Below, piece after piece: positions 1-64,000 of a stretch of DNA of 64,000 bases (position 1 is its first letter; every line of letters begins with the position of its first letter). The position numbers and the translations under genes were made by a program. The stretch spans positions 151,288 to 215,287 of the forward strand of contig NZ_QREG01000006.1 of NCBI RefSeq assembly GCF_003386095.1. The letters run 5' to 3'. The stretch is from Marinoscillum furvescens DSM 4134. Lineage in GTDB: Bacteria; Bacteroidota; Bacteroidia; Cytophagales; Cyclobacteriaceae. The notes beneath the pieces were generated by a model. The model worked only from the letters and a program-made list of their open reading frames with translations, did not search any database and was not told the DNA's origin.

Positions 1-1579
1 TTTTAGTAAACTCACGGTTTTCTGGATGGTAATAGAAAAAGGTCTCACTATAGCCAGAAATCCAATAGCCACCGTTCTGATCTTCACATATCGATCGGAC
101 ATCCATGCCTCTAAACTCATCTATGGAAAAGAAGCGTTCAAAAACTGCATCATAAATCTGCAACCCTCCTCCATTGGTACCAATAAACAATCTTCCTCTG
201 GAGTCTTCAAAAATCAACCTTACGTCATTCCTGTTAATGGTGTTTCGGTGCTCCTTATTTCGCTGATAAACACGTCTGGCACCTGTTTTCAGGTTTAGGC
301 GGATTAAGCCTTCTTTGTATGTACCGACCCAAAGCACATCATCGGCCGTTTGGTGTATAGAGAGCACCGCCAGATCATCCGACATCCCAAACCTGCTTAA
401 CACCCCTCGTTGCACCTCGCCAGTTTTGATATTGAGGCTATTGAGACCACCGCCATCTGTGCCTATCCAGAGTATATCATCTGCGTAATCCAGCCCCCAG
501 ACACGCTGATGACTAAAGTGAACTTTAGCCCGTGGGTTACCGTCTATGAGTCGAATAGAAGCCCTTTTTGGACCTACGTAATTTATACCTGAACTCCACG
601 TACCCATCCATATAGCTCCCTCTTCATCTTCGAAAAAAGTCTGAATGGTTTTACTAAATACACTGGACCCGTCTGAGCGTGGAGTGTAATAATCAAACTG
701 CAGATCCGGGCCAAAGTCTTCCACAGGGGTTTTACTAATCGCAAGGCCTTCTTCACGAGTACCTATCCACAAGTGTCCCTCTTTGTCCAAATACGAAGCT
801 ACTATGTCCGTTTCATTCAGGTAGGCATTGTCAGTTGGTTCAAATTGTCGCTTTTCAGCATCAAAAACATACAAACCAAGATTAGTGCCCAGCGTAAGTC
901 GATTGAGGTAGCAGCTTGGCTTGTTTAACACAATATCGTCTCCGATAAAAATGCGTTCTGTGGTTCTGTCGTTAAGATGGTGTATGAGCAAATGTCCTCC
1001 GTGCTGCACCACACAGACCGATGTATCTCCCATGTAGGAGATATACATCGCATTCGAGGAGCCAGTTCGCTCGGGCTTGTAATAATTGTAGGATTCCCCG
1101 TCGTAGACCAGAAGTGCACTATTGCTAAATGCTACAGCTACATCTCCTTTACTGTTTTGGGTGATTGCCACGCTGGCATGACTGAGCTTCACTCCTGCTA
1201 TGGAATCCAGCCGCGAAAACCTCATGGTTTCCAGATCCAAAATTTCCAACCCCAAACTGGTACTTATCCAAATGCGATTGCTATTGGCTTCATACAATAC
1301 ATCGTTGAGGTTGTTGCTGATGATCGAGTTGGGATCATTGATATCATGCCGAAAGACTTTAAACTCATTGCCACCATACCTGCACAGTCCATCTGCTGTA
1401 GCCACCCACATAAATCCGATGGAATCCTGAGCAAATCCATATACCAGGTTATTAGAAAGCCCGTCTTCTACATTGATATTGGTGAATGATTTATTAAAAG
1501 CATCGAACAACTCCTGTGCTGCACCCAAACGAGGCAGCATTGTGGAGCAAATAAGTATTATCCAAAAACAACGTCTCAC
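1..1579 (-). CDS. Sensor protein with Reg_prop beta-propeller repeats, partial (hybrid two-component type)
   Basis: This reading frame is open on the minus strand to the left window edge, so only about 526 N-terminal residues are seen. A signal peptide (MRRCFWIILICSTMLPRLGAAQ if the GTG at 1579 is the start; a TTG at 1588 is an alternative) precedes repeated Reg_prop units such as NVEDGLSNNLVYGFAQD, GFMWVATADGLCRYGG and LWIGTREEGL, which form the periplasmic propeller of hybrid two-component or similar sensors in Bacteroidota. Kinase and DNA-binding parts, if present, lie beyond the edge. It sits 39 bp downstream of a sulfatase on the same strand, so it may sense a product of the local glycan pathway. 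The sensor N-terminus is clear; its output domain is inferred from the family. Confidence 0.8.
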   Translation of the reverse strand, partial: MRRCFWIILICSTMLPRLGAAQELFDAFNKSFTNINVEDGLSNNLVYGFAQDSIGFMWVATADGLCRYGGNEFKVFRHDINDPNSIISNNLNDVLYEANSNRIWISTSLGLEILDLETMRFSRLDSIAGVKLSHASVAITQNSKGDVAVAFSNSALLVYDGESYNYYKPERTGSSNAMYISYMGDTSVCVVQHGGHLLIHHLNDRTTERIFIGDDIVLNKPSCYLNRLTLGTNLGLYVFDAEKRQFEPTDNAYLNETDIVASYLDKEGHLWIGTREEGLAISKTPVEDFGPDLQFDYYTPRSDGSSVFSKTIQTFFEDEEGAIWMGTWSSGINYVGPKRASIRLIDGNPRAKVHFSHQRVWGLDYADDILWIGTDGGGLNSLNIKTGEVQRGVLSRFGMSDDLAVLSIHQTADDVLWVGTYKEGLIRLNLKTGARRVYQRNKEHRNTINRNDVRLIFEDSRGRLFIGTNGGGLQIYDAVFERFFSIDEFRGMDVRSICEDQNGGYWISGYSETFFYYHPENREFTK

Positions 1580-1618
1580 TTCTATCAATCTAAACAGCCA
1601 TTAAACTCTTGCCACACA

Positions 1619-3019
1619 TTATTTCTTGCTTTTTTCCAGTTTCACCAGTGGAAACTCTGGATGCTCGGATCTGGCACGTGCAAGCAACTCCTTCAATTCT
1701 TTGGCTCGCTCATGCTGCTCCTGATATACATTTTGCTCCTCGGCAGGATCCTTTTCGATATGATAAAGCTCATAATGTGATCCCACAAAATACAACAATT
1801 TCCAGTCACCCTTCATGATCGCCTGTATGGGCCCTTTACGTTCATTAAACTCCCAATACAAATAATCATGATTTTTTTGCCTGAGCCCTCGCAGTGCATT
1901 CAAATAGGAAATGCCGTCAGTCGGTGCTGAGGGAGTTACGTTTGCTATGTCACAAGCTGTAGGCAGAAAATCCCAAAACGCCGACGGGTGGTCAGATGTA
2001 GTTCCTGGCATTATTATTCCTGGCCACGTAGCTACAAAAGGCACGCGTATGCCTCCTTCATATAAATCACGCTTTCTCCCCCGAAAAGGTCCATTGCTAT
2101 CGAAAAAGGGATCATTCACCCGGTCATATTCATGACCATTGTCACTAGTAAAAACAACCAAAGTATTCTCACTGACACCCAGTTCGTTCAGTTTAGCCAG
2201 CAGTCGCCCTATGTCATCATCCATTCTAGACACCATCGATGCATAAGTGACATGCCCATTGCGGTCATGCCGGTAGTGTCCCATTTTCATTTCACGCATC
2301 GGCCAGTCTTGTTGCTGATAATACGTTTTATATTCATCGGGAATGGTCAGCTCATAATGCGGAATGGTATATGCCAGGTATAGGAAAAAGGGCGAATCAT
2401 GATGCTTTTCGACATATTCCAAAGCTTTATCGGTAAATAAATCCTGAGAATACTTACCTACTTTGTCTTTCATCACATTTCCTGTTAGTTCGATCAGACT
2501 GTCATTTTCCCAAAGGCGCTCCGGGTAGTAATGGTGAGCTGGCCCATGCCTGTTAAACCCAAAGAAATAATCAAATCCCTGATGATGTGGTTTGCCCTCA
2601 TCCAGGTTTTCAGCCAACCCCCACTTTCCGATAACAGCAGTGTGATACCCCGCTTTCTTCAGCTCTTTTGCTACGGTGTTTTGAGTTTGAGACAGATCTA
2701 CAGGTGCCCCGGATCGTGTCCACCTTGGGTTGCCTCTAACCGGAGAGTGTCCCGTATGCAGACCCGTAATCAATGAAGCGCGAGAAGGCCCACAAACGGT
2801 AGACCCGGCATAATGCCGGGTGAACACTATACCCTCTGCTGCCATTCGGTCGAGAACAGGGGTTTTTATTTTGGTTTGCCCGTTAAAGCCAACATCTCCA
2901 TATCCCAGATCGTCAGCGAGAATAAATATGATATTAGGCTTATTCTTAGTAGTCTCTGGCTGAGAGCATACCACCTGAACCGACAACACTACGCTCAGTA
3001 CATAAAAAAATAGTTTCAT
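1619..3019 (-). CDS. S1-family arylsulfatase (formylglycine-dependent)
   Basis: A 466-aa exported sulfatase with an N-terminal signal peptide ending near VVCSQ. The metal-binding start NIIFILADDLGYGD and the activation motif CGPSR (C-x-P-S-R, the Cys that sulfatase-maturating enzyme turns into formylglycine) are both present. GKWGL and TSDNGHE are further S1 active-site segments. It should hydrolyse sulfate esters from a glycan in the periplasm. Its exact S1 subfamily and the sulfated position cannot be read from sequence alone; L-galactose-6-sulfate or another red-algal galactan ester would fit the neighbourhood. It is followed at 39 bp by the partial sensor gene. Confidence 0.9.
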   Translation of the reverse strand: MKLFFYVLSVVLSVQVVCSQPETTKNKPNIIFILADDLGYGDVGFNGQTKIKTPVLDRMAAEGIVFTRHYAGSTVCGPSRASLITGLHTGHSPVRGNPRWTRSGAPVDLSQTQNTVAKELKKAGYHTAVIGKWGLAENLDEGKPHHQGFDYFFGFNRHGPAHHYYPERLWENDSLIELTGNVMKDKVGKYSQDLFTDKALEYVEKHHDSPFFLYLAYTIPHYELTIPDEYKTYYQQQDWPMREMKMGHYRHDRNGHVTYASMVSRMDDDIGRLLAKLNELGVSENTLVVFTSDNGHEYDRVNDPFFDSNGPFRGRKRDLYEGGIRVPFVATWPGIIMPGTTSDHPSAFWDFLPTACDIANVTPSAPTDGISYLNALRGLRQKNHDYLYWEFNERKGPIQAIMKGDWKLLYFVGSHYELYHIEKDPAEEQNVYQEQHERAKELKELLARARSEHPEFPLVKLEKSKK

Positions 3020-3154
3020 TTCTGAAAACCAGTTTTTGAGATTATGACACTTTCCATATTAGGCAATTCCACCAGGAAGTATTTTTAAAATTTTTAACGC
3101 GCACACGAATATGCACGATCTATCAAAAGAACCGAAGACCAGGCGCACGGAGCA

Positions 3155-3169
3155 GGTGTTTTTTGTTCA
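3155..3169 (-). promoter_or_regulatory. Candidate operator TGARCAnnnnACACC upstream of the sulfatase
   Basis: Read on the minus strand this is TGAACAAAAAACACC, matching the shared pattern TGA(A/G)CA-n4-ACACC seen in front of other transcription units in this window. It lies about 135 bp upstream of the sulfatase start. The rest of the 348-bp gap 3020-3367 shows only AT-rich promoter-like sequence and, near 3291, a weaker similar string (TTGAACAATTATTCC) oriented toward the plus-strand gene at 3368. Confidence 0.35.
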
Positions 3170-3367
3170 TTTATGGGTGAAAAACGTTTTAAAGCTCTAT
3201 CGCAAGCCATTTTTCATACTTTTTCGATATCCTCAATAAAACCCTTAATATCTCTCCGTAATTGCCAAATTCTCAAAATACCCCCAGCTATTGAACAATT
3301 ATTCCATGCACACTATCTGAAAAAATGGAAATCTTGACCGTCGATTTATTACCTAAACTTTTAAACT

Positions 3368-4885
3368 ATGAAACAAGTACTACAGAAGCTTGCACTCATG
3401 ACCATTTTCATGAGTGCTGTGATTTTGACTTATGGCCAGGCATTCACTATTGACCCTGCTACCTCCCATCAAACAGTCACGTTTGGAGGAGATGGTAAGC
3501 TCACCATCAAAGACTGGGCAGAGAAAAATGTATCTACCACAGCCCAAAAGCTATTCGGTGATATGAACCTGAAAATTTTGCGGGTTCCAATCTTTGCCCT
3601 GCAACCAATCACGGACAATATCTACGACAATGTGATCACAGTGATCCAGGAAGTACAAAGCGTAAATCCCAACGTGAAGATTTTTGCGAGCATTGCCAAT
3701 GGCGATGGATACGGCACACACCTCCACAACGCTGATAAATTTCCCAGCAACTGGAAAGGATGCTGCAGCTACAACGTCTACAGCCTCAACCTCACGGCTT
3801 ATGCGGCCTATTTGGATAGCTTCATGACGCGCATGAGCGATGCTGGCATCACTATAGACTATCTGGGCCCATGGAACGAAGACCCTGCAGATGATTCTGA
3901 TCATAGAAAGGTTTTTGATCAAATGAACAACCTGGGCTCCACCCAAAAAGTGGGGCTGGAGCGATGGGCGCTGCAAACCTCCATCAATGATGTGAATGAT
4001 GTAGAAGACCGCACCGATATCATTGGCTCACACTTTTATGATGACACAACCATCCCGCAATCCAACTGGGAATCTAAATGGAGCGATCTGGTAACTCAAT
4101 CCGCAGATCCTGTGTGGTACACCGAATCTACACGCTACTCAACCGCCGATCGTCTGGACCTGCTGGTAGCTGGCATGGACAACATCTTCCCGGCCATCAA
4201 TGCAGGAGCTGAGGCAGTAGTTTTTTACCAGGTAGTGAAGCGATTCGTCTATGCCAATGGCAACGAACTGCCCATTAAATACAGTGGATTCAAGGCACTG
4301 GTAAACGGTGCTGACGGTAAACAAGTGATAGAGACGGCCACTACCGACAGTGACATACAAGGTGTGGCATTTTCTGACGGCAGCACAGCAGAAGTGTACC
4401 TACTCAACAGAAGCAGCAGTTCCAAAGTAGTGAATTTCCAACTTCAAAATGGCTACAAAGCATCTGGCACCGTAAGCCGGTGGATTTGGGATGCCACCAA
4501 TACAGAAACTGTAAACACCTACTATCTCGGAAACAACGCTAACTGGAATGTGACCGTGCCTGCCGATGGGTTCGTACGTGTGCAGGTGCCACTTGCCGCT
4601 CCGGGCGCACGAAAAAGTGAGCTAGCCGCTAGTTTATCCAGCTCAGCACTTAGTGTACACCCGAACCCCGTGATGGATGGCAAAATAAACATATCCGGAA
4701 TATCACTCGATGAGGGTTCTCTGCACACCACCATCTATACCCTGGACGGACGCAAAGTGCATGAAGCTACACTGCAAGCTGCAGATCAGATGGAGTTGAT
4801 AACACCCTCTAATCTCAAGGGACTGTACCTGCTGAAAGTCACTCAAGGCGCACGCTCTTTTGAAAGCAAAATATATTTTAAGTAA
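3368..4885 (+). CDS. Secreted clan GH-A (GH30-like) glycoside hydrolase with T9SS tail
   Basis: A 505-aa protein with a signal peptide (MKQVLQKLALMTIFMSAVILTYGQ), a (beta/alpha)8-type catalytic domain over about residues 25-330, a small beta domain to about 410, and a C-terminal T9SS sorting tail (VHPNPVMDGKINISG...). The strand-4 motif GPWNEDPAD places a likely acid/base at E171, and WYTESTRYS a likely nucleophile at E253, the usual clan GH-A arrangement. The start LKILRVPIFA resembles the IRIPIFAD segment of three larger proteins downstream, suggesting a distant common family. The substrate is unknown; a red-algal galactan component is inferred from context. Family assignment (GH30 or an unnamed neighbour) is uncertain. 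Confidence 0.75.
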   Translation: MKQVLQKLALMTIFMSAVILTYGQAFTIDPATSHQTVTFGGDGKLTIKDWAEKNVSTTAQKLFGDMNLKILRVPIFALQPITDNIYDNVITVIQEVQSVNPNVKIFASIANGDGYGTHLHNADKFPSNWKGCCSYNVYSLNLTAYAAYLDSFMTRMSDAGITIDYLGPWNEDPADDSDHRKVFDQMNNLGSTQKVGLERWALQTSINDVNDVEDRTDIIGSHFYDDTTIPQSNWESKWSDLVTQSADPVWYTESTRYSTADRLDLLVAGMDNIFPAINAGAEAVVFYQVVKRFVYANGNELPIKYSGFKALVNGADGKQVIETATTDSDIQGVAFSDGSTAEVYLLNRSSSSKVVNFQLQNGYKASGTVSRWIWDATNTETVNTYYLGNNANWNVTVPADGFVRVQVPLAAPGARKSELAASLSSSALSVHPNPVMDGKINISGISLDEGSLHTTIYTLDGRKVHEATLQAADQMELITPSNLKGLYLLKVTQGARSFESKIYFK

Positions 4886-4889
4886 ACAA

Positions 4890-4930
4890 AAAACCCGGGG
4901 ATCTCAACGCATGAGACACCCGGGTTTTAT
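4890..4930 (+). terminator. Rho-independent terminator
   Basis: Stem AAAACCCGGG (4890-4899) pairs with CCCGGGTTTT (4919-4928), with an inner TCTCA/TGAGA stem in the loop. It lies 4 bp after the stop codon of the preceding glycoside hydrolase. The T-run is short, but the A/T flanks make it work in both directions. Confidence 0.75.
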
Positions 4931-4964
4931 TTAAAACGATGACCTGATAATTTAAAAAACCAAC

Positions 4965-5039
4965 ATGAAACAATTTTTCACTAACCTCCTTCTCACTATT
5001 CTCGGATTGATCATATTGTACTTAGGGGCGGCTGGCTAA
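4965..5039 (+). CDS. Tiny hydrophobic ORF (24 codons), hypothetical
   Basis: ATG to TAA encodes MKQFFTNLLLTILGLIILYLG then AAG. This is a lysine-containing start followed by one continuous hydrophobic segment, as in small membrane peptides. It lies just after a terminator and ends 13 bp before the convergent stop of the GH29 gene. No ribosome-binding evidence is decisive and no family is recognised, so it may be chance. Confidence 0.25.
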   Translation: MKQFFTNLLLTILGLIILYLGAAG

Positions 5040-5052
5040 GCGGCCTGCCACC

Positions 5053-6420
5053 CTATTCTTCTAGAAAGATCTCTATCACAGGGATTTCCACATTGGGCTT
5101 AGTCACAGGTAGCAGCAAGTTTACATCCTGAGCCCTGGTTTTTTCTTTGCCCCATGCGCCGTGTGATTTACCTATTTTTATCTCCGAAGCATCATGCAAA
5201 AACTGCGCATACTTGATCTTCCCTGCAAAGCCTGGCATTAGGAAGTTTTTCATCGGATAATCCAGTAGGTGCACATACAATCTATTGGTTTCCGGATTGT
5301 AGGTCAGTAGTGTATGATCTGGTGCCTCAAACTCCTCAGGGGCTTGCGTACATCCATAGATGGAACGGTCATTGAACTTCATCCAGCTTCCAATTGCTTC
5401 CAATGCCTGATCTGCCCGGTAGTCAAACATCCCACGTGCTGTTGGTCCTACATTCAATAGCAAGTTGCCTCCTTTACTCACTGATTCGATCAAAAGAACG
5501 AGCAGCTGCTTGGTGTCTTTCCACGTGTGCTCATCACGGTAATAGCCCCAGGATCCTGAAAACGTCTGACACGTTTCCCAAGGAATGCGTACGCCATTTT
5601 CTGTTGGCCATTGTTGTACTTTAAACTGCTCCGGAGTGGTAAAATCCCACCCTCCCTCATAATCTTTGAGGTCAAGGCGATCGTTTACAATAACTCCTGG
5701 CTGTAGCTCACGCACCATCTTGAGCAGCTCTAAAGAGCCCCAATCTTCTTTACCCTTTCCATATTTACCGGGATATGAAAAATCTAACCATAAAATATCC
5801 ACCTGACCATAGTTGGTCATTAGTTCGCGCACCTGATTGTGAAGATACTTTCGGTACACCGCCATATCCCTTCCTTTATTGAGTGACTTATACTCATCAT
5901 CAGTTTTGGGCTTTTGAGGATGACGACTATCTATGGTGAAATCCGGGTGATGCCAGTCTATCAATGAGTAATAAAACCCTATTTTCAATCCTTCGGCTCG
6001 AAACGCATCTACCCATTCCTTCAAAATATCTTTTCCATAAGGCGTATTGACAATGTCATAATCCGTGTAATCAGAATCATACATACAAAAGCCTTCGTGA
6101 TGCTTAGTAGTAATTACTGCGTATTTCATTCCGGCTTCTTTCGCCTTTCTGGCCCACTCAGTAGGGTCAAACAAATCCGGATTGAATAAATCGAAATACT
6201 TCTGGTACTCGTCATTTGTCATCTTCTCCCGTTTTTTGACCCACTCATGGCGAGCAGCCTGTGAGTACAGCCCCCAGTGAATAAACATCCCAAACCGGTC
6301 GTTGGTCCACCAGGCCAGTCGATCTTTCTTCTGCTCAGGAGTTTCAGACCAAATGACCTTTTGACAAATGGCTGGCAACACGGCCATCGAGAGCATTAAA
6401 GAGATTAATAACTTTTTCAT
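5053..6420 (-). CDS. GH29 family alpha-L-fucosidase / alpha-L-galactosidase
   Basis: A 455-aa exported enzyme with a signal peptide (MKKLLISLMLSMAVLPAICQ). GH29 hallmarks are RFGMFIHWGLYS, TTKHHEGFCMYDS and the nucleophile segment VDILWLDFS with D213. GH29 enzymes are retaining exo-alpha-L-fucosidases; some in porphyran loci act on alpha-L-galactose, which differs from fucose only at C6. With sulfatases nearby, action on desulfated L-galactose ends is a reasonable inference. Convergent with the gene at 3368 and divergent from the large gene at 6834. It lacks a sorting tail, so it is probably periplasmic. Confidence 0.88.
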   Translation of the reverse strand: MKKLLISLMLSMAVLPAICQKVIWSETPEQKKDRLAWWTNDRFGMFIHWGLYSQAARHEWVKKREKMTNDEYQKYFDLFNPDLFDPTEWARKAKEAGMKYAVITTKHHEGFCMYDSDYTDYDIVNTPYGKDILKEWVDAFRAEGLKIGFYYSLIDWHHPDFTIDSRHPQKPKTDDEYKSLNKGRDMAVYRKYLHNQVRELMTNYGQVDILWLDFSYPGKYGKGKEDWGSLELLKMVRELQPGVIVNDRLDLKDYEGGWDFTTPEQFKVQQWPTENGVRIPWETCQTFSGSWGYYRDEHTWKDTKQLLVLLIESVSKGGNLLLNVGPTARGMFDYRADQALEAIGSWMKFNDRSIYGCTQAPEEFEAPDHTLLTYNPETNRLYVHLLDYPMKNFLMPGFAGKIKYAQFLHDASEIKIGKSHGAWGKEKTRAQDVNLLLPVTKPNVEIPVIEIFLEE

Positions 6421-6833
6421 TTTACAGATCTTTAAAGAAATTTTGATTTAGCTTAATGTACATACTAACCCCTCTACATCTTCCATAAGTGCAACGCACA
6501 TCACAAGGAAGCTGCAGACTGTCAATTTTTGACTCCATCAAGCTAGATAGACTAATCCTACCTCACCAAACCCAGTGATAGATTTGATCAATTACTCCCC
6601 TTTATTTTGATGAAATGTCTAAGTCGTAATTCACTTTAAAACGTGTTTATACAACGCTCCGAACCAACACCCCCCCTTCTTTGACTCATAAAACCCTATG
6701 GATGAAAGTGCCTTCTAAGGATTTTTGAGAAAAAGTTAATCTCATTTATGGACGTATCTCCAATCATCCGTCTCTTGAAAGGCAAATGATCCTCAAGACT
6801 GGAAAATACGAGCAAGACCTAAACCACATTTAA
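6421..6833. other. Divergent intergenic region (413 bp)
   Basis: The gap between the divergent GH29 gene and the large plus-strand gene must hold both promoters. It contains a C-run (accaacacccccccttc near 6664) but no clear copy of the TGARCA motif, no convincing ORF and no hairpin terminator. Confidence 0.4.
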
Positions 6834-9800
6834 ATGAAACACCTTTTCACGTTAGCATTACTGATTTGTACCACGGTGCTATTTGCACAAAAAAAACTGG
6901 TAGACAACAGTGCTGCCTCCAACTCCCCGAGTAATGGGCCATCTTACCTTATCGTCTCTGAAGATGACAGCAAAATGACCTACCTGGGGAATGGCACGCA
7001 ATTCTTCTTTATTGACATCCCCAATTACACCACCACTTCCACCACGGCTGCACAGTTTACCGAAGTAGAACGTGTGGGCAATGTAATCTTTGGACGCGGG
7101 AAGGTAGCCTCTGCTGATCAGGACGAACTGATCTATGCTACCACTGAGGGGGTAACCTTGCTCGACTATTACACCACGGCCGCAAACTTCCCCAGAATCT
7201 GGACGCAGACAGGCAATGGTGCCTATTTTGGTTCTGGAAAATTCATGCCAGACAATGCCGGGCGTGATTTCATAAGGGTTTCTCCAGATCTATCCACTGT
7301 TACGAGACCTTTCAACAATGTGTCTGGTGGTGGTGTAGACCTAATCAACAAAAATCTCTATCAGGTACAAATGGTACCATTTGCCGGAGATAAAATCCTG
7401 GTTAAAGCCAAGCGTACATCTTCAGACGAAGAATACTTCGTATGGGACGATACCGACCAAACGAGCATCCAAATCACCGATGTGGACCACTCCAACGCAG
7501 ACGCCACTTCTACAGCACAATGGCCACTGGGAAAAGCTTACGGCGATCGGGTCATTTTCTTTTACTACGACAAAATATACACCAGCGACGGAACCGCAGC
7601 AGGGACCACAGAAATAGCAGATGCCAGTGGTATGCATCTCCACGGAATAGGTGGAGGCAGCAACTTCGCCATCTTCGGCAATGCCCCTGATGGTGACCTG
7701 GAACCGTACCTCTATACTGATGGAGGCACACCTCAAAAGATAGACCTGAACGCTTCGGGTAGCTCTGATCCACGCGATTTTCGTCAAAATGGAGACTATA
7801 CCTTTTTCATAGCAAACACAGGTGATGGCTATGAGCCTCACATTTCAGACGGCACCGTGGCAGGCACGAAACTTTTGCTAGACATCAACCCCACCGGAGG
7901 CTCACTGGAGCCAGTCAACAGCTACAACAAAAATAATAGCATAGAAGCTGGCAATGGCTTTGCTTTTGGAGCTACTGATGGCACCAACAGCTACATCTAT
8001 TTCACCGATGGAGTAAACATCGTCACGCTCAATAATGGCGAAGACTACCTCGGACTGTTTACCAGCCAGCCGCATGCCATGGCTGCTACTGAGCAGTACC
8101 TTTATTTCACTGACAATGACAAAGACGTCTTCCGTGTAACCATCCCAGACAACATTTACAATGGCGCTGAATGGTCACAAGGTGCTCCTGTAGCGGGTCA
8201 GTCGCTGTACTTCAACGCTGACTACACTATTTCTGAAGACCTAACGCTGACTAGCGCCCACATACCCGAGGGAGTCACTCTGACGATCACCAGCGGAGCT
8301 ACCCTCACCATAGATGGCGAGCTATACAACAAAGGCACAATCAACGAAGATGGAGGGACGCTCGTCTGGAATGCGCCTATTTCCCTGATCAACCTCGCAC
8401 CGGTGCTGGCTAAGGTCAATACGTTTATGGAAACAGCTGAAGCAGGCTTTGAAGTAGGACAATACCCCTCAGCCATGATGGCCCAACTCTCAGACTCACT
8501 GAGCAAAGCCAATGACATCAAAGCCAATCCTGAAAGCCAGGAAGCTGTGGATGCGATGGCTGAAAACCTGAACGCGTACTTCAAAGAGGTACTATGGGCG
8601 CAAATACAGCCGGTAAAAAAGTATAGAAACAACCTGCAGATAGTCCTTGGAGACATGAAACAGGCTCAAATCAAAAACTCCATCGCCACTAAAGATGAAA
8701 TCGACTTCCTGCTGATCGGAATGCGCAACCTGCAAGTGGATGGCATTCGCATCGATATCTTTGGAGAGGCCCCAGGAGACTCTGTCACCCTCAATCCTAA
8801 CAAGGAGATTTACGACTACCTGTACACACAGGCCAAAGCCCATGGTTTCAAAATCTTCGCCAACCCTGCCGAATTTGGTGGTGGAAGAAGAATTGCTAAC
8901 AACAATTTGGATGAACTGGGAGATGAAGTCAATGGCGTATTGATCAAGTCCAACAGGTTAAGAGACCGCATCATTGAGTTTGCAGCCGAGTACGAAGTAG
9001 ACTATATCAGTCCTTTCAATGAAGATTGTGTAGGCGCAGGCGGAGGGTGTTTCAATGCCTCTCAGGTAAAGTCTATCTACAGCGCTTTGGTAGGCAATGT
9101 CAATGGTGCCACCATTGTAGGTGGTGACAATCACAATCTACAAGCTGGTATCAATGCATACAAAAACACCGAGATCAGGGATTATATCTCCGTAGCTACC
9201 TGTCACAACCTCATGTTTCAGCATGATAAGTGGAGTGAATTTATGACGCTTGCCAGCGAAAAAGGACTGCCAGTGTGGGATTCAGAAGCCACGGACAATC
9301 CAAAAGATTATGATAAAAATGGCACCATAGAGGAATCACGAATGGTAGCCGCCATCGATGCGGGTGTAGATGGCCTGGTGTATTACAACAACTGGGCGAC
9401 CATTGACCTGGAAAATGGTAATATCAATGCCGCTGGGATCGCTGGAAGAGACAAATACATCGAAGACAATGTCACTCTGGTAAGCAGCATCTCCATAACT
9501 GGTGCTACACAGGTAGACCTGGAAAATACCACTACCCTCACAGCCTCACTTTTACCTGCAGATGCCCACGACACACGGATACACTGGTCTTCATCAGACG
9601 AATCCAAAGCTACCGTAGACCAGGATGGTGTAGTCACGGCTATCGACCATGGCGATATTCAGATAATCGCCTCGGCAATAGATGGCTCTGGCGTAAGCGA
9701 TACGTTCAACATCCGCATAGGTGATACGTTTGTGACGGCCGTAACACTCAGTGGACAAAGCGAAATGCAAATAGAATCTACTCAGCAGCTGACAGCCACA

Positions 9801-12014
9801 GTATCACCAGAAGATGCTACCAACCCGGAAGTCACCTGGACGAGCAGCGACACAAATCTTGCCACGGTGGATGCAACTGGTTTGGTCACCGCAGTGGACC
9901 TGGGAGAAGTAACCATCACTGCTACTTCCACAGACGGTACCGAGGTGTCTGGCAGTTTCAGTATCACGATAAACCCTATTCTGGCAGAGGAGATCTTTGT
10001 AGATGGATCGACGGTAATGGACCTAAACAGCACGGCAACCACTCAAACGCTAACAGCTGTATTTACCCCATCCAACACCACTAACCAATCGGTGGTGTGG
10101 TCGTCTGACAATACGGATGTGGCTACAGTAAACGCACAAGGTGAAGTCACAGCGATAGCAAAAGGAACGGCCATCATCAGTGCAACAGCTATAGACGGCT
10201 CTACGACTGTAGGCACAATAGAAATCACCGTTACTGACAGTTTTGTACCGGTAACCTCTGTAGCTGTTGAAGGAGCCAGCGAAATGACCGATACCGAGAC
10301 CCAAAGTCTTGTTGCCACAGTGATGCCAGAAAACGCCACGGACAATTCTGTAGTTTGGCACTCAGCAAACACGGAGATACTTACTGTCAATCCCACTAGC
10401 GGAGTGGTAACGGCTGTAGGCGTAGGAACTACTACTGTAACAGCCACGGCGGCAGATGGATCCGAAGTTTCTGATGCTATCGAAATCACTGTTTCGCCTT
10501 TGCTGGTAACAGCCATCAGTATCACAGGAAATGCTACCATGGTAGACGAAACTACCCAGATACTGACAGCCGCTGTAACGCCATCAGAGGCTACCAATAC
10601 AGAAGTAACCTGGTCTTCCAGCAATACTGCTATTGCTACGGTATCTACCGCTGGTGAGGTAACTGCCGTGGCTCCGGGTGAGGTGACCATCACTGCCACA
10701 GCCAACGATGGTTCCAATGTAGCAGAGACCTTCGTGATCACTGTTTCACCATTGCTGGTAGCTGAGGTGACCGTAACCGGCGAAACCTCCATGCTCGATG
10801 CCTCCACACAAACACTTCAGGCTACCGTGAGCCCTGAAAATGCATCAGATGTGTCTGTCTCCTGGTCGAGTAGCGATAACACTATTGCCACAATAGACGA
10901 AACGGGTAAGGTGAGTGCAATGGCTCCTGGAGAGGTTACTCTTACTGCTACTGCTAACGATGGATCAGAAGCATCAGGTGCTATTACGGTTACCGTTTCA
11001 CCACTTTTAGTATCTGCCATAACAATAGCAGGAGAAACTTCCATGCTGGATGCGGCAAATCAAACGCTGGTAGCTAATGTGTCGCCGGCTGAAGCCACAG
11101 ACCCTTCAGTCACCTGGTCGAGTAGCAATGAAGCCATCGCCACTGTAGATGCCCAGGGAATGGTCACTGCCAGGGCGGTTGGCGAGGTGACAATCACCGC
11201 CACAGCCAATGATGCATCTGGCGTTACTACCGAGATTCAAATCACCATTTCACCTCTACTCGTAGCTGAGATCAGTATCTCAGGAGAAGGTTCCATGCAA
11301 AAGGATGATACCCAACAACTGACCGCTACAGTAAGTCCTGAGCAGGCTACTGATGCTTCCGTGACCTGGTCGAGCAGCGACGAGGCAGTAGCTAGTGTAG
11401 ATGGTACTGGTTTAGCAACGGCACATAGCGTAGGTAGCGTCACCATTACTGCCACTGCCAACGATGGCTCAAACGTAACCGGTTCATTCGAAATAGAAGT
11501 AAAACCTATTCTAGTTGCAGAAATCACCATCGCAGGAACCAATGCCATGATGGTAGCAGAAACTCAATCGCTTTCTGCCACGGTAACACCTACTAATGCC
11601 ACAGATGCCTCCATCACCTGGTCGTCTGGTGATGAGCAAATCGCCACGGTAGATGCAACCGGTCTGGTGACTGCTATATCAGCGGGCACAGTGGACATTA
11701 CTGCTACGGCAAATGATGACTCTGGAGTGAGTGCAAGTCTGCAAATTGTAATCGCTCCCCTGCCACTTGCCAGCAATGAGCACATTTCAGTGAGCATTTA
11801 TCCAAACCCTACCATCGGTTTGCTAAACCTGGAGCTACCCAATGGAGTCCATAAGGGAAGCTACCAGCTAATAGATGTACTAGGGCACACACTGCTGGAA
11901 GGAACGCTTGCAGCCTCTCAGCAACTGGATATTTCAACATTCGAAAAAGGAGTCTATTTCCTCAAGCTGGAATTGGATGGCTCATCCTCATTGGAGAAGG
12001 TAATCCTGAAATAA
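6834..12014 (+). CDS. Giant secreted protein: DGTxxGT propeller, unassigned GH-A-like catalytic domain, nine BIG2 repeats, T9SS tail
   Basis: A 1726-aa protein with a signal peptide (MKHLFTLALLICTTVLFAQ). Residues 25-450 form a propeller-like region with repeated units such as SDGTVAGTKLLLD. A FIVAR-like helical linker follows (about 515-595, with [12 protein letters not shown]). The catalytic-looking domain spans about 600-878: [31 protein letters not shown] (E730, likely acid/base) and VWDSEAT (E818, likely nucleophile). Nine BIG2-type Ig repeats of about 85 residues (880-1650) and a T9SS sorting tail (SIYPNPTIGLLNLELPNG) end it. The catalytic domain is paralogous to those at 18778 and 22682. 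Clan GH-A is inferred from the NE/SE pattern; no named family is recognised, and the substrate is unknown. Confidence 0.75.
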   Translation: MKHLFTLALLICTTVLFAQKKLVDNSAASNSPSNGPSYLIVSEDDSKMTYLGNGTQFFFIDIPNYTTTSTTAAQFTEVERVGNVIFGRGKVASADQDELIYATTEGVTLLDYYTTAANFPRIWTQTGNGAYFGSGKFMPDNAGRDFIRVSPDLSTVTRPFNNVSGGGVDLINKNLYQVQMVPFAGDKILVKAKRTSSDEEYFVWDDTDQTSIQITDVDHSNADATSTAQWPLGKAYGDRVIFFYYDKIYTSDGTAAGTTEIADASGMHLHGIGGGSNFAIFGNAPDGDLEPYLYTDGGTPQKIDLNASGSSDPRDFRQNGDYTFFIANTGDGYEPHISDGTVAGTKLLLDINPTGGSLEPVNSYNKNNSIEAGNGFAFGATDGTNSYIYFTDGVNIVTLNNGEDYLGLFTSQPHAMAATEQYLYFTDNDKDVFRVTIPDNIYNGAEWSQGAPVAGQSLYFNADYTISEDLTLTSAHIPEGVTLTITSGATLTIDGELYNKGTINEDGGTLVWNAPISLINLAPVLAKVNTFMETAEAGFEVGQYPSAMMAQLSDSLSKANDIKANPESQEAVDAMAENLNAYFKEVLWAQIQPVKKYRNNLQIVLGDMKQAQIKNSIATKDEIDFLLIGMRNLQVDGIRIDIFGEAPGDSVTLNPNKEIYDYLYTQAKAHGFKIFANPAEFGGGRRIANNNLDELGDEVNGVLIKSNRLRDRIIEFAAEYEVDYISPFNEDCVGAGGGCFNASQVKSIYSALVGNVNGATIVGGDNHNLQAGINAYKNTEIRDYISVATCHNLMFQHDKWSEFMTLASEKGLPVWDSEATDNPKDYDKNGTIEESRMVAAIDAGVDGLVYYNNWATIDLENGNINAAGIAGRDKYIEDNVTLVSSISITGATQVDLENTTTLTASLLPADAHDTRIHWSSSDESKATVDQDGVVTAIDHGDIQIIASAIDGSGVSDTFNIRIGDTFVTAVTLSGQSEMQIESTQQLTATVSPEDATNPEVTWTSSDTNLATVDATGLVTAVDLGEVTITATSTDGTEVSGSFSITINPILAEEIFVDGSTVMDLNSTATTQTLTAVFTPSNTTNQSVVWSSDNTDVATVNAQGEVTAIAKGTAIISATAIDGSTTVGTIEITVTDSFVPVTSVAVEGASEMTDTETQSLVATVMPENATDNSVVWHSANTEILTVNPTSGVVTAVGVGTTTVTATAADGSEVSDAIEITVSPLLVTAISITGNATMVDETTQILTAAVTPSEATNTEVTWSSSNTAIATVSTAGEVTAVAPGEVTITATANDGSNVAETFVITVSPLLVAEVTVTGETSMLDASTQTLQATVSPENASDVSVSWSSSDNTIATIDETGKVSAMAPGEVTLTATANDGSEASGAITVTVSPLLVSAITIAGETSMLDAANQTLVANVSPAEATDPSVTWSSSNEAIATVDAQGMVTARAVGEVTITATANDASGVTTEIQITISPLLVAEISISGEGSMQKDDTQQLTATVSPEQATDASVTWSSSDEAVASVDGTGLATAHSVGSVTITATANDGSNVTGSFEIEVKPILVAEITIAGTNAMMVAETQSLSATVTPTNATDASITWSSGDEQIATVDATGLVTAISAGTVDITATANDDSGVSASLQIVIAPLPLASNEHISVSIYPNPTIGLLNLELPNGVHKGSYQLIDVLGHTLLEGTLAASQQLDISTFEKGVYFLKLELDGSSSLEKVILK

Positions 12015-12060
12015 TGGAATGTTAAAGCTAATTAGTTCCTACATGTTTTATAATCTCATA

Positions 12061-12082
12061 AGGTCTGCACGCGTGCAGACCT
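12061..12082 (+). terminator. Perfect hairpin between two genes, probable terminator
   Basis: A perfect 22-bp palindrome with arms AGGTCTGCAC and GTGCAGACCT is followed by TTGATTTA, 46 bp after the stop of the giant gene and 27 bp before the GH2 start. The T-run is weak, so it could attenuate rather than fully stop transcription into GH2. Confidence 0.55.
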
Positions 12083-12108
12083 TTGATTTATTCCCAAAAT
12101 CAAACAGA

Positions 12109-15100
12109 ATGAAACTCATACGTTACGCACTTTGCATTGCATGGACTGTTGTATGCTTTCATGCAGCTAATGCTCAAAGGGTTGAAAAATCCATCTTGGA
12201 TGGCTGGAAATTTTCACTTTCAGATGATTCCCTGGCCGCTACCAATGCTTTTGATGACTCAGAATGGACAGAGGTTAGCATACCTCACGACTGGGCATTT
12301 GAACAGGGCATTGCTAAAGACGGAGCCCAGAGAGCCAATGGAGGATATTTCGGTGGAGGTATTGGTTGGTATAGAAAAACCATCTCCTTGCCCGCAGCCT
12401 GGCAAAACAAGCGTGTCTACGTTGAATTCGATGGGGTGTACATGAACAGTGAAGTGTGGATCAATGGGCACTATCTTGGCAAACGTCCTTATGGATACAT
12501 TCGATTCAGGTATGATTTAAGTGAATATTTAACACCGGGAGAAAATACGCTTTCCGTACGTGTAGACAACAGTCTGGAGCCGTCAGCCAGGTGGTATCAT
12601 CCAGCAGGCATCTACGCCCCGGTACGATTGATTGCAACCGAAAAGCAATTCATCCAACCAAACGGAGTGTACATCACTTCCAGTATACAGGACAATGGAG
12701 ATGCAGAACTCACCATCACCACTGACTTGTCCAACGAAGAAAAACTCAAAGGAAAGGCAGTACTAGAAACGGCTGTCATGGATGTAGCTGGTAAGTTAAT
12801 CAGCAGCACTACCCGTACCATCAAATGGAAAAATGGTTCCGAACAGGAGGTCCTTTCCACTTTGACTGTACCCAATCCACAGCTTTGGAGCCCAGACTCC
12901 CCATACTTGTACAACGTCCGATCACGCCTGATCCAAAACAACAAAACCATCGATGAAGTGGATACCAACATCGGTATCCGGACCATAGAATGGGACACGG
13001 AAACGGGCTTTAGCCTCAATGGGGAGGTAACGAAACTCCTGGGCGTAAGTGAGCACTATGAAGGTGGACCAGTAGGTGGAGCATGGACCAAACCTCTCCT
13101 ACGGTGGAAACTGCAGCTACTAAAAGACATGGGCGTGAATGCCATCCGCACAGCACACAACCCGGCGCCACCGATGTTTTATGACCTGTGCGACGAGCTA
13201 GGACTGATGGTTATGGACGAAATATTTGATGGCTGGAAAAGAAAAGCTCCTCAAGACTATGGTAAACAGGCCTTTGACCAGTGGTGGCAAAAAGACCTTA
13301 CCGAGTGGATCACTAGCAACAGAAATCACCCATCTATTATTATATACAGTGTTGGAAATGAAACCAAAGGCGCAGTGGGTCAGGAACTCGTAGCGCTATG
13401 CCATGAGCTGGACCCTACCAAACCCGTAACCTCCGGACATAGCTCCTCTGAATACATGGATGTATTTGGGGTGAATGGAGGTAGCGAGAAAAAGACCTTT
13501 TTTACCAAACCTCGCCCCGACAAGCCCTTTGTTTCTACCGAAGCCCCACACACCTGGCAAACCCGAGGGTACTACCGATCCAAAACCTGGTACCGCGATG
13601 GTTTCAATGAGAAAATCGTCTTTGAAATACCAGACCTTACCGAAGACGAAATTTTCGAATATGAATGGAGTGCTCCACATACCTGGAAAAACCGAAAGCA
13701 ACATTTTAACTCGTCCTATGACAATGCAACGGTGCGAATCAGCGCTCGCAAAAACTGGGAACTCATGCGCGACCTGCCGTGGTTTAGCGGCCACTTCAGA
13801 TGGACCGGTTTTGATTATTATGGAGAAGCCGGATATGTGCATGGCGGCTGGCCTTTTAGGCTTTTTATGAGTGGAGCAGTAGATGTCGCGGGGTTCGAAA
13901 AAGACCTGTTTTACTTTTACCAAAGCCAATGGACCCAAGCGCCCATGGTGCATATGTTTCCACACTGGACACATCCCAAAATGGAATTGGGTACAGAAAT
14001 TCCAATTTGGGTGTATTCCAATTGCGATGAAGTGGAGCTGTTTTATAATGGTGAGTCATTAGGCAGAGATGTCCCAGGCACACAGGCAGAGGAAATGCAA
14101 TGCGAATGGATGGTGCCCTGGAAGCCCGGCACACTTACCGCCAAAGGATATATTGATGGAAAAGTAGTCGCCGAAAGCACAGTAAAAACAGCAAACCCTC
14201 CTGCTGATATTGCACTGTCAACAGAACAAATTGAGAGTAAGGAAGGCGAAGCAATCAACAAAATAGTGACGGTAGCCATTACTGATGAAGTGGGAACCAC
14301 CTACCCTTATGGCGAAAATATGCTGTACTACCACCTCAATGGACCTGCAGCAATCATCTCTTTGGAAAATGGTGACCCGGTAGATACCAGTATTTATGCA
14401 CATGCCAGACAAAAGAAAGCCTTTATGGGGCTCTCCAGAGCTTTCTTAAGACTGCACAACACCACAGATCCGGTTTCCATTACGGTAGGCAGCATTCTGG
14501 GCGAGAAAAACCTCATGACTTCAAACAAAGTCTCCATTGCGGTAAAACAAATAGACCTTCAAGGAAAAACACCCGAGCCGGAGTTTCAAATTTATTACAC
14601 ACTGGATGGCAGTACTCCAAACATACAGAGCGCTCGTTATTCCGGGCCGCTATCGATTGAGCCAGGCACCGTGGTAAAGGCCATTGTCAGTTCAAACGGT
14701 GAGCAAATCCTCAACCTCGAAGAAAAGTTTGATACCGACCTTGGCCTCTACTGGGGCACAGAACAATACAGCGAAACGATGACAGCTTCGACCGCTACTA
14801 CACCGGGTACATCAAGTAAGGAGGCATCGCTAAAAGGTGCAAAAATAAAAAGTAGCCAGGGCGTAAGTTTTGCCGACTTTGGCGGGAAAGAAGGCTCCGT
14901 ATCCTGGTACCAGGAAAACGACGGAGATGCCAGCACCAATCAGTTGACATTTTACTATGCCTCCGCTGATGCGTCTTCTCGGCCTATGGAGCTCTACGTA
15001 AACGATCAACTTATAACCACCATCCCTTTCAAAGCCACAGGGTCGTGGAATAGTAAGTGGGGCAAAGTAACTGCTACCTGCACACTCAAAAGTGGAGCGA

Positions 15101-15174
15101 ACTACATCGAGCTTCGAACCACTGGCAAAAGTGGTCCGAACATCTCCTCCATGCAAGTAGAGCTATTGCCTTAA
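12109..15174 (+). CDS. GH2 family beta-galactosidase-like enzyme with C-terminal carbohydrate-binding-like domains
   Basis: A 1021-aa exported protein. The start at 12109 (MKLIRYALCIAWTVVCFHAANAQ) gives a proper signal peptide; the frame is open 90 bp further upstream, but that would run through the hairpin. The GH2 jelly-roll (WSLPHDW-like VSIPHDWAFEQG), Ig-like domain and TIM barrel are in order. Acid/base E418 lies in YSVGNETKG and the likely nucleophile E478 in FVSTEAPHTW. Between and beyond are a DUF4982-like part, a chitobiase-type segment (YYTLDGSTPNIQSARYSG, about 820) and a terminal beta-sandwich resembling CBM6/35. There is no T9SS tail, which suggests the periplasm. Probably an exo-beta-galactosidase for algal galactan oligomers. 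Confidence 0.85.
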   Translation: MKLIRYALCIAWTVVCFHAANAQRVEKSILDGWKFSLSDDSLAATNAFDDSEWTEVSIPHDWAFEQGIAKDGAQRANGGYFGGGIGWYRKTISLPAAWQNKRVYVEFDGVYMNSEVWINGHYLGKRPYGYIRFRYDLSEYLTPGENTLSVRVDNSLEPSARWYHPAGIYAPVRLIATEKQFIQPNGVYITSSIQDNGDAELTITTDLSNEEKLKGKAVLETAVMDVAGKLISSTTRTIKWKNGSEQEVLSTLTVPNPQLWSPDSPYLYNVRSRLIQNNKTIDEVDTNIGIRTIEWDTETGFSLNGEVTKLLGVSEHYEGGPVGGAWTKPLLRWKLQLLKDMGVNAIRTAHNPAPPMFYDLCDELGLMVMDEIFDGWKRKAPQDYGKQAFDQWWQKDLTEWITSNRNHPSIIIYSVGNETKGAVGQELVALCHELDPTKPVTSGHSSSEYMDVFGVNGGSEKKTFFTKPRPDKPFVSTEAPHTWQTRGYYRSKTWYRDGFNEKIVFEIPDLTEDEIFEYEWSAPHTWKNRKQHFNSSYDNATVRISARKNWELMRDLPWFSGHFRWTGFDYYGEAGYVHGGWPFRLFMSGAVDVAGFEKDLFYFYQSQWTQAPMVHMFPHWTHPKMELGTEIPIWVYSNCDEVELFYNGESLGRDVPGTQAEEMQCEWMVPWKPGTLTAKGYIDGKVVAESTVKTANPPADIALSTEQIESKEGEAINKIVTVAITDEVGTTYPYGENMLYYHLNGPAAIISLENGDPVDTSIYAHARQKKAFMGLSRAFLRLHNTTDPVSITVGSILGEKNLMTSNKVSIAVKQIDLQGKTPEPEFQIYYTLDGSTPNIQSARYSGPLSIEPGTVVKAIVSSNGEQILNLEEKFDTDLGLYWGTEQYSETMTASTATTPGTSSKEASLKGAKIKSSQGVSFADFGGKEGSVSWYQENDGDASTNQLTFYYASADASSRPMELYVNDQLITTIPFKATGSWNSKWGKVTATCTLKSGANYIELRTTGKSGPNISSMQVELLP

Positions 15175-15232
15175 AGAGGCCTGATGAAATATCTTCTCTG
15201 AACAGCCGAACTATTTGCTATCATCTCATTTG

Positions 15233-15270
15233 AAACCCCTCTTATGCATGAGTGCTTAAGAGGGGTTTTT
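15233..15270 (+). terminator. Rho-independent terminator after GH2
   Basis: Arms AAACCCCTCTTA and TAAGAGGGGTTT with a 12-nt loop, ending in TTTTT. About 60 bp after the GH2 stop codon; a textbook intrinsic terminator. Confidence 0.85.
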
Positions 15271-15367
15271 GCTTCATACTTACCTGCCCTACTCCACTCT
15301 ACCCAAAGGAGTAACTACTATCAAATTCCAAGTAAAAAGCCCTAAAAATGCCGAAATGTTAATTTTC

Positions 15368-15405
15368 GAACAGTTTACCCCACCCTAATTGAACAGTTTA
15401 CACCG
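15368..15405 (+). promoter_or_regulatory. Direct-repeat operator candidate (GAACAGTTTAC x2, 23 bp apart)
   Basis: GAACAGTTTACCCC (15368) and GAACAGTTTACACC (15391) form a direct repeat with a 23-bp period, about two helical turns, the usual spacing for a dimeric activator binding one DNA face. They lie 54-90 bp upstream of the start at 15458. A TTACTTTG string (15428), close to the Bacteroidota -7 box TAnnTTTG, lies just downstream. The second copy matches the TGARCAnnnnACACC pattern found before other units here. Confidence 0.55.
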
Positions 15406-15457
15406 GAGGTATGAAGGCTAGTGATAGTTACTTTGAGATATCACTAAATCCTTAATT

Positions 15458-18349
15458 ATGAAAAAAATCATTACTTCGATGAAGGTTGTAATGTTGGGAG
15501 TACTACTGCTAGGAATCAGCAAGGCAGGGGCACAAACTCAACTCAGCAACACCACACCTTACACCGCACAACTCGTAACTGTCAATGGCAAAATTGCCTG
15601 GAGGTACAATGGCGGAGGCGCTGATCAGGGACTGGTCACATACGATCCCGGCACCAAAACACAAACGAACTATCACAGTGACTTAAGAGATTTGGTCAAC
15701 CTCACCTCATATGGAGATTTTGCCATCTCCAGAGCCAATGATATCGGAGGTGGTACCGGCAATGGCATGATGATGACTGACGGTGAAAACTTCGAGATCT
15801 TAATCAACTATTCCAACCAGGGAGAAGCCAATTTTTACCACAATGGCATCATTTACCAAATAGCCAAACGCGATGAGATTGGCACCGCCCGAGGGGGCAA
15901 TAGCGCCAGAAAACTCTGGGCATATAATACCCTGACCGGAACAGGCGAGCAAATCTCGGATGTAAAAGCCGAAGGCTTTGATCTAGGTAATGGCAATTTC
16001 AAAAGGAAAGCACCATTTGGTGAAAAGGTTTTGGTAGGACTTACTACTTCCGGATACAATCACCACCTCTTTACCGTAGATGGCACACTTGCCAATACCA
16101 CACAGGTGGATGATGACATTAAAACCGAGGATATTGCTTTTATGCCTATCAGTGAGTCACTGGTATTATTCTTTGGACAAAGTATCTCCAACGATCAGGG
16201 AATAGAGCTGTACAAATATGATGGCACCAGCGTATCTATTGTAGAGGATTTGCAAACTGGCACCGCAGGCGGAGGCTATAGTGGTGAAGGGTTTGTAATG
16301 AACGGATATGCCTATTTTTCCGGGCCCAATGCCGTAGCAAACGACAACCTGTACCGCAGCAATGGCACCAGCATAGAGCTTGTTGAAGACTTTAGTGCGT
16401 CTGGCACGTCAGGGGCTAGCGCGATTGGAAGATATGCTGCGGTGTCCGACACCAAATTTGTATTTAGAGCTCAAGATGTAGACTCTGGTGACGGGAATGA
16501 GCTATGGGTAAGTGACGGCACCTCAGCGGGCACCTTCATGCTCATGGATATCAACACGGGCACTGGGGGCAGCAACATCAATGCCATGACCCCTATAGAC
16601 GGAGGAGCTATATTCTTCGCTACTGATGGTACAGAAGAAGGAGTCTATTATACGGATGGCACTGAGGAAGGCACCAAACTCATTTCAGACCTCAGCCTTC
16701 ACAATGGAGTAAAGGCCCTAACGGCGATTGGCTCCAGAGCCTATTTTGCTGACAAAAGCAACAACTTGTTTGAGCTAAGCATACCTGTAACCGGCACCAC
16801 CACCTACACCACTAGTTGGGACCTGGGATCTCCTACAGCAGCTACCAACGCAATAGTAGAAGGAGACCTTACCATCAGCACTTCGCTAGAGGTCCAAAAC
16901 CTCGAGGTAGCCAGCGGAGCTTCTATCACTGTAGAGGCTGGTGCTACACTCACGGTAATCGGTGATATTTTTAATGAAGGAGCCATCACCGTTCAGTCAG
17001 GAGGCAGCCTCATCACCAATGACGGAGAATACCTCATCGGCAATGATGTGGAAATCCTTCGCAACACCAGCGGATCTTCTTTAGGATATAGTTTCGTAGG
17101 CACACCTATAGAAGCCAATGCCTCAGTAACAGGTGCCAGCATAGGCAACCCGGTATATGCATATGACGAAACACAGGCCTATAGCGCTACAGGAGGTGAC
17201 AGATGGGTAGATGCTTCAGCCACGGAGCTTGTTCCTGGTGTTGGCTATGCGCAAGCTGGTCAGAGCATGATCTCTTTCACAGGGACTCCAAACAACGGAT
17301 CCATTACCGTAGAAGGCCTTACCTATAGCACTGGCACAGCCAGCAATCAAGGCTGGAACCTCCTCAGCAACCCCTACCCTGCAGCCATCAATGCACAGGA
17401 TTTTATAGATGCCAATACCGCACTCGAAGGAGCCATCTACCTGTGGGATGATAAAAACAATGGCACTCAGGGTACGAATGACGACTATCTGACTGTAACA
17501 TCACTGGGGATGATCGACCAACAAGGTCCCAACAGCTCATCGGAGTTTGATGGCTATATCGGCTCCATGCAAGGATTCTTTGTCAAACTACAGGCAGAAG
17601 GAACAGCCAGCGTCACTTTTACGGAAGACATGAGAAGTGCCGGAAACAATTCAGATGGTAACTTCTTCCGCAAAGGCGGTGCAACTGAGCTCAACATTAA
17701 ATTGGCGATTTCCAATAATGCGGGTCTATACAACGAACTTTTGGTAGGCTTGCGCGAGGATGCCACAGAAGGTGTAGACAGGAGCTACGATGCATCCAAA
17801 CTCATAGGCAATCCCGACTTTGCTTTTTACAGCTTCATTGATGACAACAAATACGCTATCCAGGGACTACCCGCATCAGGTGGTGTGAGTACCGAACTAG
17901 GCTTTGACCTGGCCGCCAGTAGCACACTTACACTATCTGTGGTAGACATGAGTGGCTTGGATGAGGGCATGACATTTATCCTCACAGACCATGTCACAGG
18001 CATCACCTACGATCTCAGCGAAGTAGACTCATTTGATTTTGCTGCTGTACAGGGCACTGACCAAAACAGGTTTACGCTCACTTACGCAGCAGCTGCAATA
18101 CTCTCTTCGGAAGTAACTGCAAACCGTCCTACTTATAGATACAGCAACCAAACTCTGACCGTTGATTTCGCGAGTGCCACCGACATCTCCGCCTATGCGG
18201 TATATGACTTTTCTGGAAGATTGCTTTCAGCCAGCGATGTACAGAAGCGACAGGTAAAATCGCTGCAAGTGCCTATTCAGACGTCTGGCATCCACATTGT
18301 CCGAATCGTCACTACAGACGGCACATTCACCAGAAAATTCAAGTTTTAA
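15458..18349 (+). CDS. Secreted DGTxxGT propeller protein with long T9SS-type C-terminal module, no catalytic domain
   Basis: A 963-aa protein with a signal peptide ending near SKAGAQ. Residues about 27-445 are propeller-like, with ELWVSDGTSAGTFMLMD and similar units, related to the N-terminal parts of the proteins at 6834 and 18778. Residues 447-963 form a module (QNLEVASGASITVEAGATLTV, GWNLLSNPYPAAINAQ, a strand-rich stretch, and a sorting tail ending TRKFKF) that recurs at the C-terminus of the giant esterase at 24367. No hydrolase motif is visible, so a surface glycan-binding or structural role is an inference. It is followed 17 bp later by a PID-CTERM-like small protein, probably in one transcript. 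Confidence 0.75.
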   Translation: MKKIITSMKVVMLGVLLLGISKAGAQTQLSNTTPYTAQLVTVNGKIAWRYNGGGADQGLVTYDPGTKTQTNYHSDLRDLVNLTSYGDFAISRANDIGGGTGNGMMMTDGENFEILINYSNQGEANFYHNGIIYQIAKRDEIGTARGGNSARKLWAYNTLTGTGEQISDVKAEGFDLGNGNFKRKAPFGEKVLVGLTTSGYNHHLFTVDGTLANTTQVDDDIKTEDIAFMPISESLVLFFGQSISNDQGIELYKYDGTSVSIVEDLQTGTAGGGYSGEGFVMNGYAYFSGPNAVANDNLYRSNGTSIELVEDFSASGTSGASAIGRYAAVSDTKFVFRAQDVDSGDGNELWVSDGTSAGTFMLMDINTGTGGSNINAMTPIDGGAIFFATDGTEEGVYYTDGTEEGTKLISDLSLHNGVKALTAIGSRAYFADKSNNLFELSIPVTGTTTYTTSWDLGSPTAATNAIVEGDLTISTSLEVQNLEVASGASITVEAGATLTVIGDIFNEGAITVQSGGSLITNDGEYLIGNDVEILRNTSGSSLGYSFVGTPIEANASVTGASIGNPVYAYDETQAYSATGGDRWVDASATELVPGVGYAQAGQSMISFTGTPNNGSITVEGLTYSTGTASNQGWNLLSNPYPAAINAQDFIDANTALEGAIYLWDDKNNGTQGTNDDYLTVTSLGMIDQQGPNSSSEFDGYIGSMQGFFVKLQAEGTASVTFTEDMRSAGNNSDGNFFRKGGATELNIKLAISNNAGLYNELLVGLREDATEGVDRSYDASKLIGNPDFAFYSFIDDNKYAIQGLPASGGVSTELGFDLAASSTLTLSVVDMSGLDEGMTFILTDHVTGITYDLSEVDSFDFAAVQGTDQNRFTLTYAAAAILSSEVTANRPTYRYSNQTLTVDFASATDISAYAVYDFSGRLLSASDVQKRQVKSLQVPIQTSGIHIVRIVTTDGTFTRKFKF

Positions 18350-18366
18350 TTCAAAATTTCATCAAC

Positions 18367-18534
18367 ATGAAAACTTCATATATAAGCTTATCGGTCCTTA
18401 TGATTTTGGTAGTCGTAGCCCCTGCTTTAGCACAGGGCGCGCCACCTGCCACTCCAATTGATGGCGGCCTCACTGCCCTACTGGCCGCAGGTGGCCTGTA
18501 TGGCATCAAAAAAATAAGAGACCTAAGAAAATAA
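18367..18534 (+). CDS. PID-CTERM-like small secreted/membrane protein (55 aa)
   Basis: ATG at 18367 to TAA at 18534. The protein has a signal-like segment (SLSVLMILVVVAPALAQG), a short linker (APPATPIDGG), a hydrophobic stretch (LTALLAAGGLYGI) and a basic end (KKIRDLRK). A PxxPIDGG motif, then a membrane helix, then basic residues is the layout of the PID-CTERM putative sorting peptides seen in Bacteroidota next to surface-protein genes. It begins 17 bp after the propeller protein. Function is unknown; the family call comes from memory of the motif. Confidence 0.7.
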   Translation: MKTSYISLSVLMILVVVAPALAQGAPPATPIDGGLTALLAAGGLYGIKKIRDLRK

Positions 18535-18777
18535 ACTTCTAGCGATCACACTGAATTCAGGGCTTTCTCCAAAGTATCGTTGCTGTTCCTGGTGACACAC
18601 TATGTGTCGAATTGAGCTCATCGAAAGGTTCCTCATCATCACGGAAGGGCATTCGATAGCCTGCATTTTGCGCATGCAAAGCCAGAAACCAGCAAGCCTT
18701 TGGAGGCAGCCCTGTTTTATTTGATCTGCTTTCGCCTAACCATTTTCTAAACATTCACATCAAAAAGGTTTAGCACT

Positions 18778-21700
18778 ATGAAAAAGTTACTCTTACTTAT
18801 CACATTACTTTATTCGGGCCTTACCTATGCCCAGCAAAAAATCGTGGACAAATCCACCACATCGGGAAGTGTCTCCTACCTGGTGGCTGAGCCGGACGAC
18901 TCCAGGATGGTCTTTAAAGGCCCGGGAAATACTTTCAACTTTGTAGACCTTCAAAAACTGTCCATAACCAGCACGAGCTATTCTACCTTCACCGAAGAGG
19001 AGCGGGCAGGGAATATCATTTTCGGACGCGGTGAGCTCACCAATGAAGCCAGTGACCTCACATTCGTGACCACCACAGAGGCACACCACCTCGACTACTA
19101 CAAAACCGGCGCCAACTGGCCACGGATATTCGTTCAAGCCAGTGGCGGAGCCTACTTCGGGTCGGGCAGATTTGACCCGGACAATGCTGGCCGTGACTTC
19201 ATCAGGCTTTCCAGTGACCTCACTACCGTCACACGCCCTTTCAACAATGTACCTGATGATGGCGTAGACCTCATCAACAAAAACATCTACCAGGTACAAA
19301 TGGTCCCTTTTGGCAACAACCAAATACTGGTGAAAGCCAAGCGAACCGCCAGCGACGAAGAGTACTTTGCCTGGGACGACACCAATAACACCCTTACGCA
19401 GCTCACAGATGTGGACCATACGGACACTGACGAAGCGCATCCTACCAACTGGCCACTTGCCAAAGCCTATGGGCAAAGCGTAATCTTTTACTACAAAGGC
19501 CAGCTATACAGCTCAGATGGCACCGCCAATGGAACGGTAGCAATAGACAGTGTAGCACTTACGGATAAACAAGCCATTGGTGGCGCCGACTCCTATGCCC
19601 TTTATGGCAGTGAAAAAGACGGAGACAGTGAATTATACCTGTACGCTGAAGGAGTACTTACGAAAATCGACCTAAACGCAAGCGGTAGCTCTTCTCCTAC
19701 TGATTTCGTATCCAATGGCAACTTGATGATGTTTATCGCTGATGATGGTACCGGCTATGAACCATATCTATCAGACGGCACAACAGCTGGCACCAAAAAA
19801 CTGGCAGACCTCAACCCTGAAGGAGCCTCCATGACGCCCTCAGGAGCGTACAACCAGCACAACATTATACCGGCAGGCGATGGCTTTGTCTTCGGTGCCA
19901 ACAATGGCACCAGCTCTCAACTCTACTTTACCGATGGCTCCAACATCGTAAGCCTCAACAACCACGTGGACTACAATGGCTATGCCGCCAATGCACGTGA
20001 GGCACTTACAGCCACAGCAGCGTTTGTGTACTTTGCCGACCAGCAGGGAAATATCTACTCAGTAGCCATCCCTGACAATATTTATACAGCCAATGGCTGG
20101 ACCAATAATGCTCCTGTAGCCGGGCAATCACTGTATTTCAATGCAGATTTCACCTTTACTTCTGACCTGTCCATACACAGTGCACACATACCTGAAGGAG
20201 TCACGGTAACCGTACCGGCTGGTGTTACACTAGAGATCACCAGCATTCTGCATAGCAAAGGCACCCTCAACGTGGAAGAAGGCGGCACGCTGTTCTACGA
20301 AGAGCCTGTCAATACACTTGAGCTACAAGCACTTGTCAATGACATAGATGTATTTTTGGCTGAAGCCCAAACAGGCACCGAACCCGGACAATATCCGGCA
20401 GCTGCACTCACCCAGCTAAGCGACTCACTCAGCAAAGCCAAAACGGTCATAGAAACTGCCGACAATGCAAAGGCCGTAAATACCATGGCAGACAACCTAC
20501 ACACCACCTACATCGATGTTCGCTGGCAGGAAGTACAGCAAGAATACGTCTACAAAAACAATCTAAAAGTAGTGGTAGGCGACGTAAAGCAAGCGCAAAT
20601 CCGCAATCTACTTACATCCAAAAAACAGGTAGACTACTTGCTGCTGGGAATGCGGGAGGCCCATATGATGGGCATCCGCATCAATATTTTCGCCAATGGA
20701 TTTAATCCAAACCCTGAAATGTTTGACTACCTCTATGAGCAGGCGGTAGCGCATGGCTTTAAGATTTTTGCCAATCCCGCCGAGTGGGCCGGAGGTCAGC
20801 GGATAGCCTGCGACATGTTCGACGGAAAGTTTTGTGACGTAAAAGACGATCCGGCAAAAACCGAAAAACTAATCAACCGTGTAAAGGAATTTGCCAGTCA
20901 GTACAAGTGTGACTGGATCAATGCCTTCAATGAAGATGGCGCACCGGGTAAAACCTGGAGCGTTGCTCAATTCAACGAAATCTATTCGTCTTTATACGGC
21001 AATGTGAATGGAGCAGAACTCATCGGTGCATGTACCTGGGGCATCCCGGCGGGCATTCAAGCACTAAACAAAACGAATATCAAAGACTATGTCACTGTGG
21101 CTACTACGCACAACCTGGGCTTCAACCATGACAAGTGGGACGATTTTATAGCGGCAGCCGGAGACCTTCCGGTATGGGATTCTGAAACCAACGCCCATGA
21201 CAAATACGGCACAGGGACCCGACTGGAAGTAGCTGTAGCAGCCGGTGTAGACGGCATGGTATTCTACGACAACTGGCGCATGGTAAACTTAACGAACGGT
21301 TCACTCGGGGGCCGAGCCTTAGAACTGCGTGACATTTATTCGCAGCCTAAAGTAGAGGTAACGTCCATTACGATCTCTGGCGATGAGCAGGTAGCCATCT
21401 CACAAAGCACTACCCTTACTGCTACCATTGCTCCTGAAAACCACACCAATAAATCGCTTACCTGGACCTCCTCTGATGAGGATGTAGCTACAGTAGATGC
21501 AAACGGTGTAGTCACCGGCCAGGGACTGGGAGAAGCCACCATCACCGCTACGGCTACAGATGGCTCAGGAGTGTCCGGAACGCATACCATCACCGTAGGT
21601 CCTCTGCTGGTGCAAAGCATCGAAGTGGCAGGAGAAGCTACCATGCAGCATGGAGCTAGTCAGACACTCACAGCCTCTGTGTCTCCTGAAAATGCGTCCG

Positions 21701-22359
21701 ATGCATCGGTCACCTGGAGCTCCAGCAGTGAAACTGTAGCCTCGGTAAATGCTGAAGGAGTAGTGACTGCCAACGCCGTGGGCACTGTGACCATAACTGC
21801 CACCGCCAATGACGGATCGGGCACTACAGGATCTCTGGACATCACCATAGAACCCATTCTGATCACCGACATCACGCTCTCCGGAGATGCAGAAATGGAT
21901 GCCAACTCCACGCAAACCCTTACTGCTGAAGTGCTCCCGGCCAATGCCTCCCTCACCACCCTGAGCTGGAGCAGCAGCAGTGAAGTAGTAGCTACAGTCA
22001 ACGACCAGGGTGAAGTTTCTGCCCTTTCAGGGGGAAATGTAACCATCACAGCCACTGCCACTGATGGATCGGAAGTGAGCGGCACCTTTGACCTTACCGT
22101 CCTGGAAGTACTGGCAAGTGCCTACCAGCAGGCTTTCGTGGTATTCCCCAATCCATCCTATGGACAGTTTGAGGTGGGAGCGCCCAATGGCGAAAAGAAC
22201 CTAAGCTACCACGTATACAATGCCGCCGGCCAACTGGTGCAGGCAGGAAAGGTTCCTGACTCAGGTAAAATCAGATTAGCTGAAAACGCCAAAGGAATCT
22301 TCAATCTAGTGATCAGTACTACCCATCAATCGTTTAGTCGCAGGCTGATCGTACACTAA
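18778..22359 (+). CDS. Secreted protein: DGTxxGT propeller, unassigned GH-A-like catalytic domain, three BIG2 repeats, T9SS tail
   Basis: A 1193-aa paralogue of the protein at 6834 with a signal peptide ([19 protein letters not shown]). Order: propeller with [15 protein letters not shown] units (about 20-445), FIVAR-like helices (505-590, [11 protein letters not shown]), catalytic domain (about 594-855), three BIG2 Ig repeats (860-1110) and a sorting tail ([13 protein letters not shown]). [10 protein letters not shown] carries the likely acid/base E719 and VWDSETN the likely nucleophile E803; IRINIFANG and [15 protein letters not shown] match its paralogues. Family and substrate are unassigned; an endo- or exo-glycosidase on red-algal galactan is inferred. 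The 243-bp gap before it shows no clear motif, and an independent promoter is likely. Confidence 0.75.
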
Positions 22360-22388
22360 CTATTCTTCGGCAGACTGAAGCTTAGATC

Positions 22389-22432
22389 AGGTGTTTCTCA
22401 GGGAACTCTCCCTGGGAAACACCTATTTTTTT
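22389..22432 (+). terminator. Rho-independent terminator
   Basis: Long hairpin with arms AGGTGTTTCTCAGGGA and TCCCTGGGAAACACCT, 4-nt loop, followed by ATTTTTTT. About 30 bp after the preceding stop codon. Confidence 0.88.
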
Positions 22433-22594
22433 GTCCACACCCCCCTATAGCTCAGAAACTTACCCTGCACAATTCACCCCTAATCTCTGACCAAATATCC
22501 ACCCGAGTCCCAGTCAGAATCAATGAATATTTGATTACAAACCAAGCTAATCTTTACAGCTATACCCCAACCAAAACTGCCTTAAATATTGAAA

Positions 22595-22611
22595 TGAGCT
22601 TTTCACACCCC
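22595..22611 (+). promoter_or_regulatory. Candidate operator TGARC-n5-ACACC upstream of gene 22682
   Basis: TGAGCTTTTCACACCCC matches the shared TGA(A/G)C...ACACC pattern in the orientation of the downstream gene, 70-87 bp before its start. A weaker similar string, CAATTCACCCC, lies near 22470. The rest of the 322-bp gap after the terminator shows no other feature. Confidence 0.35.
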
Positions 22612-22681
22612 TACCATCTTCTACTTGAGACTATCGTCTTTTCATACTTCACATTATTAAAACCTATAACTAAAATCGATT

Positions 22682-24268
22682 ATGAAAATTTTCTATTCCA
22701 ATCGAGCTATGCTGTTGCTCTGCTCGATCTTACTATCATTTACGCTTTCGGCGCAAAGCATCTATACCAACAACATGGACTATGTACTGGGTGATGTAAA
22801 ACAGGCGTTTATCCAGAACAAGATCACCACGCAGGCACAGGCTGACAACCTGATCGTGGGGTTTCAAAACATGCAGGTCAATGGCATACGCATACCTATT
22901 TTTGCAGACGGGCACGTGCCCAACAAGCCCATGCTTGATTATTTCTACGATGAGGCAGTGGCTGCGGGATTCAAGATTTTTGCCAATCCTGCCCAGCATG
23001 CCGGAGGGCAACGCATAGCCTGTGAAATGCTCAATGGCACGCTATGCACCGTAAAGGGGGACACCTCCAAATCCAACATCCTCATCAACAGGATCAAGGA
23101 TTTTGCTACCGAATACGCAGTGGATTGGATCAATCCATTTAACGAAGATGGCAAACCGGGTGGAGCATGGACAGCAGATCAAATGAATACCATCTATGCC
23201 TCACTTTATAACAATGTAGGAGGGGCTGAGCTCATCGGGCCATGCCCATGGGGCATACCTGCTGCCATTGATGTATTTAACCAAACCAATGTACCTAATT
23301 ATGTCACGGTAGCTACCACGCATAACCTCGGGTTTAACCACAACGATTGGTCTACGTTTATCGGCCAGGCAGCTACACACAACCTGCCCGTTTGGGACTC
23401 AGAGGTCAATCACTATGACAAATACGGAACAGGTACTCGCTTAGAAGTTGCACTAGATGCAGGTGTAGATGGACTGGTCCTATACGACAGCTGGAAATTC
23501 ATCAGCCTGACCGATGGCTCCATCTCCTCTACCGGGCAGACATTTATGGATCTGTACTTAAAATTTGTACCGGATACCAACAAAACCTACTACATCGAGT
23601 GTGTGGGACGCAGTAGACGAATAGCGGCAGATGGCTCCAGTGACCTTCCATATACTACTAATCTGTCAACAACCGGAAGTGACGTAGAATGGAAATTTGT
23701 ATCTGCAGGTACGGGACTCTGGCACATAGAGCGTGCCGGCGGAGGTAGTAAGCCGCGGCTTAGAGCAGGTGGAGGTTCCGATGCAGACATGGATCCCACT
23801 TCATCTTCTGGTGGATGGACGAAGTGGTCCATAGATCGGGTAAACTCCACTTCTACAAACTACTTCCTTACCTTACCCTATGGACCCACCAACGATCGCC
23901 TGCACGTGAATGGTGCTAACCAGGTAAAGATGGTAACCACCACCAGCACAGGCTCATGGGTACAGTTCCGATTTGTAGAAGTAAGTAGTGGAGCTCGTAC
24001 AGCTTCTGTTGTACCACAGAAAAACAATCTGAAAGTATATCCTAACCCCGTGACGGATGGCGTCATTTACCTCTCTTTACCAGAGACTGAAGAACAGTTG
24101 GTGACCAGCGCTTCCCTCTTTACGCTGGATGGACGAAAGGTGCTGGATACCAACCTGACAGGCGGTGGACAGCATCAGCTGCATGTAGCTCACCAACTAA
24201 AAGGGCTGCATCTGCTCCGCATCCAGACAGGCGCGGAGACACAGGAATTAAAAGTATTTCTAAAGTAA
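22682..24268 (+). CDS. Secreted unassigned GH-A-like hydrolase with ricin-like beta-trefoil and T9SS tail
   Basis: A 528-aa protein, the compact form of the family at 6834 and 18778. A signal peptide (LLLCSILLSFTLSAQ) is followed directly by the catalytic domain (about 30-290): [34 protein letters not shown] (E155, likely acid/base), TTHNLGFNH and VWDSEVN (E241, likely nucleophile). Residues about 300-440 look like a beta-trefoil of ricin or related type (YYIECVGRSRRIAAD, WHIERAGGGSKPRL), probably carbohydrate-binding. A T9SS tail (KVYPNPVTDGVIYLS) ends it. Because it is small and complete, it is the simplest member for assigning activity. No CAZy family is recognised by eye. Confidence 0.78.
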   Translation: MKIFYSNRAMLLLCSILLSFTLSAQSIYTNNMDYVLGDVKQAFIQNKITTQAQADNLIVGFQNMQVNGIRIPIFADGHVPNKPMLDYFYDEAVAAGFKIFANPAQHAGGQRIACEMLNGTLCTVKGDTSKSNILINRIKDFATEYAVDWINPFNEDGKPGGAWTADQMNTIYASLYNNVGGAELIGPCPWGIPAAIDVFNQTNVPNYVTVATTHNLGFNHNDWSTFIGQAATHNLPVWDSEVNHYDKYGTGTRLEVALDAGVDGLVLYDSWKFISLTDGSISSTGQTFMDLYLKFVPDTNKTYYIECVGRSRRIAADGSSDLPYTTNLSTTGSDVEWKFVSAGTGLWHIERAGGGSKPRLRAGGGSDADMDPTSSSGGWTKWSIDRVNSTSTNYFLTLPYGPTNDRLHVNGANQVKMVTTTSTGSWVQFRFVEVSSGARTASVVPQKNNLKVYPNPVTDGVIYLSLPETEEQLVTSASLFTLDGRKVLDTNLTGGGQHQLHVAHQLKGLHLLRIQTGAETQELKVFLK

Positions 24269-24296
24269 TAGCATAATGAAAAGACGGTAGCAACTT

Positions 24297-24324
24297 AAAA
24301 GCGGGCCCAAAAGCCCGCTTTTTT
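24297..24324 (+). terminator. Rho-independent terminator (between convergent genes)
   Basis: Arms AAAAGCGGGC and GCCCGCTTTT with a short loop and a T-run. It sits between the convergent stops at 24268 and 24367 and, with A-rich and T-rich flanks, can serve both strands. Confidence 0.85.
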
Positions 24325-24366
24325 ATCTAAACTAAACACACATACAATCTTTACCCGAGCGGCTGA

Positions 24367-27300
24367 TTAATCAGCGACCCGGACTTTTTGCCGGTAACGA
24401 CCTGTATGCAATACATACACCCCATCAGGCAAATGATTCAAATCATATTGACCTTTGCCAGCCAAACCGGAAACAGAAAACAGCAAATGTCCCGAGATAT
24501 CATACACATGGATATGCTGATCTTCCAACACCCCAAAATCATAATAAAGACTTTTACCAGCCACGTACAAAGCACGAGGCACCTCGGTCTCTTCTACACC
24601 CAACACTCCCGCAGTTAGCAGTGCAAAGCGATCTTCAAACGTGCCCTGCGAAGAAGTAAATGTGTAGGTTTCTTCGGCTATAGCTACAAAAGCGCCCGTT
24701 GCTTTGTCATGAAGCATCACGCCCGAGGTAAGTGGCTCCTCTGACGTGCTTGCCAGAGACAGGGTGTACGCTCCGGCAGCATCCACACGATAGCCTAAGG
24801 CCACCTCAGACCTATGACTCTCCGGCAGTCCCTGAATAGCCAGCCTGTGGTTTTCCTGCCCTAGCAGAGAATAAAACCTAAAACCACCTGACCCTAATAC
24901 CGGAGCATCATACGCATCGTCTAAGCCCTCGGTAGCACCCGCCGCATACCCTACGATCGTCGCTACACTTGCTGATTCATTGCTCAACAGCAGCTTGTAA
25001 GTGGTTTCCGATCCGCGGTAAAAGCCATCGTCACCATTATGTGTAGGCTGTAGCATGCTGTCCGTAAAAACGATAGATGTGGGTCCTGTGGCTTTCACAA
25101 AAAATCCCTGGCAGCTACGAATCATTCCATCCCATTTGGCGTCACCTCCAGCGCGGCTATCCGTATTCCCCAGCGCATTGACGACCAGATAATCGCTGTT
25201 TAGCCCTCTCTGCTCATCCGAAGAGTAGTCATCCCAAATGTAAATGGAGCCGCTAATGGCCGCCTCGCTATTTGCCGACATAAAAGCCTCAAAACTTATT
25301 GCTGCAGGGTATGGGTTAGCCACCAAATTGAAGCCCTGATAGACAGCTTCGTCAGCCACTCCCTGATCGGTGTAAGCTAGTGTCACATTCACTTCTCCGG
25401 AATTTGGCACACCACTAAAAACCACCTTTCCATTAGCATCTCCTGTAAACGAGCTAAAGTACCCACGCCCTGCTTCCATAGATGCCACCGACAATTCCTG
25501 AGGAGACTTAAACCGCTTCAAGCCTTCAGTTTGTCCCGCTTCATAGGGTTCTGATTCATCATAGCCATACACTATCACATTGGTGCCCAGTACGTCAAAC
25601 GCTGCAGACTGCACCGGCGAGCCTACCATGCTGTATTTGCCTGTGGTGGCACCAAAAGTAGTCGTACGCTCTATCTGGTAGTTTTCTCCGGACACACTAC
25701 CAAAGGTCAATAAGGCCCCTCCAGACTGGACGATTAGCGCCCCGTCATTAGTAATTGCTTCGTTGATGGTAAGGGCAGTACCAGCCGAAACGGTCACTGT
25801 AGCTCCTTGCCTGATCTCTACTGATCTAGCCTCCAGACTTTCGGAGGAGGTCCAGTCACCACTAAACACCACGTCTTTGTTTGGCGAAGGTGCGGACTGG
25901 CTGTTCCAGCTAGATCCATCCCACTCATACTGCTCCACTACGGTAAGCAGCCGCTCCACAGGTGCTGCGGCTTCATAGTTTGCCGACCCTGCCTGACTGG
26001 CCGTAATGGTCACCTCACCTGCAGCGTGCAGCGTCACTGTGTTTCCCGATATCGAAGCTACATCGGTATTGCTACTGGTATACGTGAGGGCATTGCCACT
26101 GCCGCCTCCCGTGGCGCCAAGTTCAAACGTGGCATGAGCTATGCGGTTTTGTGTTTCGAGTTCAGGAAAATCAATCTCCTGTGCTGCTTTGTGGATGACC
26201 AGCGTACCCGAAGTACTTTCTCCACCAAAATCCGGGTCACTGGCAGCGACAGTAGCCGTCACACCATAGCTACCTGCCGCTATAGGTGCCTCCGAAGCGC
26301 CATCATAGGAAATGACCATTCCCAACCCTTCGGGATAGGTGGTGACAGCCACTGCTCGCGGCGTACCGTCGTAGGTTTGAGACAAGTCCGCTAACTCCAG
26401 TGAGGCTGTAGCCTCCGACGACTGTACTGCCCCCAGGTCTACGTTTATCCCACGGGCATTTCCGTTGATATCGTGGAGCTTGATGGTGGTACCGGTTTGG
26501 CCTGTGCCCAGCACCAGACTTCCCGTGGCTGACACGGTTTCCACTCCATAGCTGTTGACCACTATATTGGGCGTAGCTCCTCCATCTACCAGCACCTCTG
26601 CCGCACCCTTGGTATACGCAGGATCTACAGCATTGGAGGCATCTAGCGTTATGCTTTCATCCAGTGTCAGCTTTCCAATCAGATTGGATTTAAAGTAATC
26701 GAAGAAGCTACTTTGAGTAGCTGTGACAAGCATGTCCACACCTCCGGTGTTTCCTTCGGCTACATTGTCTACCAGCAGGTTATTGATAAACTTAAAAGAG
26801 GAAGCCGGCGCCAGGTGCTTAATGGCCGGTGCCACAGTGGCAGAAGGTGCACCAGTAGCTACATTGTCTATAAACGTACTGTTGGTAATGATCCCATAGG
26901 CTCCCGGCTGGCCATTGTTGGCATTGATTACCCGGCCATTGGTAGTATTGCCCGGTTCAGCCAGGTCCAAAGGGTTGTCCAGCGTGCCGTTGTTGTAAAA
27001 CACACAATTGTAGACTTCAAAAGATCCATTGTTGCTTGCATGAATGACACCACCAGAATAGTTGCCACGCTGAGGGTAGGCTCCATTAGTGATCTGGGGC
27101 ATGGCGTAGTTATTAGTAAATGAGCAATCCTCAAAAATCACTTTATTAGCTCCACTGCCTGTCACTTGTACGACCCCTCCATACCTGGTGACGCTACGCT
27201 CAAACCTGCACCTACGCGCCGTAAACGTGCTCTCGCCTCCTGCACTCTGCGTAATGTTGACAATACCTCCGCCGATATTGCTGCCATACCACCCACAATG

Positions 27301-29514
27301 CCTCACCGTAATCCCTTCCATGGTCAAACTTTGGTTGGCAGTGGTGAGCAAAGCAAATCGCCCTTGCGTGGTTTTGGATTCATACACAGGCTGAGTTCCA
27401 TTTTGCAGGATGGTCACATCAGCACCCTCTCCGATCAGGGTAATGGTCTTAGTCACATTCAGTAAAGAGCCTTTTCCGGTGTAGGTATAGGTCCCTGCTT
27501 TGATAAAAATCGTATCTCCAGCCACAGCTTCCGCATAGGCTTTGGACAAAGTGGCGTATGGTGATGCCTCTGTACCATCTCCACTGGCATCATCTCCTGT
27601 GGGTGAGACATATGCTCGGGCTACGCGAGGCTCAGGCGCCTGTATGGTGCCGTCCAGTACACCTGTCATAAACCTGGCCATTTCATAGAGCACATCCTGA
27701 TACTCTTGCTGGTTTAGGTTGAAAAAAGCATGAACCTCGCCGGGATAAATGACCGTCTCCGCGATACCTCCCTGATTGTTTATCGCATCTGCAAACAAGA
27801 CACTTTGCGTATGCGGGATCGTGTTGTCTGCATCTCCGTGCATCATAATGGCAGGAGGTGGAGTGTCACTGAGTTGGAAAATGGCAGAATTGGCCTCCGC
27901 ACTGGGGTCTTCCTGGCCGTAGCCATTGCCCTGCCCCCAGCTACCACTGTCATTTACAAAGTCATAGATGCCATTGAACCCAATAAACCCTACCGTACCG
28001 TCATAGCGCTGAGCAGCCAGTGCCGCAAGTGGAGACCCGGCAGACCCGCCACTGAAAAACACCTTTGACATATCAAAATTATAAGTAGCCGCATTGGCAA
28101 CAGCCCACTGGTAGGCCGCATCTATGTCTTCCATGGCCAGTGTAAAAGTACCATTAGAGCCTTTGCACCTATAGGAAATCCCCAGAGTAGCCACCCCTAA
28201 GTTTTCGGCCAGATAAGTGCCGTGAGGAGAATAGCTCGCCACCGATGAAGCCAGCGACCCTCCTGACCAGCCGCCTCCATGCACCCATATATGTACGGGC
28301 ACCTTTTCCGTGCGGTCTTCGGGTACCACCAGATACATGGGCAACTTATGACCCGCCTGCGGGTAATCCACAGTGGCCATAGGCGACAGCACCACCGTGT
28401 CTACCCCAAAGGTAGTGGCCGAGGATACGATCAGGTTGTACTCCGACCGCTTGGCTACTCCCAGCCCTACACCATCTGTAGACTTAAGGTTTTCGTCGAG
28501 CTCTATGGTCACCAGCGCTCCATGCGGCCAGTTCTCTCCGGGGGTATAAGTAAGCTCATTAGAAGCGGTGAGTGTCCAGCTACCAGGCGCTTCGGTAGTG
28601 CTTTTATTGATGTATACTTTTGGCAAGGTAGAGTTGAAGTCTACGTTTTGATTAAACGTCATTCGGATACTTTCTGAAACGCCCAGATGTGTCCTGTCTG
28701 TAGGAAAGACTTCCGTTACTTCAAAATCTGACCGAATCACCTCAGGATAGTCAGCAGCCAGGCGGGCATGGGCCTGCTCCATCTCAGACGTGCTAAAGGG
28801 CTCACCAAACATCATCAGCTCGGCCATCTCTGTATGGAAGTAGGTATAGTTGCCATCTCCCTGTCGCGCCAGGTTGATCAGGTGATCGTCATCGTTTTGA
28901 TGGATCGTCCCATCGAGAGTCCCTGTTTTGATGATGCTCGACGTATTGTCAAAATATTTATAGTTGCCCGAGGCATCCAGGCTAAACCCAAAAAAGAAAA
29001 ATGCATTTTCCGGCAGGTTGTTGAGTACAATCTGTTTGTAAGTGGGCCGGCCATACTGAATGGTCATGTCGCCATTTCCCTTTCGGGTAAACCGCACCCC
29101 AGAGCACGTACCCCAGTTGTTGTTTTCTACCCGAAAGTTGCCAAACATCACTGCCACGCTACCTACATCTCCTGTTTTGCCTACATAAAAAACGGAAAAC
29201 GTATTATCAGCCGTGTAAGCGTTGGAGCCTTCGATGGTCATGTGCGAACCATTCTTTGAAAAGCCCACATTCACCTTACCAGGATAGGTTTCCTGCATCT
29301 GCTCTCCGGCGAGCGAGGGGTCTGGCTGTACGGCATCTCCCGAGCCCACAGCATTTTCCCAGCGAGTCACCGCACCATTCCCATCTTCAATGATCCCGTG
29401 GTTGTTTTTGAGCCACAGCAGGGTATCTGACGATTGGGCTATGAGCACTACCTGCACGCAAAGTATTGCCAGTATAAATAACGAGGTTTTTTTCATCATG
29501 TGTTTGATCTTCAT
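24367..29514 (-). CDS. Giant secreted multidomain protein: LamG-like, SbsA-like Ig, alpha/beta esterase, beta-helix, MBG/BIG2, T9SS tail
   Basis: About 1715 aa from the ATG at 29514 (MKIKHMMKKTSLFILAI...VVLIAQ signal peptide); the frame runs 63 bp further upstream. A lectin-like beta-sandwich (about 30-260) and an Ig-like domain (265-365) lead to an HSL/BD-FAE-type alpha/beta hydrolase: oxyanion motif HGGG (about 411), nucleophile motif GGSAG (Ser about 489), then HGDADNTIPH and GEVHAFF for the Asp/His pair. Residues about 634-955 form a right-handed parallel beta-helix (SPTGDDASGDGTEASPYATL). MBG and BIG2-like repeats (1040-1195) and the same C-terminal module as the protein at 15458 follow. 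Carbohydrate esterase activity is inferred. Whether the beta-helix is a lyase or only binds glycan cannot be told. Confidence 0.78.
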   Translation of the reverse strand: MKIKHMMKKTSLFILAILCVQVVLIAQSSDTLLWLKNNHGIIEDGNGAVTRWENAVGSGDAVQPDPSLAGEQMQETYPGKVNVGFSKNGSHMTIEGSNAYTADNTFSVFYVGKTGDVGSVAVMFGNFRVENNNWGTCSGVRFTRKGNGDMTIQYGRPTYKQIVLNNLPENAFFFFGFSLDASGNYKYFDNTSSIIKTGTLDGTIHQNDDDHLINLARQGDGNYTYFHTEMAELMMFGEPFSTSEMEQAHARLAADYPEVIRSDFEVTEVFPTDRTHLGVSESIRMTFNQNVDFNSTLPKVYINKSTTEAPGSWTLTASNELTYTPGENWPHGALVTIELDENLKSTDGVGLGVAKRSEYNLIVSSATTFGVDTVVLSPMATVDYPQAGHKLPMYLVVPEDRTEKVPVHIWVHGGGWSGGSLASSVASYSPHGTYLAENLGVATLGISYRCKGSNGTFTLAMEDIDAAYQWAVANAATYNFDMSKVFFSGGSAGSPLAALAAQRYDGTVGFIGFNGIYDFVNDSGSWGQGNGYGQEDPSAEANSAIFQLSDTPPPAIMMHGDADNTIPHTQSVLFADAINNQGGIAETVIYPGEVHAFFNLNQQEYQDVLYEMARFMTGVLDGTIQAPEPRVARAYVSPTGDDASGDGTEASPYATLSKAYAEAVAGDTIFIKAGTYTYTGKGSLLNVTKTITLIGEGADVTILQNGTQPVYESKTTQGRFALLTTANQSLTMEGITVRHCGWYGSNIGGGIVNITQSAGGESTFTARRCRFERSVTRYGGVVQVTGSGANKVIFEDCSFTNNYAMPQITNGAYPQRGNYSGGVIHASNNGSFEVYNCVFYNNGTLDNPLDLAEPGNTTNGRVINANNGQPGAYGIITNSTFIDNVATGAPSATVAPAIKHLAPASSFKFINNLLVDNVAEGNTGGVDMLVTATQSSFFDYFKSNLIGKLTLDESITLDASNAVDPAYTKGAAEVLVDGGATPNIVVNSYGVETVSATGSLVLGTGQTGTTIKLHDINGNARGINVDLGAVQSSEATASLELADLSQTYDGTPRAVAVTTYPEGLGMVISYDGASEAPIAAGSYGVTATVAASDPDFGGESTSGTLVIHKAAQEIDFPELETQNRIAHATFELGATGGGSGNALTYTSSNTDVASISGNTVTLHAAGEVTITASQAGSANYEAAAPVERLLTVVEQYEWDGSSWNSQSAPSPNKDVVFSGDWTSSESLEARSVEIRQGATVTVSAGTALTINEAITNDGALIVQSGGALLTFGSVSGENYQIERTTTFGATTGKYSMVGSPVQSAAFDVLGTNVIVYGYDESEPYEAGQTEGLKRFKSPQELSVASMEAGRGYFSSFTGDANGKVVFSGVPNSGEVNVTLAYTDQGVADEAVYQGFNLVANPYPAAISFEAFMSANSEAAISGSIYIWDDYSSDEQRGLNSDYLVVNALGNTDSRAGGDAKWDGMIRSCQGFFVKATGPTSIVFTDSMLQPTHNGDDGFYRGSETTYKLLLSNESASVATIVGYAAGATEGLDDAYDAPVLGSGGFRFYSLLGQENHRLAIQGLPESHRSEVALGYRVDAAGAYTLSLASTSEEPLTSGVMLHDKATGAFVAIAEETYTFTSSQGTFEDRFALLTAGVLGVEETEVPRALYVAGKSLYYDFGVLEDQHIHVYDISGHLLFSVSGLAGKGQYDLNHLPDGVYVLHTGRYRQKVRVAD

Positions 29515-29526
29515 GCTATGATTCTG

Positions 29527-29535
29527 GGTGGTGTA
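29527..29535 (-). promoter_or_regulatory. GGTGGTGTA element before the giant esterase gene
   Basis: On the minus strand this reads TACACCACC, the 3' half of the operator motif found at 34313 and 30944, here only 13 bp upstream of the preferred ATG. The TGARCA half is not conserved, so it is a weak copy. The gap 29578-29670 holds nothing else recognisable. Confidence 0.2.
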
Positions 29536-29670
29536 ACTTCCCTGATTTGCTACTGAATAGTGATGGTATTGCGGCATTGTGATGAAAGCGAAAATGGGGT
29601 GAACAAATGAAGTTCATTGCTCCTGCAACGCCATCCAAAAGCCACCCACATTACGCTTAACACCTACCAA

Positions 29671-30789
29671 TCATGCCAAAATGCCTTCCCATCCTTTGGT
29701 TTTGATTTCTTGCCCTACCTGGCGGAGCACCTGTACATCTTCGGGGTGCATTTCTCCGGATGGCAGAGGTCCTGTGTTGAGCAGCAGGTTGGCCGGATAG
29801 CTCGCAGCGCGCTTCAGCATGGCGATCACGTCCGCTTTGGTCTTGTGGTTTCCGTCCTCTGTTTTCAGGTATCCCCAGCCTTTTTTCTGTAGGTGATCAC
29901 AGATTTCGAGGGGTTTTTCGGGCTTGCCTTCACCTTTGTATTTGCGCTCAGGCGCCAAAAAATCCTCTGTACCTATCAGCCCCTGTTTGTAAGACACCAG
30001 TACCTGAGGCTGTTTGGAGTGTATCATGTCGTATAGCTCCTGACATCTAAAGACCGAGCGATCTCCTGACGCTGGTGTAGCAAAACCATCGAGCCAGATG
30101 CCTGCCACATCGTCGTAATTATCCAGCAGCTCCTCCACCTGATTGTGCATAAACTGCAAGTAGATTTCCAGGTCATGTGCTTCGCCGTATTTGTAGTAGG
30201 GCTCCTTTTCTTCAAACTTTGGGCGGGCAGCACCACCCCACTGGTCGTTGTTGGGGGCATGAGGATGCCTCCAGTCTCTGCCGTGCGAATAGTATAGAAA
30301 AAGTGCCAGCCCCTTTTGGTTGCACTGCTCCGAAAGCTCCGCTATCAGGTCGCGCTTTGCGGGAGAATTGGTGCTTTTGAAGTCCGTGTACTGGCTATCC
30401 CACAAACAAAAGCTGTCATGATGCCTTGTGGTGATGTTGATGTATTTCATGCCTGCCTCCAGCGCCAGGTCCGTAATGAAGTCGGCATCAAACTTTTCGG
30501 CAGTAAACTGATCTTTCAATTTGGCATACTCAGCCACATGGATTTTTTCTTTGTACTGCACCCACTCATGCCTCCCAAGGAGGGAGTACAAGCCATAGTG
30601 TATAAACAGTCCGTAGCGGGCATCGCGAAACCACGCAGTAGAAGTACCTCTGGGATCTCTTCTGTACATGGCCTCCATGCCTTTGAGGTATGGAGGGAGG
30701 CTGCGCTGCCCTTCCAGGCCACATCCCGGTAGTACCATAGCTCCGGCACCCGCCAGCAGAGACAATTCTATAAATGTTCTTCTTTCCAT
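29671..30789 (-). CDS. GH29 family exo-alpha-L-fucosidase/galactosidase, Tat-type lipoprotein
   Basis: A short GH29 (372 aa) that is essentially only the catalytic barrel. The N-terminus has MERRTFIELSLLAGAGAM followed by VLPGC, a twin-arginine-like lipoprotein signal. Hallmarks are ARYGLFIHYGLYSLLGRHEW, TTRHHDSFCLWDSQYTDF and VAGIWLDGF with nucleophile D234. It lacks the C-terminal beta-sandwich seen in longer family members. Adjacent (about 155 bp upstream) is a copy of the shared operator motif. Alpha-L-galactosidase action on porphyran-type oligomers is inferred from the setting; fucosidase action is the alternative. Confidence 0.85.
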   Translation of the reverse strand: MERRTFIELSLLAGAGAMVLPGCGLEGQRSLPPYLKGMEAMYRRDPRGTSTAWFRDARYGLFIHYGLYSLLGRHEWVQYKEKIHVAEYAKLKDQFTAEKFDADFITDLALEAGMKYINITTRHHDSFCLWDSQYTDFKSTNSPAKRDLIAELSEQCNQKGLALFLYYSHGRDWRHPHAPNNDQWGGAARPKFEEKEPYYKYGEAHDLEIYLQFMHNQVEELLDNYDDVAGIWLDGFATPASGDRSVFRCQELYDMIHSKQPQVLVSYKQGLIGTEDFLAPERKYKGEGKPEKPLEICDHLQKKGWGYLKTEDGNHKTKADVIAMLKRAASYPANLLLNTGPLPSGEMHPEDVQVLRQVGQEIKTKGWEGILA

Positions 30790-30943
30790 TGTAAAATCAT
30801 TTTTGCAGGTGGACTTTGATTATTTCATCATGCAAATCGTAGTTCGTACTAAATGCCACCAGTGATTAGAATTTGTCATAATCACCACACAACAAATCTG
30901 TCTAAAAACCAACCGAGCAATGGGAACATAAGGAATCAGAAAG

Positions 30944-30983
30944 GGTGGTGTAATTGCTCAAAAAGCAGGCAAGCACTTGCAAA
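30944..30983 (-). promoter_or_regulatory. Operator candidate upstream of GH29 (TTGAGCAATTACACCACC)
   Basis: Minus-strand TTGAGCAATTACACCACC (30944-30961) fits the shared motif with one base less in the spacer. A second partial element, TTGCAAA on the plus strand (30977-30983), lies 23 bp from the TTGCTCA of the first, repeating the 23-bp period seen at 15368/15391 and 34325/34348. Confidence 0.45.
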
Positions 30984-31053
30984 TGAGGCATTCTGAGCAT
31001 TTGACCATGCAGGATCAGGGTTTGGTGTAGAAGTAGTCCAGGTAGCCGATTAT

Positions 31054-31971
31054 ATGCCATTTGGATATATGATGAACAATACCGCCGCAAGCAGCACTAG
31101 TTACCTCTTCAACGGCAAGGAGTATCAGGAAGAAACGGGCGCTTATGCTTATGAATATAGACATTATGATCCGGTGATCGGTAGGTTTAACAGTATGGAC
31201 CCTCTCTCCTATACCTATGCCAATCAAAGTCCCTACCTTTATGCCAGCAATAACCCCGTAACGTTCATTGATTATTTGGGTTTGTATTCTGGAGAACCCG
31301 ATCCTAATTGCCCTGGAAATGATTGTAATAATGATGGAGGAATCGATTGGGAGGAGAATGGAGAAATAGTAAGCAGTCCTTATTTCTGGAACGAAGATGT
31401 ACAGGAATGGATCAATGCTTATGAAGTTCTTAATTGGGATCCAACCAATCAAAACAAGGCGTATAGAGCAAGGGCTCAAGCAGTTGTAGATAAATACGAA
31501 GATCAATCTTCCGGGGGGAGTGGTGCGAATGATGGGATATGGCCATATGGTTCACCCGTAGCATGGTCAATTGGAGTAGATTTGGATGTGGTTGTTGGAG
31601 TTGGAGGGGATATGAATCCAATATCTTATGGAACGATTTTACAAGGCAAAGACAAAGGGACAGGTTTTATATTAAGTGATGGAGGTATAGGAGTTGGCTT
31701 AGATGTCTCTGGGTCAGTTGATGGCACAGTATATTTCTACACGGGAGATTTAGATGATTTTTCAGTAAACTCCTTGAATGGGCCACGAGTTGAAGGAAAC
31801 TTTGGAGCGTCATTCTTTGCTGACTTGGGAGTAGGAGTTGCAGTTTCAGAAGAAGATAGATTTGGAGGGAGAGTAATAGCGGTTAAAGGTTTTATTGGTG
31901 CAGGTATTCCTACTTATGTTGGGGGTAATGCCAATTGGGGTGAAACATTTATCCAAAAAATCATTAAGTAA
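31054..31971 (+). CDS. Orphan RHS-repeat core tip with variable C-terminal domain (5'-truncated)
   Basis: The first 80 residues match the RHS repeat-associated core end: YLFNGKEYQEETGAYAYEYR, HYDPVIGRFNSMDPLSY and YLYASNNPVTFIDYLGL. RHS-like coding sequence continues upstream of the first ATG in the same frame (GVEVVQVADYMPFG from about 31024) until a TGA at 30994, so the body of an RHS protein is missing and this is a remnant or a displaced tip cassette. Residues 85-305 are a variable tail with acidic and Gly-rich beta strands; no toxin catalytic motif is recognised. The gene is clearly more AT-rich than the enzymes around it. A small two-helix membrane protein follows at 1 bp, as an immunity gene would. 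Confidence 0.7.
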   Translation: MPFGYMMNNTAASSTSYLFNGKEYQEETGAYAYEYRHYDPVIGRFNSMDPLSYTYANQSPYLYASNNPVTFIDYLGLYSGEPDPNCPGNDCNNDGGIDWEENGEIVSSPYFWNEDVQEWINAYEVLNWDPTNQNKAYRARAQAVVDKYEDQSSGGSGANDGIWPYGSPVAWSIGVDLDVVVGVGGDMNPISYGTILQGKDKGTGFILSDGGIGVGLDVSGSVDGTVYFYTGDLDDFSVNSLNGPRVEGNFGASFFADLGVGVAVSEEDRFGGRVIAVKGFIGAGIPTYVGGNANWGETFIQKIIK

Positions 31972-31972
31972 A

Positions 31973-32467
31973 ATGAATCTACTTTATCCAACTCAAAACA
32001 AGGAGGTTCCCATTTCAGATAAGGAATCAGTTTTGGAACGAATCAAAGCTTACACGGAAAACGTCAAGAAATTCCGATTTATCTTTTCAGGTCATAAGCC
32101 ATTTGAAGGGGAAGTGAAACAAAACGGATTTAATATTAAGTATATCGGTAAAACAGCTAGAAACTACAAGGTTGAATTGCAGGGGGATGTAGTAGAAGAT
32201 AACAATAATACTGTCCTTAGGATACAGTCAAGACCGACAGGATTCGGGAAAATTTACACTTTGATTTGGTTGTTTATTATGACTTTGGTGACAGTACTGA
32301 CAATATATTTGACTATTTCTCAAGGTCAGTTGATCATTTTAACATTCACATTGGTTTGTGTTCTATTGTTGACTGTAGTCTTAACCGTGTCTTATTACGG
32401 TTATAGGAATGAGACCTCAAAAGTTTGGGAATTGATCGAGAATATTGTTTCTGACCAGTCTAAATAA
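31973..32467 (+). CDS. Small membrane protein, putative immunity partner of the RHS tip
   Basis: 164 aa from the ATG at 31973, one base after the RHS stop codon. The first 90 residues are soluble (KAYTENVKKFRFIFSGHKPFEGEV). Two transmembrane segments follow (TLIWLFIMTLVTVLTIYLTI and LIILTFTLVCVLLLTVVLTV), then a short charged tail. It is AT-rich like the RHS tip. Position and size suggest an immunity protein, but no named family is recognised. Confidence 0.6.
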   Translation: MNLLYPTQNKEVPISDKESVLERIKAYTENVKKFRFIFSGHKPFEGEVKQNGFNIKYIGKTARNYKVELQGDVVEDNNNTVLRIQSRPTGFGKIYTLIWLFIMTLVTVLTIYLTISQGQLIILTFTLVCVLLLTVVLTVSYYGYRNETSKVWELIENIVSDQSK

Positions 32468-32639
32468 GCCCAGCCTTTTTCAGCAGCTCGATGATCTGAT
32501 CTTTAGTCAGGTTATCGAGCTGGCTTTTATCGTAGATATGTACCAGGTACCCCGCTAGTTCACGCGTGTCACGTGGACTGAAGAAACTAAAAACCTCATA
32601 CTTGCACGAAAAAATAAACTGAAGCTTTTTTTGAGGCAT
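32460..32639 (-). CDS. Small hypothetical protein (59 aa)
   Basis: From ATG 32639 (an in-frame TTG lies two codons upstream) it reads MPQKKLQFIFSCKYEVFSFF, then SPRDTRELAGYLVHIYDKSQ and LDNLTKDQIIELLKKAGLI. The C-terminal part resembles a SAP/rho-N-like helix pair. It overlaps the end of the membrane-protein gene by 8 bp on the opposite strand and begins at the edge of a terminator stem. The protein-like composition argues for a real gene; the lack of an own promoter argues against. Confidence 0.35.
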   Translation of the reverse strand: MPQKKLQFIFSCKYEVFSFFSPRDTRELAGYLVHIYDKSQLDNLTKDQIIELLKKAGLI

Positions 32640-32643
32640 CGTC

Positions 32644-32681
32644 AAGGACGTGTCCGATAAATAAAACAGACACGTCCTTTT
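32644..32681 (+). terminator. Rho-independent terminator after RHS/immunity pair
   Basis: Arms AAGGACGTGTC and GACACGTCCTT with an A-rich loop, ending in TTTT on the plus strand. It closes the RHS and membrane-protein unit and separates it from the convergent sulfatase. Confidence 0.75.
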
Positions 32682-32708
32682 GCACGATCGTACACGTTCA
32701 GCTTTTGG

Positions 32709-34205
32709 CTATGACTCTGCCCCTGACACAAAGTGTGTCAAATCCTTGAGATCCAGCGGATCATCATACTGCTGCTGTAGGGCCATTAGAGCGTCCCACA
32801 GCTCCTCCAGTTTGGCTGTATAGGCAGGATCAGCCGATATATCATTGATTTCTTCCGGGTCATTTTCCAAGTCAAAAAGCAGTACTTTTTGCGCTTTCGG
32901 GTACACGATCAGCTTAAAGCCATCTTTTCGCACCATGCGCTGCACCTGCATATACGCCCCATAGATAGCGGGATAGTTGCCTGCCTGCTGGGCGCCTGTT
33001 GCCAGCGGCAGCAAACTGTGAAACTCTACATAGTCAGGCTTTGGAACGCCCGCCAGCTCCAGTGCCGTGGGCATCAGGTCTTGAAGGTATACCTCAGCAG
33101 TAATGCGTTTATTCTTCGGGATGTCTGGTCCAGCAATAATCAGTGGCGGCTTCACACTGTGATCATACATACTTTGCTTGCCAATGAGCCCATGTCGCCC
33201 CATCGCCAGCCCATGATCTGAAGTGAAAAAGATATAGGTGTTTTCCAGCTGACCAGAGGCTTCCAGTGCATCCAGTATTTTCCCAATCTGGGCATCCAGG
33301 TGACTGATAATGGCGTAATACTCTTTTTTGTGCGTTTTCACCGCAAAAGGTGTGCGCGGAAAAGGTGCCAGCGCTTCATCTCTCAGCCCTTTGGGGTTGC
33401 CCATTAGCTCCCGATCCGGATAGTCTGGCTGATAGCTGAGCGGCAGGCTTAGTGCGCTGGTATCGTATAGATCCTGATACGCCTGTGGGGCCTGCCGGGG
33501 ATCATGCGGCGCATTGAAGGCAACATACATCATAAACGGACGATCACTTTGGCCAGCCATATCCAGATAGTCCAGTGCATCATCGCGAGTGACTTCACTC
33601 CAGTGCTTGCCACCTTCCCAGTAGCCGCCGTGCTTCGGATCTGTGGGCAACCAACTCGTATCAGTCGGATTTTTCGGACGGTTATAGCCCAAACGTTTTT
33701 CGCCTTTCTCTCGACGGTAGTCATTGGGCATACCCTTGCGTACATGCCGCACCGTATCAAACACGAGGTTTGGATCCAGCTCCACGTGCCACTTGCCCGT
33801 CATGTAAGTGTCATAGCCCGCCTGCTGCATGAGCTTGCCCCAGGTCTGATCCACACCCTGGCCTTTTTTCCAGGATTGGCGAAAGGCATTGGCATGCCAA
33901 AGCGACCTCCCGGTGATGAGCATCGAGCGTGAGGCCGTACAGATGGCACCATTCCATCCGCCCATATTAAACGCATTGGTTAAAGAGGTACCTCGGCGAA
34001 CAAGCCGATCCAGATTGGGCGTATAGATCTCTTCATTGCCCAGCGCATGGATGGACGAATAAATCTGATCATCAGAAAACAGAAAAAGGATATTGGGCGG
34101 GCGCTCAGAGGTTGATGTATCTGAGCAGCCAGTAAAAAACACGCTCATTAGGACAGCACCCCATAGGATGATGCCAGATCTCAACACAGTGGTAATTTTT
34201 TGCAT
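32709..34205 (-). CDS. S1-family sulfatase, lipoprotein
   Basis: A 498-aa sulfatase with a lipoprotein signal (VLMSVFFTGCSD). NILFLFSDDQ begins the catalytic domain, and CTASR (C-x-A-S-R, the formylglycine site) is at about residue 89. FTSDHGLAMGRHGLIGKQSMYD is the C-terminal metal/sulfate site typical of choline-sulfatase-like S1 enzymes. It differs in subfamily from the sulfatase at 1619 (CGPSR), so it probably attacks a different sulfate position or residue. A copy of the shared operator motif lies about 110-150 bp upstream. Confidence 0.9.
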   Translation of the reverse strand: MQKITTVLRSGIILWGAVLMSVFFTGCSDTSTSERPPNILFLFSDDQIYSSIHALGNEEIYTPNLDRLVRRGTSLTNAFNMGGWNGAICTASRSMLITGRSLWHANAFRQSWKKGQGVDQTWGKLMQQAGYDTYMTGKWHVELDPNLVFDTVRHVRKGMPNDYRREKGEKRLGYNRPKNPTDTSWLPTDPKHGGYWEGGKHWSEVTRDDALDYLDMAGQSDRPFMMYVAFNAPHDPRQAPQAYQDLYDTSALSLPLSYQPDYPDRELMGNPKGLRDEALAPFPRTPFAVKTHKKEYYAIISHLDAQIGKILDALEASGQLENTYIFFTSDHGLAMGRHGLIGKQSMYDHSVKPPLIIAGPDIPKNKRITAEVYLQDLMPTALELAGVPKPDYVEFHSLLPLATGAQQAGNYPAIYGAYMQVQRMVRKDGFKLIVYPKAQKVLLFDLENDPEEINDISADPAYTAKLEELWDALMALQQQYDDPLDLKDLTHFVSGAES

Positions 34206-34312
34206 TTTGTTGAAGGTAATACGGTAGTAAATCTGTGGAATCGGCTACTACTCCGCCAGACGGGTTTGTACAGACTCCACCCAACAAAAATGCTAGCCAA
34301 ATGATAAGAACA

Positions 34313-34353
34313 GGTGGTGTATACTGCTCAACTAAGGGAGGATGCATTGCTCA
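34313..34353 (-). promoter_or_regulatory. Operator candidate upstream of sulfatase, direct repeat with 23-bp period
   Basis: Minus-strand TTGAGCAGTATACACCACC is the best full match to the shared motif together with the copy at 15391. TGCTCA at 34325 is repeated at 34348, again 23 bp apart. A GGATGC/GCATCC hairpin (34340-34359) overlaps the distal repeat. Confidence 0.55.
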
Positions 34354-34423
34354 GCATCCGCTAAAAACCAAAAAATTACAGGTTTACAAGCTTTGGTGAT
34401 GGGGGAGCTTCAGTATTGCCACT

Positions 34424-36373
34424 TCAAAAACGAACCTCTACTCTAGCCTGAGTAGTGATAGGCGTCACGCCATGGGCTTTGGCTGGCAGCCATTTCGGCC
34501 CTTCCATGATCAAGCGCTTTGCATACGCATTGTACTCAGGATCCATCCGCTCCAGATAGCGAAAGTAATGCAAATCGCCATTTGCAAATACTTCGAATCT
34601 CACAACCACCTTTCCGTCTGTAGTATCAGATTTCAGCTCATTGGCAGCATCCAGATATTCATAAAACGCATCAAATCCACCTTCTGGATAAGCCCTGTAC
34701 ACGCTCCCGTCATAGAGGTGTTCGGAAGAGTCGGTTTTTAAATACCCAGACACCAGCCTACCATGATCATATTCTTCCCGGTATAGTTGATTTCCCAGAC
34801 TGTCAAACCCTTCTACCACTCCATCTATTAAGCCATCCACCACCTGTCTTTTATACTCCAGCTGCCCATTATCATGAAAACTATATTCTGTCCCGTTACC
34901 ATCTCGCACCGTCTGCTCTCCGTCATCCGTCCACATGTTCTCCCAGTAAGCGTAACCGTTTCGAGCGTAACGAATTTGACTTACTAGTTGCCCGTTTTCA
35001 CTGTAGGCCTCCCAGCGCCCCACCGGATCATCTTTATGATACCTACCCATAGACTGGTAAGTACTGTCATCGTAATAGTATATAAATACCCCCTCACGCA
35101 ATCCCTTGTCAAACTCCCCTTTCATCTGCACCGTGCCATCTGCAAAATAATCTACTACCCTACCGTGCCATTCATCTTGCTTGTTTTTGGTGCCAATCCT
35201 ATAATAGGAATGCATATAGCGATCAGTTTCTACCCAGGATGAATCAAAATAAATCCTGTGCTCAACCAACTCCTCTTGAGGCCCTGAACTCTCCACTGCT
35301 ACTTCCGCTGATCCCGACTGAAAACTTAAAGGATACATCAGCGGAGGCATGCTAGTCAGCTGCCGACCCAGTATGCTTAGACTATCCCTAAAAGCATGAG
35401 TCTGGCCCGATATAGCTTTCATTACATAGTCCATGCGTTGTTTTTCTATATGCATCACCTCCACCATCACAGTGGTATCTGCAGACAGCTCTGCTGGCAA
35501 ACCTTCTATACGTCTCAGAGTGGCTATCACAGTATCTGGCCGGGGATACAGCACTTTCAATGAATCATAAATACGTTCGCCCGGATAGTTGGAGGTCAAA
35601 GTTTTTATGAATTTGTTGCTGATGGTGCTAAACTCCTGATATAGCTGAAAATACTTTACCTGATACCGGGGCAAGACACTAAATACCGTCACCCCAGCCA
35701 GCAGGACCACCGCAAAAGCCCAGCGATGGTACCGAAACTTATAGGCAACACCTACCAACAGCCCGGTAAAAACACCCCCAAAATGAGCGGCATTATCAAA
35801 ATTGAATTTTTTACCTATGGCCGTCAATACCAACAAGTAAATAACAAACTGAGCTAGAATAAAAGACCTGGGGCTGTCTTTAGCGGTGATTTGCATCACA
35901 ATCAGAAAAGCATAAACACCCAATACCGCACCACTGGCACCAACACTGACTACAAATAAGTTGAAATGCAAACTGGCTATACCTCCCACAAAGCCAGACA
36001 GCAGGTATAAGAGCAGAAAGTCTCGCCATCCAAGCTGTCGCTCCACCTGCAAACCCACATAGACCAGACTGTAGACATTCACAATTAGGTGAAGTAAGTT
36101 GCCATGCAAAAACTGTGAGGTAATCAAACGGTAGGTCTCTCCGTTGAGGGTAAGCGCCGCAAAATTGGCACCAGCATCTATTAGCGCACTTGTGCTTCTA
36201 CCGTCTACACCTACTACAAAATGAATGACTACATTGGCTAAGGCTAAGGCAATAGTAACCCAGGGAAGCACCCGTTTATTCGATGAAAACTGTAAACTAA
36301 ACAATTGGCTGATGGCTGTTCTATCTGATAGAGCTAAAACCCAAGTGGTAAATTGGCTTGATTTTTTTAGCAC
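34424..36373 (-). CDS. Rhomboid intramembrane protease fused to MORN/YwqK-like repeats and TonB-C-like end
   Basis: 649 aa from a GTG start; no nearby ATG exists in frame. Residues 35-225 are a six-helix rhomboid: HGNLLHLIVN, GASGAVLGV (catalytic Ser) and AAHFGG (catalytic His). A soluble middle region is followed by MORN/YwqK-type repeats (FADGTVQMKGEFDKGLREGVF, YSENGQLVSQIRYARNG) and a C-terminal stretch MEGPKWLPAKAHGVTPITTQ, similar to the TonB C-terminal fold. The physiological substrate is unknown. It begins 9 bp after the AT-rich DUF4062 gene, though base composition suggests different origins. Confidence 0.8.
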   Translation of the reverse strand: MLKKSSQFTTWVLALSDRTAISQLFSLQFSSNKRVLPWVTIALALANVVIHFVVGVDGRSTSALIDAGANFAALTLNGETYRLITSQFLHGNLLHLIVNVYSLVYVGLQVERQLGWRDFLLLYLLSGFVGGIASLHFNLFVVSVGASGAVLGVYAFLIVMQITAKDSPRSFILAQFVIYLLVLTAIGKKFNFDNAAHFGGVFTGLLVGVAYKFRYHRWAFAVVLLAGVTVFSVLPRYQVKYFQLYQEFSTISNKFIKTLTSNYPGERIYDSLKVLYPRPDTVIATLRRIEGLPAELSADTTVMVEVMHIEKQRMDYVMKAISGQTHAFRDSLSILGRQLTSMPPLMYPLSFQSGSAEVAVESSGPQEELVEHRIYFDSSWVETDRYMHSYYRIGTKNKQDEWHGRVVDYFADGTVQMKGEFDKGLREGVFIYYYDDSTYQSMGRYHKDDPVGRWEAYSENGQLVSQIRYARNGYAYWENMWTDDGEQTVRDGNGTEYSFHDNGQLEYKRQVVDGLIDGVVEGFDSLGNQLYREEYDHGRLVSGYLKTDSSEHLYDGSVYRAYPEGGFDAFYEYLDAANELKSDTTDGKVVVRFEVFANGDLHYFRYLERMDPEYNAYAKRLIMEGPKWLPAKAHGVTPITTQARVEVRF

Positions 36374-36382
36374 AAAACAATA

Positions 36383-39010
36383 CTAAAGTTTGCGCGCACG
36401 ATTTATTAATCCTGGATCAGGATTATTTTTCTTAAAAATATGCTTAGCCCTACATTTCTGAGCCAATAGTTCTATTGCCCTCCTCTCATTTTCTTCCGTT
36501 GCCTTAAAGTCTTTGTTGAATTTCAAGGTTGTTAGCACGTCGGACAAAAAAAACGAATTCTTATCAAGTCCAACGATATAATCATCTATTGTTTTATACC
36601 AAGAATTCGGTCTCTCGGCTATTATGAGTAACATTAGTTCGTGTTTAATTAAACTATTAGTTTCGTTGATTGCTCTATCAATTAGGAGCGGCCCCATCTT
36701 CGTTGAGAAAAGGTCATCCTTAAAAAATTTCACAACATTGGTCGGAATCGACAACAAAACAGCATTCCTTTTTTCGATTGGGGTGTCAAATTTAAAATCT
36801 CCTTCATCAAGTTCAAACCTCGCACCCTCAAATGCTACATTTCCCCTATCCGCTAATAGGGGATGCAATACTATCAACAATTTATTCAATTCACTCCACG
36901 CTTGTGTAATCTTATCTAGTACTTCCTTTTTTAAACCAATCGAAACAAAATCACTATTACGCAAGGCTCTTGCTGTTGCAGAAATCTGCCTCATTAACAC
37001 TAAAAATGAATAATCTCGGAATACCGAATTAATTACTTGATTATATGGTTTAATTTGATCGTAGTGCTTGTCTGCATATTTATCTTTCACTTCATCTGGT
37101 AGGCCTGAAGTAATTACATTATCCTTTATTTTTTCTTGCTCTTTTTCTAATGAGGGAACATCCGGATTCCATGATATGGATTTATATGGATTAATTAAAT
37201 CTGGAATATTCATTTTTTCACGTACTACCAATAATGTCTCATCCAAATCCTGACTTAACACTGATAAGGCATCATCTTTGTTCCTATCAATTCCTGTGTA
37301 AAATTCAATTATTTCAGGAAAATCCACATAACGCTTATTCTCATAAACCTGCTCAAGGAATGCCTTATTCAAATTCATTCTCTGAGCAATAAAAAAGAAA
37401 ACCCAATAAGTATTCTTGAAATACAGATGATTGGAAGTAGTTTGACCTAATATCGAATTATCTTTTAAGACTGTAAGAAGGTAGGTAAGGTCGAGATCAA
37501 TTAAGTTAGCGTTACAAAAACCCTTAAGTTCAGATTTAAAGTAATTCTCAGTGAAATAAAAATCATTTTTAACTATCAATAACTCACAGAGATAACCAAG
37601 TACAAAAGAGCAATCCTTTACATCGGGCTTTTTATCATGGAAAGTAGGAATTTCATATTCTTCAAAAATTGTATTAAGCATTGTTTCCAATAATTTAGTT
37701 CGATTAATTGGATTATACTCTGAACCAATTTTAAATGAAGCTCTTAAAATTGACATACAGTTTTTAGCGGTCCTATGCATATTCAAGGTTTGTAAATCTT
37801 TAGCGACCTTTTCAAGCATAACATTATGATCCTCAGGAATTTCTTTTTGCTTCGTATATGAAGTAACAATCTTCCTCAGTTCTGTTTGAGGTAAAGGAAG
37901 TAAGTAATAAGTAAGAAATTTACGAGTTATTTCAACCCGATCATCCTCCTCAGATTTCAGGAAAAAATTATTATCGAGTGTATTAAATAATATAATTGGT
38001 GTACCTAGAAATTCATCACAAACATTTTTCACCATTTGCATAACACCCTGTTCGTCAAAACAGATTGAATCTATCAAAATACAGTCTATTTTTTCTGGAT
38101 TTGCGAAGTAGTAATTCCCGACTTCCCTTTTAATATCCTTAACAATCTTATGTTTCTTAGTTTTTTTAGAATCAATATAGAGAAATACTTTTCCTAATTT
38201 CCAAGCTTCGAGCTTTAAGTAATGAGCCAATGAAGTTAAACCAAATTCAGATGGAGCCTTTATAATGATATTCTTTGGCTCTGTAATTAGCGATACAAGA
38301 TCAACTTTATGTTCAAAGTTTTTGGTAGGATCACTTGGCACAACCTGTTTAGAGCTAATAATTGGATCTATCCAAATGGGAGATTTTTCATTATAAGTTT
38401 TTAAAGATTCTGATAGGTCATTTTCCAAATACTTTAAGGTGACGTCAATTTCCTTCACCCTATCCTCAGCGTTTTCAATCTGAGAATTTTCTTGAATAAA
38501 CAATTCAAGCTTTTGAGTTAGTGAACCTCTAAATTCATCCATCCCGCTAAATGGAATATACAACCCCAAAGAGGAAATACGCTCCTTGAAATCCTTAACC
38601 TTACTATATTGATCAAAATCGAGCATATCAGGATCTACTTTTTCCTTACCGAAGAAAAACAGAATCTTAGGATGGGAATTACGCATTTTAATTTTACGCC
38701 GAATCGCATCATTAAACTCATGCTCTGTTCCGCTTCCAGCTTTTTTAGTGGGATGTCCAAATCTATTTTTCATTATCCCAATAAAGACATCATAATTTGA
38801 CTTTTTTACATACTCGTCTATGATATCTTGTCCATTTTTCCCCATATCTGGTAGGACATCATATTCCCACATAAATGTTTCTAGTCCAATCCCAAAATGT
38901 TTACCAAACCTCACGGTAATTTCATTGACTACCCTAACACAAACGTCCCGTTCCTCTTGACAATCTCCCGGCGAAGAAATAAAACACTTAAAAATTTTTC
39001 GAGTTACCAT
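36383..39010 (-). CDS. DUF4062 (TIR-like) N-terminus with STAND-like NTPase region, candidate defence protein
   Basis: An 875-aa protein in distinctly AT-rich DNA. Residues 5-125 match DUF4062: KIFKCFISSPGDCQEERD, YDVFIGIMKNRFGHPT and GSGTEHEFNDA, a TIR-related fold. Residues about 235-420 look like a STAND/AAA-type NTPase: the P-loop position reads KAPSEFGLTS (251-260), lacking the usual GK lysine, and the Walker-B-like strand is IDCILIDSICFDE. The rest is helical, as in STAND sensor regions. DUF4062-STAND proteins are often found in antiphage islands; defence is inferred from architecture, solitary placement and composition. No partner gene is evident. Confidence 0.7.
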   Translation of the reverse strand: MVTRKIFKCFISSPGDCQEERDVCVRVVNEITVRFGKHFGIGLETFMWEYDVLPDMGKNGQDIIDEYVKKSNYDVFIGIMKNRFGHPTKKAGSGTEHEFNDAIRRKIKMRNSHPKILFFFGKEKVDPDMLDFDQYSKVKDFKERISSLGLYIPFSGMDEFRGSLTQKLELFIQENSQIENAEDRVKEIDVTLKYLENDLSESLKTYNEKSPIWIDPIISSKQVVPSDPTKNFEHKVDLVSLITEPKNIIIKAPSEFGLTSLAHYLKLEAWKLGKVFLYIDSKKTKKHKIVKDIKREVGNYYFANPEKIDCILIDSICFDEQGVMQMVKNVCDEFLGTPIILFNTLDNNFFLKSEEDDRVEITRKFLTYYLLPLPQTELRKIVTSYTKQKEIPEDHNVMLEKVAKDLQTLNMHRTAKNCMSILRASFKIGSEYNPINRTKLLETMLNTIFEEYEIPTFHDKKPDVKDCSFVLGYLCELLIVKNDFYFTENYFKSELKGFCNANLIDLDLTYLLTVLKDNSILGQTTSNHLYFKNTYWVFFFIAQRMNLNKAFLEQVYENKRYVDFPEIIEFYTGIDRNKDDALSVLSQDLDETLLVVREKMNIPDLINPYKSISWNPDVPSLEKEQEKIKDNVITSGLPDEVKDKYADKHYDQIKPYNQVINSVFRDYSFLVLMRQISATARALRNSDFVSIGLKKEVLDKITQAWSELNKLLIVLHPLLADRGNVAFEGARFELDEGDFKFDTPIEKRNAVLLSIPTNVVKFFKDDLFSTKMGPLLIDRAINETNSLIKHELMLLIIAERPNSWYKTIDDYIVGLDKNSFFLSDVLTTLKFNKDFKATEENERRAIELLAQKCRAKHIFKKNNPDPGLINRARKL

Positions 39011-39174
39011 ACATTATTCGAGTTTAGATTAATTTGTGTTGCACAATTATATTCACCTAAATCATGAACATAAAAAAACATTTTAATCACCGAAGTTATC
39101 AATTCTACTCAAAAATCCCACCTACCTAAACCCAACCTGTGCCATTCCATAAGTTGCCCCTACGCCTTTGTATC

Positions 39175-39748
39175 AACAGCCCATGTTGTACATAGAGCGG
39201 TACTTGCTATGCGTTGAGAGGTCCTTGTTGTGCATTGAGGGGTCCTTGCTGTACATTAAGCACAGCTTGTTGCCCATTGAGCATCGCTTGTTGGACATTG
39301 AGAGGTCCTTGCTAAGCGTTGAGCACTACTTGTTGCTCATTAGGCAATCCATGTTGTGCATTGAGCAGTGCTTGTTGCTCATTGAGCGGTCCATGCTAAA
39401 CATTGAGGGGTTCATGTTGCGCATTGAGTGGTCCTTGTTGGGCATTGAGCACTACTTGTTGCTCATTAGGCAATCCATGTTGCGCATTGAGCAGTGCTTG
39501 TTGCTCATTGAGCGGTCCATGCTAAACATTGAGGGGTTCATGTTGCGCATTGAGTGGTCCTTGTTGTACATTGAGCACCGCTTGTTAGGCATTGAGCGCC
39601 CCATGTTGGGCATTGAGCGGGGCTTGTTAGGCATTGAGTGGTCCTTGCTAAGCATTGAGCAGTCCTTGCTAAGCATTGAGCAGTCCTTGCTAAGCATTGA
39701 GCGGTCCTTGTTAGACGTTGAGTGGTCCTTGCTAAACGTTGAGTATTG
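39175..39748. repeat. Degenerate 21-bp tandem repeat array (about 27 units)
   Basis: Units close to GCATTGAGCGGTCCTTGTTG plus one base repeat with a strict 21-bp period. A higher-order block of about 117 bp (39321-39437) is repeated nearly unchanged 126 bp (six units) later (39447-39563). Because 21 is a multiple of three, open heptad-repeat frames occur on both strands (plus-strand heptads SLLSIEQ; minus-strand heptads SMLSKDC), so the 220-codon plus-strand frame is likely a by-product of the array. It lies between the DUF4062 gene and the GH29 gene. The flank 39011-39174 holds nothing else recognisable. Confidence 0.9.
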
Positions 39749-39832
39749 TGTAGTAAGCCTAACCTATCAGCAATGCCATCCCCCCTTCTTAATATCGCTT
39801 CGCCACCTATCGTCTTCATATTACTACTGAGC

Positions 39833-41392
39833 TCATTCGAGCACCAACTTAAAAACCGTGGCGATCTCGTCCATAGGCGCATCAGGGATGGTTAACTCAA
39901 AGGCATCGTGACCATGAATAAATTCAGCCTCCTGATTGGTCCCTAACAACTCGATGCGTTGAATTTCAGAATGGGGAGTATACCTATGCCTTCCCAAAAG
40001 TCTTAGTTTGATCTTGTCGCCTACTTTCGGTTTGCCTAGAAATATCATATACAGACTTTTTTCGTCCTTAGACTGAGTAAACCTGATGTCGTTGGCCGTA
40101 TAGTGCACTTTAGACGATTGCCCACCGTGCGTTCCTTCTCCAGCTTTGGCATCCCCGAACCCAAATAGGTCCCATGGTTTGGTAGCATAAATCGCTTCTC
40201 CATATTTATCAAACCACGCTCCCATTTCTAACAATATTTCTCTTTGCTCGGCCGGTATGCTTCCATCGGCCTTTGGTGAGATATTGAGGAGTACCACTCC
40301 ATTTTTACTTACCACATCTATGAGATTTCGCATGACCATAGAGGTGGGGCGATACGTTTGGCCTTCTATATAACACCACGACTTATTACTGAGGGTGATG
40401 TCGGTCATCCAGGGCCTCTCGGTGATATCACGTCTTCCCCCCTGCTCAATGTCCTGAATGCCCACTTCTTTGGGCAGGTCCGATTGTTTATAGCCGATGG
40501 TCACCTCCTGCCCCGCTTTAGCTGCTGCATTGAAGTAGTCTGCACACATTTGCTTTACTCTGTCTTCAGGGATGAAGTTCAGCCACGAATCGAACCAAAT
40601 CATATCCGGTTGGTATTGATTGACCACTTCATTTATCTGTCCAGACCAGTTTTCATAAAATTGATCCTCGGGGATGTTGCCATAAAACTGCGCTAATTCC
40701 GGATCATTGCTGGAAGTATGATAATCTGGGTGGTATGGGAAATGGCTGTCATAACCGTCCCAGGTTTCTGGTTTATCAGCATTTCTCTGGAGATTTCGAG
40801 CATGATGAAAAGTGGTAATGAGCTTCAGACCTCTTTTCTTTAAGGCCTTACTGAGCTCACCGGTAATATCTTTTTTTGGGCCCTTACTTGCTGCATTCCA
40901 TGGGTTTACCTTACTGTCCCACATCGCAAAACCATCGTGATGCTGCGCTACAGGCCCTCCAAACTTTGCCCCTGCTTTTTCGAAAAGTACGGCCCATTCT
41001 TCAGCATCAAAGTGCTCAGCAGTAAACTGTGGGATGAAATGATGGTACCCAAACTCCTTTTGCGAGCCAAAAGTGGCCTGGTGGTGCTTGTATTCTGACG
41101 AACCAGGAATATACATATTGCGTGCATACCACTCGCTACCGTAAGCTGGCACCGAGTATACCCCCCAATGAAAGTAGATGCCAAGCTTGGCATCCTGGAG
41201 CCACTGAGGAGCTTCTTCATGCTGAGCTAGCGACTCCCAGCTGGGTTCGTAGGATATCGGTTCTACAGCGTTCATCTCATCTTTCTTCGTCTTATGATTG
41301 CACCCTAAGGAAAAGAAAAGCAGCAATAAAACAGGGATCGAAAAGCTTCTGCTAAGAATGCTTGATTGTGGTTGGTTCATGATAGTTTCCAT
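39833..41392 (-). CDS. GH29 family alpha-L-fucosidase/galactosidase, lipoprotein
   Basis: A 519-aa GH29 with a lipoprotein signal (VLLLLFFSLGC). Start is METIM or, four codons later, MNQPQ. Hallmarks are LGIYFHWGVYSVPAYGSEWYA, VAQHHDGFAMWDS and PDMIWFDSW with nucleophile D268; a C-terminal beta-sandwich is present. Its sequence differs from the other two GH29 enzymes here, so it likely has a different linkage or substituent preference. It is the last gene of the galactonate operon (13 bp after the lactonase), which argues for releasing a monosaccharide that feeds that pathway, such as L-galactose or a related unit. Confidence 0.85.
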   Translation of the reverse strand: METIMNQPQSSILSRSFSIPVLLLLFFSLGCNHKTKKDEMNAVEPISYEPSWESLAQHEEAPQWLQDAKLGIYFHWGVYSVPAYGSEWYARNMYIPGSSEYKHHQATFGSQKEFGYHHFIPQFTAEHFDAEEWAVLFEKAGAKFGGPVAQHHDGFAMWDSKVNPWNAASKGPKKDITGELSKALKKRGLKLITTFHHARNLQRNADKPETWDGYDSHFPYHPDYHTSSNDPELAQFYGNIPEDQFYENWSGQINEVVNQYQPDMIWFDSWLNFIPEDRVKQMCADYFNAAAKAGQEVTIGYKQSDLPKEVGIQDIEQGGRRDITERPWMTDITLSNKSWCYIEGQTYRPTSMVMRNLIDVVSKNGVVLLNISPKADGSIPAEQREILLEMGAWFDKYGEAIYATKPWDLFGFGDAKAGEGTHGGQSSKVHYTANDIRFTQSKDEKSLYMIFLGKPKVGDKIKLRLLGRHRYTPHSEIQRIELLGTNQEAEFIHGHDAFELTIPDAPMDEIATVFKLVLE

Positions 41393-41405
41393 AGTATTGA
41401 TGTCA

Positions 41406-42440
41406 TCATTTTAAAGTCACTGACAGTATGTAGTCATCAGCTGTCATAAATAGTTTTTTGCCTCCATAGCCTAGCGTGCAGTTGGAGGTCAGCTGTCCGG
41501 TATATATTCTGGCTATTGGAGATCCCTCCGGGGAAAATATCCATACCCCGCCAGCGCCTGTGGCGAATATGTAGCCATCACTATTGATTTCCAGACCGTC
41601 TGGCAAGCCCTGCTGCCCTTTTTTACCCACCAACTCAGTTAAGTCTTTCAGGATTCTTTTGTTAGTCACTTTTCCGGGCTCGATAAGGTCATACTGGTAC
41701 CATACTGCGTGGGTAGAATCGGAAACTGCCACTATCAATTCCTTATTATCCGGAGTGACGGCAATTCCATTAGGCCTTGTTAGCGAATCCAACAACACTA
41801 ATTCACCACCCGCCAGCAAGCAATAGACCCCTTGAAAGCTGAGTTCTTTACTCGGATCATGCATTTGTTTGGGCAGTCCATAAGCTGGATCTGTAAAGTA
41901 CAAATTCCCATTTTGATCAAATGCACCATCGTTGGGACTGTTGAGTCTTTTCCCCTCAAACCGGTCCACAATAGCGGTGAACTCCTCTCTAGGTGCAGCA
42001 ATCGGCGCATTCATTTTAGCTACCCTTCGGTCTCCGTGCTGCATTAGAATCAGCTCACCATCCTCATTCAAAATAAGGCCATTTGAACCTGGTTCTGCCC
42101 CTGAGAAATCCGTCGGTGCGACTCCTGATGGATACAAGTAAGTAGTAGTGTCTCCATTTGCGTCAAGCTTATAGACCTTATTTTCGGGAATATCGGAAAA
42201 CAGTAGATACTGCCCTTCTTCTACCCAAAGCGGACCCTCCGTCCAGGTGAATCCACTTGCCTCTATTTTGATCGTTGCTTCTGGGTCAATGATGCGCTCC
42301 CCTTCTTCATTTAGTATTTCGATGGCAAAATGGGTCTCGACCTCCAATGACAGGGTTTTATCATCCGCTTGCTGGACAGCTTGCTGACAAGCAAACGCTG
42401 CGGCTATTAGTAGACATATAACGATGAATGTGTATCTCAT
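41406..42440 (-). CDS. SMP-30/gluconolactonase-family lactonase, lipoprotein
   Basis: 344 aa from the ATG at 42440, which overlaps the GntP stop as ATGA; the frame extends upstream but only this start gives a signal (MRYTFIVICLLIAAAFAC). SMP-30 propeller hallmarks are WTEGPLWVEE, GSNGLILNEDGEL, LNSPNDGAFDQNGNLYFTD and GLPDGLEINSDGYIF, with metal-binding Glu, Asn and Asp residues. It should open a sugar lactone to the acid, here probably D-galactono-lactone, outside the inner membrane. The next gene upstream is a GntP permease that could import the acid. Confidence 0.85.
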   Translation of the reverse strand: MRYTFIVICLLIAAAFACQQAVQQADDKTLSLEVETHFAIEILNEEGERIIDPEATIKIEASGFTWTEGPLWVEEGQYLLFSDIPENKVYKLDANGDTTTYLYPSGVAPTDFSGAEPGSNGLILNEDGELILMQHGDRRVAKMNAPIAAPREEFTAIVDRFEGKRLNSPNDGAFDQNGNLYFTDPAYGLPKQMHDPSKELSFQGVYCLLAGGELVLLDSLTRPNGIAVTPDNKELIVAVSDSTHAVWYQYDLIEPGKVTNKRILKDLTELVGKKGQQGLPDGLEINSDGYIFATGAGGVWIFSPEGSPIARIYTGQLTSNCTLGYGGKKLFMTADDYILSVTLK

Positions 42441-43792
42441 GGAAACAATAGTTGAGTAATGATTAGTATGATGGTCATGGCAGAAACTCCAAAAATGAAC
42501 GTTCCTGCTGTCTGCACTTGATACCCTTGCTTGACTTTCATGCCTGTAAGCTGAGTAAGCACCCAAAAAAAGCTATCGTTTACATGCGAGGCTACCGAAG
42601 AGCCCGCCCCAATAGACAATACGGTCATGACCTGCAGAAAAGGAGTATCTAATGCCAAAGGGGTCATCACTGGTGCTACAATAGAAGCCGTGGTGACCAA
42701 CGCCACTGTAGACGATCCCTGAGTGGTTTTTAGACATGCAGCGAGTAGAAAAGGAAATAACAACCCCATTTCCAGACTTACAAATCCACCTGAAACCGTT
42801 TCGGCCAGATCTGAGTTTTGTAACATCTTTCCGAAAATCCCGCCAGCTCCTGTGATCAAAAGGATGGGTGCTGCTATTTTTAGTGACTCTCCAATCCAAC
42901 CAGAGGACGAAAAGATCTTTTCGTCCAGTTTCTCTGGCAGCAGTAGTGCAAGCAATACCCCGATCAGCAAAGCAATCATCGGTGTTCCTAAAAAGGATAT
43001 AATCACGGGCAGTTTTAGTGCATGGATAATCGTGAAAAGAAAAGACGATGCGTCAAGTTTCAATTCGGGATATTCCAATACAGCCTTCAATAGTATTAGT
43101 ATCAATGGAATGACGATTGCCAACAATGATTTCCAAAGCTTTGGCTTTTGGCCTGGGTTGCTGACGGGCTCTATCTTGATTGGTAAGTTGATTTTTGAAG
43201 CCACTTTGGTGGCATAGAAATAGCACGGTATAAGCGAAAGGCTACTCACGAGCAAACCCCACAAGATCACATTTCCCAAATTAGCTCCCAATATCCCCGC
43301 TGCAGCGATAGGCCCCGGTGTGGGCGGAACCATCACATGAGAGGCCGTAAGCCCCATAGCCAGAGCCGCTGTAGTTCCGGCATAGGATACGTTCGCTTTT
43401 TTAGACATTACCTTGTTTAAGGAATTCATCATGAGCAGTGCGCTATCCGCAAATACAGGGATCGAAAGAATGTACCCGGTAAGGAGCATGGCAAGATGAA
43501 TGGATTTTTCACCTATCGCTTGCAGTACCCTGGTAGCAATAACCATAGCCCCACCTGACTTTTCGAGGATCGTACCGATCACCACCCCAAAAAGAATGAT
43601 CAATCCGATTTTCCCTAATATGCCGCCAAAGCCTGTGTTGATCGATGCTACGATCAATGACGGGTCCATTCCAGCTATGAAACCATAGATCAATGAGGCA
43701 GCGAGTAAAACAAAAAATGGATGTATTTTGAATCTGACAATACCGACAATCAAGAAGGTGAGTGCGATAAGTAGTGCAATTAGGTAAGTCAT
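42437..43792 (-). CDS. GntP-family sugar-acid:H+ symporter
   Basis: A 451-aa inner-membrane permease with about 12 hydrophobic segments. GntP features include GGILGKIGLIILFGVVIGTILEKSGGA, the loop VPPTPGPIAAAGILGAN and SVASHVNDSFFWVL near the C-terminus. The family carries gluconate and related aldonic or ketodeoxy acids. Within this operon D-galactonate is the likely substrate. It is 72 bp downstream of the dehydratase and overlaps the lactonase gene by 4 bp. Confidence 0.88.
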   Translation of the reverse strand: MTYLIALLIALTFLIVGIVRFKIHPFFVLLAASLIYGFIAGMDPSLIVASINTGFGGILGKIGLIILFGVVIGTILEKSGGAMVIATRVLQAIGEKSIHLAMLLTGYILSIPVFADSALLMMNSLNKVMSKKANVSYAGTTAALAMGLTASHVMVPPTPGPIAAAGILGANLGNVILWGLLVSSLSLIPCYFYATKVASKINLPIKIEPVSNPGQKPKLWKSLLAIVIPLILILLKAVLEYPELKLDASSFLFTIIHALKLPVIISFLGTPMIALLIGVLLALLLPEKLDEKIFSSSGWIGESLKIAAPILLITGAGGIFGKMLQNSDLAETVSGGFVSLEMGLLFPFLLAACLKTTQGSSTVALVTTASIVAPVMTPLALDTPFLQVMTVLSIGAGSSVASHVNDSFFWVLTQLTGMKVKQGYQVQTAGTFIFGVSAMTIILIITQLLFP

Positions 43793-43864
43793 TTCAATTC
43801 AGGTTTGTAAGGTCAGTTTACTCGTGGTTCGGTTTGTCGGATTGGTTGTGGACGTGGTTTTCGT

Positions 43865-45022
43865 TTACCATTCTGCAAAATTTCCATCCGGAAGCCGCCA
43901 TATAGGATTCGCCCATTGATGCCCGATTTTGGCAGCTTCTTTCAGCTTTGCCTCATCCATTTCCACACCTAGCCCCGGTTTCGAAAAAAGATCGATATAC
44001 CCATCTTTGAGATCAAAGACTTCAGGGTTGTCAACATAGTCCAATAGATCAAACCCTTTGTTATAATGGATTCCCAGGCTACTTTCTTGAATTACCGCAT
44101 TAGGAGAAACAAAGTCTACATGCAGCGACGAAGCGAGCGCTATAGGTCCCAATGGACAGTGCGGTGCCAACGTGATGTCATAAGCTTCAGTCATAGCGGC
44201 GATGCGCCTTACTTCAGAGATGCCTCCTGCATGGCTGAGGTCTGGTTGTATGATATCCGTAATCCCCTCATGCAAAATTTCCTTAAAATCCCACCGCGAA
44301 AACATCCTTTCGCCTGTAGCAATAGGAATCCCAGAATACTGATAGATATGCTTTAATGCCTCATTATTTTCACTCAATACCGGCTCCTCAATAAACATCG
44401 GTTCATAAGGTGCTACCTCGTCGATGAGTCGCTTGACCATTGGCTTATGTACTCTCCCATGAAAATCGAGCCCCACATCCAGGCCATCTCCAAACTCCTC
44501 TCTCAGTATCTTGATATTATCAGCTACCTTTTTGATTTCCTTTAAAGAAGCTACCCATTCCAATGGGCCGGTCGCATTCATTTTTACTGCTTTATAGCCC
44601 GCATCCACCTTTTGCTGGGCTTGATCCAAAACTACTTCGGGGTGATCCCCCCCTATCCAGCAGTACATTTTCATTTTTTGCCTTACCGGTCCACCCAATA
44701 GCTGATGGACGGGTACATTGAGCGTCTTACCCTTGATATCCCACAGAGCCTGATCGATCCCTGCAATGGCACTCATTAATATAGGTCCGCCGCGATAAAA
44801 CCCTCCTCTATAGAGAGTTTGCCAGGTGTCTTCTATGAGATGGGCAGGCTTACCGATGATATATTGTTTGAGCTCATGAATGCAAGCAGCTACCGTATCA
44901 GCTTTTCCTTCTACCACTGGCTCGCCCCACCCGACAACACCCGATTTGGTGGTGATTTTTAGAAACAGCCACCTTGGAGGCACTTTATACAGTTCGATGT
45001 TTTCGATAATATCTGGTACCAT
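43865..45022 (-). CDS. dgoD: D-galactonate dehydratase
   Basis: A 385-aa enolase-superfamily enzyme, very close in sequence to E. coli DgoD through its length: KVPPRWLFLKI, VVGWGEPVVEG, GGFYRGGPILMSAIAG, VGLDFHGRVHKPM, MFIEEPVLSE, IPIATGERMFSRWDF, QPDLSHAGG and APHCPLGPIALA. These include the acidic Mg ligands and the catalytic His of the D-galactonate dehydratase group. It converts D-galactonate to 2-keto-3-deoxy-D-galactonate in the cytoplasm. Its start overlaps the aldolase stop (TAATG). The close match makes galactonate far more likely than anhydrogalactonate cycloisomerisation. Confidence 0.93.
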   Translation of the reverse strand: MVPDIIENIELYKVPPRWLFLKITTKSGVVGWGEPVVEGKADTVAACIHELKQYIIGKPAHLIEDTWQTLYRGGFYRGGPILMSAIAGIDQALWDIKGKTLNVPVHQLLGGPVRQKMKMYCWIGGDHPEVVLDQAQQKVDAGYKAVKMNATGPLEWVASLKEIKKVADNIKILREEFGDGLDVGLDFHGRVHKPMVKRLIDEVAPYEPMFIEEPVLSENNEALKHIYQYSGIPIATGERMFSRWDFKEILHEGITDIIQPDLSHAGGISEVRRIAAMTEAYDITLAPHCPLGPIALASSLHVDFVSPNAVIQESSLGIHYNKGFDLLDYVDNPEVFDLKDGYIDLFSKPGLGVEMDEAKLKEAAKIGHQWANPIWRLPDGNFAEW

Positions 45023-45651
45023 TAGTATTTTTTAAGAATTGAAGTAAATGATCGTGCTATTGCTGTAGTATCGGAGATTGAGTAGTTGCCCTTGTCTCCT
45101 GTTAGAACACTACCAACACCAATGCCGTGTGCCCCTGCTTGCATCCAGTCATCGGTATTTTCCAGATTGATTCCTCCCACCACAAAGAATTTGACATGAT
45201 CCAATGGCGCCTTGATCGCTTTGAAATAGCCGATTCCCATACTATTCGCAGGGAAGAGTTTGATAATGTCTGCACCATTTTCATGAGCCTCACTTACTTC
45301 TGTAGGTGTGAGCGCTCCCATCAGCACAGGTACGTCATGCTTATGCGCAATCTTGATGACCTCCATGTTCACATTGGGGCTTACCAGAAACTGAGCGCCT
45401 GCATCGAGAGAAGCTTGAGCAGTTTGGACATTGGTCACTGTTCCTGCTCCTACTAGCACCTCTGTATGAGCACCGCTGATCCTTCGAATCTCTTCTAAGT
45501 ATCCCGGTGTATTGCTAGTGATTTCCAGTACTTTTACTCCCGCATCGATTAGGTGCCCCAAAGTCCTGGCTGCGTTGTTTTGGTCTGCTACCCGCACAAT
45601 GGCCACCATTTTTTCTTTTAGAATAATGTCCAGTTTTTCTTTCCTTGTCAT
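45022..45651 (-). CDS. 2-dehydro-3-deoxy-6-phosphogalactonate/gluconate aldolase
   Basis: A 209-aa class I KDPG/KDPGal aldolase. Schiff-base lysine K131 is in DIIKLFPAN and the catalytic glutamate E43 in VLEITSNTP; GAGTVT and VVGGINLEN form the phosphate-binding region. It cleaves the phosphorylated keto-deoxy acid into pyruvate and glyceraldehyde-3-phosphate. It overlaps the kinase by 4 bp and the dehydratase by 1 bp, so translation is probably coupled. A dgoA-like role is inferred from the galactonate dehydratase beside it. Confidence 0.9.
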   Translation of the reverse strand: MTRKEKLDIILKEKMVAIVRVADQNNAARTLGHLIDAGVKVLEITSNTPGYLEEIRRISGAHTEVLVGAGTVTNVQTAQASLDAGAQFLVSPNVNMEVIKIAHKHDVPVLMGALTPTEVSEAHENGADIIKLFPANSMGIGYFKAIKAPLDHVKFFVVGGINLENTDDWMQAGAHGIGVGSVLTGDKGNYSISDTTAIARSFTSILKKY

Positions 45652-46655
45652 CTGAGTACGTGTCCTGATGTATGTCCTTCCATGATCGCCCTGATTTCCT
45701 GCTCGCTACTGGTGTGCTGATCTCCTTTGATGGTATGCTTTAAAGCAAAGGCGGCGGTAGCAAAATTGATGACCTCATTAGGGTTCCAACCGCTATTGTA
45801 CCCGTGTAGAAATGCAGCTACGAATGCGTCTCCGGTTCCGAATCGATCGGTAACATTGACTAGATAGGTATTGGATGAAAATATGGTTTTATCCTGATAC
45901 AGCAAGCCTGACAATTGGTTTTCACTCGCCGAGAGATGTTCTCTTACGGTCATCACCACTTTATCTACTGAAAACAGGTTAGCAATCTCTGGTATTGCCT
46001 TGCTTGTTTGTTCCAAGGCATCTGCGCCTTCATACTCCAGTTGGTAGATATCATTAAGCACTCCGGTATTGCAGAAAAGAATGTCAGTAGAAGCTAAAAG
46101 CTCATCAAAAATTTTTCTTGCATCGTCTGGAGAATTCCAAAGAGACCTGCGAAAATTCATATCAAAGCCCACGTGAAGCCCTAACCTCTTTGCTGTCTGG
46201 GCTGCCAGGATGGTTTCTTTGGCACATTGATCAGAAAGGGCCGGGGTGATGCCGGTAATAAAGAGAAATTTGAAGTCTTTAAGCAGCTCCTCCCAGTTCA
46301 CCTCTCCTGCGATGACCTGACTGATGGCCGAGTTTTTCCGATCATAAATAACACTCGATGGCCTTATAGATGATCCCAGTTCAATGAAATAAGTACCCAT
46401 TCGCTCACCTCCACGCCATATCCGGTCAGTATTGATCCCATAGCTTCTGAGCGATCGAATCGCTGCCTCTCCGAGCTTATTAGGCGGAAGCTTGGTTATG
46501 AAACTCACCTGATTTCCTAAGATTCCCAGCGAGCTGGCCACGTTAGCTTCGGCACCGGCATAATCAACGTTGAATGCAGCACTGGAGTCTAGTTGTACTC
46601 CTATATCGCTTGGTGTGAGTCTTAGCATGATTTCGCCGAATGTTACAAAACTCAT
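45648..46655 (-). CDS. PfkB-family 2-keto-3-deoxy-gluconate/galactonate kinase
   Basis: A 335-aa ribokinase-fold sugar kinase. The N-terminal signature is FGEIMLRLTPSD with YAGAEANVASSLGILG, and the C-terminal PfkB signature is DRFGTGDAFVAAFLHG with the catalytic Asp. It resembles KdgK rather than the DgoK fold used in enterobacteria. In this operon it would phosphorylate 2-keto-3-deoxygalactonate before aldol cleavage. Overlaps the regulator by 4 bp (ATGA type). Confidence 0.88.
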   Translation of the reverse strand: MSFVTFGEIMLRLTPSDIGVQLDSSAAFNVDYAGAEANVASSLGILGNQVSFITKLPPNKLGEAAIRSLRSYGINTDRIWRGGERMGTYFIELGSSIRPSSVIYDRKNSAISQVIAGEVNWEELLKDFKFLFITGITPALSDQCAKETILAAQTAKRLGLHVGFDMNFRRSLWNSPDDARKIFDELLASTDILFCNTGVLNDIYQLEYEGADALEQTSKAIPEIANLFSVDKVVMTVREHLSASENQLSGLLYQDKTIFSSNTYLVNVTDRFGTGDAFVAAFLHGYNSGWNPNEVINFATAAFALKHTIKGDQHTSSEQEIRAIMEGHTSGHVLR

Positions 46656-47374
46656 GGTTGGAAAGTAAGGTAATTGTGATAGGTTGTCTCCAGGTGTTCT
46701 TTCATTGCGGTGTATGCAGCATTCGAATCTTGATTGCTTACTGCGCTCAATATATTTTCATGGTGCTTGATCATGATGTTTTTTTCATTGATCAGATCAC
46801 CATCATTGGGCTTGGCAAAAACACTACTCTTGAATTTCGGCATCAGATTAAAAATCGGTGAAATCAACAATTGCAGCACGCTGTTTTCTGTAGTAGAAAG
46901 CAATATTTGATGGAAGTCATTGTCCAGGTCTGCCTCCTTTTTCTTGTCTTCCAGATCACATCGGATCATTGCTTCCATGTTTTTAGTGAGTAAAACGATG
47001 TGCTTATCACTCCTTACTTTGGCGGCTTCTTTAGCTATTAGGGGCTCAATAAGCTGACGGGTTTTGATCGTTTGCCGTACCAGGTCTTTGTCTGACGAGA
47101 GTTCAAAGAACATGTTAAGCGTCTCGGAGGCGTTTTGCACGCTTATTTCAGACACATACGCTCCACTCCCCTTTCTTACGTCTAGTATGCCTCTGGCATT
47201 CATCTTTTTGATTGCTTCTCTGATGGCTGTCCTGCTGACATTGAAGATTTCGCACAGCTCATTTTCGGTAGGAATCTTTTGCCCCGGCGAAAATTTACCA
47301 CTGCGTATGGCCTCTGTGAGACTTTCTTCTACTTGCAGTGAAAGCGACTTTTTATTTCCTAGTTGTTGAAACAT
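46652..47374 (-). CDS. GntR/FadR-family transcriptional regulator of the galactonate operon
   Basis: 240 aa from the ATG at 47374 (MFQQLGNKKSLSLQVEESL); an upstream in-frame start at 47413 would run into the operator. Residues 10-80 are the GntR winged helix (FSPGQKIPTENELCEIFNVS, RTAIREAIKKMNARGILDVR, KGSGAYV). The C-terminal FCD domain (VRQTIKTRQLIEPLIAKEAA, DNDFHQILL) binds a sugar-acid effector in this family. It is the first gene of the operon, overlapping the kinase, so it likely autoregulates; galactonate or its keto-deoxy product is the probable inducer. Confidence 0.9.
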   Translation of the reverse strand: MFQQLGNKKSLSLQVEESLTEAIRSGKFSPGQKIPTENELCEIFNVSRTAIREAIKKMNARGILDVRKGSGAYVSEISVQNASETLNMFFELSSDKDLVRQTIKTRQLIEPLIAKEAAKVRSDKHIVLLTKNMEAMIRCDLEDKKKEADLDNDFHQILLSTTENSVLQLLISPIFNLMPKFKSSVFAKPNDGDLINEKNIMIKHHENILSAVSNQDSNAAYTAMKEHLETTYHNYLTFQP

Positions 47375-47391
47375 AAATACTAAAGTAATTA

Positions 47392-47417
47392 TAATTTGTA
47401 ATACATCATACAAATTA
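47392..47417 (-). promoter_or_regulatory. Palindromic operator in front of the GntR regulator
   Basis: Inverted repeat TAATTTGTA ... TACAAATTA with an 8-bp spacer (47392-47400 and 47409-47417), 18-43 bp upstream of the preferred start. The size and A/T-rich symmetry fit a FadR-type dimer site for autoregulation. Confidence 0.6.
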
Positions 47418-47525
47418 CAACATCAAATTGCACGCTTATTATCGACTTGGTCACCAGCTTATAATTAATGCGTAGAAAAATACGTCATCGGTAGCTTGCC
47501 TGCCTGCCGAAGGCATGGTAGAAGT

Positions 47526-47555
47526 GAAAAACCTCCCAAGTTGCCCTGGGAGGTT
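47526..47555 (-). terminator. Rho-independent terminator after GH117
   Basis: Arms AACCTCCCA and TGGGAGGTT, 8-nt loop, and on the minus strand a following TTTTTC. Located 48 bp after the GH117 stop, it separates the agar/porphyran operon from the galactonate operon. The remaining gap to the operator (47418-47525) holds nothing recognisable. Confidence 0.8.
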
Positions 47556-47602
47556 ATAAACACGAACTCTAGTACGCTTCAAGGATTCAGGTCACCAAGC
47601 CC

Positions 47603-48877
47603 TTACTTACCCTTAGCCTCTTGTCCTTTTTTGATCCGCTCCCGCTGTTTTTTGCTTAGTCCATGTTGGTAGTAGAAATTCGGGTCGGCATGGTAGTATC
47701 CATGGGCTTTCATCTCTGGATCGTCTACCTCAAGACTCAGATCACAGTCAAACCGCATCAGGATGCTCACCAGTGGGTCCCACCCAAACGCCGGAGCCAA
47801 ATGTGACAGCCCCCAGGTGATGCCTTTGCCATAGTCGGTGTTCGTAAATGCATCCGGCACATACGGCCCTGCCGCTATCGGCATCAGCTCGGTGATGGCC
47901 GCAATCTCAAAGTTTACCCCATCGGGAGCATACTGAATGGTAAAGTGCTCGTTTCCATCTTTGATCACCAGTGCAGCTACGCCCTCCCGAAAAGGAAAAA
48001 GAGTGGTTTCATGACCAGAATTGATCACCGGATTTAGTGGGTGCTTGGTAAAAGGCCCTAGTGGATCTTCTGCTATGGCCAGTCCCTGCATACGCACAAG
48101 ACGTGGATCTCCATCAGCATCCGACTTGTAGTACAGGTAGATTTTGCCATCACGCACGATTGGGTACGGATCATGTATGCTGTACTGATCCCACTCTCCC
48201 GGAGCCCCATTGGGAATTACAATTTCTCCATGGGCTGTCCAGGGACCATCTGGCGAGTCTGCATAGGAAACCGCCACCGGGCAGTCATCACCACGCAAGC
48301 CACTGGCCTCCATAAAGCCCTGATAGTACAGGTAATATTTGCCTTTCCACTTGAGGATATCCGTAGTGGTCACCGACCTCCAGCCTACTTCAGGCTTAGG
48401 CGGACGTGGCACCGCTACTCCCTGTTCCTCCCAGGTGAAGCCGTCTTCACTGGTAGCATACCAGATTTCGGACAGGTCCCAGTCAGACGAGGGAATGGTG
48501 TCGTTGGCCTCCGCAGCACGTCGCAGCCCTACAGGTTTTACCTTCGTATTTCGGTAGGTGTACCATACATAGTACTTACCATTTTCATAGATCACCTTTG
48601 AGGGATCTCTGCGGGTAATCGTACCATCGTAGTTGTTATAATCAAATCCCTTGAGCTCAGTATACCGAAACTGTGTGTAAAGCTCATTGTCCTCCGGCCG
48701 TGGCGCATCGTAGGCTTCATAGTTGCGATTCATCGCCGCACTCAGCTCTCGGTCAGGCTTTTCTTTGGGCAGCCAAAAAGGAAAGGCTTCAGTATCCTGA
48801 GCTACGGCTGCAGGCAAGCTCAGCGCTATCAGCACTACCAGCGCTATCGTTTGTTTCTTAGATTTCATCATATTCAT
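47603..48877 (-). CDS. GH117 alpha-1,3-(3,6-anhydro)-L-galactosidase (neoagarooligosaccharide hydrolase)
   Basis: 424 aa from the ATG at 48877, which overlaps the GH86 stop as ATGA and gives a clean signal peptide (MNMMKSKKQTIALVVLIALSLPAAVAQ). The five-bladed propeller of GH117 is visible: TRRDPSKVIYENGKYYVWYTYR, TTTDILKWKGKYYLYYQGF, QYSIHDPYPIVRDGKIYLYYKS and GHETTLFPFREG, supplying the acidic catalytic residues. Family members release 3,6-anhydro-L-galactose from the non-reducing end of neoagaro-oligosaccharides in the periplasm. GH43-like folds are related, but the HDPYP segment and agarolytic neighbours favour GH117. Cotranscribed with GH86. Confidence 0.87.
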   Translation of the reverse strand: MNMMKSKKQTIALVVLIALSLPAAVAQDTEAFPFWLPKEKPDRELSAAMNRNYEAYDAPRPEDNELYTQFRYTELKGFDYNNYDGTITRRDPSKVIYENGKYYVWYTYRNTKVKPVGLRRAAEANDTIPSSDWDLSEIWYATSEDGFTWEEQGVAVPRPPKPEVGWRSVTTTDILKWKGKYYLYYQGFMEASGLRGDDCPVAVSYADSPDGPWTAHGEIVIPNGAPGEWDQYSIHDPYPIVRDGKIYLYYKSDADGDPRLVRMQGLAIAEDPLGPFTKHPLNPVINSGHETTLFPFREGVAALVIKDGNEHFTIQYAPDGVNFEIAAITELMPIAAGPYVPDAFTNTDYGKGITWGLSHLAPAFGWDPLVSILMRFDCDLSLEVDDPEMKAHGYYHADPNFYYQHGLSKKQRERIKKGQEAKGK

Positions 48878-51054
48878 TGTTTTATAAACCGAATGTTTTC
48901 TACTGCGGTAGCCGAGTGTACCTGTAGGCAATATACACCTTGTGGCAGGTGTGCCACATCTAGTTTCCCATTGGTGGCAAACTGCCCCTGACCGTAAGTC
49001 TTTCCAGACATGTCTAGTATCCTGAAGGTCCCCTCAGATCGGTTGATCACAAAGGAGTCGTGTACAGGATTAGGAGCAACCTGCAGCTTCCCCATTCCAG
49101 CAGGAGCATTCAGCACCTCGGCGGTAGCCACCTTTTTGGAACGCGCTATTTCTGTACTGAAGTTAAATACCTGCAGTGCCAGAGAAGTCAGGTGACCACC
49201 ATTGTCAGGAAAAGTCAGCTCTACGGTATTCTCTGCCTTTAAAACATCATGAGGCACCGGCACTTCGATCACTCCAAAGAAACGATCGCGTGTTTTTTGA
49301 TCAAACCCTCTCCAGTCATCTGGCACCTCCACTTTAGCGCCATTGATCAACAACGTAGGCTTCAGGCTCTGCCCATGGTCACGCCCCAGCCCCAGCCGAA
49401 GGATTGCTTCACCATGTTCGGTCAGCTGTACATTGCTAAACACATAGGTTTGCTTTGCATTGGCGCTAATCGGCTGAAAGTACTGATCGGCAAAGTAGGT
49501 CGTTTCGTTGTTCTCCTCAGTCAGGGTAACCTCTTCGGCAAACTCGTATTTGAGCAGCGCTGTAGCCTGATTTTTAATGGTAAGCTGATCTATGGCCTCT
49601 GTATAGTAGGTGGTGTCCAGCACAGGCACTTCGTTGGCATCTGCATACAGGTGTTTTACGGTGAGTTTTTGCAGGGTTTTGTCTGAAATCCCCTGTAGGT
49701 TGAGCACTACATCTGTATCTGCATGCTCCAGCGTATTGATGAGCACAAACAGGTTTTTTCCGTCCACATAGCCATCCACCTGCACATCGGGATCGGTGGC
49801 ATAGGTATCTATGCGTGTACCATTTAGCTCTACCCAAAACTGAAAAAACTTGAGCAGGTGTGTGTAGATATAGCCTCCATGTGCAGGCTCTCCGGGCAGC
49901 TCTCCCAGTTCGCGCATCAGGCGTGCCTGGTAGCCATTATACTCGGCACCGGCAGGTTTGGCCCAGTTGGCTTTTAGCAAAAAGAAAGGAATGGAATGTA
50001 CAATCTGATCCTGACGCTCCAGTATTTGCATAAACATGGAGTTGAACGAACGCAGGTTGTACCAATCTTCACGCTCCAGGTATGGACTATTGTCTTCACA
50101 CCCACTACACAAAAATCCGTACTCACTAACCGACCAGGGCTTGGTCTCCCCCAGCCTGAGGTAGCTGTAGTGATTGATCATGTCCATGATCGCCTGCATG
50201 TTGCTACCACTCCGGTAGGTCATCGCCTCCATCTGATCTACCCCTTCTGGCGCATTGTCATACAGGTGAAAGGAAAAGAAGTCCATGTTTTCGCCAGCCA
50301 CATCTATAAACATCTTCCAGTTGTTGCGCCAGTGGTTAAAGTCGGACGCTTCAAACATTGGGTGTGCAGCAGAGTAGCCACCCACCATTACCTCAGGGTT
50401 CAGTTCTTTCACACGCTGCGCCACCACATTATGAAACCTGGCAATTTCGGTTCGAGTGGTATTTAGTTTATTGGCCTTTACAAAAGGCTCATTCAGGACC
50501 TCAAGAAACCTGGGCTTCACCTTACCAGTGCTCCCTCCAGTGCCAAAAAACTTATCGAGATAGTGGGTATAAAACTCAGCCGTAGCCTCATGTCCCGCAT
50601 AGACCAGGTCATTTCTGGTAGCCTGTCCATGTGGATACATGTGCTCCTGCCCTCCGATCATCATGTTGCTGTAGCGGTGCTCCAGTGAATGTATTTTTGT
50701 TTTGTTTGCGTACCCATTTTTGGTATTTACGGCGCGCTCCGACATATAATCCACCGAAGGCCACCCTGCTTTATTCGGATCTTCTTTGGTGTTGTTCCAC
50801 TCCCACACGATGCCTCCATTGTTTCTGCCGGCATATACGTCGTAGCCTTCGTACAAGTCTATCTTTTGCTGATCGCTCTCCCACTCATTGCCATCTATGT
50901 CTTCATGAAAGATGATGTGCCTGGAGCGGTCAAAGTCCGCATAGCCATTGACAGCATGTTTGACATGCACATTCACGTCTACGGTATCTTGCGCCTGAGT
51001 CTGTAGCCCCAGGCACACACTCCCGAGCAGCATCAGGGTATATCGTTTCTGCAT
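48874..51054 (-). CDS. GH86 beta-agarase/beta-porphyranase with T9SS tail
   Basis: A 726-aa secreted endo-hydrolase with a signal peptide ending LGLQTQAQ. A (beta/alpha)8 barrel (about 20-400) has LEVLNEPFVKA with acid/base E189 and WSVSEYGFLCSGCE with nucleophile E311; GGIVWEWNNT and FFSFHLYDNAPEG are other family segments. Two beta-sandwich domains follow (about 410-640) and a T9SS tail (VAPNPVHDSFVINRS...). GH86 cuts beta-1,4 bonds in agarose or porphyran; porphyran is favoured by the demethylase and sulfatases nearby. The gap 51055-51257 before it must hold the promoter; no copy of the TGARCA motif is seen there. Confidence 0.88.
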   Translation of the reverse strand: MQKRYTLMLLGSVCLGLQTQAQDTVDVNVHVKHAVNGYADFDRSRHIIFHEDIDGNEWESDQQKIDLYEGYDVYAGRNNGGIVWEWNNTKEDPNKAGWPSVDYMSERAVNTKNGYANKTKIHSLEHRYSNMMIGGQEHMYPHGQATRNDLVYAGHEATAEFYTHYLDKFFGTGGSTGKVKPRFLEVLNEPFVKANKLNTTRTEIARFHNVVAQRVKELNPEVMVGGYSAAHPMFEASDFNHWRNNWKMFIDVAGENMDFFSFHLYDNAPEGVDQMEAMTYRSGSNMQAIMDMINHYSYLRLGETKPWSVSEYGFLCSGCEDNSPYLEREDWYNLRSFNSMFMQILERQDQIVHSIPFFLLKANWAKPAGAEYNGYQARLMRELGELPGEPAHGGYIYTHLLKFFQFWVELNGTRIDTYATDPDVQVDGYVDGKNLFVLINTLEHADTDVVLNLQGISDKTLQKLTVKHLYADANEVPVLDTTYYTEAIDQLTIKNQATALLKYEFAEEVTLTEENNETTYFADQYFQPISANAKQTYVFSNVQLTEHGEAILRLGLGRDHGQSLKPTLLINGAKVEVPDDWRGFDQKTRDRFFGVIEVPVPHDVLKAENTVELTFPDNGGHLTSLALQVFNFSTEIARSKKVATAEVLNAPAGMGKLQVAPNPVHDSFVINRSEGTFRILDMSGKTYGQGQFATNGKLDVAHLPQGVYCLQVHSATAVENIRFIKQ

Positions 51055-51257
51055 CGTTTCTGGTTTTAATTCTGTGATTAATAAGCTTTAATCAACATTA
51101 ACCAATCCAGTCTCCAACATAAGGAGTAACAACTAGACAGGAACTCAACAACGAAATAACACCCCCTTTCTAAAGGCATATGACCACTTTTGGTTGGCTA
51201 CCTCCCGGCTATTTCCAGTCACGAAGCTTAAAGTAGTTTAGCGGGTTGTTGAGTTGC

Positions 51258-53438
51258 TTACTTCACCACCATACGAGTACGCGCCTGTCCTGCAGCGCTC
51301 GTTATCTGCACAACGTAGACACCACCTGGCAAAGGTGACACACCCAGTTGGACGGTATGCTTGGCAGCATCCAATTTTACCGGTACGGCCAGTGCATTGC
51401 CAGCCAGATCATACACCCTTACCTCCTGCATGGAAGCAAACATTGGCTCGAGCAACCTGACATTTACCTGATCATGTGCAGGAGTAGGATATACACTGAG
51501 TGCCTGGCTTTTGGGCACCGCCAATACATCTGTAGGCTGGTTTGGATTCACGATAGAGATGTCGGATAGTGTATCCGCATACACCTCCTGTGATTGTTGG
51601 CTGGTCATCTTCACAATCACCTGGTAGTTTTCTCCTGTCGCGAGTGCCGAATCAGCAAAAATGCTTCTGGTGAGCGTACGAGCACCCAATCGCTCTTCAC
51701 GCAGCTTCTCTGCCTTTGGCTCATAGTTTTCGTCGGTAAGGGTCAAACTTATATCCACATCTTCTTCTGAACCATATTCAAAAGTCACCGACACCACTGG
51801 TATGTCTTCCACCAGCTCTACTTCGGCATTGGTCACCAACATGTGCGGTTTAATGGGTTCAGCTACGGTAAATGGCGCATTACTAATGGCATGAACGGCC
51901 TGCTGCCAGTTAGAGCCTACCGGTCGGATGTGGGCTTTGAAATAGTATCCAGCTCCCGGAGTGGTCGGACTATTTACCGGAAGGTTTAGGGTCACTACTC
52001 CGCGTCCAGAAACAGGCTCGGAGGTAGCTGCTCCCAGCCACTTATTGTTGGGGTCTCTGATTTCCCCACTGATCTCCATAGGTCCATCTGCTTCATAGCG
52101 TACTTGCACGGCGTAGCCCGTAGAGGTGGGTTCTAGCCGTGTGGGCAGCATATCGCCAAAGACTTTGTTTTCCAGGGGCTCTTCCTCTGGAGTAAACCGT
52201 AGCGTATCAGTTGAAAGCACCTCCCCTTCATCTTCGAGCCGTGCAATCATCACGTAGGTCTTACCTGCCTCGAAAGACTCATAAAAAGTCTCATTAACGT
52301 GGTAGGAATGTACCCCTGCAGGTACCTTGGCTGACGAACGAAAGAAGCTCTTCCCTGATTCACGTAACAGCTCTGTAGTAACCCTGGCTTCCTTTGCCAG
52401 TGAGTAGATGAGGGTTTTGTCCAATTGGTCTCCGGCATAAGTCGGTGCCTCTGGCTGGTGAAAGGCTATGGCATTGTTTTGATCATTGAACACGCTGGCA
52501 TCCACGTCTACCAACTGCCAACTTCGCACCCAGTCGTAGGTCACAGCGCGCTGCTCTTTGGTACGAAATTCATCCTCAAACATGTAAGCCTCAGGCTTAG
52601 GGTTTCCGGCATTGTTTTCATCGCTACCCCATGTGTAAGTTTCCATCACAATGATCACCGGCATGGGTAGGTTAAAATTCCGTGTGGGCGTGATCGTTCC
52701 AAAAGCTCTTCCATTGAGGTAAAACTCGGCTTCATTGGCATTTTTCCACCACATGCCTACGGTATTGAAGTCCAGCGGCCCTTCCAGCGGCTGAGACTTC
52801 ACCCCACTCTTGGTGGACTCGTAGGGCAGGCTCACGCAGTTTCCACCTTCAGATTTGAAAGGTTTGGCGTGTGAGTTTACATTCTGATGGAAGTTAAAGC
52901 CTGTAGTATTGGCACCAGGACCATCATAGCTCATGTTTTCGATGATATCCAGCTCCGTGTGGTACTTTTCGTCGCAAATGTCTGAGCTGGTCTTTCGGGA
53001 GTTCATAAACACCCCGCTGCCCATCGGGAAGTTACTAGCCTTGAGTCGCACCTCGAAATAGCCGTAAGTTGCCAAAGCTCGGGTATCCATACCCCCACCA
53101 GCAAAAAGATAAGTCCGATCGCCTTTGGTAAACTGCTCATCTTCATAATACCACATAGGGTTCATGGTGAGAAAGTAATTATTGGTTTTTGGGTCGTGAA
53201 CCACCTCATGGATCCGCTTGTCAAAGGCAGAGGTACGGTCCCAGGAGTCCCCTTTGTCAAACACGCGCCATTTCTCCGTATCAGGACTATTGGCGTCAAA
53301 CTCATCTGACATGGCGGGTATTTTGATCCAAACCTTCCCCGCTGGTGGAGCTGGTGGTTGTGACACGCCAGGTATTGCTACCAAAATCATCAGCAGCGCG
53401 AAACATGAAACAAGCAGTGGTCTGATCAATGAATTCAT
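51258..53438 (-). CDS. GH16 beta-agarase/beta-porphyranase with Ig-like domains and T9SS tail
   Basis: A 726-aa secreted enzyme with a signal peptide (LLMILVAIPGVSQ). Residues 35-315 form the GH16 jelly roll with the beta-bulge motif ELDIIE (E162 nucleophile, D164, E167 acid/base) and upstream GYFEVRLKASNFPMGSGVFMNS. Two or three Ig/FN3-like domains follow; one (about 440-510) shares the phrase FKAHIRPVGSNWQQAV with the CBM6 protein at 61158. A T9SS tail (SVYPTPAHDQVNVRL) ends it. Endo-cleavage of agarose or porphyran at the cell surface is expected; the subfamily cannot be fixed by eye. Confidence 0.88.
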   Translation of the reverse strand: MNSLIRPLLVSCFALLMILVAIPGVSQPPAPPAGKVWIKIPAMSDEFDANSPDTEKWRVFDKGDSWDRTSAFDKRIHEVVHDPKTNNYFLTMNPMWYYEDEQFTKGDRTYLFAGGGMDTRALATYGYFEVRLKASNFPMGSGVFMNSRKTSSDICDEKYHTELDIIENMSYDGPGANTTGFNFHQNVNSHAKPFKSEGGNCVSLPYESTKSGVKSQPLEGPLDFNTVGMWWKNANEAEFYLNGRAFGTITPTRNFNLPMPVIIVMETYTWGSDENNAGNPKPEAYMFEDEFRTKEQRAVTYDWVRSWQLVDVDASVFNDQNNAIAFHQPEAPTYAGDQLDKTLIYSLAKEARVTTELLRESGKSFFRSSAKVPAGVHSYHVNETFYESFEAGKTYVMIARLEDEGEVLSTDTLRFTPEEEPLENKVFGDMLPTRLEPTSTGYAVQVRYEADGPMEISGEIRDPNNKWLGAATSEPVSGRGVVTLNLPVNSPTTPGAGYYFKAHIRPVGSNWQQAVHAISNAPFTVAEPIKPHMLVTNAEVELVEDIPVVSVTFEYGSEEDVDISLTLTDENYEPKAEKLREERLGARTLTRSIFADSALATGENYQVIVKMTSQQSQEVYADTLSDISIVNPNQPTDVLAVPKSQALSVYPTPAHDQVNVRLLEPMFASMQEVRVYDLAGNALAVPVKLDAAKHTVQLGVSPLPGGVYVVQITSAAGQARTRMVVK

Positions 53439-53498
53439 TTAATAGTTGGTTTTGGTTTAGTGTATCAGAAAAAAAGAAAAGCTAATCATTCGGCCCTC

Positions 53499-53527
53499 AA
53501 AACAGCACGGTGGTTTTGTGCTGTTTT
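53499..53527 (-). terminator. Terminator between GH2 and GH16
   Basis: Arms AAAACAGCAC and GTGCTGTTTT with a 9-nt loop, lying between the GH2 stop and the GH16 start on the minus strand. It suggests GH16 has its own promoter in the remaining 60 bp. Confidence 0.6.
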
Positions 53528-53571
53528 GGTCACCAAACAATTAGCCCCCGTTATTGAATAGAAAATACCAA

Positions 53572-56055
53572 TCAACGTCCAGGCACTACCGAAGCAGAAG
53601 CAAGCCCCTCACCTCTGGCACTGACCTGAATCGTACCCGGATCCGTCACCCGCACAATGGCCAATGCCCGGCCCAAACTCGTAGTAACTGATGATTTGTA
53701 GTGGTTCTCCACATTGTATTCGGAGCCATTGTCTACCGCTATCAGCTCACCTCCCGTTACTTCAAAGCTGACCGAACGTTCCACGTGCCTCACAGGCTGA
53801 CCCGCCGCATCCATTAGCTGCACGGTAACAAAGGCGAGCTCTCCCTTTTCGTAGGTATTTTTGTTCTGATCCAAACTAATCACTGATGGTGAACCAGCGG
53901 TTGTAAGCGTATACTCCGACACCTGCTTGCCCGACGAATACCCGATAGCCTTGAGGGTACCAGACGCATAGGGCACCAACCATTTGATGATGTTGTCATC
54001 GGCAAAATCGGCAAGTGCTTGCTTGCCCAGGCTTCGCTCATTGAGGAAAAGCTCTACTTCTTCTGCATTGGTATAGACCTGCACAATCATGTCTTGATTT
54101 TCTTCAAAATTCCAGTGCTGCTCTACGTGCTGATACCACTCCCAGCGACGCAGCGCAGGCCAAATAGGGGCTTTTTTGAGTTGAAACTCAAACTGCCATC
54201 CCTTTTCTGGATCAAAAGAATATTCTGATTTACTAGCCGGGGTTACTACCATGTAGGTCTTTGGTGCCGGCACCCAAAGCGTCTCAAAAAAGTGCCCTCG
54301 TGGTGTTTTAAAGCCTGCATAATCGAAGAAAGCAATCTCCAGTCCTTTACGGGGCCAGGGCCCGGCCTCTCCCAGGTAGGCAAAGCCCGTCCAGGCAAAC
54401 ATACCCGCTACAAAATCCCGGCTATTGACAGCTTTCCATTCGGTGTAGTCACCCCAGTTTTCCGAACCAATGATTTTCATGTCCGGGTAGGTTTCATGCG
54501 CAGCATCATAGCTCATCTGGCGGTAGTTGAACCCAAGCACATCCACCGCATCAGCATAGCCGCTCACCGCCGCTACAGACGGGCGCACACTCCCACAGGT
54601 GATGGCACGGGTGGTATCCAGCTCTCGCACCCAGGCGGCCAGCTGCTGAGCTACTGTAGCCAGGGTGTCCTTGCCTTGTGTCACCTCATCAAATGCTGCT
54701 TTTACAGTTTCTGGATCAAAATTGGGTGCTTCGCCGTAAGCATTTATCCCCTGATTGACCTGGTGGTACGCTTTGCTGTAGTCAGGAAAAGTCCACTCTA
54801 TCTCATTGCCAATGCTCCACATGATCACCGATGGGTGGTTGTAATCCCGACGGATGAGGTCTTTGAGGTCACGCTCAGCCCACTCATGAAAATATTCGCT
54901 GTAACCGGCAGCTAATTCACCTTTGGCGGCATTGTCGCCGATGTAGTTCAGGTTTTTGCCTTTGGGCACATGCCACTCGTCAAAAAACTCATCCATGACG
55001 AGCACTCCTAGCTCATCGCAGAGGTCAAGCAAATCCACCGAGTGCGGATTGTGTGACATTCGGATGGCATTTACACCGATGGACTGCAACTTACGCACGC
55101 GATACTCCCAGGCCGAGCGTGGTACTGCAGCACCCAATGCACCTGCATCATGGTGCAGGTTTACACCCTTGATCTTTACCTGCTTGCCATTGAGCAGAAA
55201 GCCCCGGTCGGCAGTAAACGCAATGTCTCGCACACCAAATCGAACAGCTTTTTCATCTACCAGCTCTTCTCCATTATAAACCTTCACCACAGCATCGTAC
55301 AGGTGAGGACTTTCCAAATCCCAAAGTTTAGGGTTGTCAAGCTTGATAGTGGCATTTCCATCCTGGTCCAGCGCTTTACTGGCTACTTCTAATCCTTCAT
55401 CGTTGAGAATCGTCACGTGGGCTGTGGTTTCAGGGCTCGCGCCGTTGAGCTGCACAGCGAGATTTACATTGGCACTGCTGCTGCTTACCTCAGAGGTGTT
55501 TACGCGAACGCCCCAGTGGGCCACGTGTGTAGGCTGAAGCTTTACGAGACGTACATCACGGTAAATCCCCGAACCAGTGTACCACCTGGTGTCAGCGTAA
55601 GCCGAGTGATCTACATTTACCACGATTTCGTTAGGCTCGTCTACATTCACATAAACGGTGAGATCATAAGCAAAACTGCTGTAGCCATTGGGTCTAAAAC
55701 CCAGCAGCTGACCATTAATCCAAACCTGTGAGTTGCAATACACTCCATCAAACTCCAAACGAATGACTTTACCCGCATCTGCTGGCGCAGGTGTATATGT
55801 CTTTCGATACCACCCCACACCTCCGGGAACAAACCCCGTACTGGCAGCTGTATTTTCTTCCTTATACCCTTCACGTATACTCCAGTCGTGTGGCAGGTCC
55901 ACCTGCTTCCATTCTACGGATGGATCCTGTGGGCTCTCTAAAGTGCCCAGGTAAAACTGCCAGTCCTGATTGAAATCGAGGGTTTCGCGTGTGTTTTGTG
56001 CTTGCTGGCACCTTACCAATGCCAGTACTGCGAAAAGGTAAATGAGTCGCTTCAT
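53572..56055 (-). CDS. GH2 beta-galactosidase, lipoprotein
   Basis: An 827-aa GH2 of standard length with a lipoprotein signal (MKRLIYLFAVLALVRC). Jelly-roll (LPHDWSIREGYKEENTAAST), Ig-like and TIM-barrel domains are in order. Acid/base E418 is in WSIGNEIEW and nucleophile E532 in IIGSENWGD; IRMSHNPH and MDEFFDEW are family landmarks. It should remove terminal beta-D-galactose, or 6-O-methyl-galactose, from agar/porphyran oligomers in the periplasm. The start overlaps the esterase stop by 4 bp, placing it in an operon with the esterase and alcohol dehydrogenase. Confidence 0.9.
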   Translation of the reverse strand: MKRLIYLFAVLALVRCQQAQNTRETLDFNQDWQFYLGTLESPQDPSVEWKQVDLPHDWSIREGYKEENTAASTGFVPGGVGWYRKTYTPAPADAGKVIRLEFDGVYCNSQVWINGQLLGFRPNGYSSFAYDLTVYVNVDEPNEIVVNVDHSAYADTRWYTGSGIYRDVRLVKLQPTHVAHWGVRVNTSEVSSSSANVNLAVQLNGASPETTAHVTILNDEGLEVASKALDQDGNATIKLDNPKLWDLESPHLYDAVVKVYNGEELVDEKAVRFGVRDIAFTADRGFLLNGKQVKIKGVNLHHDAGALGAAVPRSAWEYRVRKLQSIGVNAIRMSHNPHSVDLLDLCDELGVLVMDEFFDEWHVPKGKNLNYIGDNAAKGELAAGYSEYFHEWAERDLKDLIRRDYNHPSVIMWSIGNEIEWTFPDYSKAYHQVNQGINAYGEAPNFDPETVKAAFDEVTQGKDTLATVAQQLAAWVRELDTTRAITCGSVRPSVAAVSGYADAVDVLGFNYRQMSYDAAHETYPDMKIIGSENWGDYTEWKAVNSRDFVAGMFAWTGFAYLGEAGPWPRKGLEIAFFDYAGFKTPRGHFFETLWVPAPKTYMVVTPASKSEYSFDPEKGWQFEFQLKKAPIWPALRRWEWYQHVEQHWNFEENQDMIVQVYTNAEEVELFLNERSLGKQALADFADDNIIKWLVPYASGTLKAIGYSSGKQVSEYTLTTAGSPSVISLDQNKNTYEKGELAFVTVQLMDAAGQPVRHVERSVSFEVTGGELIAVDNGSEYNVENHYKSSVTTSLGRALAIVRVTDPGTIQVSARGEGLASASVVPGR

Positions 56056-56858
56056 GTGTGAAGGTTTTGATCAAAAAAAGTTAAAGTCTTTGCTAAATGC
56101 TCTTGCCAGTAGGGCCACTCATGACCACCAGCGAACTCTTCATAAGTGTGTGGTATTGCAGCCTGCTGTAGTTGTTGGTGCAAGGTGCGGTTGCCCGTGA
56201 TGAGTTCGTCATCCACACCACAGTCAAACCGCAAGGCGGGTAGCCGATCACGATTAGCCGTTATCGAATCGATCACGTTTGGTGTATCACAATTGGCCGT
56301 GTACTCATCTAAAGGCTCCTCTACGAAAAACTTCATTTCATCGAGCACAGTAATGGAGCTATGACCGGAGATGGCTTTGAATTTTTCTGGAAAACGGCTA
56401 CCCAGTGACAATGCGCCATAGCCTCCCATCGAAAGGCCGCCAATACAGAGCTCGGAGCTAGCATCTGCCTGAGGTATGTTTTCGCGTATAGCCAGCGGCA
56501 CATCTTCTACAATCCATCGATCGAAATGCTTGCCCTGATGCCCAAAATAAGCAGACCCATCTCCCCATAGCCCGTCGGAAGGCATGGCCAGAATCATGGG
56601 CCGAATTTCTTCATCATGAATCATCCGCTGGGCAGTAAGATGCGCCTGCCCTTTCATGCCCCAAATCCACGCGCTTCCGTACACCCCATGCAGCAAAATG
56701 CAGATAGGAAGTCCTGTGGTACCTTCAGGCACCTCGGGCACAAACACACACAAATCCCCTCTTCCTGCCAGGTTGGGGGTTTTAATGGTCATAAAGCGCA
56801 AGCCATCGCGTTCGTTTTCCGGGTCGGATAGCTCTATGGTTCTAAAACTTGAGTTCAT
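56052..56858 (-). CDS. Esterase D / S-formylglutathione-hydrolase-like alpha/beta hydrolase
   Basis: A 268-aa cytoplasmic alpha/beta hydrolase (no signal peptide). Oxyanion segment LLHGVYGSAWIW, nucleophile elbow GLSMGGYGALSLG, and a late GGHEWPYW for the catalytic His. It belongs to the esterase D/CE1-like group, which includes S-formylglutathione hydrolases. Lying 9 bp after a class-III-like alcohol dehydrogenase and opposite the P450 demethylase, it could finish formaldehyde oxidation to formate. A general carbohydrate or acyl esterase is the main alternative. Confidence 0.75.
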   Translation of the reverse strand: MNSSFRTIELSDPENERDGLRFMTIKTPNLAGRGDLCVFVPEVPEGTTGLPICILLHGVYGSAWIWGMKGQAHLTAQRMIHDEEIRPMILAMPSDGLWGDGSAYFGHQGKHFDRWIVEDVPLAIRENIPQADASSELCIGGLSMGGYGALSLGSRFPEKFKAISGHSSITVLDEMKFFVEEPLDEYTANCDTPNVIDSITANRDRLPALRFDCGVDDELITGNRTLHQQLQQAAIPHTYEEFAGGHEWPYWQEHLAKTLTFFDQNLHT

Positions 56859-56867
56859 GACTTTGGA

Positions 56868-57980
56868 TTAAAATACAACAACACCTTTGGCATTAACGCC
56901 GCTCAGCATATCATCAAACCCTTGCTGAAGGTCGTCCAATGAGTAAGTTCTGGTGATCATCTGGTCGAGCAGAAGTTCACCTTTGTGGTAGAGACTCATG
57001 AGCTTGGGAAAGTCCACCTGTGGTCGACATTTTCCGTAGAGCGGATTGATGTACAGCTTGTCCCACTCAAATAGCCGCATGTCTATGGTGATTTCTTCTT
57101 CTATGCCACTCACCTGCACCGCCGTACCGGCATTGCGCACCATCGCCAAAGGAGCTGCCCCCAAAGCGGGGATGGCCGTACATTCAAAGGCATAATCAGC
57201 TCCTCGCCCTCCGGTCATTGCTTTTACTTTTTCGGCTGCTGCCAAAAGGCCCTTATCTGCCTTATCTGCCAGCAACTTATGGGTTGCCCCAAACTGTGCC
57301 GCCAGGTCTAGTTTATTTTCATTAATGTCTATCGCGATGATTTTTGCCGCTCCTGAGATGCGTGCCGCCTGGATCACATTGAGCCCTACACCCCCACAGC
57401 CGAGCACTACCACTGAGCTACCTGCTGCCACTTTTGCACTGTTGACCACCGATCCGTAGCCAGTCATCACCCCACAGCTCACAATACTGGCTGCTGCATA
57501 ATTCAGGTTTTCTGCAGACACCTTTACCACAGCAGAAGATTTTACTAAAGCAAATTCACTAAGGGTACCGAGATTAAAAGACCGCTCGATGGCTTTGCCT
57601 TGCCACTGCGTACCCTCCAGATGCGCATGACCAGGCGTATAGCCATTTCCCCCTGCTACCACAGGAGAATGATTTTCACAAATGTGCTGATTGCCTTCCT
57701 GACACTGAAAACACGTCATACACGGCGTGGCCCAGTTGAGAATCACCGCATCATCTACCTGCACTTCACTCACGTCAGCACCAACAGCTTCTACCACTCC
57801 GGCTCCTTCATGGCCTATGACGATCGGCTTGCCCCAGTTGAGCGAGTCATAATCGGTATGACAAAGTCCGGCAGCTTTCACACGTACCAGCACCTCATCG
57901 GGCTGTGGATCGTGCACCTGCACCGTATCTATCTGAAAGGCGCCATCTCCTGTGGCTATTGCTGACTTGGCTTGTATCAT
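56868..57980 (-). CDS. Zinc-dependent alcohol dehydrogenase (class III-like)
   Basis: 370 aa from the ATG at 57980 (MIQAKSAIATGDGAF); the longer frame would need a GTG 33 bp upstream. Catalytic-zinc ligands are in GLCHTDYDS and GHEGAGVVEAVG, the structural-zinc cysteines in CMTCFQCQEGNQHIC, and the NAD-binding GxGGVG in VVVLGCGGVGLNV. It resembles glutathione-linked formaldehyde dehydrogenases and other medium-chain dehydrogenases. Alcohol dehydrogenases of this type accompany P450 sugar demethylases in marine Bacteroidota; formaldehyde or another aldehyde is a likely but unproven substrate. First gene of the operon with the esterase and GH2, divergent from the P450. Confidence 0.85.
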   Translation of the reverse strand: MIQAKSAIATGDGAFQIDTVQVHDPQPDEVLVRVKAAGLCHTDYDSLNWGKPIVIGHEGAGVVEAVGADVSEVQVDDAVILNWATPCMTCFQCQEGNQHICENHSPVVAGGNGYTPGHAHLEGTQWQGKAIERSFNLGTLSEFALVKSSAVVKVSAENLNYAAASIVSCGVMTGYGSVVNSAKVAAGSSVVVLGCGGVGLNVIQAARISGAAKIIAIDINENKLDLAAQFGATHKLLADKADKGLLAAAEKVKAMTGGRGADYAFECTAIPALGAAPLAMVRNAGTAVQVSGIEEEITIDMRLFEWDKLYINPLYGKCRPQVDFPKLMSLYHKGELLLDQMITRTYSLDDLQQGFDDMLSGVNAKGVVVF

Positions 57981-58025
57981 CGTATTTCTGTTTTTAGCAT
58001 TTCGAGGATACACAAAGGTGCTAGC

Positions 58026-58151
58026 GTATGCTATTTGCGGCTTTTCCTATCTTGACAAAAGAGTATGCTATTCTGTACAATCTCTTTAATTAATATGTTA
58101 TTCAATGCATTTAAATGATCCAAATACGGCTTAATCAAACATAATAGCATA
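58026..58151. promoter_or_regulatory. Divergent control region with three TATGCTATT copies
   Basis: GTATGCTATT occurs at 58026-58035 and 58063-58072 (37 bp apart), and its reverse complement AATAGCATA at 58143-58151, between the divergent dehydrogenase and P450 genes. A TTGACA/TACAAT pair (58053-58080) also occurs. The three copies suggest one regulator controlling both the demethylase and the dehydrogenase/GH2 operon. Confidence 0.45.
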
Positions 58152-58265
58152 TAAAATCATCAAAATACAGGAAGAACTACCGTTCAAATTCGGCGTGATT
58201 TGTTGCTACATTTTATCACGTGGACTCTCAGCGATCTGCTGGTGTTCACCTAAATAAAAAGCACG

Positions 58266-59429
58266 ATGAAGAAGAGCGAATTACCTGACCCATTTTCGGA
58301 TGCCCGAAAGACCAAAGGCTGTGGCCAGATGCATGACCAGGGCGATGATGTAACCATGGTACTGGGTCTGAAAGACGTACGCAAGTGCGCGCACAACTGG
58401 AAGACGTTTCAATCGGGAGCAAAGCCGGGCCGCATCGTGGTACCCAACGAGGAATACATTCGCGAAACGCGCCAGATTCCGTTCGAGGTAGATCCACCAG
58501 CACATGGGGACTACAGAGCGCTGGTAGAGCCGTGGTTTAAGCGTCCGCTAGAAGTCGCCTATCAGGAAAAGCTTCAGCAGCTCGTAGGCCAATCCATTGA
58601 CGAGGCACTAAGTGCTGGAGAGCTGGAGGTGGTCAGTGATTTTGCACTGAAGCTCCAATCCAGAGCGCTCACAGTCCTGCTCAACATTCCCCTGGAGGAA
58701 TCCGAAACGTGGATCAAATGGGGCACACATGTATTTAGAAGTGAAGATAGTCCTGTAGATGGCGATAAAGCCAAAATCCTGTATGACTACATCGATGCGC
58801 AGATAGACCAAGCCCTGGCGTCTCCCGGTGAGGACCTTTACTCGGTGCTGCTATCCTCTGAGGTAAACGGGCAAAAGCTGACGCGCGAAGAGGTTAAAGG
58901 CGTCATGATCCTGACTTTCGCCGGAGGGCGTGATACAGTAATCAATGCCGTCACCAACACCATTGCCTACTTTGCAGAGCATCCGCAATCACTGGACCGT
59001 CTACGCCAGGAGCCAGAGCTCATTACCCGATCGGTGGAAGAGCTGATTCGCTATTTTTCACCACTCACCCACATGGGACGGGTAGTAACAGAAGACACAC
59101 AAGTATGCGAACATGCTCAAAAGGTAGACTCCAGAATATCACTGGTGTGGGCATCGGCCAATCGAGACGAACGCATTTTTGAAAAGCCCAATGAAGTAGT
59201 GCTGGACCGTAAGGTAAACCCACACGTAGCCTTTGGCTTTAGCCACCACAACTGTCTGGGAGCTACACATGCCCGCACACTACTAAAAATTTTAATCAAG
59301 ACGCTATCCGAACGCATCGGAAAGATGGAAATCACCGACCACCAGGACAACATAGAAGAATGGGGTGAATTTAAGCGCAAGGTGGGCTTTGATAGCCTGA
59401 AAGTAAAATTTGAAGAAACTAAAGGATAA
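58266..59429 (+). CDS. Cytochrome P450, 6-O-methyl-D-galactose demethylase type
   Basis: A 387-aa soluble bacterial P450. I-helix AGGRDT (219-224), ExxR at E259-L-I-R262, and heme loop FGFSHHNCLG with ligand C330. The loop has Ser where most P450s have the second Gly. Together with the following ferredoxin and reductase this matches the known three-gene set (CYP236-type) of porphyran-degrading Bacteroidota, which oxidatively demethylates 6-O-methyl-D-galactose to galactose plus formaldehyde. Six bp separate it from the ferredoxin. Family placement is by context and length; substrate activity is inferred. Confidence 0.88.
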   Translation: MKKSELPDPFSDARKTKGCGQMHDQGDDVTMVLGLKDVRKCAHNWKTFQSGAKPGRIVVPNEEYIRETRQIPFEVDPPAHGDYRALVEPWFKRPLEVAYQEKLQQLVGQSIDEALSAGELEVVSDFALKLQSRALTVLLNIPLEESETWIKWGTHVFRSEDSPVDGDKAKILYDYIDAQIDQALASPGEDLYSVLLSSEVNGQKLTREEVKGVMILTFAGGRDTVINAVTNTIAYFAEHPQSLDRLRQEPELITRSVEELIRYFSPLTHMGRVVTEDTQVCEHAQKVDSRISLVWASANRDERIFEKPNEVVLDRKVNPHVAFGFSHHNCLGATHARTLLKILIKTLSERIGKMEITDHQDNIEEWGEFKRKVGFDSLKVKFEETKG

Positions 59430-59435
59430 CAACCA

Positions 59436-59744
59436 ATGGCAAAAATTACATTTATCACACAAACTGGTACCCAGATCACCGCAGAAGCATCTTCAGGCAA
59501 CATCATGGAGCTGGCCAAAGAAAATAATGTGGAAGGCATAGACGGAGACTGTGGGGGCGTATGCTCCTGTGCTACCTGCCATGTGCACGTGGCCCCCGAG
59601 CATTTTGACAAAGTAGGTAAGGCCAGTGAAATAGAGGAAGACATGCTGGAGCTGGATGACAATGCCAATGAATACAGCCGACTGGGCTGTCAGATCGAAA
59701 TCAGTGAAGACCTGAACGGCATAGTGCTGCAAGTAGCCAACTAG
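59436..59744 (+). CDS. [2Fe-2S] ferredoxin, adrenodoxin/putidaredoxin type
   Basis: 102 aa. Cluster cysteines C39, C45, C48 and C85 follow the C-x5-C-x2-C...C pattern in DCGGVCSCATCHVHV and RLGCQIE, with an extra C43. It passes electrons from the downstream reductase to the P450. Start is 6 bp after the P450 stop; its own stop is 1 bp before the reductase. Confidence 0.93.
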   Translation: MAKITFITQTGTQITAEASSGNIMELAKENNVEGIDGDCGGVCSCATCHVHVAPEHFDKVGKASEIEEDMLELDDNANEYSRLGCQIEISEDLNGIVLQVAN

Positions 59745-59745
59745 T

Positions 59746-60972
59746 ATGGATACGAAAGCAATGACGTGTGTGATCATAGGCGCCAGCCACGGGGGTGTTA
59801 ACTGTGCCTTTAATCTACGCAAAGAAGGTTGGGAAGGCGCTATCATCCTCTATGATGCGGACTCACACCTGCCCTACCACCGGCCGCCACTATCGAAGAC
59901 TTTTTTGACTTCCGATGATGCCATAGAAAAGCATTCACTCAAAGCTGCAGAAAGCTATGATAAGGCCGGCATTGCCCTGAGGTTGGGTGAAAAAGTAGCT
60001 ACAATAGACCGTGAAGCTAAAACAATTACCACTGCATCCGGCACTTCTCAACCTTATGACAAGTTGGTACTGGCTACGGGAGCACGGCCATTTGTCCCGC
60101 CTATCGCAGGACTTGCACAGGCCGCTAATGTACACGTACTGCGCACTGCTGAAGGTGTACTAGGCATACGCGAGGCGCTAAAAGCCAAACCCAGGCAGGC
60201 GGTGATCATCGGCGGTGGATATATCGGACTGGAAATTGCTGCCTCGCTGCGCAAACTCGGACTAGATGTGACTGTACTCGAGCGCGAAGCACGCCTCCTA
60301 CCACGTGTAACTTCACCGGAAATGTCCACTTTCTTTGCTGAGCTGCATGCCGCCAATGGCACTACGATCGCCTGCTCAAAGAATGTCTCTAAAATAACTA
60401 CTGATGCGGTGCACTGTGCTGATGGCAGCACCTATGCAGCCGATCTGATCATTGTTGGTGTGGGCATCCGCGTAAACACTGAACTGGCAACAGCCGCCGG
60501 CCTGAAAACCACCAACGGCATAGTGGTGAACGAACAGACCCAAACCAACGATCCTGACGTATACGCCCTGGGTGACTGCACGCTCCACCACAGCAAACAC
60601 TACAACAGGCCTGTTCGATTAGAATCGGTCCAAAACGCAGTAGATCAAGCCAAGGTAACGGCTGCCTCAATATGCGGCAAAGAAGCTTGCTACGATAGCA
60701 TCCCGTGGTTTTGGTCAGACCAGTATGATGCCAAGTTGCAAATGGTGGGTCTGTCGGAAGGTTATACACAAGTGATCCTCCGCGACGAACCCGGTGAAGG
60801 ACTCAAAAAATCAGCGTGGTATTTTAAGGGTGACGAATTGCTCGCTGTAGATGCCGTAAACAATGCCAAGGCGTATGTGCTGGGCACCAAGTTCATCAAA
60901 GACCGCATCTCGGTCAACAAAGAAAATCTTGCCAATACCGAGCTTCCGCTCAAGCCGGGGAATTTGGTTTAA
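59746..60972 (+). CDS. Ferredoxin reductase (FAD/NAD(P)H, putidaredoxin-reductase-like)
   Basis: A 408-aa flavoprotein. The N-terminal FAD dinucleotide fold is CVIIGASHGGVNCAFNLRKEG, the NAD fold is AVIIGGGYIGLEIAASLRKLG, and DPDVYALGDCT is the second FAD motif. The C-terminal reductase domain is complete. It completes the class I electron chain for the P450. ATG at 59746 is one base after the ferredoxin stop, indicating a single transcript. Confidence 0.93.
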   Translation: MDTKAMTCVIIGASHGGVNCAFNLRKEGWEGAIILYDADSHLPYHRPPLSKTFLTSDDAIEKHSLKAAESYDKAGIALRLGEKVATIDREAKTITTASGTSQPYDKLVLATGARPFVPPIAGLAQAANVHVLRTAEGVLGIREALKAKPRQAVIIGGGYIGLEIAASLRKLGLDVTVLEREARLLPRVTSPEMSTFFAELHAANGTTIACSKNVSKITTDAVHCADGSTYAADLIIVGVGIRVNTELATAAGLKTTNGIVVNEQTQTNDPDVYALGDCTLHHSKHYNRPVRLESVQNAVDQAKVTAASICGKEACYDSIPWFWSDQYDAKLQMVGLSEGYTQVILRDEPGEGLKKSAWYFKGDELLAVDAVNNAKAYVLGTKFIKDRISVNKENLANTELPLKPGNLV

Positions 60973-61157
60973 TTCTGAGAATTTTGATAAACGGAATCCA
61001 TTGCGTTGTGCATCGGTGAGATGATTTTTCTTATAGTCACCACCACTCCCTCCCTAACATAGCGCAACGGTTTGTTCAGGACCTCATAAGTGACGGTTAG
61101 TAGATTAACAGTTGGTTAACCAATTGAAAATCAATTTCTAACTAAAAATTAACACTT

Positions 61158-63110
61158 ATGAAAACCAAGCTATTGTTACTACTCACTCTCGCATTTTCCG
61201 TCTGTCTCGACGGAAATTCCAGGCAGTATTTCAATAAGAATACAGATCTACTGCTTGCCAACTTTGACCTCAAACCGGATGAAGACGATGTACATGCTGC
61301 TGCCGCTCTCGCTTCTATGCTCATCCATCCGGACCTGGCTGGTGTAGATTACTATGCAGTGGCCGGAGCTTACGGCACACAAGGTGGTACGTTTATCACC
61401 ACCGCTGTACCGGGCTATTACAACAACCTTTTTGGTCCTGAAAATCAAAAATGGACCAACGCAAATGCCAACTGGAGCGCCTCCGTAAACCGGGTACGCG
61501 ACAAGGTAAAAGCTGTGTTAGATGGCGGAGGTAAAGTCTTCGTGCAGGAAGCAGGCCAGTCAGACTTTACCTATGACATGCTACAGGCTGTAATCAATGC
61601 GGGTGTGTCTCTTTCTACTGTGCAGTCCAAAGTGATTGTGGTGCAGCACAGCCAGTGGAATGAAGACAAAGCCACGCAATGGAAGCTCAACTGGGTAAAA
61701 AACAACACGGACTACAACAAAATTGCCGATGGCAATGGCAACAATGCCACACCGCAGTACAATACAGGCAACACCACATGGATGAATCAGGCCAAGTCGG
61801 CAAGCAATCCGAACGCCTCTGCAAGATCCTTTTGGACGCAGGCAGACAACATCTGCGACAACTGGAATGCATCATGGGAAAACCCAAACATCGCGGGAGG
61901 TGGTGTAGATTATTCGGACTGTGTAGAAAACTGGTGGATTTTCAACATTGGCACAGATGCCGACAACATCTCCAAGTTTTGGAATCGATACGTAGTGAAC
62001 ACACCTTCTGGAGGTGGAGCTGAAACCGTGAGCTGTAGCTCGCTTCCTTCTTCCATTCAGTCGTCCACTTCTATCACGGTAAGTGTTCCCTACTCCGCAA
62101 ATCAGTCACGTGATGTGGTGGTAGAGTTTTGGGACAACAACTGGATTGCTAGTGGCAAAACAACAGTGAGTGCCGGATCTGGCACGGCCTCTGTCACCAT
62201 CAACCTCCCATCAGCACCAGCTGCAGGGTCCAATTACATCTTTAAAGTAAGCATCCGTCCGGTTGGTGGCAACTGGACTACCAACATTGATTTCTGCCAG
62301 AAAAACAATGTGACAGTGACTACTGGTGGCAGTGGCCAATCTCCTTATGGTGGCTCTGCATGGACCATTCCTGGTCGAGTAGAAGCTCAAGATTACGATC
62401 TTGGTGGAGAAGGTGTAGCCTATCACGACACAGACGCTTCTAACAACGGCGGAGCCTACAGAACCGATGGAGTAGATATCGAAACAACTGGAGATACCAA
62501 TGGCGCATACAATGTGGGCTGGATGCAGCCTGGTGAGTGGCTGGAATACACCGTAAATGTCAACACCACACAAAGCTATCACTTCTATGCTCGCGTAGCC
62601 TCTATCAATGGCAACGGGCAATTTAGAATTCTAGTGGATGGTAGCGATGTGTCCGGCACACTCAATGTAAACAACACAGGTGGCTGGCAAAGCTACTACA
62701 CCATCACAGTACCTAATGTAACGATGAGTTCGGGCCAACATGTGGTAAGAATTGAGGTGATTTCCTCAGGACTCAACCTCAACTTCTGGTCGGCATGGAA
62801 GTCGCCTGGTGCCCGATTTGATAACACCACAATCACCGAAGCACCTACATTTGAAGCCAATGCTTTCCCTAACCCTCTTCCTCCAAACCAGCTACTCAAC
62901 GTGGACCTCACATTGACCGAAAAAGCAGATTTAAAAATGGAATTGGTGGCCATGGATGGACGTGTGGTTTTTGCTGATCAGGTGAGCGATCTTCAGCAGG
63001 GGCAGCAGCTCATCAAGCTGGACCCGAGAGCTCAGGCACTGAAGCCAGGCCTCTACCTACTGCGTGTAAGTGCAGGCGAATACAATAAGCAGATTCGCAT
63101 CAAGCTTTAA
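61158..63110 (+). CDS. Secreted nucleoside-hydrolase-like protein with Ig-like domain, CBM6 and T9SS tail
   Basis: 650 aa; the signal peptide is MKTKLLLLLTLAFSVCLDG. Residues about 30-280 recall the nucleoside-hydrolase fold: NFDLKPDEDDVHAAAAL at the start (like the Ca-binding DxDxxxDD of that family), later VFVQEAGQSDF and VENWWIFNIGTD. An Ig-like domain (about 295-390, FKVSIRPVGGNWTTNI) is followed by CBM6 (about 400-545: PGRVEAQDYDLGGEGVAYHD, VGWMQPGEWLEYTV), a module common in agarases. A T9SS tail (NAFPNPLPPNQLLNV) ends it. The N-terminal domain may be a glycan-active enzyme, since CBM6 binds agar ends; nucleoside cleavage seems unlikely for a surface protein. The 185-bp gap before it has a TTGGTTAACCAA palindrome at 61112-61123. 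Confidence 0.75.
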   Translation: MKTKLLLLLTLAFSVCLDGNSRQYFNKNTDLLLANFDLKPDEDDVHAAAALASMLIHPDLAGVDYYAVAGAYGTQGGTFITTAVPGYYNNLFGPENQKWTNANANWSASVNRVRDKVKAVLDGGGKVFVQEAGQSDFTYDMLQAVINAGVSLSTVQSKVIVVQHSQWNEDKATQWKLNWVKNNTDYNKIADGNGNNATPQYNTGNTTWMNQAKSASNPNASARSFWTQADNICDNWNASWENPNIAGGGVDYSDCVENWWIFNIGTDADNISKFWNRYVVNTPSGGGAETVSCSSLPSSIQSSTSITVSVPYSANQSRDVVVEFWDNNWIASGKTTVSAGSGTASVTINLPSAPAAGSNYIFKVSIRPVGGNWTTNIDFCQKNNVTVTTGGSGQSPYGGSAWTIPGRVEAQDYDLGGEGVAYHDTDASNNGGAYRTDGVDIETTGDTNGAYNVGWMQPGEWLEYTVNVNTTQSYHFYARVASINGNGQFRILVDGSDVSGTLNVNNTGGWQSYYTITVPNVTMSSGQHVVRIEVISSGLNLNFWSAWKSPGARFDNTTITEAPTFEANAFPNPLPPNQLLNVDLTLTEKADLKMELVAMDGRVVFADQVSDLQQGQQLIKLDPRAQALKPGLYLLRVSAGEYNKQIRIKL

Positions 63111-63184
63111 ATCCGAATTGGTCAGTAAAGTTTTGTGTGAGGCTAGACTATTGACCATTCAGGACTAAATAAGCCTATCATCAT

Positions 63185-63226
63185 AACAGGACTGTTTCGT
63201 GCACATGCTCAGAGGCAGTCCTGTTT
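63185..63226 (+). terminator. Rho-independent terminator
   Basis: Arms AACAGGACTG and CAGTCCTGTT around a 21-nt loop, ending TTT; about 75 bp after the CBM6 protein stop. Confidence 0.65.
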
Positions 63227-63298
63227 AAACGGTTCTGAGTTGATCGAAATAGGGCATTTCTAGTTTTAGACAAGGTATATGACTACACTATATTGCTA

Positions 63299-63940
63299 TT
63301 ACTTAATATCGAAATAGTTGCGAATCATTAATAGGTTATGCTCATCAAACTCATGTATATCGAGCAGTTCAACCGCTTTTTTTCGATAGCTTGAATCCCC
63401 AGTAATCAAATAAGCTCTCCTAAGGTAATCGATAGACAGCAGGGGTTTTGCATCAAGGTTTTCCGCCATGATCCCATAATACTCCGCCTGTTCAAAAGTT
63501 TGATTTAGAAAGTTCTCTAATGCCGTTTGAAAATTGGGCGAATGTTTAATGTATTCTGTTCTAACGAAATCAGAAGGAACTTTGAACCCCTTTGTCTTTA
63601 CAACCAGGGTCTCCTTACCCAGTGCATTCATTAGTCCTATCTCATAATAAATATTTGCAATGGTTGTTTGCTCCATTGTTTCAGAGACCACAGCTATGCC
63701 TAAAGGAACGGATAAGGCCAGTTTCCAAATTTTAGTATGAAAATCTCTTCCAGTGATCAATGAATTGGCATCCTTCGAATCAATATTTCTGGATGTCAAA
63801 ATCTGAGCTATCTCCGCAAGAATTTGAGTAAGTTCCTCAGATCGCTTTCCTCCTAACTGTGTCATAATGAACGCTGTTCTTGGATTATATCTAATCCACT
63901 GAGTTAGAACGTCATTATCAGTCGGGTTGTAATAGATCAT
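63299..63940 (-). CDS. Nucleoside 2-deoxyribosyltransferase/TIR-like domain protein
   Basis: A 213-aa soluble protein. AFIMTQLGGKRSEEL near residue 23, LGIAVVSET near 80 and IANIYYEIGLMNALGKETLVV near 94-115 (with E100) have the layout of nucleoside deoxyribosyltransferase/TIR-related domains, where this Glu is catalytic. The C-terminal third is helical. AT-rich relative to the glycan genes. Its ATG overlaps the stop of an upstream gene by one base (TAATG), so it is the second gene of an operon entering from the right. A role in defence signalling is possible but unsupported here. Confidence 0.6.
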   Translation of the reverse strand: MIYYNPTDNDVLTQWIRYNPRTAFIMTQLGGKRSEELTQILAEIAQILTSRNIDSKDANSLITGRDFHTKIWKLALSVPLGIAVVSETMEQTTIANIYYEIGLMNALGKETLVVKTKGFKVPSDFVRTEYIKHSPNFQTALENFLNQTFEQAEYYGIMAENLDAKPLLSIDYLRRAYLITGDSSYRKKAVELLDIHEFDEHNLLMIRNYFDIK

Positions 63941-64000
63941 TAACTACGCTTACGAGCAACTGCAACTCCTTTAAATGGGCCTTCGGATTTTTTATGAGCC
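63940..64000 (-). CDS. C-terminal end of an unidentified gene (partial)
   Basis: The minus-strand frame enters from the right edge and ends at TAA (63942-63940): the visible end reads AHKKSEGPFKGVAVARKRS. It overlaps the following start by one base. Basic tail; too short to identify. Confidence 0.5.
   Translation of the reverse strand, partial: AHKKSEGPFKGVAVARKRS

What the first reader, a model, noticed from the sequence alone, without database searches (positions are those of the whole stretch)
61158..63110. Nucleoside-hydrolase-like domain joined to CBM6 and a T9SS tail
The N-terminal domain begins with an acidic cluster (DLKPDEDD) like the Ca site of ribosidases, but the protein is exported and carries an agar-type CBM6. 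It follows the demethylase operon. It may be a new glycoside-cleaving or glycan-binding enzyme using the ribosidase fold.
Basis: partly seen in the sequence, partly recalled or inferred. Interest (0 to 1): 0.62.

Follow-up and report, generated by a model that had tools for sequence, protein, structure and literature searches.

The report
Ribosidase-fold protein with porphyranase sugar-binding modules
A seaweed-degrading marine bacterium secretes a protein whose core resembles nucleoside-cutting enzymes but carries the sugar-binding modules of its red-algal agar/porphyran-cutting enzymes; it belongs to a widespread, unnamed and untested family that may contain a new class of sugar-bond-cutting enzyme.

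Summary
The 650-aa ORF at 61158-63110 is real. The N-domain is nucleoside-hydrolase (NH)-related: its own AlphaFold model (pLDDT 91.7) matches NHs only weakly (best NH TM 0.49, no significant E-value), but a clear sister family (profile E 8.5e-12) gives a model whose top 17 PDB matches are all NH-fold (probability 0.99-1.00, TM mostly above 0.5). The acidic cluster is invariant in 33 homologues, but as D-x3-D-x-D-D, the spacing of Sde182/PF07632 NH-like proteins, not the NH fingerprint DxDxxxDD. An H-x3-N / DxN / DxSD signature is shared by both sister families. The CBM cassette recurs on GH86 porphyranases and GH16 enzymes of the same genome. GH86 occurs in 17/18 genomes with multimodular members, 0/17 with only stand-alone members, 0/42 without the family. 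Best reading: an exported, metal-site NH-fold protein acting on agar/porphyran, more likely enzyme than pure binder. Catalysis is not shown. A new family with a precedent (Sde_0182): new variant of a known kind.

The parts
61158..63110 (+). whole gene, 650 aa: signal-like N-terminus, NH-like domain, agarase-type binding module, CBM6, T9SS tail
61158..61223 (+). signal-peptide-like N-terminus (MKTKLLLLLTLAFSVCLDGNSR)
   Evidence: read from the sequence; no signal-peptide predictor was run
61245..62012 (+). NH-like domain (aa 30-285), in no Pfam/NCBIfam family; AlphaFold2 pLDDT 91.7, pTM 0.91 (modelled stretch runs to aa 290)
61266..61289 (+). acidic cluster D37-x3-D41-x-D43-D44 after strand 1, D43/D44 at the start of helix 1; all four invariant in 33 sequences; putative metal site
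61647..61661 (+). H164-x3-N168, invariant; equivalent H and N invariant in the sister family
61728..61736 (+). D191-G192-N193 (G and N invariant in 33, D in 31 of 33)
61908..61919 (+). D251-x-S253-D254, invariant, at the start of a helix; candidate for the distal metal Asp of NHs
62016..62318 (+). beta-agarase-type binding module (aa 287-387), similar to PDB 8wae
62361..62786 (+). CBM6 (match aa 402-543; Pfam core 436-543)
62865..63101 (+). T9SS type A sorting tail (aa 570-648)
58266..60972 (+). upstream genes: cytochrome P450 (58266-59429), ferredoxin (59436-59744), ferredoxin reductase (59746-60972); a 6-O-methyl-galactose-demethylase-like set
   Evidence: role of such P450s in PMC10033563 (abstract); ferredoxin assigned by reading its sequence and position
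48874..51054 (-). GH86-type beta-porphyranase with T9SS tail, same locus
51258..53438 (-). GH16-like enzyme with T9SS tail; carries a module related to aa 287-387 of the finding at 51891-52148
53572..56055 (-). GH2-family enzyme, same locus

Best explanation
An exported, T9SS-sorted protein whose N-terminal domain has a divergent nucleoside-hydrolase fold with a rebuilt acidic (probably Ca2+) site. Its agarase-type module and CBM6 place it on red-algal agar/porphyran next to the GH86 and GH16 enzymes that use the same modules. The domain most likely recognises a sugar by chelating vicinal hydroxyls on the metal, as NHs do with ribose O2'/O3', and hydrolyses a glycosidic bond (exo-type, or a side substituent) using the conserved Asp/His/Asn set. 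Shown: gene and modules, NH-related fold, invariant signature, link to porphyran/agar enzymes. Inferred: metal, catalysis, exact bond.
For: Fold: model of the sister family hits NHs, 4wr2 E 3.6e-4, top 17 all NHs or NH-fold XopQ, probability 0.99-1.00; sister linked to this family at hhalign E 8.5e-12; the window's own model ranks NHs as its most probable matches (8db6 0.96, 5tsq 0.87, 1r4f 0.84). Residues: D37, D41, D43, D44, H164, N168, N193, D251, S253, D254 invariant in 33 sequences at 45% mean column identity; D-x-DD, H-x3-N, D-x-N and D-x-SD are also invariant in the sister family. The core is constant while partner modules change (CBM6, CBM96, CBM10, GH115_C-like, Big; N- or C-terminal), the usual pattern of a catalytic core. 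Targeting: own-genome GH86 C18:48k carries the same two modules (52% identity) and GH86 C16:153k the agarase-type module; the GH16-type gene beside the paralogue carries it twice (73-77%). The R. agariperforans orthologue lies between two GH86 genes beside sulfatase genes. GH86 in 17/18 genomes with multimodular members, 0/17 stand-alone only, 0/42 without.
Against: No activity is known for any member. The closest precedent, Sde_0182, is inactive on nucleosides and proposed to be a sugar-interacting module; XopQ is an inactive NH fold that binds ADP-ribose (PMC8910321). The Asp-10 slot of NHs holds K/A/Q/C/R in all 33 members, so the NH mechanism cannot be copied unchanged. The window's own model does not reach significance in Foldseek (best NH E 0.018, TM 0.48-0.49). 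Stand-alone members live in genomes without GH86, so the ancestral substrate need not be agar. The GH86 association rests on only about three independent contrasts in the tree.
Confidence: 0.55

Rival explanations
1. A non-catalytic sugar-binding module: the NH fold has lost hydrolysis and serves as a lectin-like, metal-dependent glycan-binding or capture domain, as proposed for Sde_0182.
For: The Sde_0182 NH domain is inactive on nucleosides and XopQ is an inactive, ligand-binding NH fold (PMC8910321); the NH Asp-10 slot is never Asp here; the protein already consists of binding modules.
Against: A non-Asp invariant set (H164, N168, N193, S253) is kept as strictly as the metal Asps, also in the sister family, which is more than metal binding alone needs. 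Free-standing exported members of about 285 aa without CBMs exist.
Confidence: 0.3
2. An extracellular enzyme of the NH fold that acts on a minor or non-agar substrate (for example a furanoside, a nucleoside-like algal glycoside or a side chain) and is merely parked on agar by its CBMs.
For: Stand-alone members occur in genomes without GH86; a sister-family member is fused to a GH106-like rhamnosidase and another lies near a GH29-type fucosidase gene, so substrates probably differ.
Against: The agar/porphyran modules and the neighbouring GH86/GH16 genes recur around the multimodular members.
Confidence: 0.12
3. A true exported nucleoside hydrolase that scavenges nucleosides.
For: NH-related fold.
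Against: No PF01156 match in 33 members; fingerprint changed; multimodular agar targeting.
Confidence: 0.03

Closest known systems
Sde_0182 / Sde182_NH-like domain (Pfam PF07632, formerly DUF1593; PDB 2yhg)
   Same: NH-like domain in a CBM-bearing protein of a marine polysaccharide degrader; acidic motif spacing D-x3-[DE]-x-D-D in several members
   Different: No profile similarity; the PF07632 members aligned lack the H-x3-N, D-x-N and D-x-SD signature; PF07632 is absent from this genome
Inosine-uridine-type nucleoside hydrolases (Pfam PF01156)
   Same: Fold, acidic loop after strand 1, and a distal Asp at a helix start
   Different: NH fingerprint DxDxxxDD absent; Asp-10 slot is K/A/Q/C/R; no Pfam match
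XopQ/HopQ1 NH-fold effectors
   Same: NH fold without nucleosidase activity; XopQ is a structural match of the sister family
   Different: Type III effectors acting in plant cells; no CBMs (PMC8910321)
GH86 beta-porphyranase with agarase-type module, CBM6 and T9SS tail (own genome C18:47.5-50.7k)
   Same: Same accessory modules in the same order before the T9SS tail, 52% identity
   Different: The catalytic core is a GH86 instead of the NH-like domain

Membership tests
Nucleoside hydrolase (PF01156) | match to the family profile | tested here: not met
   no PF01156 match at E<=10 in 33 members or in the sister family; hhalign E 0.008 over the motif only
Nucleoside hydrolase (PF01156) | DxDxxxDD fingerprint | tested here: not met
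   D-x3-D-x-D-D in 33 of 33; position of Asp-10 is K24/A4/Q2/C2/R1
Nucleoside hydrolase (PF01156) | NH fold | tested here: met
   own model weak (probability 0.96, TM 0.48, E 0.018); sister family strong (probability 1.00, E 3.6e-4, TM 0.52-0.57)
Nucleoside hydrolase (PF01156) | distal metal-binding Asp about 230 residues downstream | tested here: inconclusive
   D254, invariant, at a helix start, 210 residues after D44; no coordinates available to measure the site
Nucleoside hydrolase (PF01156) | hydrolysis of N-ribosides | not testable with these tools
   needs assay
Sde182_NH-like (PF07632) | match to the family profile | tested here: not met
   no match in 33 members; none in the whole genome; hhalign E 0.3
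Sde182_NH-like (PF07632) | Asp/Glu spacing D-x3-[DE]-x-D-D | tested here: met
   e.g. TDIEADPDD in L054 and FDLKPDEDD here; several PF07632 members have shorter or longer loops
CBM6 | PF03422 above its cut-off | tested here: met
   81.4 bits against 28.9
Agarase-type CBM6 | closest to beta-agarase CBM6 | tested here: not met
   2y8k E 2.7e-29 against agarase 2cdo E 0.02
T9SS cargo | C-terminal sorting domain | tested here: met
   TIGR04183 32.1 bits, cut-off 23; PF18962 24.5, below 27
A CAZy glycoside hydrolase family | sequence membership and demonstrated activity | not tested
   no CAZy library available; no Pfam or NCBIfam family covers aa 30-285

The most novel reading that the evidence does not exclude
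The domain founds a new glycoside-hydrolase class: a metal-dependent NH-fold enzyme that cleaves O-glycosidic bonds in agar/porphyran, with a D-x3-D-x-D-D site and an H-x3-N / D-x-N / D-x-SD signature shared by two unnamed sister families.
Probability: 0.3. Interest if true: 0.75.

Novelty: new variant of a known kind. Interest (0 to 1): 0.5.

Why it matters
Polysaccharide utilisation loci still hold many exported proteins without a family. This one has a defined fold, a conserved putative active site, a likely substrate and close relatives in cultured agar degraders, so one expression experiment could decide whether the nucleoside-hydrolase fold has been recruited to cut polysaccharides. No description of the family was found in the held literature.

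Tried and rejected
Direct profile search of the PDB with the family or the sister family: no relative. hhalign against PF07632 and PF01156 alone: only the Asp motif or the second strand motif aligns, E 0.3-0.008; merging both families on both sides gives E 5.6e-4 in a sensible register, probability 30%, against E 0.05-0.8 for reversed controls: supportive, not decisive. Neighbourhoods of stand-alone members: no shared neighbour family beyond two loci, so they gave no functional clue. Phages: no relative; plasmids: Persicobacter and Catenovulum only. The idea that the domain is simply a PF07632 or PF01156 member was rejected by profile tests. Tree-based test of the GH86 link: only three independent contrasts, none opposing, too few for significance. 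The model's coordinates were not readable, so the geometry of the metal site was not measured.

Full report
What is there. The ORF 61158-63110 (+) encodes 650 aa. From the N-terminus: a signal-like stretch; a domain at aa 30-285 that matches no Pfam or NCBIfam model; a module at aa 287-387 similar to a solved beta-agarase domain, PDB 8wae (E 3e-24); a CBM6 (E 9e-23); and a T9SS sorting tail.

Relatives. The N-domain is found in Reichenbachiella agariperforans, Catenovulum, Aquimarina, Saccharicrinis, Agaribacterium, Algibacter and others, in 12 of 395 genomes sampled from the phylum, and as a 58% identical paralogue in the same genome. Members come in two forms: multimodular, with CBM6, CBM96, CBM10, GH115_C-like or Ig-like partners on either side, and free-standing proteins of about 285 aa. 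In Catenovulum a second domain follows the first; it belongs to a sister family (hhalign E 3.3e-6, and 8.5e-12 with more members), present twice more in this genome.

Fold. AlphaFold2 on the family gives pLDDT 91.7 and pTM 0.91. Foldseek finds no match with E below 0.001; nucleoside hydrolases are its most probable matches (0.96, 0.87, 0.84; TM 0.48, 0.49 and 0.39), while the first hit by E-value is an incoherent triosephosphate-isomerase match (TM 0.25). The model of the sister family (pLDDT 86.8) resolves this: its top 17 matches are all nucleoside hydrolases or the NH-fold effector XopQ, E from 3.6e-4, probability 0.99-1.00, TM mostly 0.51-0.55. Together with the clear homology of the two families this makes the NH fold well supported, although for the window's own domain the step is by inheritance from its sister.

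Active site. In 33 sequences D37, D41, D43, D44, H164, N168, N193, W226, D251, S253 and D254 are invariant, at a mean column identity of 45%. D43 and D44 start helix 1 right after strand 1, and D254 starts a late helix; NHs hold their metal with two Asps of the strand 1-helix 1 loop and one about 230 residues downstream (PMC8910321). The spacing here is D-x3-D-x-D-D, not the NH fingerprint DxDxxxDD; the slot of NH Asp-10 is Lys in 24 of 33 and never Asp. The same spacing is seen in PF07632 proteins. The sister family keeps D-x-DD, H-x3-N, D-x-N and D-x-SD. Merged profiles of both sister families against merged PF07632 and PF01156 give E 5.6e-4. Which residue acts as base, and that the ion is Ca2+, are inferences.

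Targeting. The window is a porphyran-type locus: GH86, GH16, GH2, sulfatases and a P450/ferredoxin/reductase set of the kind that demethylates 6-O-methyl-galactose (PMC10033563). In the same genome a GH86 porphyranase on contig 18 carries the same module pair at 52% identity, another GH86 carries two copies of the agarase-type module, and the GH16-type gene beside the paralogue carries two copies at 73-77%. In R. agariperforans the orthologue lies between two GH86 genes, with a run of sulfatase-like genes beside them. In Flavivirga (L010) the next gene is a GH16 with Big_2, CBM96 and T9SS modules like those of its NH-like neighbour. GH86 (PF18206) is present in 17 of 18 genomes with multimodular members (exception L026), in 0 of 17 with only stand-alone members (one sub-threshold trace) and in 0 of 42 without the family. 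S. aurantiacus holds both forms and is counted as multimodular; some members (L011, L013, L016) were called multimodular by ORF length. The tree shows these states cluster, leaving about three independent contrasts, none opposing, so this is strong association but weak evolutionary replication.

Mechanism. Most likely the CBMs dock the protein on the algal galactan, and the NH-like domain binds a terminal or side-chain sugar through its acidic metal site and hydrolyses it. The alternative, a metal-dependent binding domain, has a real precedent: the NH domain of Sde_0182 is inactive on nucleosides and has been proposed as a furanose-interacting module (PMC8910321). The strict conservation of His, Asn and Ser beside the Asps, and a constant core with exchangeable CBMs, tip the balance to an enzyme, about 55 to 30.

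Known or new. The general idea, an NH-like domain in a carbohydrate-binding protein, is known. This family and its sister are separate from PF07632 and PF01156 by profile, have no Pfam or NCBIfam name, and were not found in the literature searched. It is best called a new variant of a known kind, with a testable chance of being a new enzyme class.

Noticed in passing
own genome C16:76883-77587 and C14:14995-15738 (L123, L122): Two members of the unnamed sister NH-like family (motif DGN..DxDDW.AT, D-x-SDAGM); one is part of a 1098-aa multimodular protein, the other is a separate gene of about 300 aa near an alpha-L-fucosidase-like gene.
   Followed up: partly
L079 (G064:C53:102539-103279): A sister-family NH-like domain is fused behind a stretch related to glycoside hydrolase structures 5mqm/5mqn and 6q2f (GH106-type rhamnosidase, by recall), in one long reading frame.
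   Followed up: partly
G051 contig 16: 96265-96975 (L042) and 107916-108698 (L054): A stand-alone member of this family and a PF07632 protein lie about 11 kb apart in the same genome.
   Followed up: no
window 36383-39010 (-): 875-aa protein with DUF4062 and a weak STAND-type NTPase match, beside a rhomboid/MORN protein (34424-36373); looks like a defence or signalling gene inside a polysaccharide locus.
   Followed up: no
window 63299-63940 (-): 213-aa ORF without a Pfam or solved-structure match next to the finding.
   Followed up: partly
window 15458-18349 (+): 963-aa ORF with no Pfam match inside the polysaccharide-degradation region.
   Followed up: no
L012, L014, L016 (Catenovulum): Two different NH-like domains in tandem in one exported protein.
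   Followed up: partly
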